Origin: Thozetella sp. PMI_491
Taxonomy: Eukaryota; Ascomycota; Sordariomycetes; Chaetosphaeriales; Chaetosphaeriaceae
Length of the DNA: 64,000 nucleotides
NCBI GenBank assembly: GCA_021432635.1
Contig: MU270106.1
Location: forward strand, 4,087-68,086
Direction: 5' to 3'
Shown: piece after piece, positions 1-64,000 of the stretch
Position numbering within the stretch: the stretch's first letter is position 1
Layout: every line of letters starts with the position of its first letter
Translations under genes and position numbers: made by a program
Notes under the pieces: generated by a model
What the model was told of the DNA's origin: nothing
Database searches by the model: none
The model's input: the letters and a program-made list of their open reading frames with translations, nothing else

Positions 1-184
1 TTACTTACTTCCGCAGTGACGTGTCCGTGAGCAACCCAAAATAGTTGGGGAGAGGGGAGGGGGAGAAGCCGTGGCTTACGGAAATTGTTCCACATTCCAA
101 AATGACAGCATACAATGTAATGTTACGAAGAGAGAGCTATACCTGAAAAGCCCACCACGAACTGAAACAGCGGCTTCCCAGCGC

Positions 185-194
185 ATATATATAT
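185..194 (+). promoter_or_regulatory. TATA-like element upstream of the NRPS-like gene
   Basis: An alternating AT run (atatatatat) lies about 110 bp upstream of the ATG at 304, followed by a pyrimidine-rich stretch typical of fungal 5' leaders. It is a plausible core promoter element for the A-T-transferase gene. This rests on position and composition only. The remainder of 1-303 shows nothing else that I recognise. Confidence 0.35.
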
Positions 195-303
195 TCAAGT
201 CTATCGCTAGGCTTTAGTAGAGTCTCGTCTGCCTCTCGCTATCTGCCCCCCTACACTGCCCTGTCTTGCCATACCGATCTGATAACTATTCTAATCATTC
301 GTC

Positions 304-3300
304 ATGGCAACCATGGCGAACTCGGTGGATTACGGCAGGAGACTAATTCCTCAGATCCTTGATGATCTCGCCGCTTCTGAGCCAGATCGCATCCTATATT
401 CGATAGCGAAATCTTCGGATATATCCCAGGGCTTTCAGCAAGTATCTGCTCGTACCTTTGCGAAGGCAGTCGACAAGACTGCTTGGCTGCTCCGCAGCCA
501 GATCGGAGAGAGCGCGACGCTACAGTCTGTGGGCTACATTGGGCCTCGTACGTTCTGTCCTTGAACTCTCGGGTGGTGAACGTAACGAACGCTCGCACGT
601 ATTCCTCTCTTGAGCTACTTTACTGATGATACCTAGATGACCTCCGGCACATTCTCTTGACATACGCCTGTGTCAAGGTCAACTGCACGGTCTGTTCCCA
701 TCCACCGGCATGCTGCGGGCACGTCGTTCAGCCAGCTGACCGTCTATTTCTCCTTCTCGCACAGGCCTTGTTTCTTTCCCCCAAAAACAGCACCGAGGGC
801 GCTCTGGCGGTCCTCGAGGCTGCCAAGTGTGATATCTGGGTCAACCCGGGCGGCAAACGGTCCACTCTGGTAAATGACTTCCTGCAGCAACGCCCTATGA
901 AAGTTATCGACTTGCCCAAACTTAGCGAGCTTCTCAATGCCGAAACGACTGAGCCCTACCCGTACACCAAAACATGGGACGAAGCTATTGACGACCCGTT
1001 CTGTCTCTTGCACACCTCCGGCTCAACGGGACTGCCAAAGCCTATCGTATGGTCGCACGGACTGATTGGCACAATGGATGCAGTCCGGCTCCTCCCTCCG
1101 GCTGACGGCGACGGCGGCATGGCTCCGTGGACGAAAGGATGGGACGAAGGCGATAGGATATACTCATCGTTCCCGATGAGCCACGTACGTTTTGCTTCCC
1201 GTGGTTGTCTGCATGATTGTTAACGCATCACTTCGTACTAGGGAGCTGGTATCATCATGAACATTCTGATACCTTCGCTCTTCCGTCTGCAATGCATCAT
1301 GGGCCCCCCAGGCGTAATACCCAACATGCACCTCCTAGATTCTATAGCAGAACATGGAAAGATCGACATCTGGAGCATGATTCCTTCGCTTGTCGATGAG
1401 CTTGGCGAAGCTCCCGATGTCTTGCAGAAGTTCAAAACGTCGAAATTTATCTGTGCATCTGGAGGTAAGAATCTTTAACGTCATTTCGAATCTTGTGGAC
1501 AGACTGTGTTGATTTACTTCGGGACGCTAACATGAATCTTAATGAAGGGCCGGTCAGCCCAACTGTTGCCTCCAAGGTGAATGACACAATCCGTGTATTG
1601 AACCTAACGGGTACGACTGAAGGGTTATTCATCGGGAATCTATGGGTAGATAGGGAAGATTGGTTCTACTTTGCCTTCCATCCCTTCTCTGGGTTTGAGT
1701 TTAAGGAGGTTGAGCAAGGCATATATGAGCACTGGGTGCACCGCAACGAACACGCGCCTCTCTTCCAGGGCATTTTTCACACATTCCCAGATCAGCAGAG
1801 TGTCAACCTCAAAGATCTGTATACGAAACACCCCACCAAGCCCGGTCTCTGGGCCTATAATGGCAGGAATGACGACATTGTTGTTCTGTCCAATGGATAC
1901 AAGATATCACCTTTGGATACAGAAGCTCTGGTCACGACCCATCCGGCGATCGAGGGTTGTCTCATGGTAAGCAAGCAAGCCGCAGCTAGAGAGTCGCAGA
2001 ATCTGTCCCCCGGAAGAATTGTTCCATCACTAAAGCGCATGCATCTCTCAGATCGGCTCCGGAAAACCTCAAGCCGGCCTTCTCATTGAGTTGAAGGATC
2101 CAGCATCGGGAAATGATGAACTTTTCGACAGCATCTGGGCTACGGTAGAGAAAGCCAATGCGGTGTCTCTCCATAAGAACCAGTTGATGAGGGACTACAT
2201 TGCTTTCGCAGAGCCGAGCAAACCTTTCATCCGCACTGATAAGCGAACCGTCAAGCGACGTGCTACCTTGGCGCTATATGCCGACTACATTGAACGTTTC
2301 TACGAGTCTCGGGTGGCAGATGAGGACGTCCAATTCCTGACCATTGACACCAGCTCAACGGAGTCTACCACCCGTGCTGTCCGCCATATTTTGGTCTCTC
2401 TGATCCCGGAGCTCAAAAACGCCTCGCCAGACGAGGATATCTTCAGCTTCGGATTGGATTCACTACTCGTGTTCCGAGCCGTCAAATCCATTGGAGCCGC
2501 TACGGGGCTGAAGACTCGTTTTACTCCCCGGCTTCTCTACGCAAACCCCACTCTCGAAAAGCTGGCGGCCACTATCGTGCGGCTGGTGGCCGAGAAGAAA
2601 GCAGCGACAGCTAACGGTCCATCGTCGAGCGAGCCCGAGGATCCAGAGGTCGCCAAAATGAGAAAGCTAATGGCACTACATAAGTCTCGGCTTTCTGCCA
2701 AGGTGAATCCATGCGATCTGATGAATCCCAATATCTACGTGGGAATGAAGTTTTACATTCCCTTGCGCGAAGGCGTCTCGTTTGAGCAAGCCTATGGAAG
2801 GCTACAAGAGGGCCTCCGCCGCACAATGGAGCTGATTCCGGAGCTTGAGGGCAAGGTGATGCGTTGCTCGGAGCATGAAATGGGATATAAAAAAGGCGAC
2901 CTTCGGATCACCCTCCCCCCTCTCCCATCAACGGCCACCGCACAGCCCGAGTCTCCGGGCCCTTCCCGGGGTCCAAGGCAGCTACGCTTCCAGGATCTGT
3001 CCAACATTCTCCCTTCTTTCGAAGCGCAACGGGCGACTGGGTTCTTATCCTCGGCATTCCGGGACGAAGTGTTCACTGGGTGCCCATGGTTCCCGGCTCT
3101 TCCGGCAGATGTCCTGTATGCACAGGCCAACTTTGTAAAAGGTGGTTGTATCCTAGCCTTCAACCTACACCATGCGGCATTTGACGGCGCCGGTGTCATT
3201 ACTGCGTTGCGGGTCTGGGCCGAATGTTGCAGATATCTGGAAGGAGACACATCTGCGACGTGCAGCTGGCTCGATCCTGAGAGCCTCAACCGCAACCTGC

Positions 3301-4259
3301 TATCCGTTCTCTACGAGCTAGAAGGGTATGCCAAACCAGCATACGAGGTAGACCCCAACGTGTGGGGTTTCCTGGGATTTCCAGACCCAGCGGAGCTTCA
3401 GAATGGAACCAATGGACATCAGTCGGTGAAGTCGGCGGTGCCCCTGGAAAACTCTACTCTGCCTGTTGCACCTCCCTTCCCGCGGAAGTTTGCCTGGCCT
3501 CCCACCCCCCCGGCGGATGGCCGCCAGATGACGTCTTCGACATTCCTCATCTCGCCCGAAGATGTTGAAAAGTTACGGCAAAAGGTTCTTGCTGACCCTG
3601 AAGCAAAGGGCCCCCTGGGTCCGGTGACCTCAATCAGCGACATGATACAAGCGTTCTTCTGGCGCGCGGCGATCAAAGCGCGGTACCGCGTGGCAAAGGA
3701 ACTCCGGGGAGAGTCTTTCGGCCCTGACGACATATCCATTGTGGAGATGCCCATCGACGCGCGCCCTTACTTCTCCTCACTGCTCCCAGCGTCTTATATG
3801 GGAAGTTGTCTTGTGACTAATCGCCCCTACATGCCTGTGGAGGAGCTTTGCGCAGCGGAAACGAGCCTTGGGCGTATCGCCTATATCTTCCGTGAAGCCG
3901 CGACGCGGATTAGTCCATCACTAGTGCATGATGCCTTCACACTTCTACAGTCTATCCCAGATTATAGCATGCTGACCAATGCTTGTATGGGTCTTGGAAG
4001 CATGCATCTTATGATGAACAATCTCATCCTTTTCCAGACCAATGACATTTCATTTGGCGGACAGTTTTTCGACAACGACGGCGTGCCCGATACCGTTCGA
4101 ATACAGATGGACCGGTTTAACACGGCATTTAGGCTGCTACTGATTCACCCTATGCGAGAAGATGGGGGCGTCGAGCTGCTACTAGGAACACTACCGGAGG
4201 AATTTGACATGTTGGTAGCGGACGAAGAGTTTTCTCAGTACGCCAAATTTATGGGATAA
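304..4259 (+). CDS. NRPS-like synthetase: adenylation-thiolation-acyltransferase
   Basis: Spliced model: 304-547, 637-689, 765-1184, 1242-1464, 1548-1966, 2052-4259, giving 1188 aa. All introns are GT..AG and the joins restore family motifs across each boundary. The adenylation domain (about 20-500) carries HTSGSTGLPKP (near 182), NLTGTTEG and NGRNDDIVVLSNGYK. A carrier domain follows (about 555-625) with FGLDSL, the serine near residue 590 being the phosphopantetheine site. The last 500 residues hold HHAAFDG (827-831 as HxxxD) and NDISFGG, which fits a PF02458-type BAHD/trichothecene-acetyltransferase fold; there is no reductase or thioesterase. The enzyme would activate a carboxylic or amino acid, tether it and acyl-transfer it. 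As I recall, adenylation, thiolation and transferase follow the isocyanide synthase domain in A. fumigatus CrmA; here that synthase is a separate gene at 11982. The substrate cannot be read from the sequence. A second in-frame ATG lies at 313. Confidence 0.9.
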
Positions 4260-5923
4260 ACATATAATAGTGTGTCGCAAGGCCTTCACGAGAGGGCAAA
4301 TCCCAATGTGGGAAACAAAAACTTGGAAAAAAAACAATAAAAAAGCAAAGGTATAGTTGGGCTGGTGGAAGTAGGAACGACGGCTGCGGAGGAGCTGAGG
4401 TAGAAATCCAGTAGTTGTCATAATATTTTACAGTGTTATGAAATGAAAACTATAGCAAGTGAGAATTCTACTGGAAGAACTGGAAATGCGTGATTCTAGG
4501 GAACAGTGTGTAAAAGTCGCCTGAGGGAACCCCCTGGATGAAACGTCGAGCGAGCTTAAACGCCTGTAATAGGCAGGCTTGTCTTCAAAAGTGAAGGTTT
4601 TATTCTGGGGTGGGGGCGGGGAGGGAGGATTGGTAAAAAAAAAAAAAAAAATTCTTTTATTTTTTCTTTATTTTTTTCCCTTTTTTTATTTTCCAAAAAT
4701 TACCCTCACTAATTAGGAAATTACTAAAATGCTTTATTTTCTCTTGAAAAAAATTATTAGAGTTAAAAACATATGCAATTAAAATACGGTCTTCTGGTTC
4801 CATGGGTCTGGTGCTGGAGATGAGCAAGTTCGCGCAAGAATCCTTCTGCTGGGCCACGTTTTGGGTGTTCCTCTCTTTGGTATCCTAGTTCACACCCATT
4901 ACTGCAGGGTTGTGGCGAGCTGTCTGCAGCAAGGCTCTAGACCAAGGTGTAAAACTAAGGGTTCGATTGCGTGCGTCAGCCTCTCAGTCCCAGTTTCCGA
5001 GCTTACCAACATCATGTTAACACGGGCAACCGGTGAGTTTCGGACCGATTATGGAGAATTCTGCGGCTACTTTTGGTTGTCATAGTTCTCGAGAGTTGCA
5101 GTTCTTTGCATGACCAGTTGCTCTCCGCGCCAAGATGTGTAGGCGCCCTCAAACCTGTGGGGGGTTACCATGGTTAGTCCTATAGGCGGTGAGAGCAAAG
5201 AGACGAACTCCTCGCCGTGTGCCGAGTGACTGCATCAGCCCATCGGACTAATAAGCAATCAGCAAGGGAGCACCAAGTGCCCGATACCATTTAACAGGGT
5301 CGAGAGTGCTGGCGAGGGATATTTCCCGTTTGGGCATGTTTTGTTTTTGGGACCAAGGCAAAGTAGCACCAATACGCCACAATTTATTTAGGCATGTCTT
5401 TGGTCGGTACCCAATCATTTAGCTAACCGCAGATGCCGTCACCAAAATGTGGTACTCACCTGTAATGCATTCGGATCTGCAACCTCATAACCCGTTACAC
5501 ATGGATACCTATGTACTTGAGTGAGTTCATGGGTTAGCTAGCCCGCTAGTCAAGTCGAGACTAGCGGCGGTGTTCTCATGCGTAGAACTTCCTTTTTAGA
5601 CTTTCACCGAAATAAGACACGGTAGAAATCCGAGTTTTCGTAAGTTATCTTGGCTCCGAGTGATATGGGTAAGCTTGCTCTACCTGTGGAGTATCCTGCT
5701 GGAAGGACTGGTACAGTTCCTGCAAGCCTTTCTGTTTCGATTCACCTTCCTCACTCTTCCCACTTTCGCCTCTTATGTTTCCTCGCGTGCGTGTCGCTTG
5801 TGACCTCGTCTCGTCATTGCCGTGGTACTTTCTCTTGTCCCTGGAGTAGACCCTGGCTTACACACTTGCCCCTTCACGTCTTGACGACGCAACTAGCCTG
5901 CAATAAACAATTCGGGGTCAAGC
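4260..5923. other. Intergenic, 1.66 kb, with an AT-rich low-complexity patch
   Basis: This stretch lies between the NRPS-like gene and the ABC transporter gene. Positions 4635-4651 are a run of A, followed by a T-rich and then AT-rich tract to about 4780. Short ORFs here lack family motifs or splice support. The last few hundred bases are pyrimidine-rich and probably hold the transporter promoter, but no specific site could be named. Confidence 0.6.
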
Positions 5924-8900
5924 ATGTCCGCTGTGTCCAGCCAAGAAAGTAATGACCACAACAAATCCGGCGATTCCATCGTTAGCAGTAAGACAACTGA
6001 AGACGACGTTGCCACGTGTGTTGCGGAAGAGACCGGCCGTTCAAACCACTTCCAGCCGCAAAACGTTTCCATGGCCGACAATTTCGCGTCTTCCGGCGAC
6101 GTTGGGGAGCATGAGGAAGAACTAGAGCGACGCGCTTCCGCCGTACAAGCTCTTGCAAGCTCCTACTCACGCCGCTCCGGAGGTGGTCCTCGTGGCAATC
6201 CTTTTCTAGCGGAGGCCGACTCAGTGCTCAACCCGAAGTCTCCAAACTTCAACGCCAAAGAGTGGGCAAAAGCAATCGTGGAATTAATATCCTCAAGCGG
6301 TACATCGCTCCGCTCTTCTGGTGTCTGCTTCCAGAATCTCAGCGTTCATGGCTTTCGCACTTCCACCGACTATCACAAAGATGTGGGCAACATCTGGCTC
6401 TCGTTCGGCGCTCGTCTCTTTCAGAGTTTGGTTGACAAACAGCGCCCGCGGGTCGACATCTTGACTCAAATCGATGGTCTGGTGCGAAAAGGGGAGATGC
6501 TTGTTGTGCTAGGACCACCAGGTTCTGGCTGCTCTACATTTCTCAAGTCCATTGCCGGAGAAGCAAATGGTATCCATGTTGGAGAGGGCTCTTATTTCAA
6601 CTACCAAGGTATGCCGCGGAAAATCCTCTGCTGTCAGTGTGACAGAAGCCCCAAATGATCTTGCGTCCTGTCGTTTGCCGTTCTCGACTCTTCCATCCTT
6701 GGAGACTAAAACTCGACATAGGAATGACGGCGAAAGAAATGCATTCCCATCACCGTGGCGAAGCACTTTACACCGCTGAGCTTGATGTGCATTTCCCGAT
6801 GCTGACCGTCGGAGATACGCTCACCTTCGCCGCTCGCGCCCGCCAACCTCGGGAACTGCCCCCTGGCGTTGACAAGAACGATTATATCAGCCATCTTCGA
6901 GACGTCATTATGGCGGTATTTGGAATTTCCCACACGGTCGATACTATGGTGGGGAATCACCTCGTCCGCGGTGTTTCTGGTGGTGAACGGAAGCGAGTTA
7001 CGATTTGCGAGGCAGCCCTTTCGGGGGCTTCCTTGCAGTGTTGGGATAATTCGACCCGCGGGCTCGATTCTGCCAATGCAATCGAATTCTGCAGGGCTCT
7101 TCGTCTTGAGACGGAGCTCTTCAACAGCACTGCCTGCGTTTCCATATATCAATCACCTCAAAGCGCTTACGATGTTTTCGACAAGGCTACGGTGCTTTAT
7201 GAAGGTCGTCAGATCTTTTTCGGCCACGCTAACAAGGCCAAGCAATATTTTATTGACCTTGGCTTTGAGTGCCCTGCGCGTCAGACTACTCCCGACTTCC
7301 TCACCTCAATGACCTCGCCCAGCGAGCGGATCGTCCGGCCTGGATTTGAAGCCAGAGTTCCCCGAACCCCAGATGACTTTGCAGCTGCCTGGAGGAGCAG
7401 CGCTGAGTTCGCAGCCTTGCAAGCCGAGATTGAGCAGTATAAGATTGATCATCCCATCAATGGCCCCGATACGGAAGCCTTTCGCGCCTCGAAGCATGCC
7501 CAGCAGGCCAGAGGGCAGCGCAAGAAGTCTCCCTACATCCTGACCTACCCCCAGCAAATTCAGCTATGTTTGTGGCGAGGTTGGAAGCGATTGACAGGCG
7601 ACCCGAGTGTGACACTATTTGCCTTGACGGCACATTCTATCATTGCCGTCATTGTCGGTAGCCTGTTCTACAATCTAGGCGAGACGTCTTCCACCTTCTT
7701 CAGTCGCGGAGCCTTGCTTTTCTACTCTTGTATGCTGAACGCATTCTCTAGTGCCATGGAGGTTAGTCACCCTGTCTGCCACTTTAGCTCCACTAGACTA
7801 ACAGCATTAGATCATGACCTTATTTGCGCAACGGCCGATCGTCGAGAAGCACCGCCGATACGCTTTCTACCATCCCTCTGCAGAGGCGGTAGCGTCTTTG
7901 ATTTGTTCCATGCCACACAAAATTGTCGACTCGATCATTTTCAACCTCATTATTTACTTCATGACGAACCTCCGCCGGGAACCAGGAGCATTCTTCTTCT
8001 TCTTGCTCACTGCCTTCTCCACGGTATTGGTCATGTCGATGGTGTTCCGCACAATCGCCTCAACGTCGCGCACACTGTTCCAAGCTCTGGTGCCTGCAGG
8101 CCTCCTCATGCTAGATCTGATCATCTTTGTGGGCTTTGTCATTCCCCCAAAGGATATGCACCCCTGGTGTCGATGGCTGAACTACATCGACCCGATAGCC
8201 TATGCGTTTGAATCGCTTATGGTTAACGAGTTTCACGGGCGCAAATTCCCATGTGATCAGTACGTGCCTAGCCAGGATCTACCTGAATACGCCAATGTGA
8301 GCGGTGCAAACCAAATCTGCAGAGCTGTGGGTTCCAGGCCGGGTCAGGATTATATTCTTGGTGACGACTTTGTGCTCTCGAACTATAATTACTCCTGGGA
8401 CCACCGATGGCGGAATTACGGTATCATTATCGCATTCACCGTTGCCCTTATGGGCTGCTATTTGGTCGCCGCGGAATTCATTTCCGAGAAGAAATCGAGA
8501 GGTGAAGTGCTGCTGTTTCGACGTGGCCAAAAGCCAGCTGCGGCCAAGCTTGCCGACAAAGAGCTCAAGAACCCTGAGGCTGCCTCTTCCAATATCACCT
8601 CCATCGTCAGCACTGAGTGGGAACGTGGCGACAACAAAGAAAGCAACGGCATGATTCAGCAACAGAATTCGGTATATCAGTGGCGTGACGTTTGCTACGA
8701 CATTAAAATAAAAAAAAAGACTCGCCGCATCCTGGACCATGTCGATGGCTGGGTTAAGCCTGGAACTTTGACCGCGCTGATGGGGGTATCTGGCGCCGGA
8801 AAAACCTCTCTGCTGGATTGCCTGGCCGGTCGGCCCTCTATTGGCATCATTACAGGCGAAATGCTTGTTAACGGCAAACCTCGGAATCAGTCTTTTCAAA

Positions 8901-10624
8901 GAAGCATTGGCTATGCGCAGCAACAGGACCTCCATCTACAAACTTCAACTGTCAGGGAGGCCTTAAGATTTAGCGCACTCCTCCGTCAGCCTGCGGATGT
9001 CTCTCGAAAAGACAAGCTTGCATACGTGGAAGAAGTCATCAAGCTATTGAACATGGAGGAATATGCTGATGCTATTATCGGCGTTCCTGGTGAAGCTCTC
9101 AATTCTGAGCAGCGCAAGCGACTTACTATTGCCGTTGAGCTTGTGGCTAAGCCGCCTTTGCTACTTTTTGTGGATGAGCCAACTTCGGGCCTTGATTCAC
9201 AAACGTCTTGGGTTATCTTGGATCTTCTCGACCACTTGACCAAAGCCGGTCAAGCCATCATCTGCACCATTCACCAGCCCTCTGCCTTCCTTTTCGAACG
9301 CTTCGACCGGCTGTTACTGCTGGCGGAAGGCGGGAAGACTGTTTACTTTGGTGACATTGGAGAGAAGTTCAAGACCATGGTCAGCTATTTCGAGCGGAAT
9401 GGAGGGCATCCATGCCCCCCGGACGCCAATCCGGCCGAGTGGATGCTAGAAGTTATCGGTGCGGCGCCTGGATCGAAAACTACGATCGACTGGTTCAACA
9501 CGTGGATTGAAAGCTCGGAATACCAAGAGGTACAAATTCAGCTAGAGAAACTGAAGGTAGAAGGTCTAAAGTCAGATGTGAAAACCTCGATCGATATCTC
9601 CTCCGACGATTCAAACAGCGAGTTTGCAGCTCCATTTGCCGTCCAGCTATACGAAAACCTCTCCCGCGTCTTTCAGCAATACTGGCGCACTCCTACATAC
9701 ATCTATTCCAAGATTTCCCTTTGCACAATTATCCCCTTGTTTATCGGATTTGTCTTTTTCAAGGCTGAGAACAGTATCCAAGGCCTTCAAAGTCAGATGT
9801 TCTCAATCTTCAACTTGTTCACCATCTTTGGCTCAATCGTACAGCAATCTATACCACAATTTGTTATCCAGCGATCGCTGTATGAGGCCCGCGAAAGGCC
9901 AGCGAAAGTCTACTCATGGAAGGCCTTCATCTTGTCGCAAATCATGGTTGAGCTTCCATGGAACTGCTTGATGGCGGTCTTTATGTACTGTTGCTGGTAC
10001 TATCCTATTGGGCTGTTCCGAAATGCCGAGCTTGAAGACCAAGTATCGGAAAGGGGGGCGCTTGTGTTCCTGTTTCTGCTCATGTTTATGATCTTGGCCG
10101 GAAGCTTCTCGACATTTATGGTTTCCGGCTTCAACGCTGCCTCGAATGGTGGTACGCTTGCAGACTTGATGTTTAGCCTCTGCATGATGTTCTGCGGCGT
10201 TCTCGTTCCGGCCAACAGCCTCCCTCGCTTCTGGACATTCATGAACCGCGTGTCACCGTTCACTTATCTTGTGGGCGGCGTACTGTCATCGGCGGTAGGG
10301 AATGCCAAGGTAGTCTGCGCCGAGAACGAGCTCCTGTCCCTCCAGCCCAGGAATGGTTTGTCTTGTGGCGAGTACCTAGATGCCCATATAGGGACCTACG
10401 GTGGCTATCTCGTGGACGTTAACGCTACGGCGAGCTGCTTGTTCTGTCCCATGTCGGAAACGAACAAGTATCTCGAGACCATTAGCGTATACTACGAGGA
10501 CCGTTGGAGGAACTTTGGTATCCTGTGGAGCTATGTCATCTTCAACACTGTTGGGGCACTGTTGATTTACTATTGGGCACGCGTACCGAAGAGAAGTGCC
10601 GTCGAAAGGCAGAAGAAGGAGTAG
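5924..10624 (+). CDS. PDR-type ABC-G multidrug transporter
   Basis: Spliced model: 5924-6608, 6722-7761, 7811-10624, giving 1512 aa, the usual full size for fungal pleiotropic-drug-resistance pumps. The layout is NBD-TMD-NBD-TMD. NBD1 has the fungal degenerate Walker [10 protein letters not shown] (about 197-205, Cys where Lys is usual), signature VSGGERKRV and Walker [16 protein letters not shown]2 has canonical GVSGAGKTS (about 900), degenerate signature LNSEQRKRL and [13 protein letters not shown]. This asymmetric pairing is normal for the PDR family and is not a defect. It is probably a plasma-membrane ATP-driven exporter of hydrophobic compounds. Its place between the A-T-transferase and the isocyanide synthase, all on the + strand, suggests export or self-protection for the cluster product. 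It could instead be a general azole-type pump, since specificity cannot be read from sequence. Confidence 0.95.
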
Positions 10625-11981
10625 GTAGATGGGCACAATGATGTGTTCCCTTCGACAGCAACAGGTTGGTCGGTCGCGATTCAGAAGGACGAAAGCAAAC
10701 CCACAGGGGAAGGAGGCACACGCACGCACATACACACACTCTTCAAAACCCGGGTAAACACGAGCAAATTCACATGGAGATGAATTACACCGAAAATTGT
10801 AGCCACCTTTTATTTCTAGCATCTAATAAACTGCATTATGGCGAGAGCCTACTCACACCAACGTTTGCCGGATGTATGCATCCCTCCCTTTCATTGCCCG
10901 TTGGCGTCTTCTAAGAAAGATGCAGTTTGTCAGTAGAGATGGATGGCTTTGGTCTCGATGCGCCGCACTTCGCCGAGAAGCAACGACATCCACCCTGAAG
11001 GTGTAATATTGACTTCCATAAAGTGGTGTGGTTGAAATCTTACGTTGCATTTTTCACCGGTGCTACCCCCAAAAAAATTATGATAGCTCAATAACGGGCG
11101 GCTCTGCCCACAGCCCCTCTTTTTTGCGGCAGTTTCCGAGCTCGTAGCTAACAAAATGCCTCGCATTTCGCTACCTGCTATCGTAGTGGTATCGTGACTC
11201 GGGATGTTACCTTCTAGGTCCCGGTAAAGGAGGTAAGGACCCACACACATGCTACCCTTGAATTCAGCCTCCGCCGTCCACCGTCTTGGTCTGCACGGAC
11301 CCATATTAGACAACCATCCCTGGCTCTGTGGAATAAAGGGCCGGCTTACTGCGGCGTGGGCTCCCTCGGCGCTCGAGTATTATTCACCTGACACATGCCA
11401 GACGCACTGGTTGGAAAGCTGCCAAGGTTTTGAGCTCGCACGACGTGCGCCACCGAAGGAGCCTCGAGCGGGGCTACCCACACCGGGGAGCTAGACCCGC
11501 GAGCGCCGGACCTCGGGGCGGAGGAGTGGGAAGGGGGCAGGGAGTGTGAACATGAGTGAGGACACTTCACCGAAACCAAAGTTATAGAGATCCTCGTGGT
11601 CAGAATCCCTTTTAGCGCTAAAAGAACTAAAGCGGGTTAGGGATAATTTTGCAAAAGTGACCTAGCCTTTCGAAATTTTTGTAGGAGCCAAGGCGCTGAG
11701 AGCGCCCTAGTTGCGACTCTTAGGGCAACGAGCCACCGTCTTGGTACGGCCATATTAGACCGAATGTTGCCGCGCTTTAAGCTTGCTTCAGTTTAGAGGG
11801 CTTAGATGGAGTTGACCAAGCTTCTATTGTGCCTAACCCGAAAGCAACTGGCGTGCCACCAAGATTCTACGCCTATCTCGCAATTCCGGCTGTCTACCTC
11901 TTGACCAGAGATTCCTTCGGAGAACTGCCGTCCACATCCCTCCCACCCCCCCTTGGGCTTTCTTTAACACTTCGCTTCACC
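10625..11981. other. Intergenic upstream of the isocyanide synthase gene
   Basis: About 1.35 kb without a convincing gene. It contains two copies of a short motif, at 11278-11309 and 11733-11760 (see findings), and a pyrimidine-rich leader just before the ATG at 11982. The frame is open back to 11829 but offers only GTG there. Confidence 0.55.
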
Positions 11982-13746
11982 ATGTCTGTCGCACAAGTCC
12001 CGCCTCGCACAGCGGACGCCACCGTGTCGATTGTTCTGGGCCAGGAGAAAGTTTCTCGGCCTTTACAAGTCGCGATCGATCTAGCAGGCCGCACCCTTGA
12101 CGATAGAAGAGCACCACCCGTCCCCCAGACTGCTACAAAGGCAGTTGTACCTTCGCCCGAGGAGAAGGCCCCCGATACCTCCCAGGCGCCGAAAGTGGAA
12201 GGTCTAGCTCGCGAGGATGAGAACGCTTCCAATGCCCATCCGGCCCCAACAGAGGCGGACCCCGGGCAGGACGACGTGAAGAATACTGAAGACCCTAAGC
12301 CTATGGCAAACACTATTGAAGACAAAAAGAATCCTAGTGCCGCTCGTGATGTAGTGGTAGTGGACCTCGTCTTCGAAGATGTCCAAACTCCCAATATATC
12401 TGCGGCCACGACAGAGGCAGGAGACGACAAGAGTGCCAAAAATTCCTCTCCCGCTACATCTGAGGAAAGCTGGACTCTTGACGATAAGAAAGCGCCCGGG
12501 GTGTCTCAGGCTCGGATTGAGGTGGTCACGCCTATCCTAGGTGAAGACGAGAGTGGCTGCACGGAAGTCGAAGAGACCTCTAGAAAAATATTAGATGTCA
12601 TCTTCCAATATGCTCTCAACAAATTCGACGACACGAAGGAACTTCATGCCGTAGGCGCGCCTAAGTTCCTCTCTCTCATCACAGGGTTTGTCAGGGAAGG
12701 AAAGCGGCTTGAAATGTGCCTACCTGCATTTCCGTTCAAGTCCGCAAACAAGGTCTACAAGGTGCTCGGTACCCTGCCTGATAAAGCGGAAGAGCTAGCA
12801 CTTGGCAGGCTGAATTCCATGTGCGCCTGTATCGCGGAGTTCTACCCGCCCAGTGCCAAGCTTACCATTATTTCCGACGGTCTTGTCTACAATGGTTTGT
12901 GCCATCAGCCCATGGGAAGTGTCATAGCTAATTTGATCTTGTTGGTAGATTTGTTGAGTATTTCGGACCAAGACACCTGGGCTTACGGAGAAGCACTGCG
13001 CATCATGGCTGCGCAGAAGGAATTCACACATATTGGTTTCTCCAGGCTTCGAGATCTGGTGACCTTTCCCAATATGCCAGAGAATCTGCAAGAGATATCT
13101 TATGTCGCTAACGCCACCAACTTTCGCCACTTCTTACTCAATAAGTATGGCAAGGACGACATCGACATCGATCACGAAATAGCAACGAACCCAGACACGC
13201 TAATGACTTATCGAGGATATTGCAGGTTTCTTGAGTCGGACTTGCAATACATATTTGTGACTGGAAACGGGAGGTCGAACCACGGCTATAAGAGAGACGT
13301 GAAGTATCTGGCGAAGCAGATGTTGATCCGAGGATATGTAAGTCGATGGCTTCATTGTTTTCCCAGTCCTACATACCCCACCGAAGTAACCCATGGCAGG
13401 GAAGATGGTGTACTAACCCGCATTGCAGGCTTTTGCAGCGGCAGTTAAGGCCAATTTTCCGGACCATCTCCGTCTTTCTATTCATCAATCTACGGGGGAA
13501 CACAAGGTATCTATGAGCTTGCTCAACACAAAAACCGGGTTCACTACTCCGTGGCACTGCAGCGTTGCTTTGATGGCGGATGGGGAGTGGATCAGCGCCC
13601 CAATGGGTGATTTCAAGGAGGATCGTTTGCTTGAGGTTATCCATGAGAATGGACGACCGAGCTATTTCCAAGAAGTGATGCGCAAGCGCCCTTATCTTAA
13701 TGATACTAAAGCATATGGAAGCAAGCAGCAGGCAGTCAAGACGTGA
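11982..13746 (+). CDS. Isocyanide synthase, DIT1/PvcA family
   Basis: Spliced model: 11982-12894, 12949-13337, 13429-13746, giving 539 aa. The ATG has a good context (caccATGtc). The 54-nt first intron (12895-12948) is in frame and stop-free, so it would pass unnoticed as coding; removing it restores SDGLVYND-LLS-ISDQDTWAYGEA, the form expected for the family. The second intron has a TACTAAC branch site. Family motifs: LPAFPFKSAN (247-256), LVYND, WAYGEALR, RLSIHQS (about 448-454) and TPWHCSV (474-480), matching PF05141. Bacterial PvcA/IsnA convert an amino acid and ribulose-5-phosphate to an isonitrile; yeast Dit1 acts on tyrosine in dityrosine formation. The substrate here is unknown. The first 195 residues are unusual: acidic, Pro/Ala-rich and degenerately repeated (LDDRRAP at 39-45, LDDKKAP at 166-172), probably disordered. 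This is the core enzyme of the proposed cluster. Confidence 0.92.
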
Positions 13747-15102
13747 GGGAGGAATTGCGAGTTTGCCTGCATCAGAGACTGTTCTTACCCTGCGCCATAC
13801 ACTAGCTAGCTTCTTTACTTTTACAACATATCCCAACAAAAGTGTCACTGCTAGATGCTCTATGCCTCCATGTATCCCTAGAAAGTCTTAGCGCATACTA
13901 TACGCATCACTTGGCCACCTTGGCTAGCCTCGCCTCCCCGCTCCTGAAGGACGAGCACCTCCACAAAGCTGCGTATAACGCGTAAAGGCTTACTCGCATT
14001 CTTGCAGGCAAGCAATAGTCGGTCAGAAACGGTCCGAGCAAATTGCGTTCCACATCTGTGAGTAAATGGAACCAACTGGTGGCTTTCTGCCGACCAGGAC
14101 ATCTTCAGCAGCCTGTGCCTCAAACGCAATGTCCACGGGGTCGAGATATCCCTGGAAGCATAGGTGGTTTGCGTCACTCATGTCATCCCCCACGCCGCCA
14201 CACCCCGCCCTATCACTGCGCCTTCGGGGTTTGTAAACAAATTCGGAAGGTTAGATGAAAGGCCGCAGGAAAGGTATCCGGTTCTGCGAGAGTTTGAGTC
14301 AGATAAGAGCGGGTTAATTCGGAGGTTGCATGAACAAACAGTTGTATCAAAAGATCGTTAGCGTGCTAGGGGCAACAGGCTAGCTAGGAGACGCAACACA
14401 AAGGATTGTGACACGAGTTGTAATGTTTACCAATCTTGCAGTCATGTTGGGCCCGGTTTAAGATTCCTTATTCGGTTAGATTTAGGGAGGTGCTTGGAAG
14501 TTTGACAGGGGCGAAACTTGGTTTCTTGTTCGCAAGTCGTGTCCAAGCTTGCGCAAGAGGATACCTTGGCGTCACACCTGAGAACTGGCGAGCCTGGCTG
14601 GCGTCTGAAATGGTCGAATCGAACCGATATCCTCTGACACGTTGGCAATTCTCTACCAGGGCCCATGAGAACCGTGTAACATACTTCCCACGTAATTGAT
14701 GTGGGTCTGCTAGCAAACAATAATTTTCTTTCATTCTTTTTTTGTTAATGTGATTTCTCAGGGCGTACCATCACTCTATGGGAAGGTCATGAAATTGCTG
14801 GTCAATAAGCACCAAGGTAGTTCGTGCTACGGGAAATCTATGAATTTCTTGCCACCAACCCTAGGCTACGCATTTCTTCCGTAAAGCTAGATACTCAATT
14901 ACTATTTCGCCATCTTCGCTACAGACCTAAAGCGCGAATGGAGGCGAGGAAACAGGGTAGCTCGCTAGCATAGATATTCCGGTAGTCCAAGGAATACTTT
15001 GGCTCCTCGTGTTCCTGAAATATATCTTTGTTCGTCTTGATATTTTGAACCATAGCACATAGTTGAAGCTCAACCACGGCCAGCCTCTCATTGACGAGCG
15101 TC
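13747..15102. other. Intergenic between convergent isocyanide synthase and P450 genes
   Basis: This stretch holds the 3' ends of both flanking genes. Open frames at 14436-14734 on both strands have no recognisable motif and no splice support. No repeat or RNA gene was seen. Confidence 0.55.
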
Positions 15103-16863
15103 TTAAGAAACATTTCTCGGAACTAGATAAATAGGCAGAGATGGCTTCAGCCATATGGCATGGGCGAGCTGTCGATCTATCCATCCATCGCTTCCTGGGG
15201 CGAGTTTCATGTCAAAATTAAAGATCATATGCGCCAGTGTTAGACGGATTTCTAAGATAGCCAGGCTTCAAATCGGTTAGCACGACGAATGAGTGTATGG
15301 CGACCTTTAACCTACTTCTGACCGATACAGTTTCGCGGGCCTACGCTGAATGGTTGCAGTGCATCCCAGGCATCGTGTGCTTCCCCTTTCACCATCCAAC
15401 GCTCTGGGATGAACGACCACCTATCAGTCCAATTGTCCCGGCTAAAGTTGGCGGACCAATTGTTGATCTCGACATATGTCTATGCGAAGTCCATCAGTAG
15501 ATGAGTCTCGATACTATCACGGCGGTTTGGCGACATGAACTTACGCCGGAAGGCACAAAATGTCCGGCAATCTCAGCGCCAACCTTGCCTGGGACTACTC
15601 GCACGTTCCCACCGGCAACGGGCGGATAGCAACGTAGACCTTCATTGATGACGGCGAGCATGTACTCTAGATTATTCACCGACTGCAAAGTGATATCGTG
15701 GGAATGCTTGAACTTGCCCCGGATCTCGTCCTGGAGCTTTGCAAGCTTGTCAGGGTTCTTGCATAGCAGGTAGGTAGCTCCCGAGAGCAGCGTGGCCGTG
15801 GTCTCGGAACCGGCGACAGCCAACAGCATCGAATTAGACCTCAGTTCTGGAAAGCCGAGTTTCTAAGAGAAGAATGGGTTAGCAAAGTGGCTAGGATGGG
15901 CTACTCGAGAAACCTTGCTTACCCAGCCATCTTGCTCTCGAAGCAATCCTTCGATAAGGTCAGGTCGCTCGTCGGCGCTCGCGATTCTCTTCTGCAGACG
16001 CTCTCCGATGTCGTCCAGAACTGCATCGTAGGCAGCATTGGCGCCTCCAATTTTAGTAAGGATTCTGACAACTATACCCAGTCCCAGGTAGTTCAGGGCT
16101 GCCACAAAATCGATAGCTGTCACCGTGTCCAACACGAGTTGGAATAGAGGGCTGTGACGCGCACTGCTCAAGCTACCAAAGTCCTGCCCAAAGACAAGGT
16201 CGCCGACAATATCAAAGGTTGTCCAGATATACCACTTTTCCATTTCTACGGCCTTCTTTCCGCCCTCAGACTTCTCTTTCAGCTGCTGGATAAGATGTTC
16301 GATGTGCCGCATGATGATAGGCTCCTGCTCGCGCAATGCCTTATCAGAGAAGCCATTGGAGATGGCTCGGCGGATTTGCGCGTGCTCAAAGCGATCTGAG
16401 TTCACGATATTGTTCGGCTCGCCGGTGGCATTGTAAAATACGCGGGCTTTAGGCATTTCCTCGTGATGCCCTTTATCGTCGGTCCGGAAGCCATATATGT
16501 CCTTCCATGCCCTCGGGTCGGTAAAGTCAAGCATGTCGGGAGCGGCACGTATGACGGGACCGTACTTGTCGTGCATGTCCTGGTAGATGTGTGGCTTGTT
16601 GCCATAGACATGCATAATAGCCCATGGTATCTTGGATGCGCGGTTCAGGAGCGGGCCAGGGAAGTTGCGGAGCGGGTGAAAGTAAACATTGTACACCAGC
16701 CCCCAAATGTTGTAGACAGCAAACTAGCCAATACACATTAGCCTTTGCACTTCCATCGCGTCATTTACCAGAAGCGTAGTACCAAAACGGCCCCAATGCC
16801 CAGATAAAGTTTGACCGGAGAGATTCCAGCGGTCGCTTCGAGATAGCTATCGAGCAGCGCCAT
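15103..16863 (-). CDS. Cytochrome P450 monooxygenase (first of two)
   Basis: Spliced model on the minus strand: 16863-16783, 16723-15923, 15862-15545, 15479-15316, 15265-15103, giving 508 aa. An N-terminal hydrophobic anchor (about 18-42) leads into HPLRNFPGP. The I-helix has AGSETTAT, the K-helix EGLR, the PERF-like motif FIPERW, and the heme loop FSVGPRNCIGQ with Cys near 451. In raw frames the gene seems to stop before the heme loop; two short introns (15480-15544 and 15266-15315) recover the complete C-terminus, so it is intact. The least certain join is the first (donor gtacta at 16782). It is an ER-bound heme-thiolate oxygenase of the CYP65-like fungal type. It closely resembles the P450 at 19193, from which it diverges in orientation. 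In yeast the Dit1 isocyanide-synthase homologue works with a P450 (Dit2), so a tailoring role fits. Confidence 0.9.
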
Positions 16864-19192
16864 GGTAAACCAAAGATTCCTCGCGTCTCAATGTGTAAGG
16901 GTCAAGTGAGTCTGAATAGCGCCCATAAGCTGTTCAATAGGTTGGTAGACGTATATCTATACCAAGAGTAAGGAATTAGAGCTGATAAAGATATCTCGTG
17001 CCATTTTTTCTTACAACACCTGCATGCCTATCCATTTTGCCCCGCCTCGCTAAAGGATACTATGGGCTTTGTACGGCGCGGTCGCCAGCATGCCGTTTCG
17101 AAAACCACCAATGAGTACACAAAGGAACAAAGTCGGCGTTACGAAAGGCCCTTCTTTCTCTAGTTAGCCAAGGATCGCATCAATAGCCAATGAGATGATA
17201 TGCAATCTCAAATCGGGGCTTACCGGTAGGTGGCTAATAGTGGGCCAAACCTCCGTGGTCATTTTATGTATGAAGCACCTGCGCAATCACAACAATACGC
17301 CGCACGGCGCGGCGTGCCCTGCTCGCGACAGATGTGAGGCTATATTGGGTGATTGGATACCGTAAAGATTATTCTCGTGCAACCCTCTTGGAACGCCAGT
17401 GGGGGAGCGATTTCGAGCAGATTATTCTTACTCTACCTGCCCGAGTGATCACCTGCTTCTGCTGTGCCTAGAAGCTGCTTGAGGTGAGCATGGTACTTTG
17501 CGAGGCATGTTGCCGTTTAGGGAAGCTCAAGCTTGTTGGGCGGATTGTGAAGTGGCAATCTGCACTTTAGTGTCCTCTGTCTCAGCTTTCGTGGCAGGTC
17601 TCTTGGCGCTGCAAGCTTACGGGGACTGATGTCGCCATCTGCGGACTCGTAGAGCTTCCTGCGGTGAACCGAGGCCGCGCTAATAGTGCCAAGTTCCGTG
17701 ACAAGCTATAAGTTTGTTGATACGTATGCAGCGAGGAGGCGGCTCCGTCTGTGTGCCGGGTGGGGCTAGCCCGATCAGGAGTACGTTGGAAGCGGGCCGT
17801 CGGCCACGGGCCGCCCCCAGTCGAAGGATGCCTAGACCACGCAGGACTTAGCGCTATACAAACTGTGCAGCTGATACAGAACCTGCTCAAAACAGCCTCT
17901 TTTTTACATGGAAAGCCTGCAGGGCCTAGAGAGCTAGAGGCCTATACTATATCCCCCGAGGAAGTATTGCAGCGAGGACCGCCCGCCGAGTGAGGCGGGG
18001 GCACGGAGAGGAGGGGCGTCTGCTCGTACAAAGAAAAGGTGCGAAGTCCCAGCATTGCAAAGCGGGCCGCAGGGGGGGCCTGCGCCTAGGGTGCGGGCTA
18101 CTAAACCGCACCTAGATTAGCGCTATTCGCACTCTGCAACTGATATCACAACTTGCTCAAAATCTATTTTATGTGGAATGATCGGTCGGGTGGGGAAAAT
18201 TACAATACACCCCTTGTTCGACAGTTCAGCGTAAATTATCCGAGCCTATTGAGACGAGTACTTATGTACAACATTTACCTAATTTATAGGTATTTGACAG
18301 CTTCACTTAAGCAGTCTATTATTTTTTTAAGGCCTTGTGGAGGCTAGCAGTATAAAAAAAAATAAAGCCTTTTCAGTTTATACTCTTAAAATTGTACGTA
18401 CTTGCTGACAAGGATGAGGTATATTCTGGCAGCAAGGATACCTTACGAGCCTAGTCGAGAAAAAATTGTAGCAACTTGAGGCCCCAGCGGTGCAGCCCAA
18501 GGCCTCTGTCTTTTATCAAATAAATAACCAAAATAAGAGGCTGCTCAGGTGCCCGCAGTGGAGTATAGGGCTAAAACGCATGACAATTACAGAGGCACAT
18601 TGTCCTCTGCACCCTGGAGCCAATATAATTACAGTGGATTCTTGGGCATGTCTTGTATTTCTACTGGCTACCTTGCACTGAACGCACACTGTTTCCTAGG
18701 CCTAGCTTATCCTACCATTCTGTTATCAAGTGTGGGATATAATCTACATCCCCTATTACCACTGTACTGACGGCGGAGTTACTCGCTAAATCGTGCTGTA
18801 AATCTAGGGCCTCTAGTTAGACTACATGGCAAACTCACAACGATACAAGGTCGAGCGTCGTATTCCGGAATGAACCCCCCAACTTTCTCAAGCAAGTAGG
18901 ACTGCGGCACTCATAATGTTGTAATGCACATATGTTCGATATGCTGCGCATCAATAACTTACCTTGTGTACATGACTGTCTTTATACAGGGCACTTTAAA
19001 GGGCAGTATCCCTCTTCTCGTCCCCATCGCTACAGGCTCCCGTATGCTTGGTCTGCTTCCCCATCCCACTTGCCTTCCGGGACATATCAACAAAACCAAG
19101 CGGCATCTCGTTTCCAGACAGCAATTTCCTTATACGTGAGACGCGTATGAGTAGCACTTGAAGAACTTGAAGCCAAAATAAACGTTCTTACT
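16864..19192. other. Intergenic between the divergent P450 genes, with degraded repeats
   Basis: About 2.3 kb with no convincing gene. It contains GC-rich blocks (17720-18080) next to AT-rich blocks (18110-18480) and an imperfect direct repeat (17848-17913 and 18117-18178). Promoters for both P450s should lie at its ends. The abrupt composition changes suggest decayed inserted DNA. Confidence 0.5.
17848..18178. repeat. Imperfect direct repeat pair (17848-17913 / 18117-18178)
   Basis: Both units begin ttagcgctat and share ctgatA-like, acaac/agaac and tgctcaaaa blocks, ending atggaa or gtggaa, about 270 bp apart. Several differences are G-to-A and C-to-T transitions, as repeat-induced point mutation would give. 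Similarity is roughly 70 percent by eye. The source element is not recognised. Confidence 0.5.
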
Positions 19193-21023
19193 ATGTTTGC
19201 TGAAATCTTTTCGTACGCTGGGATAGCCAGTGTTAGCATCCTTGCGGCAGTTGGGATAGCTGGCGCAGCAGTATGGCTACCCTTCATATAACAAGCACTT
19301 GATCCAAACTAACAAATAACCCCGAGGGCATTGTCTACTGGCTCCTAGGCTGCATCTACAATCTTACACTACATCCTCTCGCTCGTTTCCCGGGCCCGCT
19401 CCTCTACCGCGCCACCCGCCTTGCAACCGTAAATCGCATGCTCAGGGGCGATCTTTATTCTGACCTCTTGAGACTGCACAAGAAGTATGGCGACGTAGTA
19501 CGTATCGCGCCTAACGAACTCGCGTTTGCCCATGAAAATGCGTGGAAGGAGATCTACGGTCACCGCCCCAATGGCGGTGACGGCCCCGAGGAGATTCCGA
19601 AGTGGACCAAGTTCTACGCCAATACAGGCATGCCGCCAAGCATCGTCAGCGAGGATATAAAAGGCCACGCCCTTCTACGACGGCTCCTTGCGCCCGGCTT
19701 CAGCGAAAAGACCATGCGCGGCCAGGAGCCTATCATCGGGAGCTATATCGACCTTCTGATGCACCAGTTGCACAAGCAATGTGTGGTGCGGCAGATTGAT
19801 ACCATGGATGAAAACGGCAAGAAGAAGGCAAACCTTCAGGTTGGTGCCCCTAAGTCTCTCGACCTGACCAACTGGTACAACTGGACCGCGTTTGATGTGA
19901 TTGGCGATCTGACCTTTGGCGAACCATTTGGCTGTCTCGAGCGCGGTGCCTACGACCCATTCGTTGGCCAGCTCAACATAACGGGAACGGTCGCAGCAAT
20001 CATCTCGGCGGCGAAATACATGGGTTTGGAACCTATCGTCTTCCCCGTTTTGCGCTTTTTCATCATCAAGCGCCGCCCGATGCAAGTCGAAATGGCGGAC
20101 AAACTACGGAAACGAATGGCTCTAAAGGAGGAGCGGCCCGACTTGATCGGTGGCCTGATAAGGAAGAAGGAGACCATGGTCTGTTTCTCTATACCTTGCA
20201 GGTAGTAGAAACTTTATTTGGCTAACCAACTGTCTAGAATTGGGATTTCGCACGTGTCAGGATAAATGCCGGTGTCTTATGTGTAGCCGGCTCTGAAACA
20301 ACAGCAACGCTGCTTTGTGGTGTCACATTTCTCTTGTTAAAGCACCCAGACATCTTGGACAGGCTCAAGCAGGAAGTTCGATCGACCTTCAAATCGGAGG
20401 ACGAGATTACCCTCACATCTGTCAGCAAACTCGAGTACATGCTCGCGTGTTTGAACGAGGCTCTGCGAGCCTACCCGCCAGCTCCTGTTGGCTTCCCACG
20501 GGAAGTTCCCAAAGGCGGTGTCATGATCAATGGCCAATTCATCCCGGAGGGCGTAAGTCTTCTCGGCACCCTACACCCATTTAGCAGAATAACCAGACTG
20601 ACAGGTGGCCCCAGACTCTAGTTGCTGCGTGGCAGTGGGCCATCTACCACAACGAAAAGAATTTTGTAGATCCGTTTGGCTTCCGCCCCGAGCGATTCAT
20701 GAACGACCCCAGGTTTGCCAATGACAAGTTCGATATGCTGCAGCCTTTCTCCTTCGGTCCAAGAAACTGCATCGGTCGGCAGTATGTGCCTCTTCTTCTT
20801 CTTCTTCTTCCGTCTTGGAGGCTAATCGATATTATCTAGCCTCGCATATGCTGAAATGCGGCTCATTCTCGCCCGTCTCATATATAACTTTGATCCACAA
20901 CTTGTGGACGAAAAGAAAAACTGGCTGGATCAGGAGGTATATGTCCTGTGGCGAAAGCCTTCGCTTAACGTTTTCCTAAAGCCAGTGAGCCGAGAACAAG
21001 GGGAGAAGGCAACTGTTAAATGA
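19193..21023 (+). CDS. Cytochrome P450 monooxygenase (second of two)
   Basis: Spliced model: 19193-19270, 19327-20178, 20238-20552, 20615-20781, 20840-21023, giving 531 aa. A hydrophobic N-terminal anchor (about 8-40) precedes HPLARFPGP. The I-helix AGSETTAT, K-helix EALRAYPP, FRPERF and heme loop FSFGPRNCIGR (Cys near 467) are all present. The first intron (19271-19326) removes an in-frame stop and its branch site is actaac. The intron at 20553-20614 is set by alignment to the P450 core. It is probably an ER-anchored oxygenase of the same family as the enzyme at 15103, sharing long stretches around the I- and K-helices, so the pair probably arose by duplication. Its likely role is oxidation of the cluster product. 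Its orientation and 2.3-kb separation from the first P450 rule out one shared core promoter. Confidence 0.92.
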
Positions 21024-22148
21024 TCAAATTAAGACTTGAGAGACGGGGTAGGTGAGGGTTACGCGAGGAAGACAGAGTAGTGACTGAGGAATATGTGATG
21101 GAGACCTGAGTATAACTTCTGGTTTAGTTAATCTCAAGAACTTTAGCCAGCTTGGATTTCCTGTTTTGGCTTTGCAGTGTGTTATGCCGTACGCAGCAAT
21201 TAAACTAAACTCTCTACCTTACAAAGAGTACAATGTGAATGATAATGCAAATGATGGTAATATACTAATGAGAAGAGAGTTTTCCAAGAGGTAATTTATG
21301 TCTATCAGCTTATATATCACCAAATAATACTCTGAGGATACTAGGAAGCTAAGATATTTCGGAGGTTGGCATACCACATGTTAATTAAATTGCCCTGCTG
21401 TAACAAAAGAAGCAGTGGTAAAGCTCGGAGCTGAGCGCCAGCTCTGCTAACTGGAAGCCGGGGAAGCTTGTGAACTGGCTTGGCAAGCTGCCAAGCCAAG
21501 AGCAAGGGATTGTACTCGGCGAGCAGTCTCTGATGGTCACGCGGAGACCCTCGTACACTAGATGAGCGGCGAAGCGAGCGTGGAGAACGTGTATTTAATA
21601 AGGGCGAGCTTCCCCAGCACGTTCTTCAACCTTTACCTTCATGGGGGCTACTGAGTGTACGTTTTGTTGTGACAACTGCGCTGAAAGCAAGACGCATTCT
21701 TACATCATAAATCATATCCTAGCCTCTGAGTGAATAGGATTAGCCTTGGAGGCTAAAGTAGGCATTCGAAGAGTGCCTCAGTAACTAACGGGAGGGATTC
21801 TATCTATAAAATAACGAAAGGATCTTTAGCTGAACGGAAAATAAATCAACGGTTGGAGTTCCAGACAAATGAATCAAATCATGTTTCCAAGTATCAAAGG
21901 CTTTCGGTACACTTATCTTTAACCATGAACGGTGGTAGAAACACTCCGGCTTGTCACATAGCGTTACAACAAAATATATATTCAGTTGCTGGTACGAGAA
22001 GATGTTGAAGTCTTGCCTGCAACCCTAGCATTCTTGAAAAGCTCGCGGTCTCTAAATACGCGATTTCTCTACTCGTTTGACCGCTGTTTCTGGGTTACAA
22101 GGGTGTTCGCGTGAGCGCCAGAGATTGCTCATACCCTAGCTTTGAGTG
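21024..22148. other. Intergenic holding a solo LTR
   Basis: Apart from the solo LTR at 21399-21674, this 1.1-kb stretch has no open frame with recognisable motifs. Much of the remainder is AT-rich. Confidence 0.6.
21399..21674 (+). mobile_element. Solo LTR of an LTR retrotransposon
   Basis: The 276-bp unit starts TGTAACAA and ends TTGTGACA, a near-perfect terminal inverted repeat of the TG..CA type. Its flanks are cctgc and actgc, a 5-bp target-site duplication with one mismatch. It is alignable by eye over most of its length with the element at 62446 (shared blocks include gctgagcgccag and gaactggct). It probably arose by recombination between the two LTRs of an insertion. It lies between the second P450 and the DJ-1 gene. 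Confidence 0.72.
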
Positions 22149-22613
22149 ATGTCTAAGCTTCCCCAGCTCGGCAGCTGGCCGAGCTACCCCACGAGCGTTT
22201 TCCGTTCTGAGTGTGTATTGAAAGGTAGATATAGCGCCCCCGAGGTGCTACCGCTCGCTCGGCTGCTGGTGGCCGCCTTGATAGCCGACAACAAAGATGT
22301 GAGTAATGAAGTAGTGTATGAGATGGTCATATAGCTACTGATACTTTGGTAGACTGCTCGTGGGCTCTGGCTGAGCGTTCGGGCTTTGCTCGCGGCTTAT
22401 CCTTCATCGGATGTGGATAGGGGTGCTGCCCTAGGAGGAGGAGGAGGAGGAGGAGGAGGAGGAGGAGGAGAAGATAGAGGATGGGAGGATGCTGTGGCCC
22501 CTAGTGCGCCGGCGGCTGGGGGAGAAGCCCCAGCTGCGCCCACGACGATGCAGGCTTACAGAGCCGCTGCAAAAGCGGCTCTAGGCCAACTAGTTGATCT
22601 CTGGATCAACTAG
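22149..22613 (+). CDS. Small hypothetical protein with a glycine run
   Basis: Possible two-exon gene: 22149-22298 and 22353-22613, giving 136 aa. The intron has a strong donor (gtgagt) and a ttggtag acceptor and joins two open frames in phase, which is the main support. The protein has a hydrophobic stretch (PLARLLVAALIA), then a run of about 12 glycines encoded by a GGA microsatellite (22434-22470), then an Ala-rich tail. No family is recognised. It sits next to retroelement debris, so it may be a chance frame or part of a decayed element. Start and reality are both uncertain. Confidence 0.3.
22434..22470 (+). repeat. GGA trinucleotide microsatellite
   Basis: About 12 uninterrupted GGA units. 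If the small gene at 22149 is real, they encode a polyglycine run that would vary in length between strains. Confidence 0.85.
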
Positions 22614-23389
22614 CGTGCCACCAACTGGCGCCATCCCGCGCTCCGCTGGGAGTCCTTTCCCCGGCTTCTTTGTGGCTCGCAGTTTATACGCAATTCTCCG
22701 TGTCCCAAATCGTATGTCTCGGAGTTTCAGACTCCGCTGTGCTTCTACCACGCTCCGCTCAGTGTGGCCATTCATTCAACGTGAAGCTTCCTAGGCTTAT
22801 GGAGCTTCAATGTGGCTATCGTTCGGGCCATGACGCACTGCGGGTGGTTTTGTTTGTGCCACCCACGCCATGCAGACTTCATCAATATTGGTCTTACAAC
22901 TAAGCAATTTAAAGGTCAGCTTTTATCGCATTTCTCGCAGCAATCTAGCGAATTTACCCGTCGTGTGGATCGAAACGTTCTCAAATACGCTCTTCCCAGC
23001 ATCCGTTGACAACGTCTATATTAGCCGCAAAAGTCCAGATATATCCTCGAGATAGAGTAAATCGCTACCGCGAAGCAGCTAAATACCACCAACTCAAAGG
23101 CCGATCTGCGCCACATCGCTTGTATAAAGTTGTATATTAAAATCTCTAAGACCAAGAAATCGTGCTCATTTTATGCTCAACTATTCATCTATCTGCCAGA
23201 ACTTGCGTCTCGGTCACTCTTGGCTTCGCAGCTTTCTTCCAGCTTGCTCCTATATTAAAGACAGATCCACGAACACCCAGGACCTATGAAAGATGTTATT
23301 TCTATTCGTCTTCAGACACAATTATCTGTCAACCGTAATGGGCAACTAGAACAAGACGCGATACCGGTACACGGCAACGAACATCATTT
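22614..23389. other. Intergenic, 0.8 kb
   Basis: Overlapping short open frames at 22590-23055 have no motif that I recognise. The segment next to the DJ-1 gene is probably its promoter. No repeat or RNA gene was identified. Confidence 0.5.
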
Positions 23390-24447
23390 ATGGCCATCAT
23401 GAACCTACTATGCCCTTTAAAACTGCGCTTGATCGTGGTTTTACTATTTTCGAGCATGTTGCCCTCAGTGTGCGGACAGGACTTGACACCGGAACAGCAA
23501 GCCAACACCAACCGGACATTGCGTATTGGCTATGTAAGTTATCCCATTTCCATAAAAAGTCATACCCAAGGTACCCAAACGGTAGCTAAACGGCTACTAT
23601 AGGTCGTCTATGAGGGATTTACGCCACTAGATATCTGGGGTCCAATGGAGCTTCTTTTTCAGGTATGTATCGTAATACATCAACTGGTGGTCTAACTATC
23701 AGTACTTCAACCGGTGGTACTAACTAAAACCGAGCTCTCTTATACGCGCAATATGACCCTATCTGTTATATCGCACAAAAAGGGCCCCGTGAATGCTCGA
23801 TCACCACCTCACAGTGCCGGACAGAATCCTGAAATCGGGGCTGCGGACTACAGCCACATGATCAATCCGCAGATCATCGCCACGCACACGTTCGAGGATG
23901 CTCCTCATCTTGACGTTATTGTTGTTCCCGGCGGTGCGGGCTACTTCCATCTGATCGAGGCAAACAACACAGTAATGGAAGATTTCCTCGTACGCCGCGC
24001 TCCAGAAGCCGACTACTTGGTTAGTGTGTGCATCGGGTCCGTTGCCTTCGCACGTGCGGGATTGCTGTCCGGCCGCCGAGCCACAACGAATAAGGCATCA
24101 TGGAAGTGGGCGACGAACCCCAGCCACGGCAGTAATGTCACGTGGGTACCGAGCGCCCGTTGGGTTCAAGACGGCAACATCTGGACAAGCTCCGGCGTCG
24201 CTGCGGGCATAGACATGATGTGGGCTTTCCTCAGGCACGTGTACGGCCCCTACCTCGACAAACTCGTCAACAGCATCGAATACACACCCCACACGGATCC
24301 GGACTGGGATCCGTTTTCGGTAGCGTTCAAGGTAAAAACCCTTTGGCTCACGTGCGTGCAGGTAGTGGAGTTAACGTGGTCCAGGTCCCAGGTGCGAGCC
24401 AAAATCGAACTCTTGCAAAGGACTGTGACGCGCCCCTTCCGACTTGA
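23390..24447 (+). CDS. Secreted DJ-1/PfpI family protein, isonitrile-hydratase-like
   Basis: Spliced model: 23390-23533, 23603-23662, 23735-24331, 24385-24447, giving 287 aa. A second ATG at 23399 is possible. The N-terminus is a signal peptide (hydrophobic 12-27, SVCGQ cleavage region), so the protein probably enters the secretory pathway. The DJ-1/PfpI fold is shown by PLDIWGP (Asp 58), VVPGGAG (132-138), and the nucleophile elbow SVCIGS with Cys 167, followed by AGLLSGRRATTNKASW. Pseudomonas isonitrile hydratase, which turns isonitriles into N-formamides, belongs to this superfamily and uses an equivalent Asp and Cys; there the residue after Cys is Thr, here Ile. Close to an isocyanide synthase, a role in detoxifying or converting an isocyanide is attractive but unproven, since fungal DJ-1/PfpI proteins are numerous and mostly uncharacterised. 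Apparent internal stops all fall in introns. Confidence 0.85.
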
Positions 24448-24900
24448 TTCTGTCAATTCGAGGACACTAAATCCAGGTTAGAGCAACGCGGCACGTGCGA
24501 TGGTTTAACCTGGCCTAGGTGGAGCAGGCATTATATGGAAACGGTCAGGAGGCACCTAGCGCGAGTGAGGGTGCTAGCGCTTCACCTGTCCTCTCCATTG
24601 CGACCTCATCATGCCATTCTATCTTATTATTTAGTGCAACTGCCAAATTACTATCAGCAATTCAATGGCGATGGTACATGTTCAAAACTGAAAATCATTT
24701 GGGCCGCAATTTTCGTTTCCATTAAGAGTGACCAGCGGCTTTACAGCGGGACAGGAGTGTCTGAAAGGGGCTAAGATGACTAGCATTGGTTCAGCGGCCG
24801 TATTAGACATGCGCTGCCGATAGCATTAGACAAGATGATGCACCAAGTAAGTACGGCTGAAGGCTCATAGACCGCAAGAGGTAACGTTGACTCTCCGGAA
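24448..24900. other. Intergenic between convergent DJ-1 and MFS genes
   Basis: Short 3'-to-3' spacer. It holds a third, partial copy (24786-24808) of the TTGGT...TATTAGAC motif seen upstream of the isocyanide synthase gene. Nothing else was recognised. Confidence 0.55.
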
Positions 24901-26676
24901 TTAAACGACATTGCCCCTAACCTGCTGAACCTTCCTAAGGTCCACGTCCCGCCACGCAATGACTGCAGAAATTCCCAGGATCCAGACAGCCATAGCCGGG
25001 ATCAGCAATGTTCTCTGAGCGTCGCTGTAAGCGTTCTCGATAGCGATGCGAGTGTCTGATCCGACCGGGAAGGTTAGCTGCGTAGCCACGCTGCCATATA
25101 TCTTCTGAAGATTAGGCAGGTCTTTAGCAGGAAGATGGTTGGCGAGTGCTTTGGGAAAGACGGATGTCCAGATTGCCGCAGATAGAGTAGATCCGATACT
25201 GCCCCCGATGCTCGAGAACAATCCCTCCATGGCTAGAATGACGGCGACGTACTGGTGCGAGACCGCAGCCATGCCAGCGACTTCGTCGCAAAGGATGATA
25301 AATGCGTTGCCGATAGACAGAAACATTTGGGCCAAGATGAAGTAGCCATAATGCCAACCAGGAGTAGCGAAATAGTACAAGAGGCCCAGTGCGAGAATGG
25401 TAAACGGAAGCCCAAGGAAGAGGCTGACATATTTGTAGTGGCCAGACCGATTGAGGACCCAGCCGGTAACGAGCGAGAATACTGTGAGGCCGACTTGGTA
25501 GGCATTGGTAATATAGGTGGCGGTAGTAACGGATTGGTTGCCGACAACCATCAGGTAAGAACTGAAAAAGGGCTTCCAGCAGTACTGGCTGAGGAACAGT
25601 GTAAAACCTAGGACACAAGCACCCAAAACTTGGCGGTCAGAGAGGTAAGAAAACGGAAGAAAACTGATAGGAGCGAAGAATCTTTCCCAAACGACGAACG
25701 CCACCATGAGCACAAAGCCGAATACAAGGAAACAGATGATGAGAGGAGATCGCCATCCGTCGGGTTGCAAGGTATAAATATTGAAAGGCAGCAGGAAAAG
25801 CGCCAACCCTGCCGTCAAAAGAACCAGGCCAACAGCGTCGAATTCGCGGCAGTAATGAACAACAGACTCGAAAGCTGTGCGCTTGCTGTCTCGCTTTGGG
25901 AGAAGGCCCTGGGTCTTCGCTTTGTGGATGTTCCAGAAAAAAAGAATAATAAGCGGAAGAACGACGACTGGCGTGATAATCGAAAATGTGCCAAAGGCCC
26001 AAGCCCAACCTGGCCCGTAGAGAAACGCTTGCGCGATTGGGCCGGCCGCCCAAGTGGTAATGAGACTGGGCGAGCCAGCAAATGCATACATAAGGCCACG
26101 GCTTTTTAGTGACGACGTATCCGCGATGATGATTTGGACGGTGTACAACAACGAGGCATGGCCGACTTGCCAAAAAACATCGGCAGCGGCAAACTGGTCA
26201 ATAGAGCGGCAAGCTGCCATTATGACAAAGCCGAGCTCAGTAATGAGCGTGGCGATCACAATGCCGACGTGCCGCCCCCAAACATCGAGGATCTTGGCGA
26301 GCGTAAGGTTAGAGACGCCGTTAACGATGCTGGCCAGGACAGTGACAGTAGGGGTCAGCGAGTGCTCGCCAAAAGTCGATGTCACAAAAGGCGTCAACGT
26401 TCCGATCACGGTTCCCTCGACCAGCACGAGAAAGTAGATGATCCACATCATCACATAAGCTGTGACAAGCGAGGTCTTGTTCCATACAGATGCCACTGCC
26501 TCCATGTATTGAACGCCCTCCTGGGTCTCCCCTTTGGTTGGGCCCTGGTCGTCGTGTTTGGAGTTCGAGTCGCCATCGGGGTCACGCTCCGGGCTGTCGA
26601 TGATGATGTCGGTGTCTTTTGCGACAGCTGCATCGCTGTGTGACCGGCTATTCTGAGGTTCCAGAGCTTCGTCCAT
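24901..26676 (-). CDS. MFS transporter, siderophore-iron transporter (SIT/ARN) type
   Basis: Single-exon gene of 591 aa. A charged, Asp/Ser-rich cytoplasmic N-terminus (1-65) is followed by about 14 hydrophobic segments. Its pattern matches the fungal SIT family (Sit1/MirB-like): a first-helix motif around WIIYFLVLVEGTVIG, LAKILDVWGRHVG after helix 2, and RGLMYAFAGSPSLITTWAAGP. Family members at the plasma or vesicle membrane import ferric siderophores by proton symport, but some move other metal complexes or toxins. Isocyanides bind transition metals, so transport of a metal-isocyanide complex would fit the cluster. It is the last recognisable member of the cluster and converges on the DJ-1 gene. 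Without substrate data it could equally be an ordinary siderophore importer. Confidence 0.88.
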   Translation of the reverse strand: MDEALEPQNSRSHSDAAVAKDTDIIIDSPERDPDGDSNSKHDDQGPTKGETQEGVQYMEAVASVWNKTSLVTAYVMMWIIYFLVLVEGTVIGTLTPFVTSTFGEHSLTPTVTVLASIVNGVSNLTLAKILDVWGRHVGIVIATLITELGFVIMAACRSIDQFAAADVFWQVGHASLLYTVQIIIADTSSLKSRGLMYAFAGSPSLITTWAAGPIAQAFLYGPGWAWAFGTFSIITPVVVLPLIILFFWNIHKAKTQGLLPKRDSKRTAFESVVHYCREFDAVGLVLLTAGLALFLLPFNIYTLQPDGWRSPLIICFLVFGFVLMVAFVVWERFFAPISFLPFSYLSDRQVLGACVLGFTLFLSQYCWKPFFSSYLMVVGNQSVTTATYITNAYQVGLTVFSLVTGWVLNRSGHYKYVSLFLGLPFTILALGLLYYFATPGWHYGYFILAQMFLSIGNAFIILCDEVAGMAAVSHQYVAVILAMEGLFSSIGGSIGSTLSAAIWTSVFPKALANHLPAKDLPNLQKIYGSVATQLTFPVGSDTRIAIENAYSDAQRTLLIPAMAVWILGISAVIAWRDVDLRKVQQVRGNVV

Positions 26677-29600
26677 GATCTGTTTTGGCGAGGTGTAATA
26701 CTAGGTTGGGATCTGAAGCCTAGTCGATCCGCGACAGAGAGAGAGAGGAATGAAGCGATAGTAAACCGCGAAAAGCTCTGGGAAGTCGAGAGGAACATCA
26801 GAAACCACAGCCGTAGTTATTATTTCGCAAAGCGACCTTCCCGCGCCAACCTGGGCGAAAACAAGCTCAAAACTGCTCAAGTGTCCCACCCCCCCTTGTA
26901 CAGAGGACGCAGCGTTACGAATCAAAGGCCGTGTTCGTCATTGAACTCGACCCAACTTCTACAAAAATATTGGTTCCTACCTTACTGTTACTACCTGGCT
27001 CCCTGGGTCCAAAGAACCCAGGAGTCGATCAAATTTCGCCTTAATTCACTGTATGTAACCCCTATCGTTGGGGACCGGGACAAACGACACATGCGGTAAC
27101 GCAACATGATTAACCGTCGTAAGCACAAAGGTTCCACGCACACATAACCCACAGTATGTCACTGGGCCGGGATTATCTCGGGTCGCCAAAACTGTCCGTA
27201 TGCACGCCTCCGGAAGAGAATGCAACTCCGTCAATAGTGTCTGGTTTAGCTGCTGAGCTATTGGTAAATGGCGTTCTACTATGGAGTGCGGGAGAAAAAG
27301 GTTATGGGTGTTTCCTAGACAATTTAGATACATTGCTCTGAGAAGACTTGGCGCCGAGAAAGGTGCCCGTTGCGTTCGCTGTTCAACTCCTAGAGCTGAC
27401 ACGGTGACTCTTGAGGGCTCCGCACCGGCCCCCCAAGCCTACCATACATCTCGTTCAAGTGCTTTGGTGACCAGCAATTGCTTTCGCTAATAAATAGACT
27501 TATAATTGCTGGGTCTGGGATAGGATGACACTCAGCTCGTCGGCGAGGATCTTGAGTATAACTGCGGGTTCCCCTATATCGATTATGCTGTCTTCAGTCT
27601 ACCAACCGTGACTTGCTGGTAGCTTTATCGCAACCTTGGGAGTTGACCAAAAGGGTTTCCGACTCCTCGTCATTATTTGGGGAAAATTGCACAACGTATT
27701 TATATACGAGCGGCGCACATTAGCAATTTTTCATAGGGCTACGCTTAAGGTTCTGTGAGTAAATTGTTAAGGGCATTAATAATTGCATAACTAACGGAGT
27801 TTTTACAAGTTAAACACCCGGTATCCCCTTCCCCGTGGAACAATAATATAATGGGAAGATCAAAGTATTGAGCGAGGAGACGTTCCCCCATCTAATCAGG
27901 TATATCACCCCCTTTAATTTGCATATAAGCTATGCAATCAGCCTATAACACCATCGAGATCTATATCCGTGAATGTCTAGTGAAGAAGCGACAGCTAGGC
28001 CCTCGTTTATGTGTTCTTTTCCTTTGTGCACTATCAGCACGTCCCATGGCACAGCACCAAGCACTAACATTCATACACGACATGAGCTCCGTCGGCAGCT
28101 TCTTCGGGATCTAAAGGGTCTGCAACAAGAGTGTCAAAAGATAAAGCAACATATTAGCGCAATCGAGGTGATCTGTACTTTAACCTAGCATAGAGACTCC
28201 CAATTGCGAATCACTGAAGAGAACGTGGTACTTGGCTGGTCTCGAACTCGGAAAACATTTTGTCTTTGATTTTATAGATAATCTAGCCTAGCGCTGGGCA
28301 CTGCAGCTCAAACCCCCAAATATTGTCTAGTTGGCACATTGCATATATGAAGCAGGTAACTAGGTGGAAAGGCGATAATCCAGCTCAATGATCTGCCTAG
28401 GCCTGAAGTCAGAAAGAGCGACTACAATAAGGTTTGCTTAGGTTCGATCCCGGGGGGTTGGCACGGTAATCAAGGCGATCCTATTCTTGGTGTGTACGTC
28501 TGAGTTGTGTGGTCTGGTGCTGAAATAAATGCGGTGGCATTTCGGCTCATATCTTCGAACAGTAGGTCGGTGGCCTCGTTTAGTTGGATATGATTAGAAG
28601 CACGGATGACAGCCAAATTGCTGGGAACTGCATTGCGTTGTCAATTGTGCAGTTCGGTGTATACATGGCTCAGCTCTCGCGCGCGCGGGGTAGCAACCCC
28701 AGACTTAGAGGACCTGCTCACGGACCTAAATCCAGCCTTGGTAATGTGAACGCTCGGATGGGGATCGGTCGTAGTCTAGCGGGTGGGCTGTTGTAGCTCG
28801 AGCGACGCCGTAGGGCCACGATTGGTCCGTTGACGAGACTAAGCCCGGCTGACCCTCGCGCTATGTCGAGTTCGCGTGGCTCCCAACCTTCCGGTTGCCT
28901 GGGACATGGCGTCCTATGATCAACAACAATGAGGTTAGCTTTGACTTGTCCGCAAATTACCCAGCCTTGCGTTTCCATAACTACTTCACCTAGATTGAAC
29001 ATGGGCTGCACTGACAATTCGCCACGAGGACAACAACATGGCTCAACCGTAGCGCCAAATTGTCAAAACGCTTCCCTTAATTTTTCCTTTAGCTATGCTC
29101 AACTCAAGCTAGGTTGAAGTCTAACAGGGTTGAGCAGTCCCTAAATGGTGGTCTAATGCGCAGGTCCGGTCTAGAGCTTTGGAGCTATGCCAGTCTCCTA
29201 GCAACCCTATAGCCGCAGTCCTTGCGAGCATGCCCGGACGGAGACTGGCCAATGGTCTCTTACGAGTCCTCCGCTAGAGCTAATGCAAGGATAAAACTCT
29301 CCCTTTCGGACTATTACTCGCCTAGACTCGGAATATTATCTGCTGCTCCGACGTAAGCATGGAAGGCGTTAGATACAAACTGCGGCTGAGGCGTGGCGCC
29401 GAGACGAGCTCTTTAGTAAACACGAACCGCGCTCTAGCTGAACAAACTATTGCCATACCGGCGAGCGGCGTCCAAAGCGCGCATCGAAAACCACTGACGG
29501 GTGTTTCACCGCCCCGTGCACCGCTTTGGGTAAGCGACCACAGGGGGCTTCGGTTTGCAAACTACCTCAGCTTGGCTGGTAAACCGAGCTCCTGGGAAAC

Positions 29601-29776
29601 ATCCATGGTTGGGGCTAGGTTAGGGCTTAGGTCGTAATGCAGGTCTATAAGACGGTCGGCTCTCGCCAGCTGTTTTTCCCATGATCTTCACTGGCACACG
29701 TTGCGGAAACATCCTCACATTAACGCAGAGCTTTGGTTACACCTCTTAAGCAGCGCAACTCAACTCTCTATCCAAA
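26677..29776. other. Gene-poor stretch, 3.1 kb
   Basis: No open frame here combines length, splice sites and recognisable motifs. The part next to 26676 should contain the MFS promoter. The sequence changes composition several times (AT-rich at 27660-27930, GC-richer after 28660). A tRNA-like ggttcgatccc at 28441 does not fold into a tRNA. It forms the boundary between the biosynthetic region and the HET-rich region. Confidence 0.5.
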
Positions 29777-30824
29777 ATGAAGTTCTCTCACGTTGCCTTG
29801 GCCGCCCTGCCCGGGGCTATGGCATGCACCTCCAATAACTGCGCTAGAGATATTCAGGCCAGCCGGTCCAAGGATATTCCGCTTGAAACCAGAACCGCTG
29901 ATTGCAGCCGATATATGACGACCTACGTTTACATCTCCCCGTAGGCTCCTTGGGTCTCCACCTTGAACTTGGCAAATTGTTCTAACCAACAACAGAACGG
30001 CCACGGCCACTCCTCCCGTGGTCTACAACCGCAAGATGAGGCGGGAGCCTATGGAGAAACGTGACCCTGTCACCGTGGTCGGCACCGTCCCGGCATACGC
30101 CACTCAATGCTCCAACGCCGCAGCCTACGCCTCCGCTTGTAGCTGCTGGGGCTTCACTCCGACTGTCATCACGGTCGCTACACCTACGACTACGGTGACG
30201 CTTCCTGCCCCGACCTGCTTCCGTGGCCTCGAGTGGGCCTTTTACGGAGAGACAGTCGGCACGGACAAGGGTCAGATACCTCACAACGACGAACCGTATG
30301 GAAACTATCGCGCCACTTTCAACGTCGACAACAGTCTCAAGGGCTTGACTCCATCCGTGAAGGGTGTTTCGTCTTCCATCAGCTATGGCGCGACCAACGG
30401 GAACTGCGATGGCAGCCCGATTGTTGACGGGACGACACTTGGTGGCTACAGCGAGGCTTTCGCGGCGGTCGTTCACCGCGGCTACTTTATTCCAGACGTG
30501 GCTGGCTCCTACACGGTGACAGTGTCCGGTGACGATCTTGCCGCAGTCTGGATCCGAACTCTTGCCAAGGGAGGCTGGACTATCGCTAACGCAAATGCAA
30601 ACACCGAATACTTGTCGGCGCCCGGGACTTACACGTTCACCGCTGCGGCGGGAGAATACGTCCCTATCCGTATTCTCTACGTCAATGCACAGGGGTGCGA
30701 AGCATTTTCGTTCGACATCACTAGGGCCGATGGCACGTCGGCAATCGGCCCGTCGAGCTTCGTGACCGGCTGCACCGGCGTTGCTGCCGCTCCTGCCTAT
30801 CCTGCGTGGAACACGGAATCGTAG
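29777..30824 (+). CDS. Secreted GLEYA/PA14-like domain protein
   Basis: Spliced model: 29777-29940, 29996-30824, giving 330 aa. The intron has branch site ctaac and joins a signal-peptide exon (MKFSHVALAALPGAMA) to the main exon. After a Thr-rich linker with several cysteines (about 60-145), the C-terminal half matches the GLEYA carbohydrate-binding adhesin fold: GLEWAFYG, a YTVTVSGDDLAAVWI strand block, and YVPIRILYVNAQG near the end. Such domains occur in fungal wall adhesins and small secreted lectin-like proteins. No GPI-anchor tail or tandem repeats are visible, so this is probably a small secreted or wall-associated lectin-like protein. The ligand is unknown. Confidence 0.85.
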
Positions 30825-31180
30825 AAACAAGCAGCACACTGGCGATTGTATTTCGCTATGACGAGTTATGCCTAAAGAAGTGACGCCTCTGGATTCTAGC
30901 ATTCGTGTACTATGCACATGACGAATTTAATGGGTGTTAATGGGGTTGGGAACCAATGCCTCTTCTCCGCACTTCGCGGCTCCTTGTGATGCCAGCCATG
31001 ATGCCAACTGTGAGGCTATTCCGTCGTATCATCGCACTCCATTCCGGTTTCCCCGGTCAGATACACTGAGACGTAGTCCCTAAACTTCTCCCTGCAATTA
31101 ATTGCGATGCAGAAGCTTACACTGCACCAGACTCATCTAGACGCAGCCATTGATAGGACTTCTTAAAAAAAGAATCCTCC
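30825..31180. other. Short intergenic
   Basis: This is a 3'-to-3' spacer between convergent genes. Nothing recognisable is in it. Confidence 0.6.
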
Positions 31181-32848
31181 CTATGCAGCCATGGGAGGTT
31201 CCCGGTCGTCACTGTCCCCAGGTGGGCGTCGGGGTCGATCGTGATCCCAGTAGCTCTTACCGCCAATATCAAAGTTCGACATATTGGCGCACCGAGGATG
31301 GTGATAATCTTCCTCCCTTCCAAGGGGCCACATGGGGATAACACAAACTTCGTTGACGCTGCATGCTGGGCAATGTTTGAAGCGTGTCCAATCTAGCCAA
31401 TCCATGAGCGACCGCAAAATCTCGGTCGCCGAAGAAAGTGAGGCCGTGGTGTTATCGCCCGCCAACGCATTCCGAGCCTCAAACAGGCGAGTACAGATCT
31501 CGGTGGTTACAACCTCGAAGGCGGCGTAGATAATGTGATCGGATTCACTGGGCACGACAGCCGACCGTAGATAGAAGTGTGCGCAGCGATCAATGGCCGT
31601 GGGGATATCGAGCTCATCCGAAGAGTAGTCGATGAATGCGGTCAAGATGAACCGCAACTCAGAGCTCATGTCCTCAGCGCTGTCCATCTTCTCCATGTAC
31701 TGGAGCCTGTCGGCATAACGCCCTACGATGAGATCAGATACACCTTGCCAGTTGACACCAGCCACCGGATGTGGGAGGCCGCGACGCAGCTCAATGACTT
31801 CTGTCAACTTAGTCTTGATGGCGGCGAGCTCATCGTCCGTGGTCATCGAGAGCCGCGGTAGATCAGGACGTGCCGGGTTCGGGTTGGACAAGTTGAGCGG
31901 GAAGAAAAAGGCCGAAACCATGGACGAGAAATCAAGGGTGGCCCTGGAGGCTCCTATGCCCTGATATCTCTCTGACAATGCTCGGACGAACTCAAACCCA
32001 CTAATCGAGCGATAATTGGTTGGAAGGTCGACCGGGGAGGGCCTCTGAAGGGCTTGGATCTGCTTGAGGCCCTCGGAAAAATTGCACTGAATAATCTCGA
32101 ATCCGGCTTCCATGCGGATAATGCCGTCCAGCTGCCAAGTCTTGCAGAGCTCACAGAGCTCGTTCGCTCGCTCTTGCTCGCCCATAGGCCCGCCCGGGCG
32201 GCCTGGCGGGTTACGGTCATCGCCACCGTTGCGAATGCCGCGGAGCAGATAGTCCTGCGTATCCATCGTACCCATGCTAGTCTTTCCGCCGCTCATACCA
32301 TCGACATAGATGTATCGGAGCTCGCGGGTGCTCTGGTAGACGTGCAGCCAGCCGCCCGCGGCGCGGGACCGGGGATCGTCCGACAGTGCGTCGGACTGGG
32401 CTAGGACGCTCTGCTGCCCGTCGGGTTCGTAAGATGGAGGTGGCGGGGGATCTTCCGGAGACTCCCCGGGAGGCCCTCCCGGTCGCCTGCCGCGCCCGCC
32501 TCCGGCAAAGTTTTCAGCATGCTCGATCTCGAACGCCAGCCAATCCGGCCATGTGGGCGACTCTTGCATGCCGTTGCCGTGGTGGAGCAGAACGCCTTCC
32601 GGGACGGTCGCTAGGAAGAACGACATGCCATTGTGATGCAACGAAGAGCCCCATTGACGCATTGCGTCATGGACGGCGTTGAAGACCCGGGGCCCGTTTT
32701 GGCGGGCGACCGTGCGGTTGAAGACGATACCATCCTGCGCGCTGCGCTCGGGGAGGGCCTGGCACTGAAGAATCGGAGAGACGAGAAGGACAGACTGGAT
32801 GAGAATTCTGAGCCCCATTGCACGGAAGCACGCGAGGTTGTCCCGCAA
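31181..32848 (-). CDS. Conserved-looking secreted protein of unknown function
   Basis: Single-exon frame of 555 aa. An internal ATG at codon 11 (32818) starts directly at a hydrophobic stretch (MGLRILIQSVLLVSPILQ) and may be the true start, giving a standard signal peptide. The protein has a Pro/Gly-rich linker (about 120-145), then a region with GWLHVYQSTRELRYIYVDG and MGTMDTQDYLL, two CxxC-like pairs (LCELC near 230, CPAC near 500) and a disordered tail. I do not recognise a named domain. The length, signal peptide and ordered cysteine content argue that it is real and extracellular. No catalytic motif is visible. Confidence 0.75.
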   Translation of the reverse strand: MRDNLACFRAMGLRILIQSVLLVSPILQCQALPERSAQDGIVFNRTVARQNGPRVFNAVHDAMRQWGSSLHHNGMSFFLATVPEGVLLHHGNGMQESPTWPDWLAFEIEHAENFAGGGRGRRPGGPPGESPEDPPPPPSYEPDGQQSVLAQSDALSDDPRSRAAGGWLHVYQSTRELRYIYVDGMSGGKTSMGTMDTQDYLLRGIRNGGDDRNPPGRPGGPMGEQERANELCELCKTWQLDGIIRMEAGFEIIQCNFSEGLKQIQALQRPSPVDLPTNYRSISGFEFVRALSERYQGIGASRATLDFSSMVSAFFFPLNLSNPNPARPDLPRLSMTTDDELAAIKTKLTEVIELRRGLPHPVAGVNWQGVSDLIVGRYADRLQYMEKMDSAEDMSSELRFILTAFIDYSSDELDIPTAIDRCAHFYLRSAVVPSESDHIIYAAFEVVTTEICTRLFEARNALAGDNTTASLSSATEILRSLMDWLDWTRFKHCPACSVNEVCVIPMWPLGREEDYHHPRCANMSNFDIGGKSYWDHDRPRRPPGDSDDREPPMAA

Positions 32849-33242
32849 TGGTCAATCGAGTTGCACCAGGGGATTCGGTGTCACGAGAGAGAGGAAGATA
32901 AGCAGCTGAGGTAGGACGGGTATCAGATCAGATTAGATCTTTTATGCCCATTGGCCAAGGACGCGCGTCACTCAGGCTAACAAATACGATCGCCGATACG
33001 AGCGACTATTCCCCGAGCTGCGATGCCCCGTGCTACTAGCAGTAGAGACTCGGAAACAAATCGAAATTTTTAATTTAGTTTATCTAGACTCTCTAAAAAA
33101 GTCCCGAGAGAGCAAAATATTAGTTACAGGATTCGCCAACAAATCATCCTGCAAATCACACCCCAATCGTGGATCCTAACAACAGCACACAATACCCTCG
33201 TAGTTAGCGTTCACCGCACTCCAAGTAACTACAAGAAATATT
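32849..33242. other. Intergenic, 0.4 kb, AT-rich
   Basis: This is a spacer upstream of the unknown secreted gene and downstream of the HET gene, both on the minus strand. No feature was recognised beyond AT-rich sequence around 33050-33130. Confidence 0.6.
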
Positions 33243-35438
33243 CTAAAGTATGGTTATCGTCTGCCAGTTCTCCGCGCTGTAAATGAAACGAAGCTGCTCA
33301 GAAATCTTATGAGTACCGACTTTCACAAAACCAAGCCTTTTGAAGGCAGGCCCGTTCGACACGACATCCACGGAGCGGCAGAGCATCCCCCGAACATCAT
33401 AGACCGGGACTCCTTCGTATGTCACCCTTTGCGGGTCGTCGCGACCCCACTGGGCCCACGGAATGAGGTAGACGTTCCTAATCCGCCAGTACTCCAGCCG
33501 CTTTGACTCTGGGCTAGGGCCGTCGTGAGCCTCCTTGCTATCGTCAACCATCTCCACCTCGTCATATTGCTCGATGAGCCCGTCCCAATCCCATGGGCGG
33601 TGGTCTAGGCAAATTCCAACGACAATTTGCGATCCCAAGATCTCTAGATTGCAGGTACCGCTGGGAGAAAACAGTCCGCTAATGGTGCATGGCACCGCAT
33701 GTCCTTTGAGCTCTATAGACCCCGAACGGGCCAGACCAAAGGGGCTGGGTCCGACGAACTCCATTCTACATTGGATGATGGAGACAAGAGGCTTATCAAT
33801 GAACTCTTCTGCTTCACGATGGCTGTGCCACCAATTCACCGGGTGGGAGACCGACGCCCAGGACCAGGTCGGAGCAACGAAGCCGTCGAAGGCTTCCTCG
33901 CGATTGGATATGGATTGGGCGATTGTAGGGGTTGGTCGGCGATCAGTTGAGCGCATCCACGCTAGATCCTGGAGTAACGAGCCGGACCAAATGCCAGCTA
34001 GATAATTTTCGCCCTTCTTCTCAGTCCGTGACAACAGCTTCGCCACTCCATTGATAGCAATGAGACGGTCTCGAGGCCTAGATAGCTTGGTTTCTGTGTA
34101 GGCTGTGACGATATAGCGCCAAGCATTCATCCAGCGTTTTGAGTTCGGGGCGCTCTGCATTTGCCCAAAGAGCTTTTGCTTAATCGGCGCTCTATCAGCC
34201 TCCAAGTGATCTATATCTTGGCATTCGCAGGCGGAAGCCGTGTTGCATTCCCACAGCAGCTCGTTTGAACCGAAGAATACTACCCGCGGTGCGAGGATGC
34301 GTTCTTGGAAGCACCACCCCCGGCGGACAAGCGGCCAGAGCCCATGACGATTCAGAGTATAGTCCAAATACGGATGGTCCCATGTGTTGAAGGCGTGAAT
34401 CTCGTATACTTGGTCCTCTATCTCTATGTTCACCAGCTTCATGTAGTCCCGACTACCATCAGTGCTGAAGAGCCCCTGGTTGCTATCTTCCCCGTGGAGT
34501 GCTGCCAAGGTTAGATAGCTATTTTGGTAGACTTCTGCCATCATTGCGGCTTCTTGCGCCCAGTCGTCGAGGTTGTCCTGCAGAATGCACATGGCATCGA
34601 TCCAAAGATAGGAGACTCCAAGACGTCTCGTGTAAAGAATAGCGTCTTGCATGGTTTGTGGAATGGTGCCCCATGCAATTCGAGTCTTCATCACTTTTAG
34701 AGAAGATGTCGTGAGCCTGCATTCTGGAATCACATCGCCCCAGCAGTAACTGAGGGCTATGTACCGTGGATCTACCAAACCGACATCTGGCCCGCGGAGT
34801 TGCACATCTCCTGCGTCATTGACGGGCTGGACGGCGATGAGTCTAGTCGGACGGAAAGCCGGGTTGGGCTTCACACAGAGGGGATGACTTGTGCCGCAGT
34901 CTTTCAGTAGTTTCCGGACGAAGTCGAAGGACTGTGCTGAATTTGTGTTACCGGGGATCAGTTTTCGCCTTGGAGGCATTGCCATTGCTGCGTCGTGCTC
35001 CGCTGACATGCTTTGATGCACGGGAATAAACATTTTGTAAGTCCAATAGCTTCGCTCAAGATTGGGCTCTGGCTTTATAAATAAGAATCCAAAATCCGAT
35101 TCGTGTCCATGTTCGATCCTGAGCTCCGCCGAGTTGGTGATCTCGCCTATTATTTCTGCAACTCGTTGCCGAAGAGCGCAAAAGGCACAGCCAGGCTCGG
35201 CCGACCACACTCGTGCGTGGTTTATATCATCCCTTCTTAGAGACCGAGGAGTTTGGAACAGCCATTCCAGATTTCCATCCCAGAGACACACTCGGCAGGG
35301 CAGTTCCGGAGTAGGCTGTGGTCCGTCCGGGAACCCCTGAGCCTTAATCTGGAAGTGGACTCCGCTGCCTGCTGGTGTTCCCTCCTGCCGCAGAAAGCGT
35401 CTACGTGCAGGGGGCGGGTTGCTCCTCACTAGGAGCAT
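33243..35438 (-). CDS. HET-domain protein
   Basis: Intronless gene of 731 aa. The HET domain (PF06985) spans roughly 230-400, with RYIALSYCWGD at its start, SYLWIDAMCILQDN in the middle, and then the family's RGWCFQERILAPRVVFF block. A cysteine-rich N-terminal part (CRVCLWDG, CAFCALRQ) precedes it and a long variable C-terminal part follows. Some HET proteins trigger cell death when incompatible hyphae fuse, but most family members have no known partner, so the function is inferred from the domain only. It is the first of four HET genes in about 29 kb. Confidence 0.92.
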   Translation of the reverse strand: MLLVRSNPPPARRRFLRQEGTPAGSGVHFQIKAQGFPDGPQPTPELPCRVCLWDGNLEWLFQTPRSLRRDDINHARVWSAEPGCAFCALRQRVAEIIGEITNSAELRIEHGHESDFGFLFIKPEPNLERSYWTYKMFIPVHQSMSAEHDAAMAMPPRRKLIPGNTNSAQSFDFVRKLLKDCGTSHPLCVKPNPAFRPTRLIAVQPVNDAGDVQLRGPDVGLVDPRYIALSYCWGDVIPECRLTTSSLKVMKTRIAWGTIPQTMQDAILYTRRLGVSYLWIDAMCILQDNLDDWAQEAAMMAEVYQNSYLTLAALHGEDSNQGLFSTDGSRDYMKLVNIEIEDQVYEIHAFNTWDHPYLDYTLNRHGLWPLVRRGWCFQERILAPRVVFFGSNELLWECNTASACECQDIDHLEADRAPIKQKLFGQMQSAPNSKRWMNAWRYIVTAYTETKLSRPRDRLIAINGVAKLLSRTEKKGENYLAGIWSGSLLQDLAWMRSTDRRPTPTIAQSISNREEAFDGFVAPTWSWASVSHPVNWWHSHREAEEFIDKPLVSIIQCRMEFVGPSPFGLARSGSIELKGHAVPCTISGLFSPSGTCNLEILGSQIVVGICLDHRPWDWDGLIEQYDEVEMVDDSKEAHDGPSPESKRLEYWRIRNVYLIPWAQWGRDDPQRVTYEGVPVYDVRGMLCRSVDVVSNGPAFKRLGFVKVGTHKISEQLRFIYSAENWQTITIL

Positions 35439-36244
35439 ATCTTGGAGAAAGAGGCTATCGCATGCCCCGTGTTGACTCCTGAGCAGGTATAGCCAAAAAG
35501 TGCGAGGGAGCGGCTCGATACGAAAACGCGCTACACCTCCAGAAGAAAATTTTCCGTATTATTGCAGCAATTTTTCTTTTCCGAGCCTACACCCGCTGAA
35601 GAAAGAGGGAGTGAGAAGGGCTGAGTGAGCACAATCAGAGGGACGAGGTGACTGCTGTATCGCTATGAAATGTTGACCTCGAGATCAGGAAATCGAGATG
35701 TAGGGCGGAGAAGTGGGCCCAGGGCGTGTGATTGGGAGAGTAGCCGAGTGACGTGAGCGGCAGTGCGATAATTACCAAGTTTTAGATATTTAGATCACCA
35801 AGCCTATCTCCTTTAGGATTCACAGCCTCCGGCCCTTCTGTGCTACCTTTGCTAAAAAAAAAAAAAAAAAAAAAGAGGGGCTGATAGAAACTTCAGATGC
35901 GCCTTTGAATTACCATTTATGAAGCTTGGGCCGTGGGCATCGCTTCCACGGTGTTGTGGACTCCTAGCCATCTGCTAGACCAATGCCGTCGCCCATTGGG
36001 CCATTCTCTGGCTACTGCCTTACGAAATACAAAGTCGCAGTAAAACATCAAATAGGCATGAAAGGATATTGATAAATCTGGGGAAGAAGAAAAAAAGTCT
36101 TGCGCTATTGGAATCTAGTGCTATGCAACCCTTATCCCCCGAGCCAAATGTACCCCTCTAATTACAATTATGATGCAGGACAGAAGCGTCCATCCAAAAC
36201 ATCCCTCGACCACTCCGGGGTCTTGTGCTCACCTCCTGGACATT
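35439..36244. other. Intergenic with a poly-A tract
   Basis: About 0.8 kb. Positions 35854-35874 are 21 consecutive A. No gene was recognised. The end near 35439 is the probable HET promoter. Confidence 0.6.
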
Positions 36245-37649
36245 TTAGACTTTACCTGCGGTCTTTGGCATCTTCGTCCACGGGTATTGTCCTATTTCCA
36301 GATTCTCCTCCGGGAGCCAGTCCAGGACGGGGCTGTCTCGCACGAGAGGCACGACTGCGACAGAGTTGAGCAGCAAGACCGCACCCGTCCAAGGGAATAG
36401 GAACCGGTCCAGGACGTGATCCAGCCACGTGAACCAAGTGGAAGACCTCGTAATCTGGGCACTCATGTCGCAGACGGCCTTAACATTGGCCGCCCGCTCC
36501 GTGCTGCAGCGGGAAAACAGCTCCTCCAATGCCTGGGTGCAGGGCTCCTTGTCGGCGCAGGCTGCCAAGCACTCACGGAGGTGGCCGATCAGAACCACCA
36601 CATCCAGCACGCCGCTGTTGTAACCCCAGCCAAAATTGGGCGTCATCTTGCGCACGGCGTCACCCACGAGCACCACCCGCTTCCAGCTGGGCTGCGTCGT
36701 GAAGCCCTCCTCCAGGTTCACCATTCCCATAGCCGTCTTCTTAGCCAAGAGCTCGCGGATGGTGAGGTTCGGCAGTACGTGGATGTCGCCCATTTCCTCG
36801 GCGAACTGCTCCATCTCCTTCTCTGAGTACTTCACCGACTCTCGTGTCGGTTTCTCCAGTCGGCGGTAAATGAAGTAGAAGGCCCGGTCATGGCTGATGT
36901 GGAGCTGGGTCGAACGGTCGTTGCCATGGGACTCGTATACCTCGCCGGTGACAACGCCGCCTCCCGGTCGCTCCGTGCTACCGAATAGGATCTGGAATGT
37001 CGAGAGGTATGGATGCTCCTCGTTGACCTTCGCGCTGGGGGAGTCTGCGAGCGCGAGCGTGCGCGTGAGAGACCGCACGCGGCTGTGTACACCATCTGCG
37101 CCGACGATAATGGACCCCTCAAAAATTGACCCATCCTCACAAGTGACGCTCGCGTGGTCATCGTCCACCTGGAGATCAATCACTTTTTTACCAGTGTGAA
37201 TCCTAGCTTTCGATTCTGCCGGAAGGTTGTCGAATAGACACTTGAGATATTCGGCGCGCGGGACGAGCCAGTTGCCGTGGCCGTGACTATGGCACAGAGA
37301 ACGTAAGCGACGTGCTCTTCTGTTGCATCCAGGCAGAAGTGGGAAGAGGCAAGACTCACGATTTCTTAATGGGGAATGCAATCCGGTTGAACTGCTTGCC
37401 CTTGTGGGTAAGCTGAACCTGAGTTTCACATTCGTGTGAAATGCTGAGAACAGCCTCGTACAGGCCAAGCTGGTCGAGTGTGCGGACAGTCTGAGGCCAA
37501 ATTGCAAAACAAGCACCGATATCGGGATGCACAGTTGGCCCACGTTCTAGGACGACGAAATCGATGTTGGCCTTGGTCAAGATGTGCGCTGTCGTGAGCC
37601 CAACAGGACCTCCACCCACGACGATGACACGGAACGCAGAGCCGGTCAT
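36245..37649 (-). CDS. FAD-dependent monooxygenase, PaxM-like
   Basis: Spliced model: 37649-37360 and 37286-36245, giving 443 aa. The intron (37287-37359) joins PIKK-S to HGHGNWLVPRAEY, as in related enzymes. Motifs of class A flavin monooxygenases (PF01494): Rossmann VVGGGPVGLTTA (about 9-20), GADGVHSRVR, and LVGDAVRKMTPNFGWGYN, the last normally GDxxHKMTPN.GQG; the His-to-Arg and QG-to-WG changes are visible. A C-terminal hydrophobic segment (WTGAVLLLNSVAVVPLV) suggests membrane attachment. Relatives epoxidise prenyl chains in indole-diterpene and meroterpenoid pathways. No prenyltransferase or cyclase lies nearby, so its pathway is unknown. The frame is open upstream to 37811, but the ATG at 37649 begins directly at the FAD-binding fold. 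Confidence 0.88.
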
Positions 37650-38975
37650 TGTGAAGCCTGGGGGTAACGACGGACAGGTAGACGGGGTTAATGATGTTAG
37701 GGTCCGTGTGGTCTGAGACAGCAGTTGTTCCTCTTGTTTGCCGGATCGGTGATCTCTTATATAATGTCGTACTAAAATAGATGGACCAGGTGGATGCTCG
37801 ATATCGTACAAGTATCCGTGTTAGACGTGCCAGATGAAAAGGATGATGAACTGTTGGGGCACGGATCTAGATGGGAGAGAGGGGCGTCGCAGCCTTTTAT
37901 ATACGGTCCGGTTATGATGGCATGGTTGGGAGGCCAGCCACAAGGCCATGGGATGCGCCGTATCACGAATAGACTTAGCCGTTGATAGGGCTGCATCTTT
38001 CTCTCGATGGCCCCATGCACATATAACCCAAACCGAGTACTGTGCATGAGAGTAAGATCAAGGGTCCCCAGATTGGAGCAGGGTCTGCTCATACTCTGCG
38101 GGTACTAGCTAGAGAGCAACAAAAACAAAGAAGGTGGAGCGGCTATAGTGACAAAAAATCCGCTGGTGCTTATCGGCAAGAGGTCGGCAAGAGGTTTCGG
38201 GCGCCAAAAGTTCCAGGCGGGGTGGAATTCGCCAGCAAAAAGCACCACTAGATTGCGAGCGCTTACGATGGCAGAGGAAAAGGGGAGGATGTGCCCTCAC
38301 GATGAGCAATGAAGTGCGAAGGCTGCCTTTCAGATGCGAGAGCAGGGGTGATCAAGTCCCCTGCGTACCGCGCCTTTGGGAATTGGCGGAGACAGTGAGA
38401 CGTGGTGTGTCAGCTATGCCGAGGGACCGGGATCCAGGTATGCACACCCGAAATTGCTGCCTGTGCCAAGCTACTACTACTGCACCTACCGTACAGTGCA
38501 CCCCTGGTCTGCGCTTAGCTTAGGAAGCTCCTAATCTGGTATTTCGGTGGTGATATCTAGAAAAAGCACATGCCACCTTACCTAAACTACCTTTGTCTGG
38601 TCGGTATGGTAGATTACTTTGAAGAGCTTTCGGCCGCTGTACCCTAGATTTTTATTCGATTGACTAAGGAGGTACTTAGCATTGAACATTAATAATATAT
38701 TCGAAGAGATATTGATCTTTAAAAGTCCCCATATATGTGTACGAGCCTGACGTCGTGGAGAGTGGGTAGTAAATAGTCCGCTACTTTACTAGAATAGGGG
38801 GCCCTGGGTATAAAGGAACGGATCGCTGGCCTTTCGGGGTTTGTTCGGGGGCTCTTGAAGCGTGAATCTCTGTTCTACTGCAATATATGGTTTCCATCGT
38901 GTGTTTTGCCCAGCCGGCTCTTGTGGGAGCAACCGTGGTGAGTGCAGTCTTTATAAAAGTAAAGAGATAGCTATT
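37650..38975. other. Intergenic, 1.3 kb
   Basis: No gene was recognised. A stretch at 38450-38515 resembles 41700-41765 (see findings). The segment near 37650 is the probable promoter of the monooxygenase. Confidence 0.55.
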
Positions 38976-40853
38976 TTATATCAGCGCTATTCTTTTCCAT
39001 TTAGCTAGCATTCTATTCCCTAAAGAAGTTTCATCCATAGAATCCAATGTAAATGGCGAGAAATGGCTGATATCTGAATATCCAATAGCAACTCTCTCTG
39101 CAAGGTCTCCATCCCATCTAATTAACATGAAATTCCATCTCATACGGTCATAATTCCAATTTTCAAGCTCGTCATCAGGCCGCTTGCTGAATGATAGAAG
39201 TACTAGATCATAGAGCGAAGATTCGTTCAAGAAAGTGCCGTCTTTCGTGCTGTATAAGTATGACCTTTGCACATCTGTCCTGGCCCATCGCCAGTGAAAT
39301 TTTTGAACATATTTGCCGTGGGCTTCTATGAAATTTTGCTTATGATATTCGTAGTCTGGATCATCTGTCTGTTGCTCACAGAGGCACTGAAATGTCGTGG
39401 CATCGACAGGCATGGTCAAAGCATCGAAAATAAGCACTGGCCGCTCGTTTCGTATGTATTTTCGAGATGATGGATCTTCTTCATTCGCTGATGATGGCTG
39501 CTGGCACTGCTGGAATCTACTGGCAATCGGAGACATGGTCAATGCACTCTTCAGTTGATAAAGACCACTTGGGCTGTGCAGCGTCCAGCACGGTACCGCT
39601 GAGATGGTATCCGCGAAAAAGGGCTCAAGACCAGCCAAGAATCGTATGCCGTTGTTGTAATCCACTTGACCCACCCACCCAGTCCAGGACCAACTTGGAA
39701 GGTACTTGTCCGATATTCGTCGGCGACTGTCGGAGTTTGCATTGGGGGTCCATAGCAATGCAAGATCGAGCAAATCTATTGGCGAACCATACATAAATCT
39801 CCATGAACAGATGCTTTCCATGGTAGCTGTGATTCCAGAGAAAGCATCGACAACATCTTTCTCATATGATAGTTGCTTCAAGGTGTATTCCTTCACAACT
39901 CGAGCATATACCGCAAAGAGGGAGCGCTGGAACTGTCGCGTGTCCCCAGAGAATATCGAGTCCAGCTTGAAAAGGCTGAGAGATCGGATTTGCTCCTTGC
40001 TACGTGTGTACGGTGCAAACTTGTTTTCACCTCTGATGCACTCCCGACAATGGAAGTAGACCATGTTCTCCATAAAGTAAAGACAGCGTCGAGACAGGAG
40101 TCTTTCTTGGTATGTCCAAGCTCGAGTGTTGTATGTCGTGCTAGAAAGTTGTTTTAGGAGATCAAGTTGCTGAAATTTAGGTAGCCGCCCGAGATACTCA
40201 TACGAGTCGTTGCCGATTGGCTTCCGAAAGGATATCCGGTCCATGACCCTCGGTTCGATCAGGTATACGTTGTGATACTTGGGTTGTTTCGTCTCCGGAG
40301 TCCTTGTGCTTGGTCTAACTCCAGCTAACGGGGCGGTAGCATTTTCAGCTGTCCCGGCCACCAAAGTTACGATAGCATCATTGTAGATTGCCCCCATTCG
40401 CTCGATTTGAGCATACTTGCTCTTATCGTCTTGTACGATGCAGAGACTGTCGACCCACAAATATCGCTCTTTGCAGTTAGCTACAAACTCCATCGCGTCT
40501 CTGATGACCAGAGGAATTTCGTTCGAGTAGTTCCTCAGGGACCCAGGTTCAGAGAGTTGGGACACAAGGTTTGATCGCAATTGGAGCTGCGACACCCCTC
40601 CCCACGTATAGCTTAACGCAAAGTAGCGAGCATCAACTGGAGCGGTGATGATTTTGTGTTCCAAGACATCAACGAGCTTGTCGGCGACAACGCCGGTTTC
40701 TAGCCGGTATTCCGTCTGGTTGCATGGCGGTCCATGGTTCTGCTCACAATCGAGGATCCATGCCATGATCTGATCGTAATTGACGCAGTCCAGTACCGAA
40801 GGGTCCGGCTGGCCGTGAGTTTCTAGGTCTTCCGTTGCTTGCAATACAGGCAT
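38976..40853 (-). CDS. HET-domain protein
   Basis: Intronless gene of 625 aa. The HET domain (about 75-260) shows RYFALSYTWGG, ERYLWVDSLCIVQDD and AWTYQERLLSRRCLYF. The C-terminal half carries the common PSWSWTGWVG block and is otherwise variable. The likely role is non-self recognition or another death-related signal, inferred from family only. It is oriented like the HET gene at 33243, but the two are not close copies. Confidence 0.92.
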   Translation of the reverse strand: MPVLQATEDLETHGQPDPSVLDCVNYDQIMAWILDCEQNHGPPCNQTEYRLETGVVADKLVDVLEHKIITAPVDARYFALSYTWGGVSQLQLRSNLVSQLSEPGSLRNYSNEIPLVIRDAMEFVANCKERYLWVDSLCIVQDDKSKYAQIERMGAIYNDAIVTLVAGTAENATAPLAGVRPSTRTPETKQPKYHNVYLIEPRVMDRISFRKPIGNDSYEYLGRLPKFQQLDLLKQLSSTTYNTRAWTYQERLLSRRCLYFMENMVYFHCRECIRGENKFAPYTRSKEQIRSLSLFKLDSIFSGDTRQFQRSLFAVYARVVKEYTLKQLSYEKDVVDAFSGITATMESICSWRFMYGSPIDLLDLALLWTPNANSDSRRRISDKYLPSWSWTGWVGQVDYNNGIRFLAGLEPFFADTISAVPCWTLHSPSGLYQLKSALTMSPIASRFQQCQQPSSANEEDPSSRKYIRNERPVLIFDALTMPVDATTFQCLCEQQTDDPDYEYHKQNFIEAHGKYVQKFHWRWARTDVQRSYLYSTKDGTFLNESSLYDLVLLSFSKRPDDELENWNYDRMRWNFMLIRWDGDLAERVAIGYSDISHFSPFTLDSMDETSLGNRMLAKWKRIALI

Positions 40854-41780
40854 CCTGAATAGTTACCAGCGTGATGTCGGTGGTATGGAATGAGGGGTAA
40901 AGTACGAGATCATTGCAATTTGCAACCGGCTAACAGCTTTGATCATCACGTGCTACATCCATAGCCACCTAAGATGACCTCTTTACGATAGCCTTGAATT
41001 ACGTCCGGCTAAGGTCCGGCACAGCTCATTGACCTTGCTAAAATAACGCTCTCGAGATGCCTGCAAGAGTGTTATTTTCCTGTGGAGCTCGCGGCCCTAC
41101 AGGGCTTACAGGCCTATGTCTGGCCTACGGTAAGAGCAATCGAGCCAGCCAGCAATCCAGCAATCCAGCAATCCAAGCAGCCAGCCCTCTACAGGCTCTG
41201 GGGCCCTTGTGCGCCGATCCATTATATTCATATACCCTTGTTTATAGTGCTCTAGCCATTATGGCTAACCCTTTGTAAGCTTTAGGGGCCTTATGTGTCA
41301 ATAGGCTTGGCTTAAGCTAGCTGATAATCTAGTTGTTGCAAGGGTCCTGTCTTGTGGAATCGAAGCGAAGCGAGTTGAACGATAACCGAGGCGATATCTG
41401 ACAAAATGTTCTTCTTATGGGATAGGGGGAGGCTGTCCCAGATCTAGTAAAATAGCGCCCGGGAAGCCTCTCTAAAAGGATATAGGCAGGACCGACGCGA
41501 TTACTAGGATCCAGATCATAGTGCAAAATGTGGTGGTGGAGAACATTACGGAAGCTGCATGAGACAAGCGGTCGGGCATTCCGAGACTAGCTGACAGAAG
41601 TAGAAGAACGATTTGGCCAGGAGACGTCGGCAGTGAAGGGCCTTTGCTACGTATGAGATTGATGCGGGGAGGTACTGCGTAAAACAGCCGGAGACTCCTA
41701 AAATTGCTGTCTGCGCCACGATGCTGCACCTAACGTATATACCTGGTCTGGCCCACCGCTGACTCAGGCATGAATCTGTG
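40854..41780. other. Intergenic with a decayed gene fragment
   Basis: Contains a small tandem of caatccag-type units (41150-41180) and a degenerate fragment of an MFS permease exon (about 41560-41640). No intact gene was recognised. Confidence 0.55.
41560..41640 (-). pseudogene. Relic of a Dal5-type MFS exon
   Basis: On the minus strand this segment translates in part as FFYFCQLVSECP, matching LFYFGQLVSEYP of the intact permease gene at 43140-43200, and DNA similarity extends on both sides. A stop codon follows soon after (LMQLP then stop). It is a partial, decayed duplicate lying just downstream of the intact gene. Confidence 0.6.
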
Positions 41781-43505
41781 CTAGTACGAGTACCTGAAGC
41801 CCCTATCTTGGCGTTCGGTCAGATCCGAGTCCATCCTTACGTCAGCCTGCTCATGCTCATCCATGCTCGCCGCTGCCCTGTCCCTCTTAGCATTGGACCA
41901 CCTGGCCGTCACGTAGTGGGTAGTGAATGCCAGTATAAGGCACACCCAGCTGACCGTGCTAGCAATGCACCCCTTGTAGTAGCGCGGCGCGTCTCCGCTC
42001 TGCCAGAGCTGCGGGCTAAAGGTGCAGCCAACGCTGTAGAAGACAAAGAAGACGGCGCTGACGACCGACTTTTTGGTGTTTCCCTTGACATTCGACGCCA
42101 TCAGCGCCACGGCCGGACCAAGCGGTGCGGCGGTGCCGCTGGCGAGCCACGTGCTGGCCACGATGCCCCATGTCGCGCTCGTTGGGAGTAGGAGGAGAAG
42201 CAGGGTGCCGATGAGCGGCACCACCGAGACCGCGATGCCGAATAACGCGCGCGTGTTGCGGCCGCAGAGCCGGGGACCCAGGCCCGCCACCCAGATGAGC
42301 ACGAACGAGATGGCGCCGGTGGGGAGCCCGACCAGCATGGTCTGGAAAGGATTATACCCGAAGCCGTTGATGACTAGGGACGAGAACTAACATATGTACC
42401 CATTAGCACCCACAGCAGATAACCCACAGCAGATAAAGGAAACCGAAAATCGGTGTCGACGCGAGAAATTCACCTTGAGAATGGGTGTTGGGATGGTAAT
42501 GAACAGCGCCATGGCAGCATAGAGAGCTGCGCGCCCGTCCGTTAGCGCCTCCTTCACCTGGCCCCAGTCGAACGAGGCACGATCTTGGGTCATCCTATCG
42601 AAATCGAGGCGCTGCATGGCCAGCTTTCGCTCCTTGAGGAACCAGGCCGTCGCTGGGCTAGTGGGCATGAGCCAGACGAATACGATGCCCGTAAAAACAT
42701 TCAGGCCGCACAGGAGGAACATGACGCGCCACGTGGCGATCGAGACATGAGCACCACCGATTCCGTACATCATGAGGGCACCGATTATTTGGGAGACGCC
42801 AAACATGGACACCCAAGTCCTACAACAGAGCGTTAGCGAGCTCTAACCAGCGCGGTCGGAATTACTTACGCGACCCTCGTCGGGTGTTCGCTTCTTTTGT
42901 ACCAGTTGCTCGTGATGATCATGAAAGATGGAGCAACGGCGCCCTCGGTGAAGCCAAGGAAGAAGCGCACCGGTGCCAGGCTACCGAAGCCCTGGGTAAT
43001 GCCCAGGCACATTTCGACTGCACCCCAGAGAATGGTGTCCCCACAAGATTAGTGTCTCTCATTGCCAACCATGGAAACTGTAGGTGTGGACACACATGAT
43101 GATACAGACAAACTCGGTGATGTGGAGCCTGCTCATGAGGTAAGGTGCCGGGTATTCCGAAACTAGCTGACCGAAGTAGAAGAGTGACACGGCCCAGGAG
43201 AAGTCGGTTCCGCTCAAGTGGAGATCTGTCGAGAGGTTGAACACGGCGGCGTAGTTGATGCTCTGCTTGTCGAGGTCTATCTCTGTTAGTCTCGAAAGAG
43301 CAGTGGCATGTGCTGACGGGATCTAACACTGGAAGAAGTAGACAATCGCCATGATGGGCATGATGACGCGGTCGATCCGTCTCACTAGCGCCCTCTCCTC
43401 GGGAGGGTCGATGTGAAAGTCGGCCGGCAGGAAGTGCTCTTCCTTGGAGTCCACCATCTCAGCGTACTCCATGGCGGAGGAGACTTTGGCTACCTCTGCA
43501 GCCAT
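41781..43505 (-). CDS. MFS permease of the Dal5/anion:cation symporter type
   Basis: Model on the minus strand: 43505-43328, 43276-43094, 43017-42870, 42819-42474, 42386-41781, giving 486 aa. About 12 hydrophobic segments are present. Family blocks: RRIDRVIMPIMA, LDKQSINYAAVFNL, FYFGQLVSEYPAPYLMSRL, FFLGFTEGAVAPSFM and WRVMFLLCGLNVFTG. These fit the allantoate/nicotinate permease family, which imports small organic anions by proton symport. The second intron is problematic. The expected coding block ILWGAV lies at about 43030-43015, but there is no AG acceptor ahead of it (sequence reads cttgtgggg after a ctaat branch site). The nearest usable pair (gtgtcc donor, gtgcag acceptor) keeps the frame but deletes several residues of a membrane helix. 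The gene may be impaired. The substrate is unknown. Confidence 0.78.
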
Positions 43506-44667
43506 CGCGAGCTTGGTCGATACGTGCTGGGTTGTCGGTCAGGAGCGAAAAGAAGAGATATACAAAGAAGCAAGATGATCCATGACTGCAGATCAGAACA
43601 GCCGGGGATTGAGTCTTATGGAAATAGAATCATCCCTCTTCCCCACAACATACCGCTCCTTGGTCACCCCGGTGAGTGGAGCCGGGGATCAATTTTCTGG
43701 GGCGATGGGCCGTTGATGGGTGCTGGGCGCCTGATTCATGCGGTTCCCCGCAAACATGCGTCCACGGATATCGTTGCCGCACCTACGCTAGCCCCATCGA
43801 TTAATAACGATAGATACGGAGCCAACTATACTTCTACACTCTTCATTACCTAGGTACTATGCTGATATTGGACCTTCCGAAGATGCCATCCTCGATCCCT
43901 CTGTTCTAGAGCCCCGAAACACCCTCGACAAGTCCATTTTGGCGCATATACATATTCTCAAAGTCTTAAGAAGCGGCTGCGGCCTTGCCTATGCCAACGA
44001 GCAACGTGGTGGCAACATCCTGCTCCTCAATTTGACCATTCCGGGATCTGTTACGCTGATCCCAGGAGCGTCCACACTCTCTACCATTTACGTCCCGGAA
44101 CTAGTCGACAAGGAGGGAGACTACGTCATATCCAGACGGCAGGCCACAAAGCATGGCGATTTTGGAGTCATCCTGATAGGGTTGGTCAGTCGTAGTAAGC
44201 TGCGGAAGTAGTGGTCAGATAAATAGTTGAGGATACTGGCATCACCACTGGAGTCTCTAAGTTTAAGGACACTGAAGATTTGCGAAAAGCCAAGTCCATG
44301 GTGACATCTCGACTCAGAGCATGGCACACTGCAGATTGCATCTGCCCTCCTGCTCTGGGGCTCCCTTGATCTAGTTGCGCAGGAAATGGGCAAGCGTTTG
44401 GAAGGTCGTGTAGGAGGTGTTTAGCAAGGCGAATATGATCAGTGCTAGGAAGAAAAAAGGTGCTGGCGGGTACTTCATTTTCTTTGTTGTCGCGACGCCA
44501 CGGGCTGTCCAATATTTGCTGTATGCCTACGTAAAGCATCTTCAGCCGCAATCGCGCATTCTGCACGTGACAAGTGCCACTTAGGTGCGACGTAGAGCCG
44601 ACCGCATCTCTCCAAGTCGCAGACTATTGCTGCTTTCAAAAGATGCAAGCCAATCAAAGACCTCAAG
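43506..44667. other. Intergenic with a coding-like relic
   Basis: About 1.16 kb. The region near 43506 is the permease promoter. An unexplained open frame (43861-44211, +) is listed separately. No other feature was recognised. Confidence 0.5.
43861..44211 (+). other. Coding-like open frame without a start, possible gene remnant
   Basis: The frame reads with ordinary amino-acid composition (ILDPSVLEPRNTLDKSIL, then LLLNLTIPGSVTLIPGAS) for about 115 codons. It has no ATG at its beginning and is closed upstream by a stop. No family is recognised. It could be the last exon of a decayed gene or chance. An intact neighbour to which it would splice was not found. Confidence 0.25.
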
Positions 44668-46847
44668 ATGTCGCTGCATCTAGATCCTCGTCTTGGGCTT
44701 TTATTATACGCAAACGTCCCCATCCAGGGTGAGGCGCGCAGCATCCGGCTACTGCGGATACTCGCAGGCCCGTGGTCTCAGCTCCTCTCTTGCGAGCTCT
44801 ACCGAGCCTCCCTCGAGGATCCGCCCTCTTACAAGGCACTCTCCTACTCCTGGTCAAATGGGGATCTATATTCCCAGCCGCTGACGAATTCCATTCTGTG
44901 CAATGGAGTCCCCGTGCTTGTGAGCGCCAATCTCTTCGCCGCGCTGCGCAGGCTGAGGGATATTCAACGCCCGGTCGAGATCTGGGTCGACTCGATATGC
45001 ATCAATCAAAAGGACCTTACCGAGCGTTCACAGCAGGTCGGTATAATGCGTGAAATATACAGCAAGAGCCAGGAGGTCGTCATCTGGCTGGCCGAGCCCT
45101 CGGAGAACGATGACTTGGGCGAGGAATGGGCGACAGCGCTCACACCAAACACCGCGGCTCGCATAGACTGGTTCGGGGACCGGAGGGACAGAGCCAAGTG
45201 GGAACTATTTCTTGAAAGGCAACAAGACCGTCAGCGATCATTTAATGTCCACACGAGAGACATCTTCGGGGCATTCTGCGTGCTCTGGCTTCTCTCGATA
45301 GGAGTCAAAGCATCCGACATCATCCATCTGCGCCATATCTCGCAGTCAGTTGGCATCATCAACGGCTTGCAGGCCATTATGGAAAAGTCCTGGGTAGGTA
45401 TGATATATACCAATCGGAGTTGTCAGGTTGCTGATAGAGTGCGAAGTGGCGCCGAACGTGGGTGGTCCAGGAAACCGTGGTCACCACCAATGCCACGGTT
45501 TACTACGGCAGTATCTCCACGCCTTGGTCCATGTTCGCTAACGCAGCAATCGCGTATCAAACTAATCGACTCACGACCAGTGCCGAATCCGTGTATCCGT
45601 ACCTCCGCCCTTTGAATCTATTTGCCCGCACCATCACGGATATAGAAGGAACCAGGCAAACTTGGCGCCATCGCGAGCGCCTAACCACACTTCTCCCGCT
45701 CCTACGTATGTTCAGGAGTAGACAAGCCACTGACCCACGGGACAAAGTGTTTGCCCTCTTAGGTCTTGTACAGCACTGGGGTGGGCAGGACAAGATAGTC
45801 CCCGACTATAACATGTCTGCCGAACGGGTCTTCTGGGAGACTACAATCACCCTGCTCAAGAACACCAAATCACTGAATGTGCTCATGGGGACCCTTGGGC
45901 GGCGCGAAAACCCGGGTATGGGCCGAATAGGACCCTCGTGGGTCCCCGACTGGAGCTGCCCTCCCGACACCCACGAGAACACTCGGCTGAACAACTCCCG
46001 CCACTACGCCGCCTCCGCGAACACCCCGCCTACACCTGTTACAGTCCATGGCCGGTCTCTTCTAGAGATACACGCCGCAGAATTTGACGAGGTGGCATTT
46101 GTTGGGTCGGAACTGCCTCTGTCGGAGGATGGTCGACCTGGCCGCTGGCGGGCCGTCATTGCCGAATGGGACAACTCCCTCAAGCGCCTTGACATGCAGA
46201 ATAACTATGTTGGTGGCGGAACAATCGACAGCGCCTTCTGGCACACGCTCTGTGGCGATATTGACCAAATTGGCGACCCCGAATCCGGCCTTCGGGAGTC
46301 TTGTCGGACAACTGAGTACCGATCTTCCTCCTACGCCGAGTGGCGCAGTGTAGACACTCGCAGGCGAAGGAGAACTTCCATCATAGCTGGATATTGGCAG
46401 GAAAGTGGCGATCCCTCAGACGAGGATACACCCACGCAGGAGCGAAACGCTTTCCACCATTCGGTGGAATGCGCATCTGGCTGGAGACGGTTCTTCATGA
46501 CGACCAGGGGATATATAGGGACTGGTCCGAGAGATACAACAGCCGGTGATAAGATATTCCTCGTCTCAGGCAGCCGAGTTCCATTCATTTTGCGCGAGAC
46601 GTCCCATGTTTCCTTCTGCCAGAGAGAGCCAATGGATGTTTTAATCGACCCACAATCTGACCGAATTCCGCTGAACATCGCCCAAGCAGACCTGATGCAG
46701 GCCCGGAACAGACTTTGCAGCGAAGCTCACGCCGACTGCTATTCTATAATTGGAGACGCGTATGTGCATGGGATTATGGATGGACAAGTGTTCTCGGGTC
46801 TTAACCCCCAACTCGGACTTTTCATGGGTCCTGTTTTCCTAATGTAG
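44668..46847 (+). CDS. HET-domain protein
   Basis: Spliced model: 44668-45393 and 45447-46847, giving 708 aa. The acceptor at 45446 was chosen because it yields SW-WRRTWVVQE, the usual form of this block; an acceptor at 45437 would add three residues in frame. HET motifs: YKALSYSWSNG (about 55-65), IWVDSICINQKD, WVVQET, then DPRDKVFALLGLV, typical of the HET plus ankyrin/heterokaryon-incompatibility 6 type. The C-terminal part contains DKIFLVSGSRVPFILR, also common in this subgroup. The likely role is allorecognition or signalling, from family membership only. Confidence 0.9.
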
Positions 46848-47850
46848 CTGGATCTACTGCTGGAGACTGATAACATCACCAGTCAATTAATTGAGGAGGC
46901 AGGCTTCGAAAAGGTGAACCGAGGCGAGCTAAGTCCGGCTCGGTTAAGGCAGCGAGAAGATGAGAAGTATTTGGCAGGAGGAGGTTGATGGGGCGAAATA
47001 GCCGGTGTATGGTAAATGGGGGAGTCAGATATCGCCAGGCTCGCCATCGGCACGGATATTACATCGAGGTCAGGTAGAGATCCAAGGGGCTAGCGATATG
47101 ATGAGTACGGGAAATCGGTGGCTAAACGAGCAACGATAGAAGATACTGGGGGAAGCTACTAGTGTTTCGAAGGAATGACGCCTCTCTAGCCCCCTTTTGA
47201 AGGAAGAATATCTTCAGTCCTTACCCAAGTCTTCAAGGCAATTCTCTCCAACCAGCTCCGCGTCGAGATATCAAGGCTATGTTGCTGCTTAGGTCAGATC
47301 TGAAATCTGTGCTGCGATATTCCCTAGGTACCTAGTTAGTAGACTTTACTCTATTTTGGCAGAAACTTTACTAATTGCACATATGCTGAGAACTGAGGAC
47401 ATACTTTGCCCCTATGTTATTTGTTCTTACATGAGGGAGGGGGCCGGATGTGCCTCTGACATCTGTATCACTCGAACTATACTAAATGTGAATTTCGTAA
47501 TCGCCAAGAACGACCAATCAAAGCAGCCACTAGACCAGCTGAGAACCCATCACCATACAACAAGCTCGCAGCGACAGCTGTCCTACCACCAGCTGCAGCG
47601 TCGATACCACCACCTTCCTCAATGGAATGACAAGGGCTGAATAAGCCTTTGGCGAGAGGTGTAATATGAGCTGAAAGTGCATGGAATATTGCCAAGCTCC
47701 AAGATATGCCTTCATTCAGCAGTGTATTCACTCTTCTGGCCGGTTTGTGCGAGGTATAAATGTCTAGGCAGAAGACCACTTCAAGTCTAGGGACGATGAG
47801 ATGAACCTCGTAGCGATTCGTTTCACTGTAAAAACCGATCAAAATCCGCC
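46848..47850. other. Intergenic, 1.0 kb
   Basis: No gene, RNA or repeat was recognised. The last few hundred bases are the probable promoter of the DUF3176 gene. Confidence 0.6.
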
Positions 47851-50279
47851 ATGGCGCAGCCTAGCCGAGACATTGCCCCCGAACAGGCCGATATTGGTCA
47901 ACTCAATACCCATGAGCTCCAACAGAGCACCCCAGAGACTGAGACACTCTCAGGTAACAGTGACACCCCTGAGCAGATCAATTTTGATGGTATCCATGCA
48001 CTTGAGCTCCAGCCAAGCACTATAGCGAGCGAGACACTCTCGAACACCAGCGAGCCCCCGTCTAGCGAGTGTCCAGGCCAAGGAGAAGAGCTCCAGTCCA
48101 GGGTTCCGGTTGCCAAAAGAACCCCACGTGATATCGAAGATTTGGCTGTCGACACTTCCCAGCAGAGAGAAGAAGGAATAGGAAATGTCAAACTCCAGTC
48201 CGAGGTGACCTTGAATGAATTGGATACTACTCCGCGGGAGACGATGTCGCGTAAATTGCGATGCTGGATCTGGGAGGCTATTGCATGCGTCCTGGCCCTT
48301 ATTGGATTGTTCGGTAAGAGTCATATAATGCTTCTACCTACGATGTATCTGTGGTTAGCGCTAATAGCCGACAAAACTCTAGCTATCGTTACTCTTCTGA
48401 GAACTTTCGATGGGCAGAGTCTCCCTGCATTCCCTCTCCGCCTGTCTCTGAACACGGTTGTCGCATATCTCGTTACATTCACCAAGGGCGCTCTGATGAT
48501 CCCCGTGGCCGAGTGCATTGGTCAGTGGAAGTGGGCATGGTTTGACAAAAAGCGCTCGTTGAGCGACTTTGAAACATTCGATAGGGCAAGCCGAGGGGTC
48601 TGGGGCTCGTTATCTTTGATGGCCACGTCTCGATGGCGGTATGCTCACCTTGTGTTCACGCTGGTGCACAGCTCAGTAGTGCTGACCACCCTTCCTAAGC
48701 CACATTGTTACCCTCGGTGCGGGCATATCGGTCCTTGCAATCGCCGCGTCTCCCTTTACGCAACAAGCAATTACGTACCCTGTTCGGCCTGTAGTTACGG
48801 ACCAGTCCGCCACGGTGCTAGCTAATTGGAACCTCAAGCTCCCCGATGGCACTCTGGATCCCATCTTGTCAGAGAGGTCAATTGCAGAAGGCTTCACATA
48901 CACGAAGGCAGCATCGACACCTATTATCCCCTTCTGTGGCACTGCCAACTGCACCTTTCCGCGCTTCCAGACGCTTGGAGTCTGTACCAAGCTCTCCAAT
49001 ATCACTTCCCATGTCCGCACTAGCTTTTTCGTCCCATCCTCCGACTCGGGCACCGCACAGAACCCAAATTCTCTCTGGAAAGATCCGTACTACCCAAACC
49101 CTGTGCAGTACAATGTATCGCTGTCCGTAGATGGTTCATGGTTCCTCACACCTGCTCAGGCATCCATCATTGGCTTTCCTATCAATAATTCAATAGCCTT
49201 TGCGGGAGACGCTGCTCTTTCAGCCACTGGCTTGTGGGATATGGCGATTGTGTACAATATGGACTACAGCCTCCCGTTTCCGCCGGCTCGTGACCGCCCA
49301 CCTCCCACATTCGAAGCAATCGAGGTCATATTTCATGCCTGTGTCTGGGAATTTGAGACACAAGTCATCAACGGCGTGCCGTCAACGGAACCAGTAGCAT
49401 CCTCCTACGAGGTTCTGAGCTCTTCGGGAGTCTCAGGCCTCGGAATCGAATGCTTGGATACTCTGGGTGAAGCTCGGGCCCCTTGGAATATGAGCTTACC
49501 TCTTGCCCTTGTAGACTACAGCTGTCGCCCCTTAAATGAACCCTCAACCGGCTCTACTATATTGCGGGGCCCTGGAGCGCTCACAAGCAACGGAACCGAA
49601 GCAGCACCTCGTGTTGCGGCAGAGTACTATACCATGAACGATACGGCGAGACCTCTCATGAGCGCCTTTTTTGCCGATTACGCCACACCAATGTTCATGG
49701 AAAACGACCCTTCCCGGTACCCTTTCAGCTGGTCGTGGGGCGGTAGCATTCTTTCAGACTACAGATATATGGAAGCTGTACTTCTTATCCCCGAGGACGC
49801 TCCTGACAAATCGGCACTCCGCTTTGAGCGTCTGAAGAACGCCAGCGAGGTGATAGCTGTCGGAGCAACCAACGCGTGAGTATATATTCCTAGTCAGAGA
49901 TTGTTTCTTTTATGGTATGCATTGCTAAATTCACCGCAGAATTCGGCAACTAGCGTCATTCGACAACTCCTCTGAGAATTCGTTTGCTATCAACGGGTCG
50001 GCCATGGTGATTGAAAACTACGTCTCTATCCGCTGGGGCTGGATAGCTTTCCTTGGGAGCCAAGTACTGCTCGGCATTGTCTTTTTTGTGATCACGGTGG
50101 CCGTCACAGTCCGGAGGGATGTGAGGGTACTGAAGAACTGTGCGCTGGCTGCCTTGTCTGCTCTCAGTATCGAGAGCCGTGCTACGCTCGGGGGGTTGGC
50201 AGCCATCGATTCCATGCAAAAGAGATCGAAATCATTCAAAGCAGAGACTACCAGGAACGGACTTGTCTTATCAACATAA
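47851..50279 (+). CDS. DUF3176 membrane protein
   Basis: Spliced model: 47851-48313, 48368-48638, 48700-49875, 49940-50279, giving 749 aa. The first intron (48314-48367) is in frame and stop-free, so it is easily missed. A disordered, Glu/Ser/Thr-rich N-terminus (1-130) leads into the DUF3176 region: WIWEAIACVLALIGLF helix, TKGALMIPVAECIGQWKW, LSDFETFDRASRGVWGS, and a second helix ending SPFTQQAI. A long, probably extracytoplasmic domain with several Asn-x-Ser/Thr sites and cysteines follows. A last helix near the C-terminus (WIAFLGSQVLLGIVFFVITV) is followed by a cytoplasmic tail. The family is common and multicopy in filamentous fungi and has no established function. Confidence 0.88.
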
Positions 50280-50837
50280 CCATAGCTGGCGCTACTTCCC
50301 TCATGAAAGTGGCGATAGTTAGCCGAGAAGCAGGGGTTAGAGAAACCACCTGCAGTAAAAAGTGAAATTATGGGGTCATATTAAGTAGGGAGCGACCTGC
50401 TTGAATACTAGAGGATGATTATAGGCTATGTAGCCGTTTTTACTAGCTATGAACCCTTAGCAGCAGCATAGTGGTTCATGTAGGTCTAGGCTGACGTGTG
50501 CAGCCGCAATGCCTTACATGTGACGGGCTACGATGCATGTAAGCAGTATTAGCAACCTCAACTGCCGCGCTAGTAAATTGTTTCGGGCAGGACTCCCGAG
50601 CCGTTGCTCCCGCTTCGCTGTGGTGAGCTACCCCGCTCCTGCGGGGCTATTGTGACCGTATTCGAATAGCTCCGAGAGCTTCATCCGGCGAAGAACACCT
50701 ACCGCCGAGCGGAATGGCCAACTTCACATGAGCTAAACAGAAAGCATTAAATACACGCAATATTTTCATCAAAGTCACTGGACTCTGTTTGATAGCCCCT
50801 CGTCCCAAGGCGTTGATCCAACTACCGTTCCTCAACA
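50280..50837. other. Intergenic, 0.56 kb
   Basis: Nothing recognised other than the probable promoter of the hydrolase gene at its right end. Confidence 0.6.
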
Positions 50838-51869
50838 ATGGTCTCGCTTCCCGATACAGGATTCCAGGGTTACCAATCCAAAACTCTAACATATAAATCG
50901 ACGAAGGACGGAGATATCAAGTTGGATGTCGTCTATCCCGAGGATGTCAGAAGCTCGTTGCGAACCGTACTACTGCACTACCATGGCGGCTTCCTCGTGG
51001 TCGGTGACCGCAGCGCTTTCCTGCCGTATTGGCTCTTGAAAGCCTGCACCTCGCGAGGGTGGATTTTTGTCACTCCGGACTACCGCTTGATGCCTGAGTC
51101 AACAGCGCAGAGCTCGGTGGAAGACGCTATTGACGCATACCAATGGGTTCTATCGGCTCTCCCGCAGGAGCTCGGCTGCGATATCGGCAGTGTCCTGATG
51201 GCAGGCTCAAGTGCTGGGGCGTACTTGGCTTTGACCACCGCCACTACCGTCCAGAAACAGCCATCTGCACTGCTTTTGACGTATGGCATGCTAGATGCCA
51301 CCGCGGCTTGTTACACTACGCCTGGCAGAAACACGTTCAACCGGCCCCCAATCGAGACGGCTGACATCTTGGCAAAGTATCCAATTTGTAAGCCTGAAGA
51401 TACTAGGAAAGCCATATCAGCTTCCCCTATACCTGCGGACCCATCGACAGGGCCACGTGTTGGTCTGATAGCAGCCTTGCATACCGATGCGCTATTCCTC
51501 GATTATATGACGGGTATTGATGGACTCGGCCGCTCTGTCGCGAGTGAGGGCCCCAATGCCATCCCTCCAAATCATAGGAATCTCTTCCCTATTGCCTTCG
51601 GCGAGTTGGGTAAACTACCTCCAGTCATGTTACTTCACGGCCGAAATGACTCGGCGGTCCCAGTGACGCAGAGTGAACAGACCGCGGAGAAGCTTTTGGC
51701 AGCCGGGGTTGATGTGCACCTAGAGTTACCCGAAGACGCTGAGCATGGATTTGACTCGCGAGCCGGTGTCGTGGATGTCGAGGCTGCTGAGGGCGAGAAG
51801 ATCCCTGCGTATCAGAGTCTACGGAATGTCATATCCTTCCTCCATAGTGCGGCTGCGGGCAAGCTGTAG
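50838..51869 (+). CDS. Alpha/beta hydrolase, HSL-like esterase
   Basis: Intronless gene of 343 aa. The oxyanion-hole motif HYHGGF (about 47-52) and the nucleophile elbow AGSSAGAY (about 122-129, Ser in GSSAG) identify the hormone-sensitive-lipase-like group (alpha/beta hydrolase fold 3). The acid is probably the Asp in HGRNDSAVP and the base the His in AEHGFD, giving a complete triad. No signal peptide is seen, so it is probably cytosolic. It would hydrolyse small esters or amides; related fungal enzymes include tailoring hydrolases of metabolite pathways. Neighbours give no clue to the substrate. Confidence 0.9.
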   Translation: MVSLPDTGFQGYQSKTLTYKSTKDGDIKLDVVYPEDVRSSLRTVLLHYHGGFLVVGDRSAFLPYWLLKACTSRGWIFVTPDYRLMPESTAQSSVEDAIDAYQWVLSALPQELGCDIGSVLMAGSSAGAYLALTTATTVQKQPSALLLTYGMLDATAACYTTPGRNTFNRPPIETADILAKYPICKPEDTRKAISASPIPADPSTGPRVGLIAALHTDALFLDYMTGIDGLGRSVASEGPNAIPPNHRNLFPIAFGELGKLPPVMLLHGRNDSAVPVTQSEQTAEKLLAAGVDVHLELPEDAEHGFDSRAGVVDVEAAEGEKIPAYQSLRNVISFLHSAAAGKL

Positions 51870-52189
51870 ACCGAATACGGCTCAATCTAGATACTTTCAC
51901 AAGGGATACATGGATGGTTAGTTGATCCGGCCGTATGCGTGTTGCGTGAAACTTCAAGTGCTTCTGCCCACGAGTTCAAAAGGGAATCCGCTTGGAGTAT
52001 TATTACCACGGAAACACATAATGATAATATTCGAAATGCCTTGCTATGAATCCAAGCAGCTTCCTATGTCCACTCATCCCATTAGACTGTCTACCCTGTG
52101 CATCGCCGGTCGATGACGAGTACTACTCGGCTGTAGCATAGTTCCTAATAATCTCGGGTGCTGGCAATATAGCCAGACCCGGTAGATCT
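51870..52189. other. Short intergenic
   Basis: This is a 3'-to-3' spacer between convergent genes. Nothing recognised. Confidence 0.6.
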
Positions 52190-52983
52190 TTAACAGAGCT
52201 GTCGCGGGGCTAGGATGATCGGTCTCTGGCGCGCGTTTGAGGGCGGCTTGACAAGATCCACATGGTTAACTCGCGCGCTAGCTCGCTTCTTTTCCATGTT
52301 GCGGTTTATCGCCTGCATCCAGTGGTACGGCGTGCCATTGAATCCCTGCTCCCAATCAGTCCGCCGCTCCCTGAGTGCTTGCTCGAGGCAGGGCGCGAAG
52401 TTGCATGCAGTGCCCCACCCGCTAACTGCCTCGACTGACGTGGCCATGATGAGCTCCTTCAGGTGCTGTTCGTAATTCGGACGCGCCGGGACTCGGGCTC
52501 TCGCGGCTGCGCCGGCGTGGCAGCAGTTCAGGATGGTGAGCACATCACATGGAGCGTCGACGATGGCGTTCGCGATTTCTGACCAGTGCATCTTTTCTCC
52601 TGCGCCACTGCCCCATGTTAGCTCCAGCTGTTGCCCTGGAAACTTGGGGACCATTCTTGCATACTTGGACAGCTTTAGATGACCATGACTGTCCAATCCG
52701 CCATGCCCTTGGTAGTATAGGATGATCAAAGTGCTAGGCGATCCCGATGCGAAGCCTCTAAACTTGTTCTGCAGCATGCTGCGGAAGGACGCTCTTGCCC
52801 GGGGATCTTTGGGATTTCCAGCCGTAAAACTTCGTTACTGTAGGGCTTTAGACCATCTCTGACCATTCGAAGCTCCTCGTCTGCATCGCGAACAACCCCG
52901 TTGCTCGTCTGGTTACTTCGTCCTTCCCAAACAAGGCATCTCGTGATCACCCTGGAGTATGGTGGTTTTTTGGCACGTACCAT
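52190..52983 (-). pseudogene. Caspase-like (peptidase C14-type) gene with a frameshift
   Basis: The first part reads from the ATG at 52983 through VVRDADEELRMV to RLEIPKIP. The second part continues in a different frame from about 52800 with ASFRSML and then holds the active-site regions: LIILYYQGHGG (His) and LTILNCCHAGAA (Cys). No intron can join the two frames; the break is equivalent to one missing base near a CCCCGGG run (about 52800-52805). The fold is that of small fungal caspase-like proteins often found near HET and NLR-type genes. Both catalytic residues survive, so the break is either recent or a sequencing error. If it is an error, the protein would be about 260 aa and potentially active. 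Confidence 0.72.
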
Positions 52984-53842
52984 GACGTCGGACACAAGTG
53001 TAGGTTGAAAATGGAGGCTGAATCATATATAAAGGAACAAGGTACAATGGATTACAGACCAAATGGGACCAAGCAACGTTGACAAGAGAATGCCAGGGCC
53101 TGGCAGTGTCGACTAGCCCGGGGATTAAATAAGCGGATCTTGGCGAGCCACCATGCGAGATCTGGCGCAGACCTAGTCGGTTTCAACCAAGAGCGCCTAC
53201 ATGTATGGAAATCGACAGCAGCTCTGATATACCAAGCGAGTTGGTAGAGCGCTGGCCGTCGCCAAGCCTCGGCAGCCTTGCCTTGTGCTCGCTATTCCCG
53301 GGGGATCTAGCGTTGGTTTCTCCGCATATCTGAACGTTCCTAACCAATGACTTTGTCGTAGGATTGCTAGTCTGGGTGTTCAGTTTGCTCAAAAGGGGTA
53401 ATTGGCAGCGATCCACCCCTCAGGAAGCGCGCTGTCTTCACATCCATGTATCCCGTGGGTAACAACCGACTGTCGATCTGACCCCAGGCATCACAAACTA
53501 AGACTATTTCGTGTCTACTACGCCGGCTCGCCCCCTACCCGACAGAGCCGAGCAGCCCCTCCGACGAAGACGGCATGAGGCTAGGGAGCACGTAGTCTCA
53601 AAGTATGTTATATCCGATCATTAGTGCCTAGCTCTATGGCAGGTAAGCTAATTTTAGGTTGTTATCGGCCTCTGATGACTCGGAGACTCCCCATGGGCCG
53701 AAAACGAACGCTAGGATCCCGGCAATCCAAGTGAAACTCCGGTTTCTGGGCCGGTATATTTTACAGAGGCGCAATGCCCAGCTATTATATTCGGATAGGA
53801 TTGCCTGGTACCCAAATGCAGGCACCTAACTTCTCCACTCCG
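52984..53842. other. Intergenic, 0.86 kb
   Basis: Short frames on both strands lack motifs. A tRNA-like gagttggtagagcgc at 53237 lacks a matching T-arm and acceptor stem. The right part is the 3' flank of the carboxypeptidase. Confidence 0.55.
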
Positions 53843-55536
53843 TTAAAAGTCACGACCTTGGATCCAGCGAAGCATTAGTGCGAGAGCAGCCTCAGGCTTG
53901 TCTTGCGGCACCTATACACTTTGTTAGCGCCGGCACGTTGATTGGGGCAGCTCGCTGCCTAGGATTCTCACCAAATGCCCAGCTCCCGCGACTGTTAAGA
54001 AAGTAAACCGAGATTTCTTCCCCTTCTCGGTCATCTGGATCTTGACCTCCTTGAACTCGCCTACCGGGCTCCCGTCTAGGAACCACGGCCGTAGGCTCTT
54101 GGCGTTGAACTCGGGCTGACCTTTCCAAGGCATATTGTTCGCCCACCGTAAATTGCCCTGGCTTCATGTTAGTCTGGAAGGGCCCACAGGCAAATAAAGA
54201 ACGAGAGCCATGAAACAGCAAAACAAGACACGTACCGCGGTATTGCAGGCCAGGTCGAGGAGGCCTTGGTAGACGAGCACGTCAATGCCGTTCTCCAGCA
54301 GATATAGGACCTGCGGCTCCGTCGAGTGCCCGTGGTCTCCCGTCAGGAAGAACGCATAGCTGACGGCACCCGAAATCATGTTGTACCCGCGGTTGGCCTT
54401 GGGCACCCCAAGCGCCTCCTGCACGCGAGTCGTGTTGAGGTATTCCTGAATACGCGCAGCCTGGGGGTAGCAGAGATCCTCGACCTCGCAGGGAGCCGTA
54501 ATGTCGTAGCGGTTGCGGCCTCCCTTGTACGACTCCTGATCGTAGTGCTTGACGACGCCCTCCCAGCACACATCGCCGGCGGCGATGCAGATGGCCGGGT
54601 CGGGGTTCTCGACGCACACCTTGGCGAGGTTCATGCAGCGCGGGAGGTTAGCGGCCATGATGTCGCAGCGCGTGCTGTTGAAGACGGGCTCCTTTACGCC
54701 CGGGTTGGTAGTGCAGAGCGTCTCCCAATACCCGAAAGCAAGATCAAGGGCCGAATAGTAGCCGTTGCCGACCAGAATCGACTTCAGGTTGACCTGCGTC
54801 CTGGTGGGGTAGAGTGCATTCTGGGCCACGATCTGGGCACCGAGAACGGGTACGTAGTGTCCCTACGTTGCATTGTTAGCATCGGGGCTGTGCTCGTGCT
54901 TCCGCGGCGCAGGTATGTGGTTCCGGGAGGGAAAGGAGGGAAAGGAGGGAAACGCACTGCGTAACTCTCGCCAGAGATGTGGAACGCGCGGTCCTTCAGC
55001 TCGGGGAACACCTTGCTAACGAATATCTGCAAGAAGATGTGCATGTCTTCAGCAGCGACAAAGGAGGTGCCAGGGACGGGGGCGTCCTCGTCCAGATACG
55101 AGAAACCCACGCCGGCGGGCTGGTCGACGAAGAGCAGGTTGGACTGCTCGTTCCAGCCGTACTCGTTGTAGACGGTCCCGGTCCCGTCCTCATTGATCAG
55201 ACAGGGGCCGTTCTCCTCTAGCAGGGCGAGCATGCTGGACACGCCCGGCCCGCCTGTGAGCCACAGCACGAGCGGGTCGACATCTGGGGCGCTGCGGCTC
55301 TTGAAGTACCAGAAGAACAGGTGCTTGGGGCCCACGTCTAGCCAGCCTGTGTACTGGGTCGAGTGGGCGTCGCAGATTGAGGCATCCTGCTCCCGGATGC
55401 GGATGGAGTGGCTAAGCGAGGTATCGCTGTGGAAGATCTGATAAGCCTGCACATTCGGGTTCGGCCGCAGCGGCTTTTGCGTGGCCGCCGAAGCGACTGC
55501 AGCGAACAGCAAAGCTAGAGCCCCGCGCATTCTCAT
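53843..55536 (-). CDS. Serine carboxypeptidase, family S10, secreted
   Basis: Spliced model on the minus strand: 55536-54958, 54862-54236, 54157-53972, 53911-53843, giving 486 aa. A signal peptide ([15 protein letters not shown]) is at the N-terminus; a second ATG two codons later is possible. S10 hallmarks: [10 protein letters not shown] (substrate-binding loop), [13 protein letters not shown] with catalytic Ser, [18 protein letters not shown] with catalytic Asp, and [17 protein letters not shown] with catalytic His in the last join. All three triad residues are present and the length is typical, so the enzyme should be active, removing C-terminal residues from peptides at acid pH in vacuole or outside the cell. 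Three Asn-x-Thr/Ser sites are visible. Confidence 0.93.
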
Positions 55537-56189
55537 CGATTCTATCCTCGGCGTTCGTTCTGGGCCGATTGTCCGGATTGGCGACGGTTGTCGAGTTGTG
55601 AGAGAGAGAATTGGAAAAAGAAAAAGAAAAGACAACCAAGAATTTCACAAGAGCTCCTGAGGCGCTGCTCGCATGTTCCCCGCATCGAATCTTGGTTTCA
55701 GGGCCTGGCCTGCTTACGTCCCTCAAGGTACTGCAGCACCAAGTTGAACTAGGCAGGTACTTAGCCCCTTTTTCTTTTTTAGGATCGAGGCTTAAACGGA
55801 TTAGTTCGTGCCCCACACGTCAACGCCGATTTCACACCCAATCGAGTTCCGAGTGCTACAGCTGCCGATTATCCCGAATATACGGAATTGATCGCGGACT
55901 AGTGACCAATCGGCTCGGAAGAAGTAGAATAACTACCCTAATATCTAACTTCGAATCACACATGCAGTGAGTAGAATTGTCCCTCCTCAACATGGAAGAT
56001 GAAGCCTTTCAGTTGGATATGTGTCATTTTCATTTGAGGCACTAGCACTAACTAGGGCAGCTTATTGACCAAGTCAACAACACTATATTGCATTGCATAA
56101 AGTAAGCGGCTTGTACCTCTCTTATATAGTCTTAATTAGATGATGAATAGATAATGGTCATCTAGTCTTATTCCAGCGACGGTTTGGTA
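55537..56189. other. Intergenic, 0.65 kb
   Basis: This holds the promoter side of the carboxypeptidase and the 3' flank of the FAD oxidase. A purine-rich aaaag stretch lies at 55611-55640. Nothing else recognised. Confidence 0.6.
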
Positions 56190-58139
56190 CTAATGCCCCC
56201 TCGAGGTTGAAATATCCCTGGAGTCCGCCCAGTCAGCGTGGCACAACCTACCACTTTGCTGCTCAACTTCCACCCACTCCTCGCTTCCTATGCAAGCCAG
56301 GCACCACAGTACAGAGTTGGGGTCATACATCTTCTTTATGGCCTGCAGTCTAGCGAAGTTATTCCCGAAGAAGTCATACTGCCAGTTCAGGTCATAGGGG
56401 TCTCCTTCGTTGAAGTACGCACCGCTGTCTGGTGCAAGTATCCGCAGCTGTTGGACGCGTCCGTACGTCATGCGATCTATCGTGGGTTTTGCCATCTCGA
56501 AGCTGAACCAATCTGGGAAGCCCTCGGTGACGATCAAATGCACGACAGCATCGCGCCATGCAGGGTTCATAGCCACGTCGTCCCCACGCCGGTCACTATT
56601 CGCTACGAGCTGCCCCTGTATAAAGATTGGCGGCCCGCCAGTTGCTGGTGTTGTGAGATTCTGCAGAACAACGCTCAACCGCTCTGTATTCTCCAGTGCG
56701 CTAGAAGGTAGGAAACGCGATCCGAGAGAACCACCGCTAGTGCCAACAGCTTCTCCGCTAACGACGGAATTCCACATGGACAGAAAGTTCGGCTTATGGT
56801 CGAAAGTCGAGATGTAGGATACCGAAGTGCCGTTCAAGGCGTCTAGCCATTGCACTAGAGGTGCGACGAGAGATTCGATTGTGCCGTTAGGCTTGTCGTA
56901 GACATTGAGATTCCAACGAAGCGTCCACCTCTCGATACCTGCGAAGCCTGGTGGAACAAGTATCATGTAACCTTGCATGCCGCCCGACTTCAAGCGAGGT
57001 AAATCCGATAATAGTTGTGCCATAAGGCTCAGAAACGTGGTGGAATTTGTTTCCGGAAGTGCTGAGATGGTGAGACCGTGCCGGGAAGTTTGCGGCGAAG
57101 GATAGGCCCTCATAGTCACTTCGGTTATGACACCAAAGGTGCCGCCGCCGCCGCCACGTATAGCCCAGAAGAGGTCAGGGTTTTGGCAGGCATTCGCAGT
57201 CACGAGTTCCCCCGTCGGTGTGACCACTCTTGCTTGGAGGACATTGTCGGCCCCCATCCCGTAGGTGCTAGACAATGGACCGTGGCCGCCGCCGGTGAAC
57301 CATCCCACGACGCCCACTTCCTGGTCTGAGCCGGCTACAATCACGCTGCCGTGTGCATCCGCGAACTCGTAAACAGTTCGAACTCTCTCGCCTGCCGCGA
57401 AAGTGGCCGCTCTCTGAGTCAGGTTCACAGTGGTGCAACCCTCCGGTTGGAAGTCTTCGTGCCATTGGGCGCCACGGAGATTGTGCGTCCAGACACTAAT
57501 TTCGTTAGCTCACCTTCCACAGACCTGAATATTTAAGTCGGGTTTGACTTACGAGAGGCTACCATAAGCGGTGCTTCGTCCCTGAAATGAATGACCAGTG
57601 CTCTTAATATTGAGTCGGATATTCTTCTCATTGGCAAATCGTACAACGGCTTGGATGTGAGATATGTTTGTGGCGTTGAGGGAATAAACAGGATAGCCTC
57701 CGATTTTACAGCCTTTTGTTCCTGCGTCGGGATCCCCGTTAACGCTTGTGCCGTTTGGAAACAGAGGCGGACAAGTATTGTTCGCCCACCAGGGGAAGCC
57801 GATGCTAACGGGGTCCGCCGCATGGAATGTCGAGTTGTGCCAGCTCGCTGCAATAAATTCGCACGCCGATGGGTTATATTCTAGCGCATTAGGATAGCAC
57901 ACCGACGCTGGAGGAACGGCATGAATAAGCTGGCCGGAAACGGTTTCGTTCAGAGCGTCGAACTCGCTGTCATCGGGCCAACAGACATCAGTCGGTGCCT
58001 GGTCGAACCCCGGTTAGAGAGGATTCCCGCAGCTAGTACTTGCTTTACTTACACATTTACATTTTTCCGGCGTACCGGCGTGGCATCTATTGGCCAGCGC
58101 GAGCAGAGTGAGAGTTACTCCGAGTATAGTGGTATTCAT
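56190..58139 (-). CDS. FAD-linked oxidoreductase, BBE type, secreted
   Basis: Spliced model on the minus strand: 58139-58053, 57998-57553, 57495-56190, giving 612 aa. The first exon is a signal peptide (TTILGVTLTLLALANRCHA). An FAD-binding_4 domain follows, with IKSTGHSFQGRSTAYG (His for covalent flavin linkage), GWFTGGGHGPLSSTYGMGADNVL and FWAIRGGGGGTFGVITE. The berberine-bridge-enzyme C-terminal domain has YFNEGDPYDLNWQ and FGNNFARLQAIKKMYDP, then WCLACIGSEEW. Members oxidise alcohols, carbohydrates or alkaloid intermediates with oxygen, producing peroxide. Several glycosylation sites support secretion. No neighbouring pathway genes point to a substrate. Confidence 0.92.
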
Positions 58140-59574
58140 TTCTGGAGTAGGCGGTGATAAGTGCTGAGACTGAGCGTGCTGAGAACATTAGTAGAGTTTG
58201 GGTGATGAACTATGAGTATTTATACGAGTGAGAGACATTCCCTATCATCGAGGCTCACTACACCGTGGTGCCTACCTAGATAGCCAATTGAGCTTTGGAC
58301 AAGGATTCTCGCACGAGGTCGCTGCGCCACGTTGTATGACCGTCTTTGGGGCTTTGAATCGCCCGGATTATGCGGAAGGCTAGGTATTGGAAGATAGCTT
58401 TTGCGGGCAGTACTCCACAAATGAATCTACTTCACAATCTTGCCAAGGTGAGCATAGAGGGACTTTTGACGGAGTATATACGAGCTACACGCTACGTCGC
58501 AATTAGCTATTGCTCATATGCGGAGATCACACTAGGTTGGGTATTCTCATAACCACATTTGCACGCTCGACTACCTCCTGCGTAAGCTATGGACGGAAGC
58601 ACACCTGTCACCTGAGACTTGGTATGGGCAAGGTTTCTGCTGCTGACACAGCGCATACCGTACGAACGGTAGGTACAATTTTCGAAGGCGAAAACCAATA
58701 TGCCCTCAAGGCGCACTTGTGGCACTACAGGAGAAAAGGCCTAGTAGTCTGTGCGGCGAGTGCCTACGTCAAGCAGCCCGAAATACTCTGATATGTCCCA
58801 GTCCCAATACTTAATTAGCAAGCACTGCCATTCGAGAAATGGACCAAATAGGGTAATAAGTGGGCTTATATGTGGCAAATTATCTCATGTCTCAACAAGC
58901 CGGGGTCCGGTGCCGCCTTAAAATCCTCGTGGTAGTCAACAACTGTAGTAACTCGCGAAATAGACCATTTTAGGAATAAATCCGTTACGCTAGGGAGGGT
59001 TGCGTCAGCAAGTAGACTCTTGCTCTCGTTCCGACATTTAGCAAGCAACTGCATTTCGAGAAATGAACCAAATTTGGTAATAAGTGGGTTCATATGGGAG
59101 TATCGTATTATCATTCATAGCCACAACAAGCCAGCTTGCCAGGGTCCTTTACTTTAGTGTTCTCGCGGCTCCCGACATGGCTGCAGTGCCTCGAAGAATA
59201 ACCCTTCTTCGAAATCGACGGCTACAGTCCGGGAGAACTCTGGCAGCAGGTAAGCCGACTGGTTCTGTGGCCGATAGATGACGTGTTCGGGGGATTAATA
59301 ATCTTGCAGGCTGGCCCTCAATATATATAAGTACCTAGGTAATAATCTTCTAGCGGAATCGGAACCGCGTGACTTTGCTAGAAATTTTGTACATGGGCCC
59401 TACCTTCCAGGATTGGATCTCTTGGTCGCCCCCACGAACAACGCCGAACAAACGATTGAGTGTCACTCCCTAACGTTATGACATTCGTCTAGGGCCTAAA
59501 CTATCGCCCAGCGAGTATCTATTTGCAACAATCTAGTCCTTAAGTGAGACACTCTATCGCCGTTCGAGGTGGGT
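58140..59574. other. Intergenic, 1.4 kb, with a degenerate repeat
   Basis: This holds the promoter of the FAD oxidase on its left and of the HET gene on its right, plus the repeat at 58816-59096. No gene recognised. Confidence 0.55.
58816..59096. repeat. Degenerate direct repeat, three units
   Basis: The units at 58816-58872 and 59039-59096 share tagcaagca, tcgagaaatg and accaaat...ggtaataagtggg...atatg with few differences. A weaker third copy (tcgcgaaatagacca, 58953) lies between them, giving spacings of about 121 and 103 bp. Some differences are C/T or G/A. Origin unknown. Confidence 0.6.
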
Positions 59575-62163
59575 ATGCCGGAACCAAATACACTTTGCGA
59601 CCTTTGCGCGCAACTAGATGTCTTCTGTGGCGTTCAAGATCTCAAGTTGCATGAGGGAGAAACGCGGCTCACGTCAACGGGGCTTCCCTCTCGGTGGTAT
59701 AAAAATCTCTCTATCGTGCAACGCTCCGCTGCGACGTGCTATCTCTGCTCCCTTGTGTTGAAGGGGTGGAGGGAGCACAGAAAAGTTAGGATCAAGGACG
59801 AGGGAGATGCCGGGAACTACAGTATCAGGTACCCACCGCAAGACCTCCTCTTCGACATTGTCGATATTGCTGTGTACTGTGCGCCGAATTCTAGTGTCAC
59901 GCTTGAATTGATTGTAGAGGGCAGCCAGTGGCGCTCCGACTGCGTCTTTCTCAAAGTCATCTGCAACGCTGGAGGTGACGGCGCGGTCTCGTCCATGGAT
60001 ATTAACGGGCCTTTGGTAGCCGAGTTTCGCGTGTTTGTGGATCCGGATGTCAATTCCTGCTCTGGTGAAAAGGCAATGCAAGACGATGGTGAAGTGACAG
60101 ATGAAGCACTGGAAGGAGAAAGAGCGGATATTGAAGCCTACGAAGGGGGAGAACCGGTGCACACCGGCCGACATTTTAATGGCTGGGTGAAATACCTAAA
60201 CCAAAGCGTGGCTGTGGACCCCCTTATTGACAGAGCAGTCGCAGTCGCACGGGAATGGCTGCATGGCTGCGAGAAGCAGCACGGAGAACGATGCAAACCA
60301 CCGTACATGCCCACGAACCCGTCGTGGGAGAACATGCCTACCCGTGTGCTATATATCCCTCCAGAAGGCACAACGATCTACCTAAAGGTTCCACGCGAAG
60401 CGAAACTGGATGACGGCAGGTACGTCGCCCTGAGCCACTGCTGGGGCGTTCCAGATGATGCTCCTCCTTTCACTACGACAACGTTGAACCTTCAAGAGCG
60501 GATGGATGGAATCAGCCTGCGAGAGCTACCAGCGACCTTCCTCGATGCTGTAAAGATCGTACGGGCTTTGGGCCTGAGATATCTTTGGATCGACAGCCTG
60601 TGCATTATCCAAGATAACGGAGAGTGGGTCACCGAGTCCGCGAAGATGGGGAATGTCTATCGCGATGCCCATCTTGTTTTGGCCGCTGCTAGAGGTGTCT
60701 CCGACGGGGCGGGTTTCCTAGGTCCTAGGAAGATGCTGGACGTGGTCTACCTGCCGCCTCAACAGACCGCGGCTCTCGGTCTTCAGCTGCTCCCGCCTGA
60801 TGGCACTTTCCAAGGCAGCACCAACGGGCGGCGGTGGACGTCAAACGGAGGACTCGGCCCCGATCCCGTCAACGACGAGCCCCTCACTGACCGAGCATGG
60901 TGCCTCCAGGAACGCTACCTAGCGACACGCTGTCTCCAGTACTGCTCTCGGCAGATGATCTGGGAGTGCCAACTAGCGCGCGCAAGCGAAAACGGTGATA
61001 TTTTACTCCAAGAAGGCAGCTACTTTCAAACACTGTGCGCTGGGGCCGTCGAGAAATCCACTGTTTTTCAGCGTGACAAAGACCAGCGCCGCCCCGACTG
61101 GGAAGACGCCAGTATTAGGTGGGCCGATTGGTATCGGATGGTGGAAGGGTACACGGCTCGCCACATCACCTATGACAAGGACAGGCTGCCGGCAGTCGCT
61201 GGCCTGGCGACGGCCGTCGGAACAGCCACCGGTCAGCGAGACTACATGGCGGGCCTATGGGAGACAGGGCTGCTTGAAGGGCTGATGTGGAGTCGCAAAG
61301 ACCCGGACCGATCGCTAACATTGCCGGACACTTGGACCGCCCCCTCGTGGTCGTGGGCCTCGGTCAAGGGAGCCGTGCACTTCCCGGTGTACAACTGGTA
61401 CAATACCAGAGCGGCATGGAAAGCGAGGATGGCCAATTATGAGCCACTGGCTGTGTACTGCGACTATACTTTCGAAACGATGCGCAAGGATAGCAAGGAT
61501 AGCAAGGATCGTTTTGGGCAGCTGACAAAGGCCAGTCTGTCTATTGAAGCACCTCTACTACCAGTCATTTCCATGCAGCCGCGCCCAGCAGAAACTCCCG
61601 GTGCATTTCGCCTACTTGACAACCTCACAGCCCGGTCTCCTGTAGCAGACCATATGGTTCAACTGCAGCTGGACCCGGTGTCGCAGGTCTGGGTTGACTG
61701 CGGCTTCGACACGGGAGCTGAGGTCGACCAGCATGGCCTCTTCGTGGTGTTGCTAGCCCGGTTGCCACATCTCGTCGATCAGAGCTGCCTAGACCAGCGT
61801 TTTGGCCTGTTGGTACGGAAGCTGGGCGACAGCACGTATCAACGAGTAGGGTTCGTGGACGGCTGCCTACTCCAAACAAATCGGGAGGCTATATCGCGAT
61901 GGATAGAGATGCAGCCTACATACTGGAAGCACAACAACGCAGATCTAAGCAAAAAAAAACTGGATGCTTTGATTTCGAAAATGGTCAAACAGCTGCGAAA
62001 ACAGCTCGAGGAGAATGAGAAATCCGGCGCTGCTATGCAGTTAGAATACCGCGAACAGCATCGGTTGGCCCAATCGCAATACGACCTGGATGAAGCCGAG
62101 CCACCAAACATCCTCGCTCCCGACCCATTCATACTTCCACGAACCAGAGTAGTATTGGTATAG
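59575..62163 (+). CDS. HET-domain protein, large
   Basis: Intronless gene of 862 aa from the ATG at 59575; the frame is open two codons further to a GTG. An N-terminal cysteine-containing part (CDLCAQL, CYLCSLVLKG) precedes a HET domain (about 280-440) with RYVALSHCWG, LRYLWIDSLCIIQDN and RAWCLQERYLATRCLQY. APSWSWASVKG follows. A short KDS repeat (near 642) and a charged, coiled-coil-like C-terminal stretch rich in Lys, Gln and Glu (about 780-845) are visible. The domain order matches the HET gene at 33243, though the sequences differ. Function is by family only: possible allorecognition or defence signalling. Confidence 0.93.
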   Translation: MPEPNTLCDLCAQLDVFCGVQDLKLHEGETRLTSTGLPSRWYKNLSIVQRSAATCYLCSLVLKGWREHRKVRIKDEGDAGNYSIRYPPQDLLFDIVDIAVYCAPNSSVTLELIVEGSQWRSDCVFLKVICNAGGDGAVSSMDINGPLVAEFRVFVDPDVNSCSGEKAMQDDGEVTDEALEGERADIEAYEGGEPVHTGRHFNGWVKYLNQSVAVDPLIDRAVAVAREWLHGCEKQHGERCKPPYMPTNPSWENMPTRVLYIPPEGTTIYLKVPREAKLDDGRYVALSHCWGVPDDAPPFTTTTLNLQERMDGISLRELPATFLDAVKIVRALGLRYLWIDSLCIIQDNGEWVTESAKMGNVYRDAHLVLAAARGVSDGAGFLGPRKMLDVVYLPPQQTAALGLQLLPPDGTFQGSTNGRRWTSNGGLGPDPVNDEPLTDRAWCLQERYLATRCLQYCSRQMIWECQLARASENGDILLQEGSYFQTLCAGAVEKSTVFQRDKDQRRPDWEDASIRWADWYRMVEGYTARHITYDKDRLPAVAGLATAVGTATGQRDYMAGLWETGLLEGLMWSRKDPDRSLTLPDTWTAPSWSWASVKGAVHFPVYNWYNTRAAWKARMANYEPLAVYCDYTFETMRKDSKDSKDRFGQLTKASLSIEAPLLPVISMQPRPAETPGAFRLLDNLTARSPVADHMVQLQLDPVSQVWVDCGFDTGAEVDQHGLFVVLLARLPHLVDQSCLDQRFGLLVRKLGDSTYQRVGFVDGCLLQTNREAISRWIEMQPTYWKHNNADLSKKKLDALISKMVKQLRKQLEENEKSGAAMQLEYREQHRLAQSQYDLDEAEPPNILAPDPFILPRTRVVLV

Positions 62164-62445
62164 AGTTATCTTTGTTGCTCTGGCCATATGCGGCCATATG
62201 ATAGTCTGGGCCGTATGACAGTCATTGCGACCGACTCGGGTTAAAGATTGAAGTTATGACTAAAATATAATTAGAATAAACTCCTACTCTCCATGTTATT
62301 TCTGATCCATAGAGCACCTAGTAGAGCTGTATACGCGCAGGCGGAGGTAGTACCTGGGCTCTACACTAGATGGGGTAGAACCACTTCTTCTACCGGGACA
62401 TAGTGGCTAGTAGACCGGCGTGGGTCGCGCTTATTTCTATCATAT
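62164..62445. other. Intergenic before the retroelement
   Basis: Short 3' flank of the large HET gene. It contains a short duplicated tatgcggccatatga-like block at 62188-62216 and nothing else recognisable. Confidence 0.5.
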
Positions 62446-63130
62446 TGTCACAAAGGAAGCAGGGGTATAGCTCTCAGCTGAGCGCCAGCCTCACCAGCTG
62501 GAAGCAGGGAAAGCTTATGAACTGGCTCGGCAAGCAGCTGATCCATAAGCAGGGGATCCAGCTAAGCAAACAGTCTGTGATAGTCATAAGAGTATTCTGG
62601 TCTATTTAGGTAGTGGTTAAGTAAGTATAGGAAATGTATATATAATAAGTGTAAGCTTCTCTAGTATAGATGGGAAGTAAGTAAGTCTTTAACTGTTTAT
62701 TTTATAAGAGTTATTATATCTCTACTTTATTGTAACAGTTATATACCTGGTGATTAGCTAAGTTATATATTGTATAAGCTTAAAACTAATATAATGGATT
62801 TATATATATAATTGTTTTAATCTTTTACCCCTTTAAATAATTATCTAGATAGTTACTGTAATACCACGCACCTAGTATTACTGCGCTACACTGCCAGTAC
62901 GAGTTTTGCACTCGTTTGGCGCTGCCAACTAAAGGAATATATCGTATATAACTGTAGGTTTGGTAACAGAGGTTGATCCGTGCAGGAGCAAGATCGCGAA
63001 CCGTTCGGCTGCGAGTCGCTTACTCCCTATATGTAGGGCCCCCACAGCTGAGCCAGCCACTACACCGCACATATCATTACATTAACTGTTTACTTCATAA
63101 GAGCTACTGTGTCCCTACTCTGTTGTGACA
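62446..63130 (+). mobile_element. Internally deleted LTR retroelement with CATAT target duplication
   Basis: The left LTR runs from TGTCACAA (62446) to TTGTAACA (62737) and is related to the solo LTR at 21399. About 300 bp of internal sequence without coding capacity follows. The right end (about 63049-63130) repeats the LTR's start-side block cagctgag..ccagcc and its 3' part (ttaactgttta..ttcataagagctact), finishing TTGTGACA at 63130. Identical CATAT 5-mers flank the whole unit (62441-62445 and 63131-63135). No reverse transcriptase or gag is present, so it is non-autonomous or a deletion remnant. The left LTR is strongly AT-shifted, as expected after repeat-induced point mutation. Confidence 0.72.
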
Positions 63131-64000
63131 CATATCAGCCTAATATATAAGATGAATCTTGTTATTAAAGGTTTCTTATTTTGTGGGTCGGACGGTGCTG
63201 CTGCTTCGCTTTAACCTATGCCTAGATGCAACTAAACGGACTAAATTATTTTGTATTACTCTATAGGAAGTAAAAAGAGATAGTAAAATAAAGCCTAAAG
63301 ATATACTAGAATGAAAGAAGTAATCAGTAGCTTATAGATTATTAAAGCATGTGAAAGAAAGTACTAGCTTTTATAATAGGACAAGCTATACTCCCTAGGG
63401 ACTATAGGCTTTTAAAATATATATATCCTTGGCACTAGCAACTTCAAATTCCTTTATTCAGTGGCTGCTACTAGTTACCAATCCTACATCTAAGACTAAG
63501 ACAGCGCACTACCGGCCCCGCTGTGGCTAATGTTCTACGGCCCCTAAGCGGCACTACTAGGCTTGGGGTGGCGGGCATGTTGCTGCTAGCATTATACACT
63601 TAGGTAGTCAAGACTAGCGCACAACCCTCTTGCCTAGGTCTCTAGCACGAAGCCTAATCTTATAAATTTCACTACCTTCTGCAAGGATAGGACAGAAACG
63701 AACCTACCGGCCCGGGGGGGGGGGGGGGCTTACACATCCTCCCAGCTACAGTTGATACGAGACCGAGACTACCACCAACATAAAGCTAGGTGGGTCGCAT
63801 GGCTCGCTTGGAATTTGAGCACATACCGCCGTTTCTGCTCGTTCTATATCGACGCATGTGATACGCAAGTCCATATCATCTTTCTGCACAAATTCCTCCC
63901 TCTGCATGACTGATTGAACCGCGGCGTTCCCGCCCACTAAAGGGCAGCCGCCCCGGGTCGATACACCAAAGGTGCCTGCCTAAGATAGGTAGTTAGGTGC
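63131..64000. other. Gene-free AT-rich and low-complexity end of window
   Basis: No gene recognised. AT-rich sequence continues to about 63430. A 15-base G run lies at 63714-63728. Short frames near 63746-63937 have no recognisable motif. Confidence 0.6.

Follow-up and report, generated by a model that had tools for sequence, protein, structure and literature searches.

The window analysed here, a 64,000-nucleotide stretch on contig C92 of Thozetella sp. PMI_491 whose own coordinates are used throughout, opens with three genes on the plus strand. A gene encoding adenylation, carrier and BAHD-type acyltransferase domains (A-T-BAHD, 304-4259) is followed by a full-size ABC-G/PDR transporter gene (5924-10624) and a stand-alone isocyanide synthase gene (ICS, PF05141; 11982-13746). 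The A-T-BAHD model encodes 1188 aa from an ATG at 304 to a stop at 4259 in six exons with hand-set splice sites (304-547, 637-689, 765-1184, 1242-1464, 1548-1966 and 2052-4259). The transporter model, of 1512 aa, comprises exons 5924-6608, 6722-7761 and 7811-10624, and entirely contains a 1463-aa database pump of the same isolate (P0241). The ICS model, of 539 aa, runs from an ATG at 11982 to a stop at 13746 (exons 11982-12894, 12949-13337 and 13429-13746) and agrees letter for letter with database protein P0121 of Thozetella sp. PMI_491. Downstream lie four candidate cluster members: two cytochrome P450s with splice sites set by hand, which may be tailoring enzymes (15103-16863 on the minus strand, 508 aa; 19193-21023 on the plus strand, 531 aa), a DJ-1/PfpI protein related to the isonitrile hydratase InhA (23390-24481, plus strand, splice sites and 3′ end tentative) and an MFS transporter (24901-26676, minus strand, 591 aa).

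The domain content agrees with the first-pass annotation, which had described 304-4259 as an NRPS-like gene with adenylation, carrier and BAHD domains and 11982-13746 as a DIT1/PvcA-family gene with the motifs LPAFPFKS, SIH and TPWH. The A-T-BAHD protein matches AMP-binding, AMP-binding_C_3, PP-binding, TRI-like_N and Transferase (PF02458), all above the Pfam cut-offs. The ICS matches PF05141 with an E-value of 1.8e-94 behind a low-complexity stretch of some 190 residues at its N terminus; its three motifs align with LPAFPTKS, SIH and TPWH in 9dhm, an isonitrile synthase of solved structure, and it also matches the PvcA structure 3e59. At these E-values the similarities of the two proteins are not due to chance. 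Among solved structures the BAHD domain comes closest to trichothecene 3-O-acetyltransferase (2zba, E 3.9e-10), a stand-alone, CoA-dependent enzyme, whereas in the window this domain sits behind a carrier domain. The DJ-1/PfpI protein matches InhA at 1.1e-17, its best PDB match being another ThiJ protein (3mgk, 2.1e-33). The MFS transporter was considered as a homologue of CrmC, for which the searches gave no support: Pfam returned only MFS_1, the PDB returned no match and a single NCBIfam match fell under its cut-off.

Together the two enzymes hold the domains of CrmA of A. fumigatus (P0104; Lim 2018, Won 2022), as had been proposed from the sequence. The ICS is 62 % identical to CrmA over 15-334 and the A-T-BAHD protein 58 % identical over 421-1577, each collinear with it and the latter with the same catalytic motifs. 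CrmA is one protein with its ICS domain first, whereas the same four domains lie in the window on two genes that are 7.7 kb apart, in reversed order and separated by the pump. In trees the ICS belongs to the CrmA clade, and the A-T-BAHD protein groups with the A-T-transferase half of CrmA, well apart from three further NRPS-like proteins that the genome encodes, in keeping with the relationship first suggested. There are at least 650 A-T-BAHD relatives (from at least 8000 candidates); among the 120 examined as listed matches, 36 carry PF05141, always with the ICS first and A-T-BAHD after it, and 84 do not. ICS relatives number at least 940 (from at least 8000 candidates), and none of the 120 listed matches examined, the window's own included, carries A-T-BAHD domains, in a search whose size limit shuts out full CrmA. 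A six-frame PF05141 search of the Thozetella genome found only one other ICS, on contig C62; a TauD dioxygenase domain follows it downstream, and a P450 gene and an FAD-binding gene lie nearby. As this is an ICS-TauD gene, that search detected no fused CrmA in the genome. XanB-type ICS-dioxygenases share the PF05141 core with the window ICS but carry TauD, and Thozetella's own ICS-TauD served as outgroup in what follows.

Linkage of the two genes in other genomes, which was expected if they form one system, is widespread. Matching pairs by eye among the matches listed (same species and same listed contig), we found at least 28 further pairs of a separate ICS and a separate A-T-BAHD gene in 27 fungi, Ilyonectria contributing two. 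Locus tags are consecutive in 11 of the 28 pairs and 2, 5 and 6 apart in three others, and seven pairs lie on contigs shorter than 50 kb. A shared contig says little where it exceeds 1 Mb, as in Niveomyces, Plenodomus lindquistii, pair b of Ilyonectria, F. oxysporum f. sp. rapae, F. culmorum and Paramyrothecium. The set of 28 is not exhaustive: a further matching pair, on a 9.1-Mb sequence of F. venenatum, was left out. Both proteins occur with no shared contig entry in Dactylonectria macrodidyma, D. estremocensis, Epichloe bromicola and Gyalolechia gomerana. The same holds for F. lateritium and F. oxysporum f. sp. vasinfectum, where the two proteins come from different isolates or entries. 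The two enzymes of F. verticillioides carry consecutive numbers (08710 and 08711), though they come from two strains.

The two proteins have also diverged together. Across 29 pairs including that of the window, ICS and A-T-BAHD distances correlate with a Mantel r of 0.846, a value reached by none of 5000 permutations (highest 0.313), and their nearest neighbours agree in 18 of the 29. Shared species history could account for part of this correlation. Both trees share unexpected placements: Thozetella lies close to Niveomyces, and Xylographa is separated from the remaining lichens.

The transporter between the two genes has two nucleotide-binding halves and membrane segments, with the Walker A and B motifs of NBD2 intact. 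That it might be a bystander, or a general drug pump outside the pathway, is a serious possibility, if a somewhat doubtful one. Its relatives among the matches listed are PDR pumps with mostly general ABC1/CDR4-type or ABC-2 names, few of which share a listed contig with an ICS/A-T-BAHD pair, and the pumps fused to ICS elsewhere are not its closest kin. Addition of a transporter domain to CrmA homologs has been reported, primarily in Dothideomycetes, in the part of Won et al. available (PMC9381783). Identity of the window pump with the pump fused to ICS in lichens is unsupported, as it ranks 101st or lower among 121 pumps for six lichen-type pieces; for five ICS-fused pieces of another type it ranks 56th to 103rd of 121. 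Against the bystander reading stands the descent of the window pump as an extra gene copy. The genome holds further copies on contigs C3 (67 %) and C105 (62 %), and the nearest pump among the matches listed is that of Niveomyces (77 %). A 33-row tree makes the Niveomyces pump the sister of the window pump (100/100), both inside Hypocreales (100/100), whereas the C3 copy falls with Sordariales-type rows (100/99). Thozetella belongs to Chaetosphaeriales and Niveomyces to Hypocreales; the remaining rows stand in the orders to which we take them to belong. Constrained trees that kept the Hypocreales apart from the window pump (p 0.00016) or joined it to the C3 group (p 0.00088) were rejected. In Niveomyces, moreover, ICS, A-T-BAHD and pump all lie on one listed contig, of 1.29 Mb.

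Because the pump nests in Hypocreales beside Niveomyces while Thozetella is a member of Chaetosphaeriales, horizontal transfer of the pump is likely. Niveomyces is also nearest by identity for both ICS and A-T-BAHD among the 29 pairs and forms the next branch in both trees; from this common link we infer that the whole cluster may have been transferred. The first-pass annotation had called the pump a dedicated exporter. What stands is a putative export role that rests on position, the extra copy and the shared Niveomyces origin, a weaker statement than the original one.

Whether the two-gene form is ancestral to the fused protein or arose from it by fission had been left as alternatives, and separately rooted trees favour the first. 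ICS trees were rooted on the C62 ICS as sole outgroup, with 66 rows and then with 52 after omission of Lojkania and Pyrenophora, which disrupted the fused grouping in the larger tree. The fused proteins are nested among the solo ones, their clade having a support of 88/79 in the 52-row tree. The ICS query of the early searches and trees had 18 extra residues, none of which falls in the kept columns of the 52-row tree. The A-T tree, built from 50 hand-picked rows without Lojkania, takes three of the genome's own NRPS-like proteins as outgroups; the fused proteins form one clade (100/99) inside the unfused ones, and the root stays among the unfused proteins with either of two outgroups used singly. 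Since both trees nest fused CrmA within split forms, the split form is probably ancestral.

On the opposite reading, a fused ancestor of CrmA broke in two and the split forms descend from it. Fused forms are known in three classes (the part of PMC9381783 available), and the ICS data leave this history standing: forcing the outgroup onto the fused side costs 6.6 log units and is not rejected (p 0.163). The A-T data reject it, the fission root costing 10.5 log units (p 0.022) with outgroups that are long branches flagged by the program. Fission would also have to be reconciled with the nesting in both rooted trees and with the reversed order of the window genes around a pump, and we consider it unlikely. 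One fusion suffices, because all of the 16 fused rows in a reduced A-T-BAHD set (41 rows), that of Lojkania among them, fall into a single clade (98); in the reduced ICS set a single fused clade is not rejected (p 0.302). Two independent fusions, suggested by the position of Lojkania P0024 among lichens, are unsupported by that single clade of 16.

A further reading would place the two enzymes in separate pathways, the ICS working with the P450s at 15.1-21.0 kb and the DJ-1/PfpI protein at 23.4 kb, downstream of it, and A-T-BAHD with the pump. ICS clusters often hold P450s (34.6 %) and isocyanide hydratases (21.1 %), according to the available part of PMC10153163. Set against this are the further linked pairs, the correlated divergence and the union of these halves within CrmA, which together make separate pathways quite improbable. 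An annotation artefact is conceivable in principle, CrmA itself spanning two annotated genes shown to be one mRNA (PMC5974471, available in part), but the 7.7-kb gap, the reversed order and the intervening pump rule out a single gene cut in two for the window. Among the relatives, single cases whose locus tags merely adjoin may be mis-split fusions.

The catalytic residues bear on what the free-standing A-T-BAHD protein may do. The BAHD His, residue 827 of the window protein, and the BAHD Asp are kept in all 120 A-T-BAHD matches listed. The carrier Ser, residue 590, is present in every one of the 36 fused matches and in 82 of the 84 unfused ones. In amino-acid-activating adenylation domains an Asp at A4 binds the amine. 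The corresponding stretch of the window protein, FPMSHGAG (residues 235-242), has no Asp at any of its eight columns in the 116-119 relatives aligned there; the Asp of the proline-activating 6o6e falls, in a weak alignment, on Gly240. An A4 stretch without Asp fits a substrate without a free amine, such as an isocyanide or a formamide. The crmA-dependent products reported by Won et al. are valine isocyanide, N-formylvaline and mannitol esters, and the acyl transferase was left open in the part of that paper available (PMC9381783).

From the A4 stretch and these products we propose a division of labour. The stand-alone ICS would convert an amino acid (valine in CrmA systems) to a free alpha-isocyano acid; A-T-BAHD would adenylate this acid and hold it on the carrier Ser, from which the BAHD domain would pass it as an ester to an alcohol, the acceptor in CrmA systems being mannitol; and the adjoining ABC-G pump would export the reactive product. 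We regard it as fairly probable that the locus encodes such a crm-type isocyanide pathway in an older, unfused form. Homology and collinearity with CrmA, linkage, correlated divergence, kept motifs and rooting (fission rejected for A-T and disfavoured for ICS) are its computed support, to which both chemical steps and the transport step add a putative biochemistry. More tentatively, the free-standing A-T-BAHD protein could be the acyltransferase that Won et al. left open, taking up a diffusible isocyano acid from a separate enzyme, in a module older than CrmA that crossed from one fungal order to another together with a pump recruited from Hypocreales, and that gave rise to CrmA by a single fusion; this extended reading is well within possibility but falls short of an even chance.

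The arrangement itself had been put forward as a distinct architecture, a claim overtaken by earlier work. In the available part of the preprint by Nickles et al. 2023 (PMC10153163), Fusarium GCF 8 is described as pairing a monodomain ICS with a neighbouring NRPS gene, one domain of which is called identical to that of crm, and as a Fusarium-specific family that holds crm's closest ICS relative, a fusion being proposed. Like GCF 8, the window has a monodomain ICS and a separate NRPS-like gene; in the window one pump gene lies between the two. GCF 8 is reported there primarily from one or two closely related genera and makes up 89.5 % of 95 clusters with NRPS-like and terpene synthase genes; of the 12 matches to the one terpene synthase family tried in the Thozetella genome (PF19086), none lies on the window's contig. 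The split and its ancestral reading are thus already published for Fusarium. Outside Fusarium we found no published description of a two-gene split in a literature covered in part, and what is new here is the wider distribution of the split, the rooting tests and the origin of the pump.

Mac1 binding and upregulation in the absence of copper have been reported in F. oxysporum for FOXG_09770 and for a gene of its cluster named crmA (PMC11563359, available in part). FOXG_09770 is P0075, an unfused A-T-BAHD protein like that of the window, from which the F. oxysporum crm cluster would appear to be split too. Whereas those two F. oxysporum genes are reported to be bound by Mac1, the Mac1-type site DHNTGCTCA is not enriched in the A-T-BAHD, pump and ICS promoters of the window (1 found, about 1.8 expected). 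Two such sites lie upstream of the DJ-1 gene (0.55 expected). The sequences TTTGCTCA and TGTGCTCA are absent from 1-24 kb of the window. Across the whole window TGCTCA occurs 53 times against 41 expected (4 of 100 shuffles gave as many) and TGTGCTCA six times against 2.3 expected (1 of 100 shuffles).

The locus is a system of a familiar kind in an instructive form: it is real and related to CrmA, its arrangement is probably the ancestral one, and its pump has probably been acquired. A single deletion of CrmA takes away isocyanide synthesis along with whatever acyl transfer that protein performs, and so does not separate out the part played by the A-T-transferase half. Split species allow either half to be deleted on its own, which makes the job of each directly testable. 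The locus gives the evolution of CrmA a probable direction, two genes first and fusion later, and it shows that a genome search restricted to the fused enzyme overlooks many clusters, some of them in lichen fungi.

The isocyanide synthase (ICS) of the window begins with a long, acidic, low-complexity N-terminus, encoded at 11982-12540, in which the motif TLDD[RK][RK]AP occurs in two copies. The protein carries 246 residues ahead of LPAFPFKS. Of 120 listed ICS relatives, 118 have this motif; the stretch before it has a median length of 115 residues, and that of the window's ICS is the longest among them. For the adenylation-carrier-BAHD acyltransferase protein (A-T-BAHD), a fungal-type relative, P0029, matching the window's protein at 79%, is entered in the database under the moss Sphagnum balticum and is perhaps a contaminant. 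Elsewhere in the window are HET-domain (heterokaryon incompatibility) genes at 33243-35558, 38976-40862 and 59548-62163, a GLEYA-domain gene (29967-30824) and a gene for a berberine-bridge-type oxidase (56190-57509). The genome of Thozetella sp. PMI_491 has a second isocyanide cluster at about 1815-8336 of L007, the locus of its only other detected ICS, consisting of P450 pieces (1815-3541), an ICS-TauD gene on the minus strand (about 3960-6131) and a FAD-binding gene (7363-8336).

ABC domains were found within 17 of the 120 listed ICS relatives, in two arrangements. In twelve of these proteins (P0133, P0136, P0143, P0148, P0151, P0154, P0157, P0161, P0184, P0206, P0224 and P0236), which come for the most part from lichen fungi, the ICS leads into the initial part of a PDR pump; in P0236, from Fusarium, the pump is present as a remnant behind the ICS. 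These twelve may be the product of gene-model merging.

The remaining five (P0216, P0218, P0223, P0232 and P0237), hosted by Tothia, Venturia (two), Fonsecaea and Lindgomyces, carry a second-half ABC-G ATPase domain after the ICS and are devoid of the pump's membrane part. A search for the Walker B motif found none in one of the five, and in the other four its Glu is replaced by Gln. The ATPase domain of these proteins is, on this evidence, perhaps dead or regulatory.
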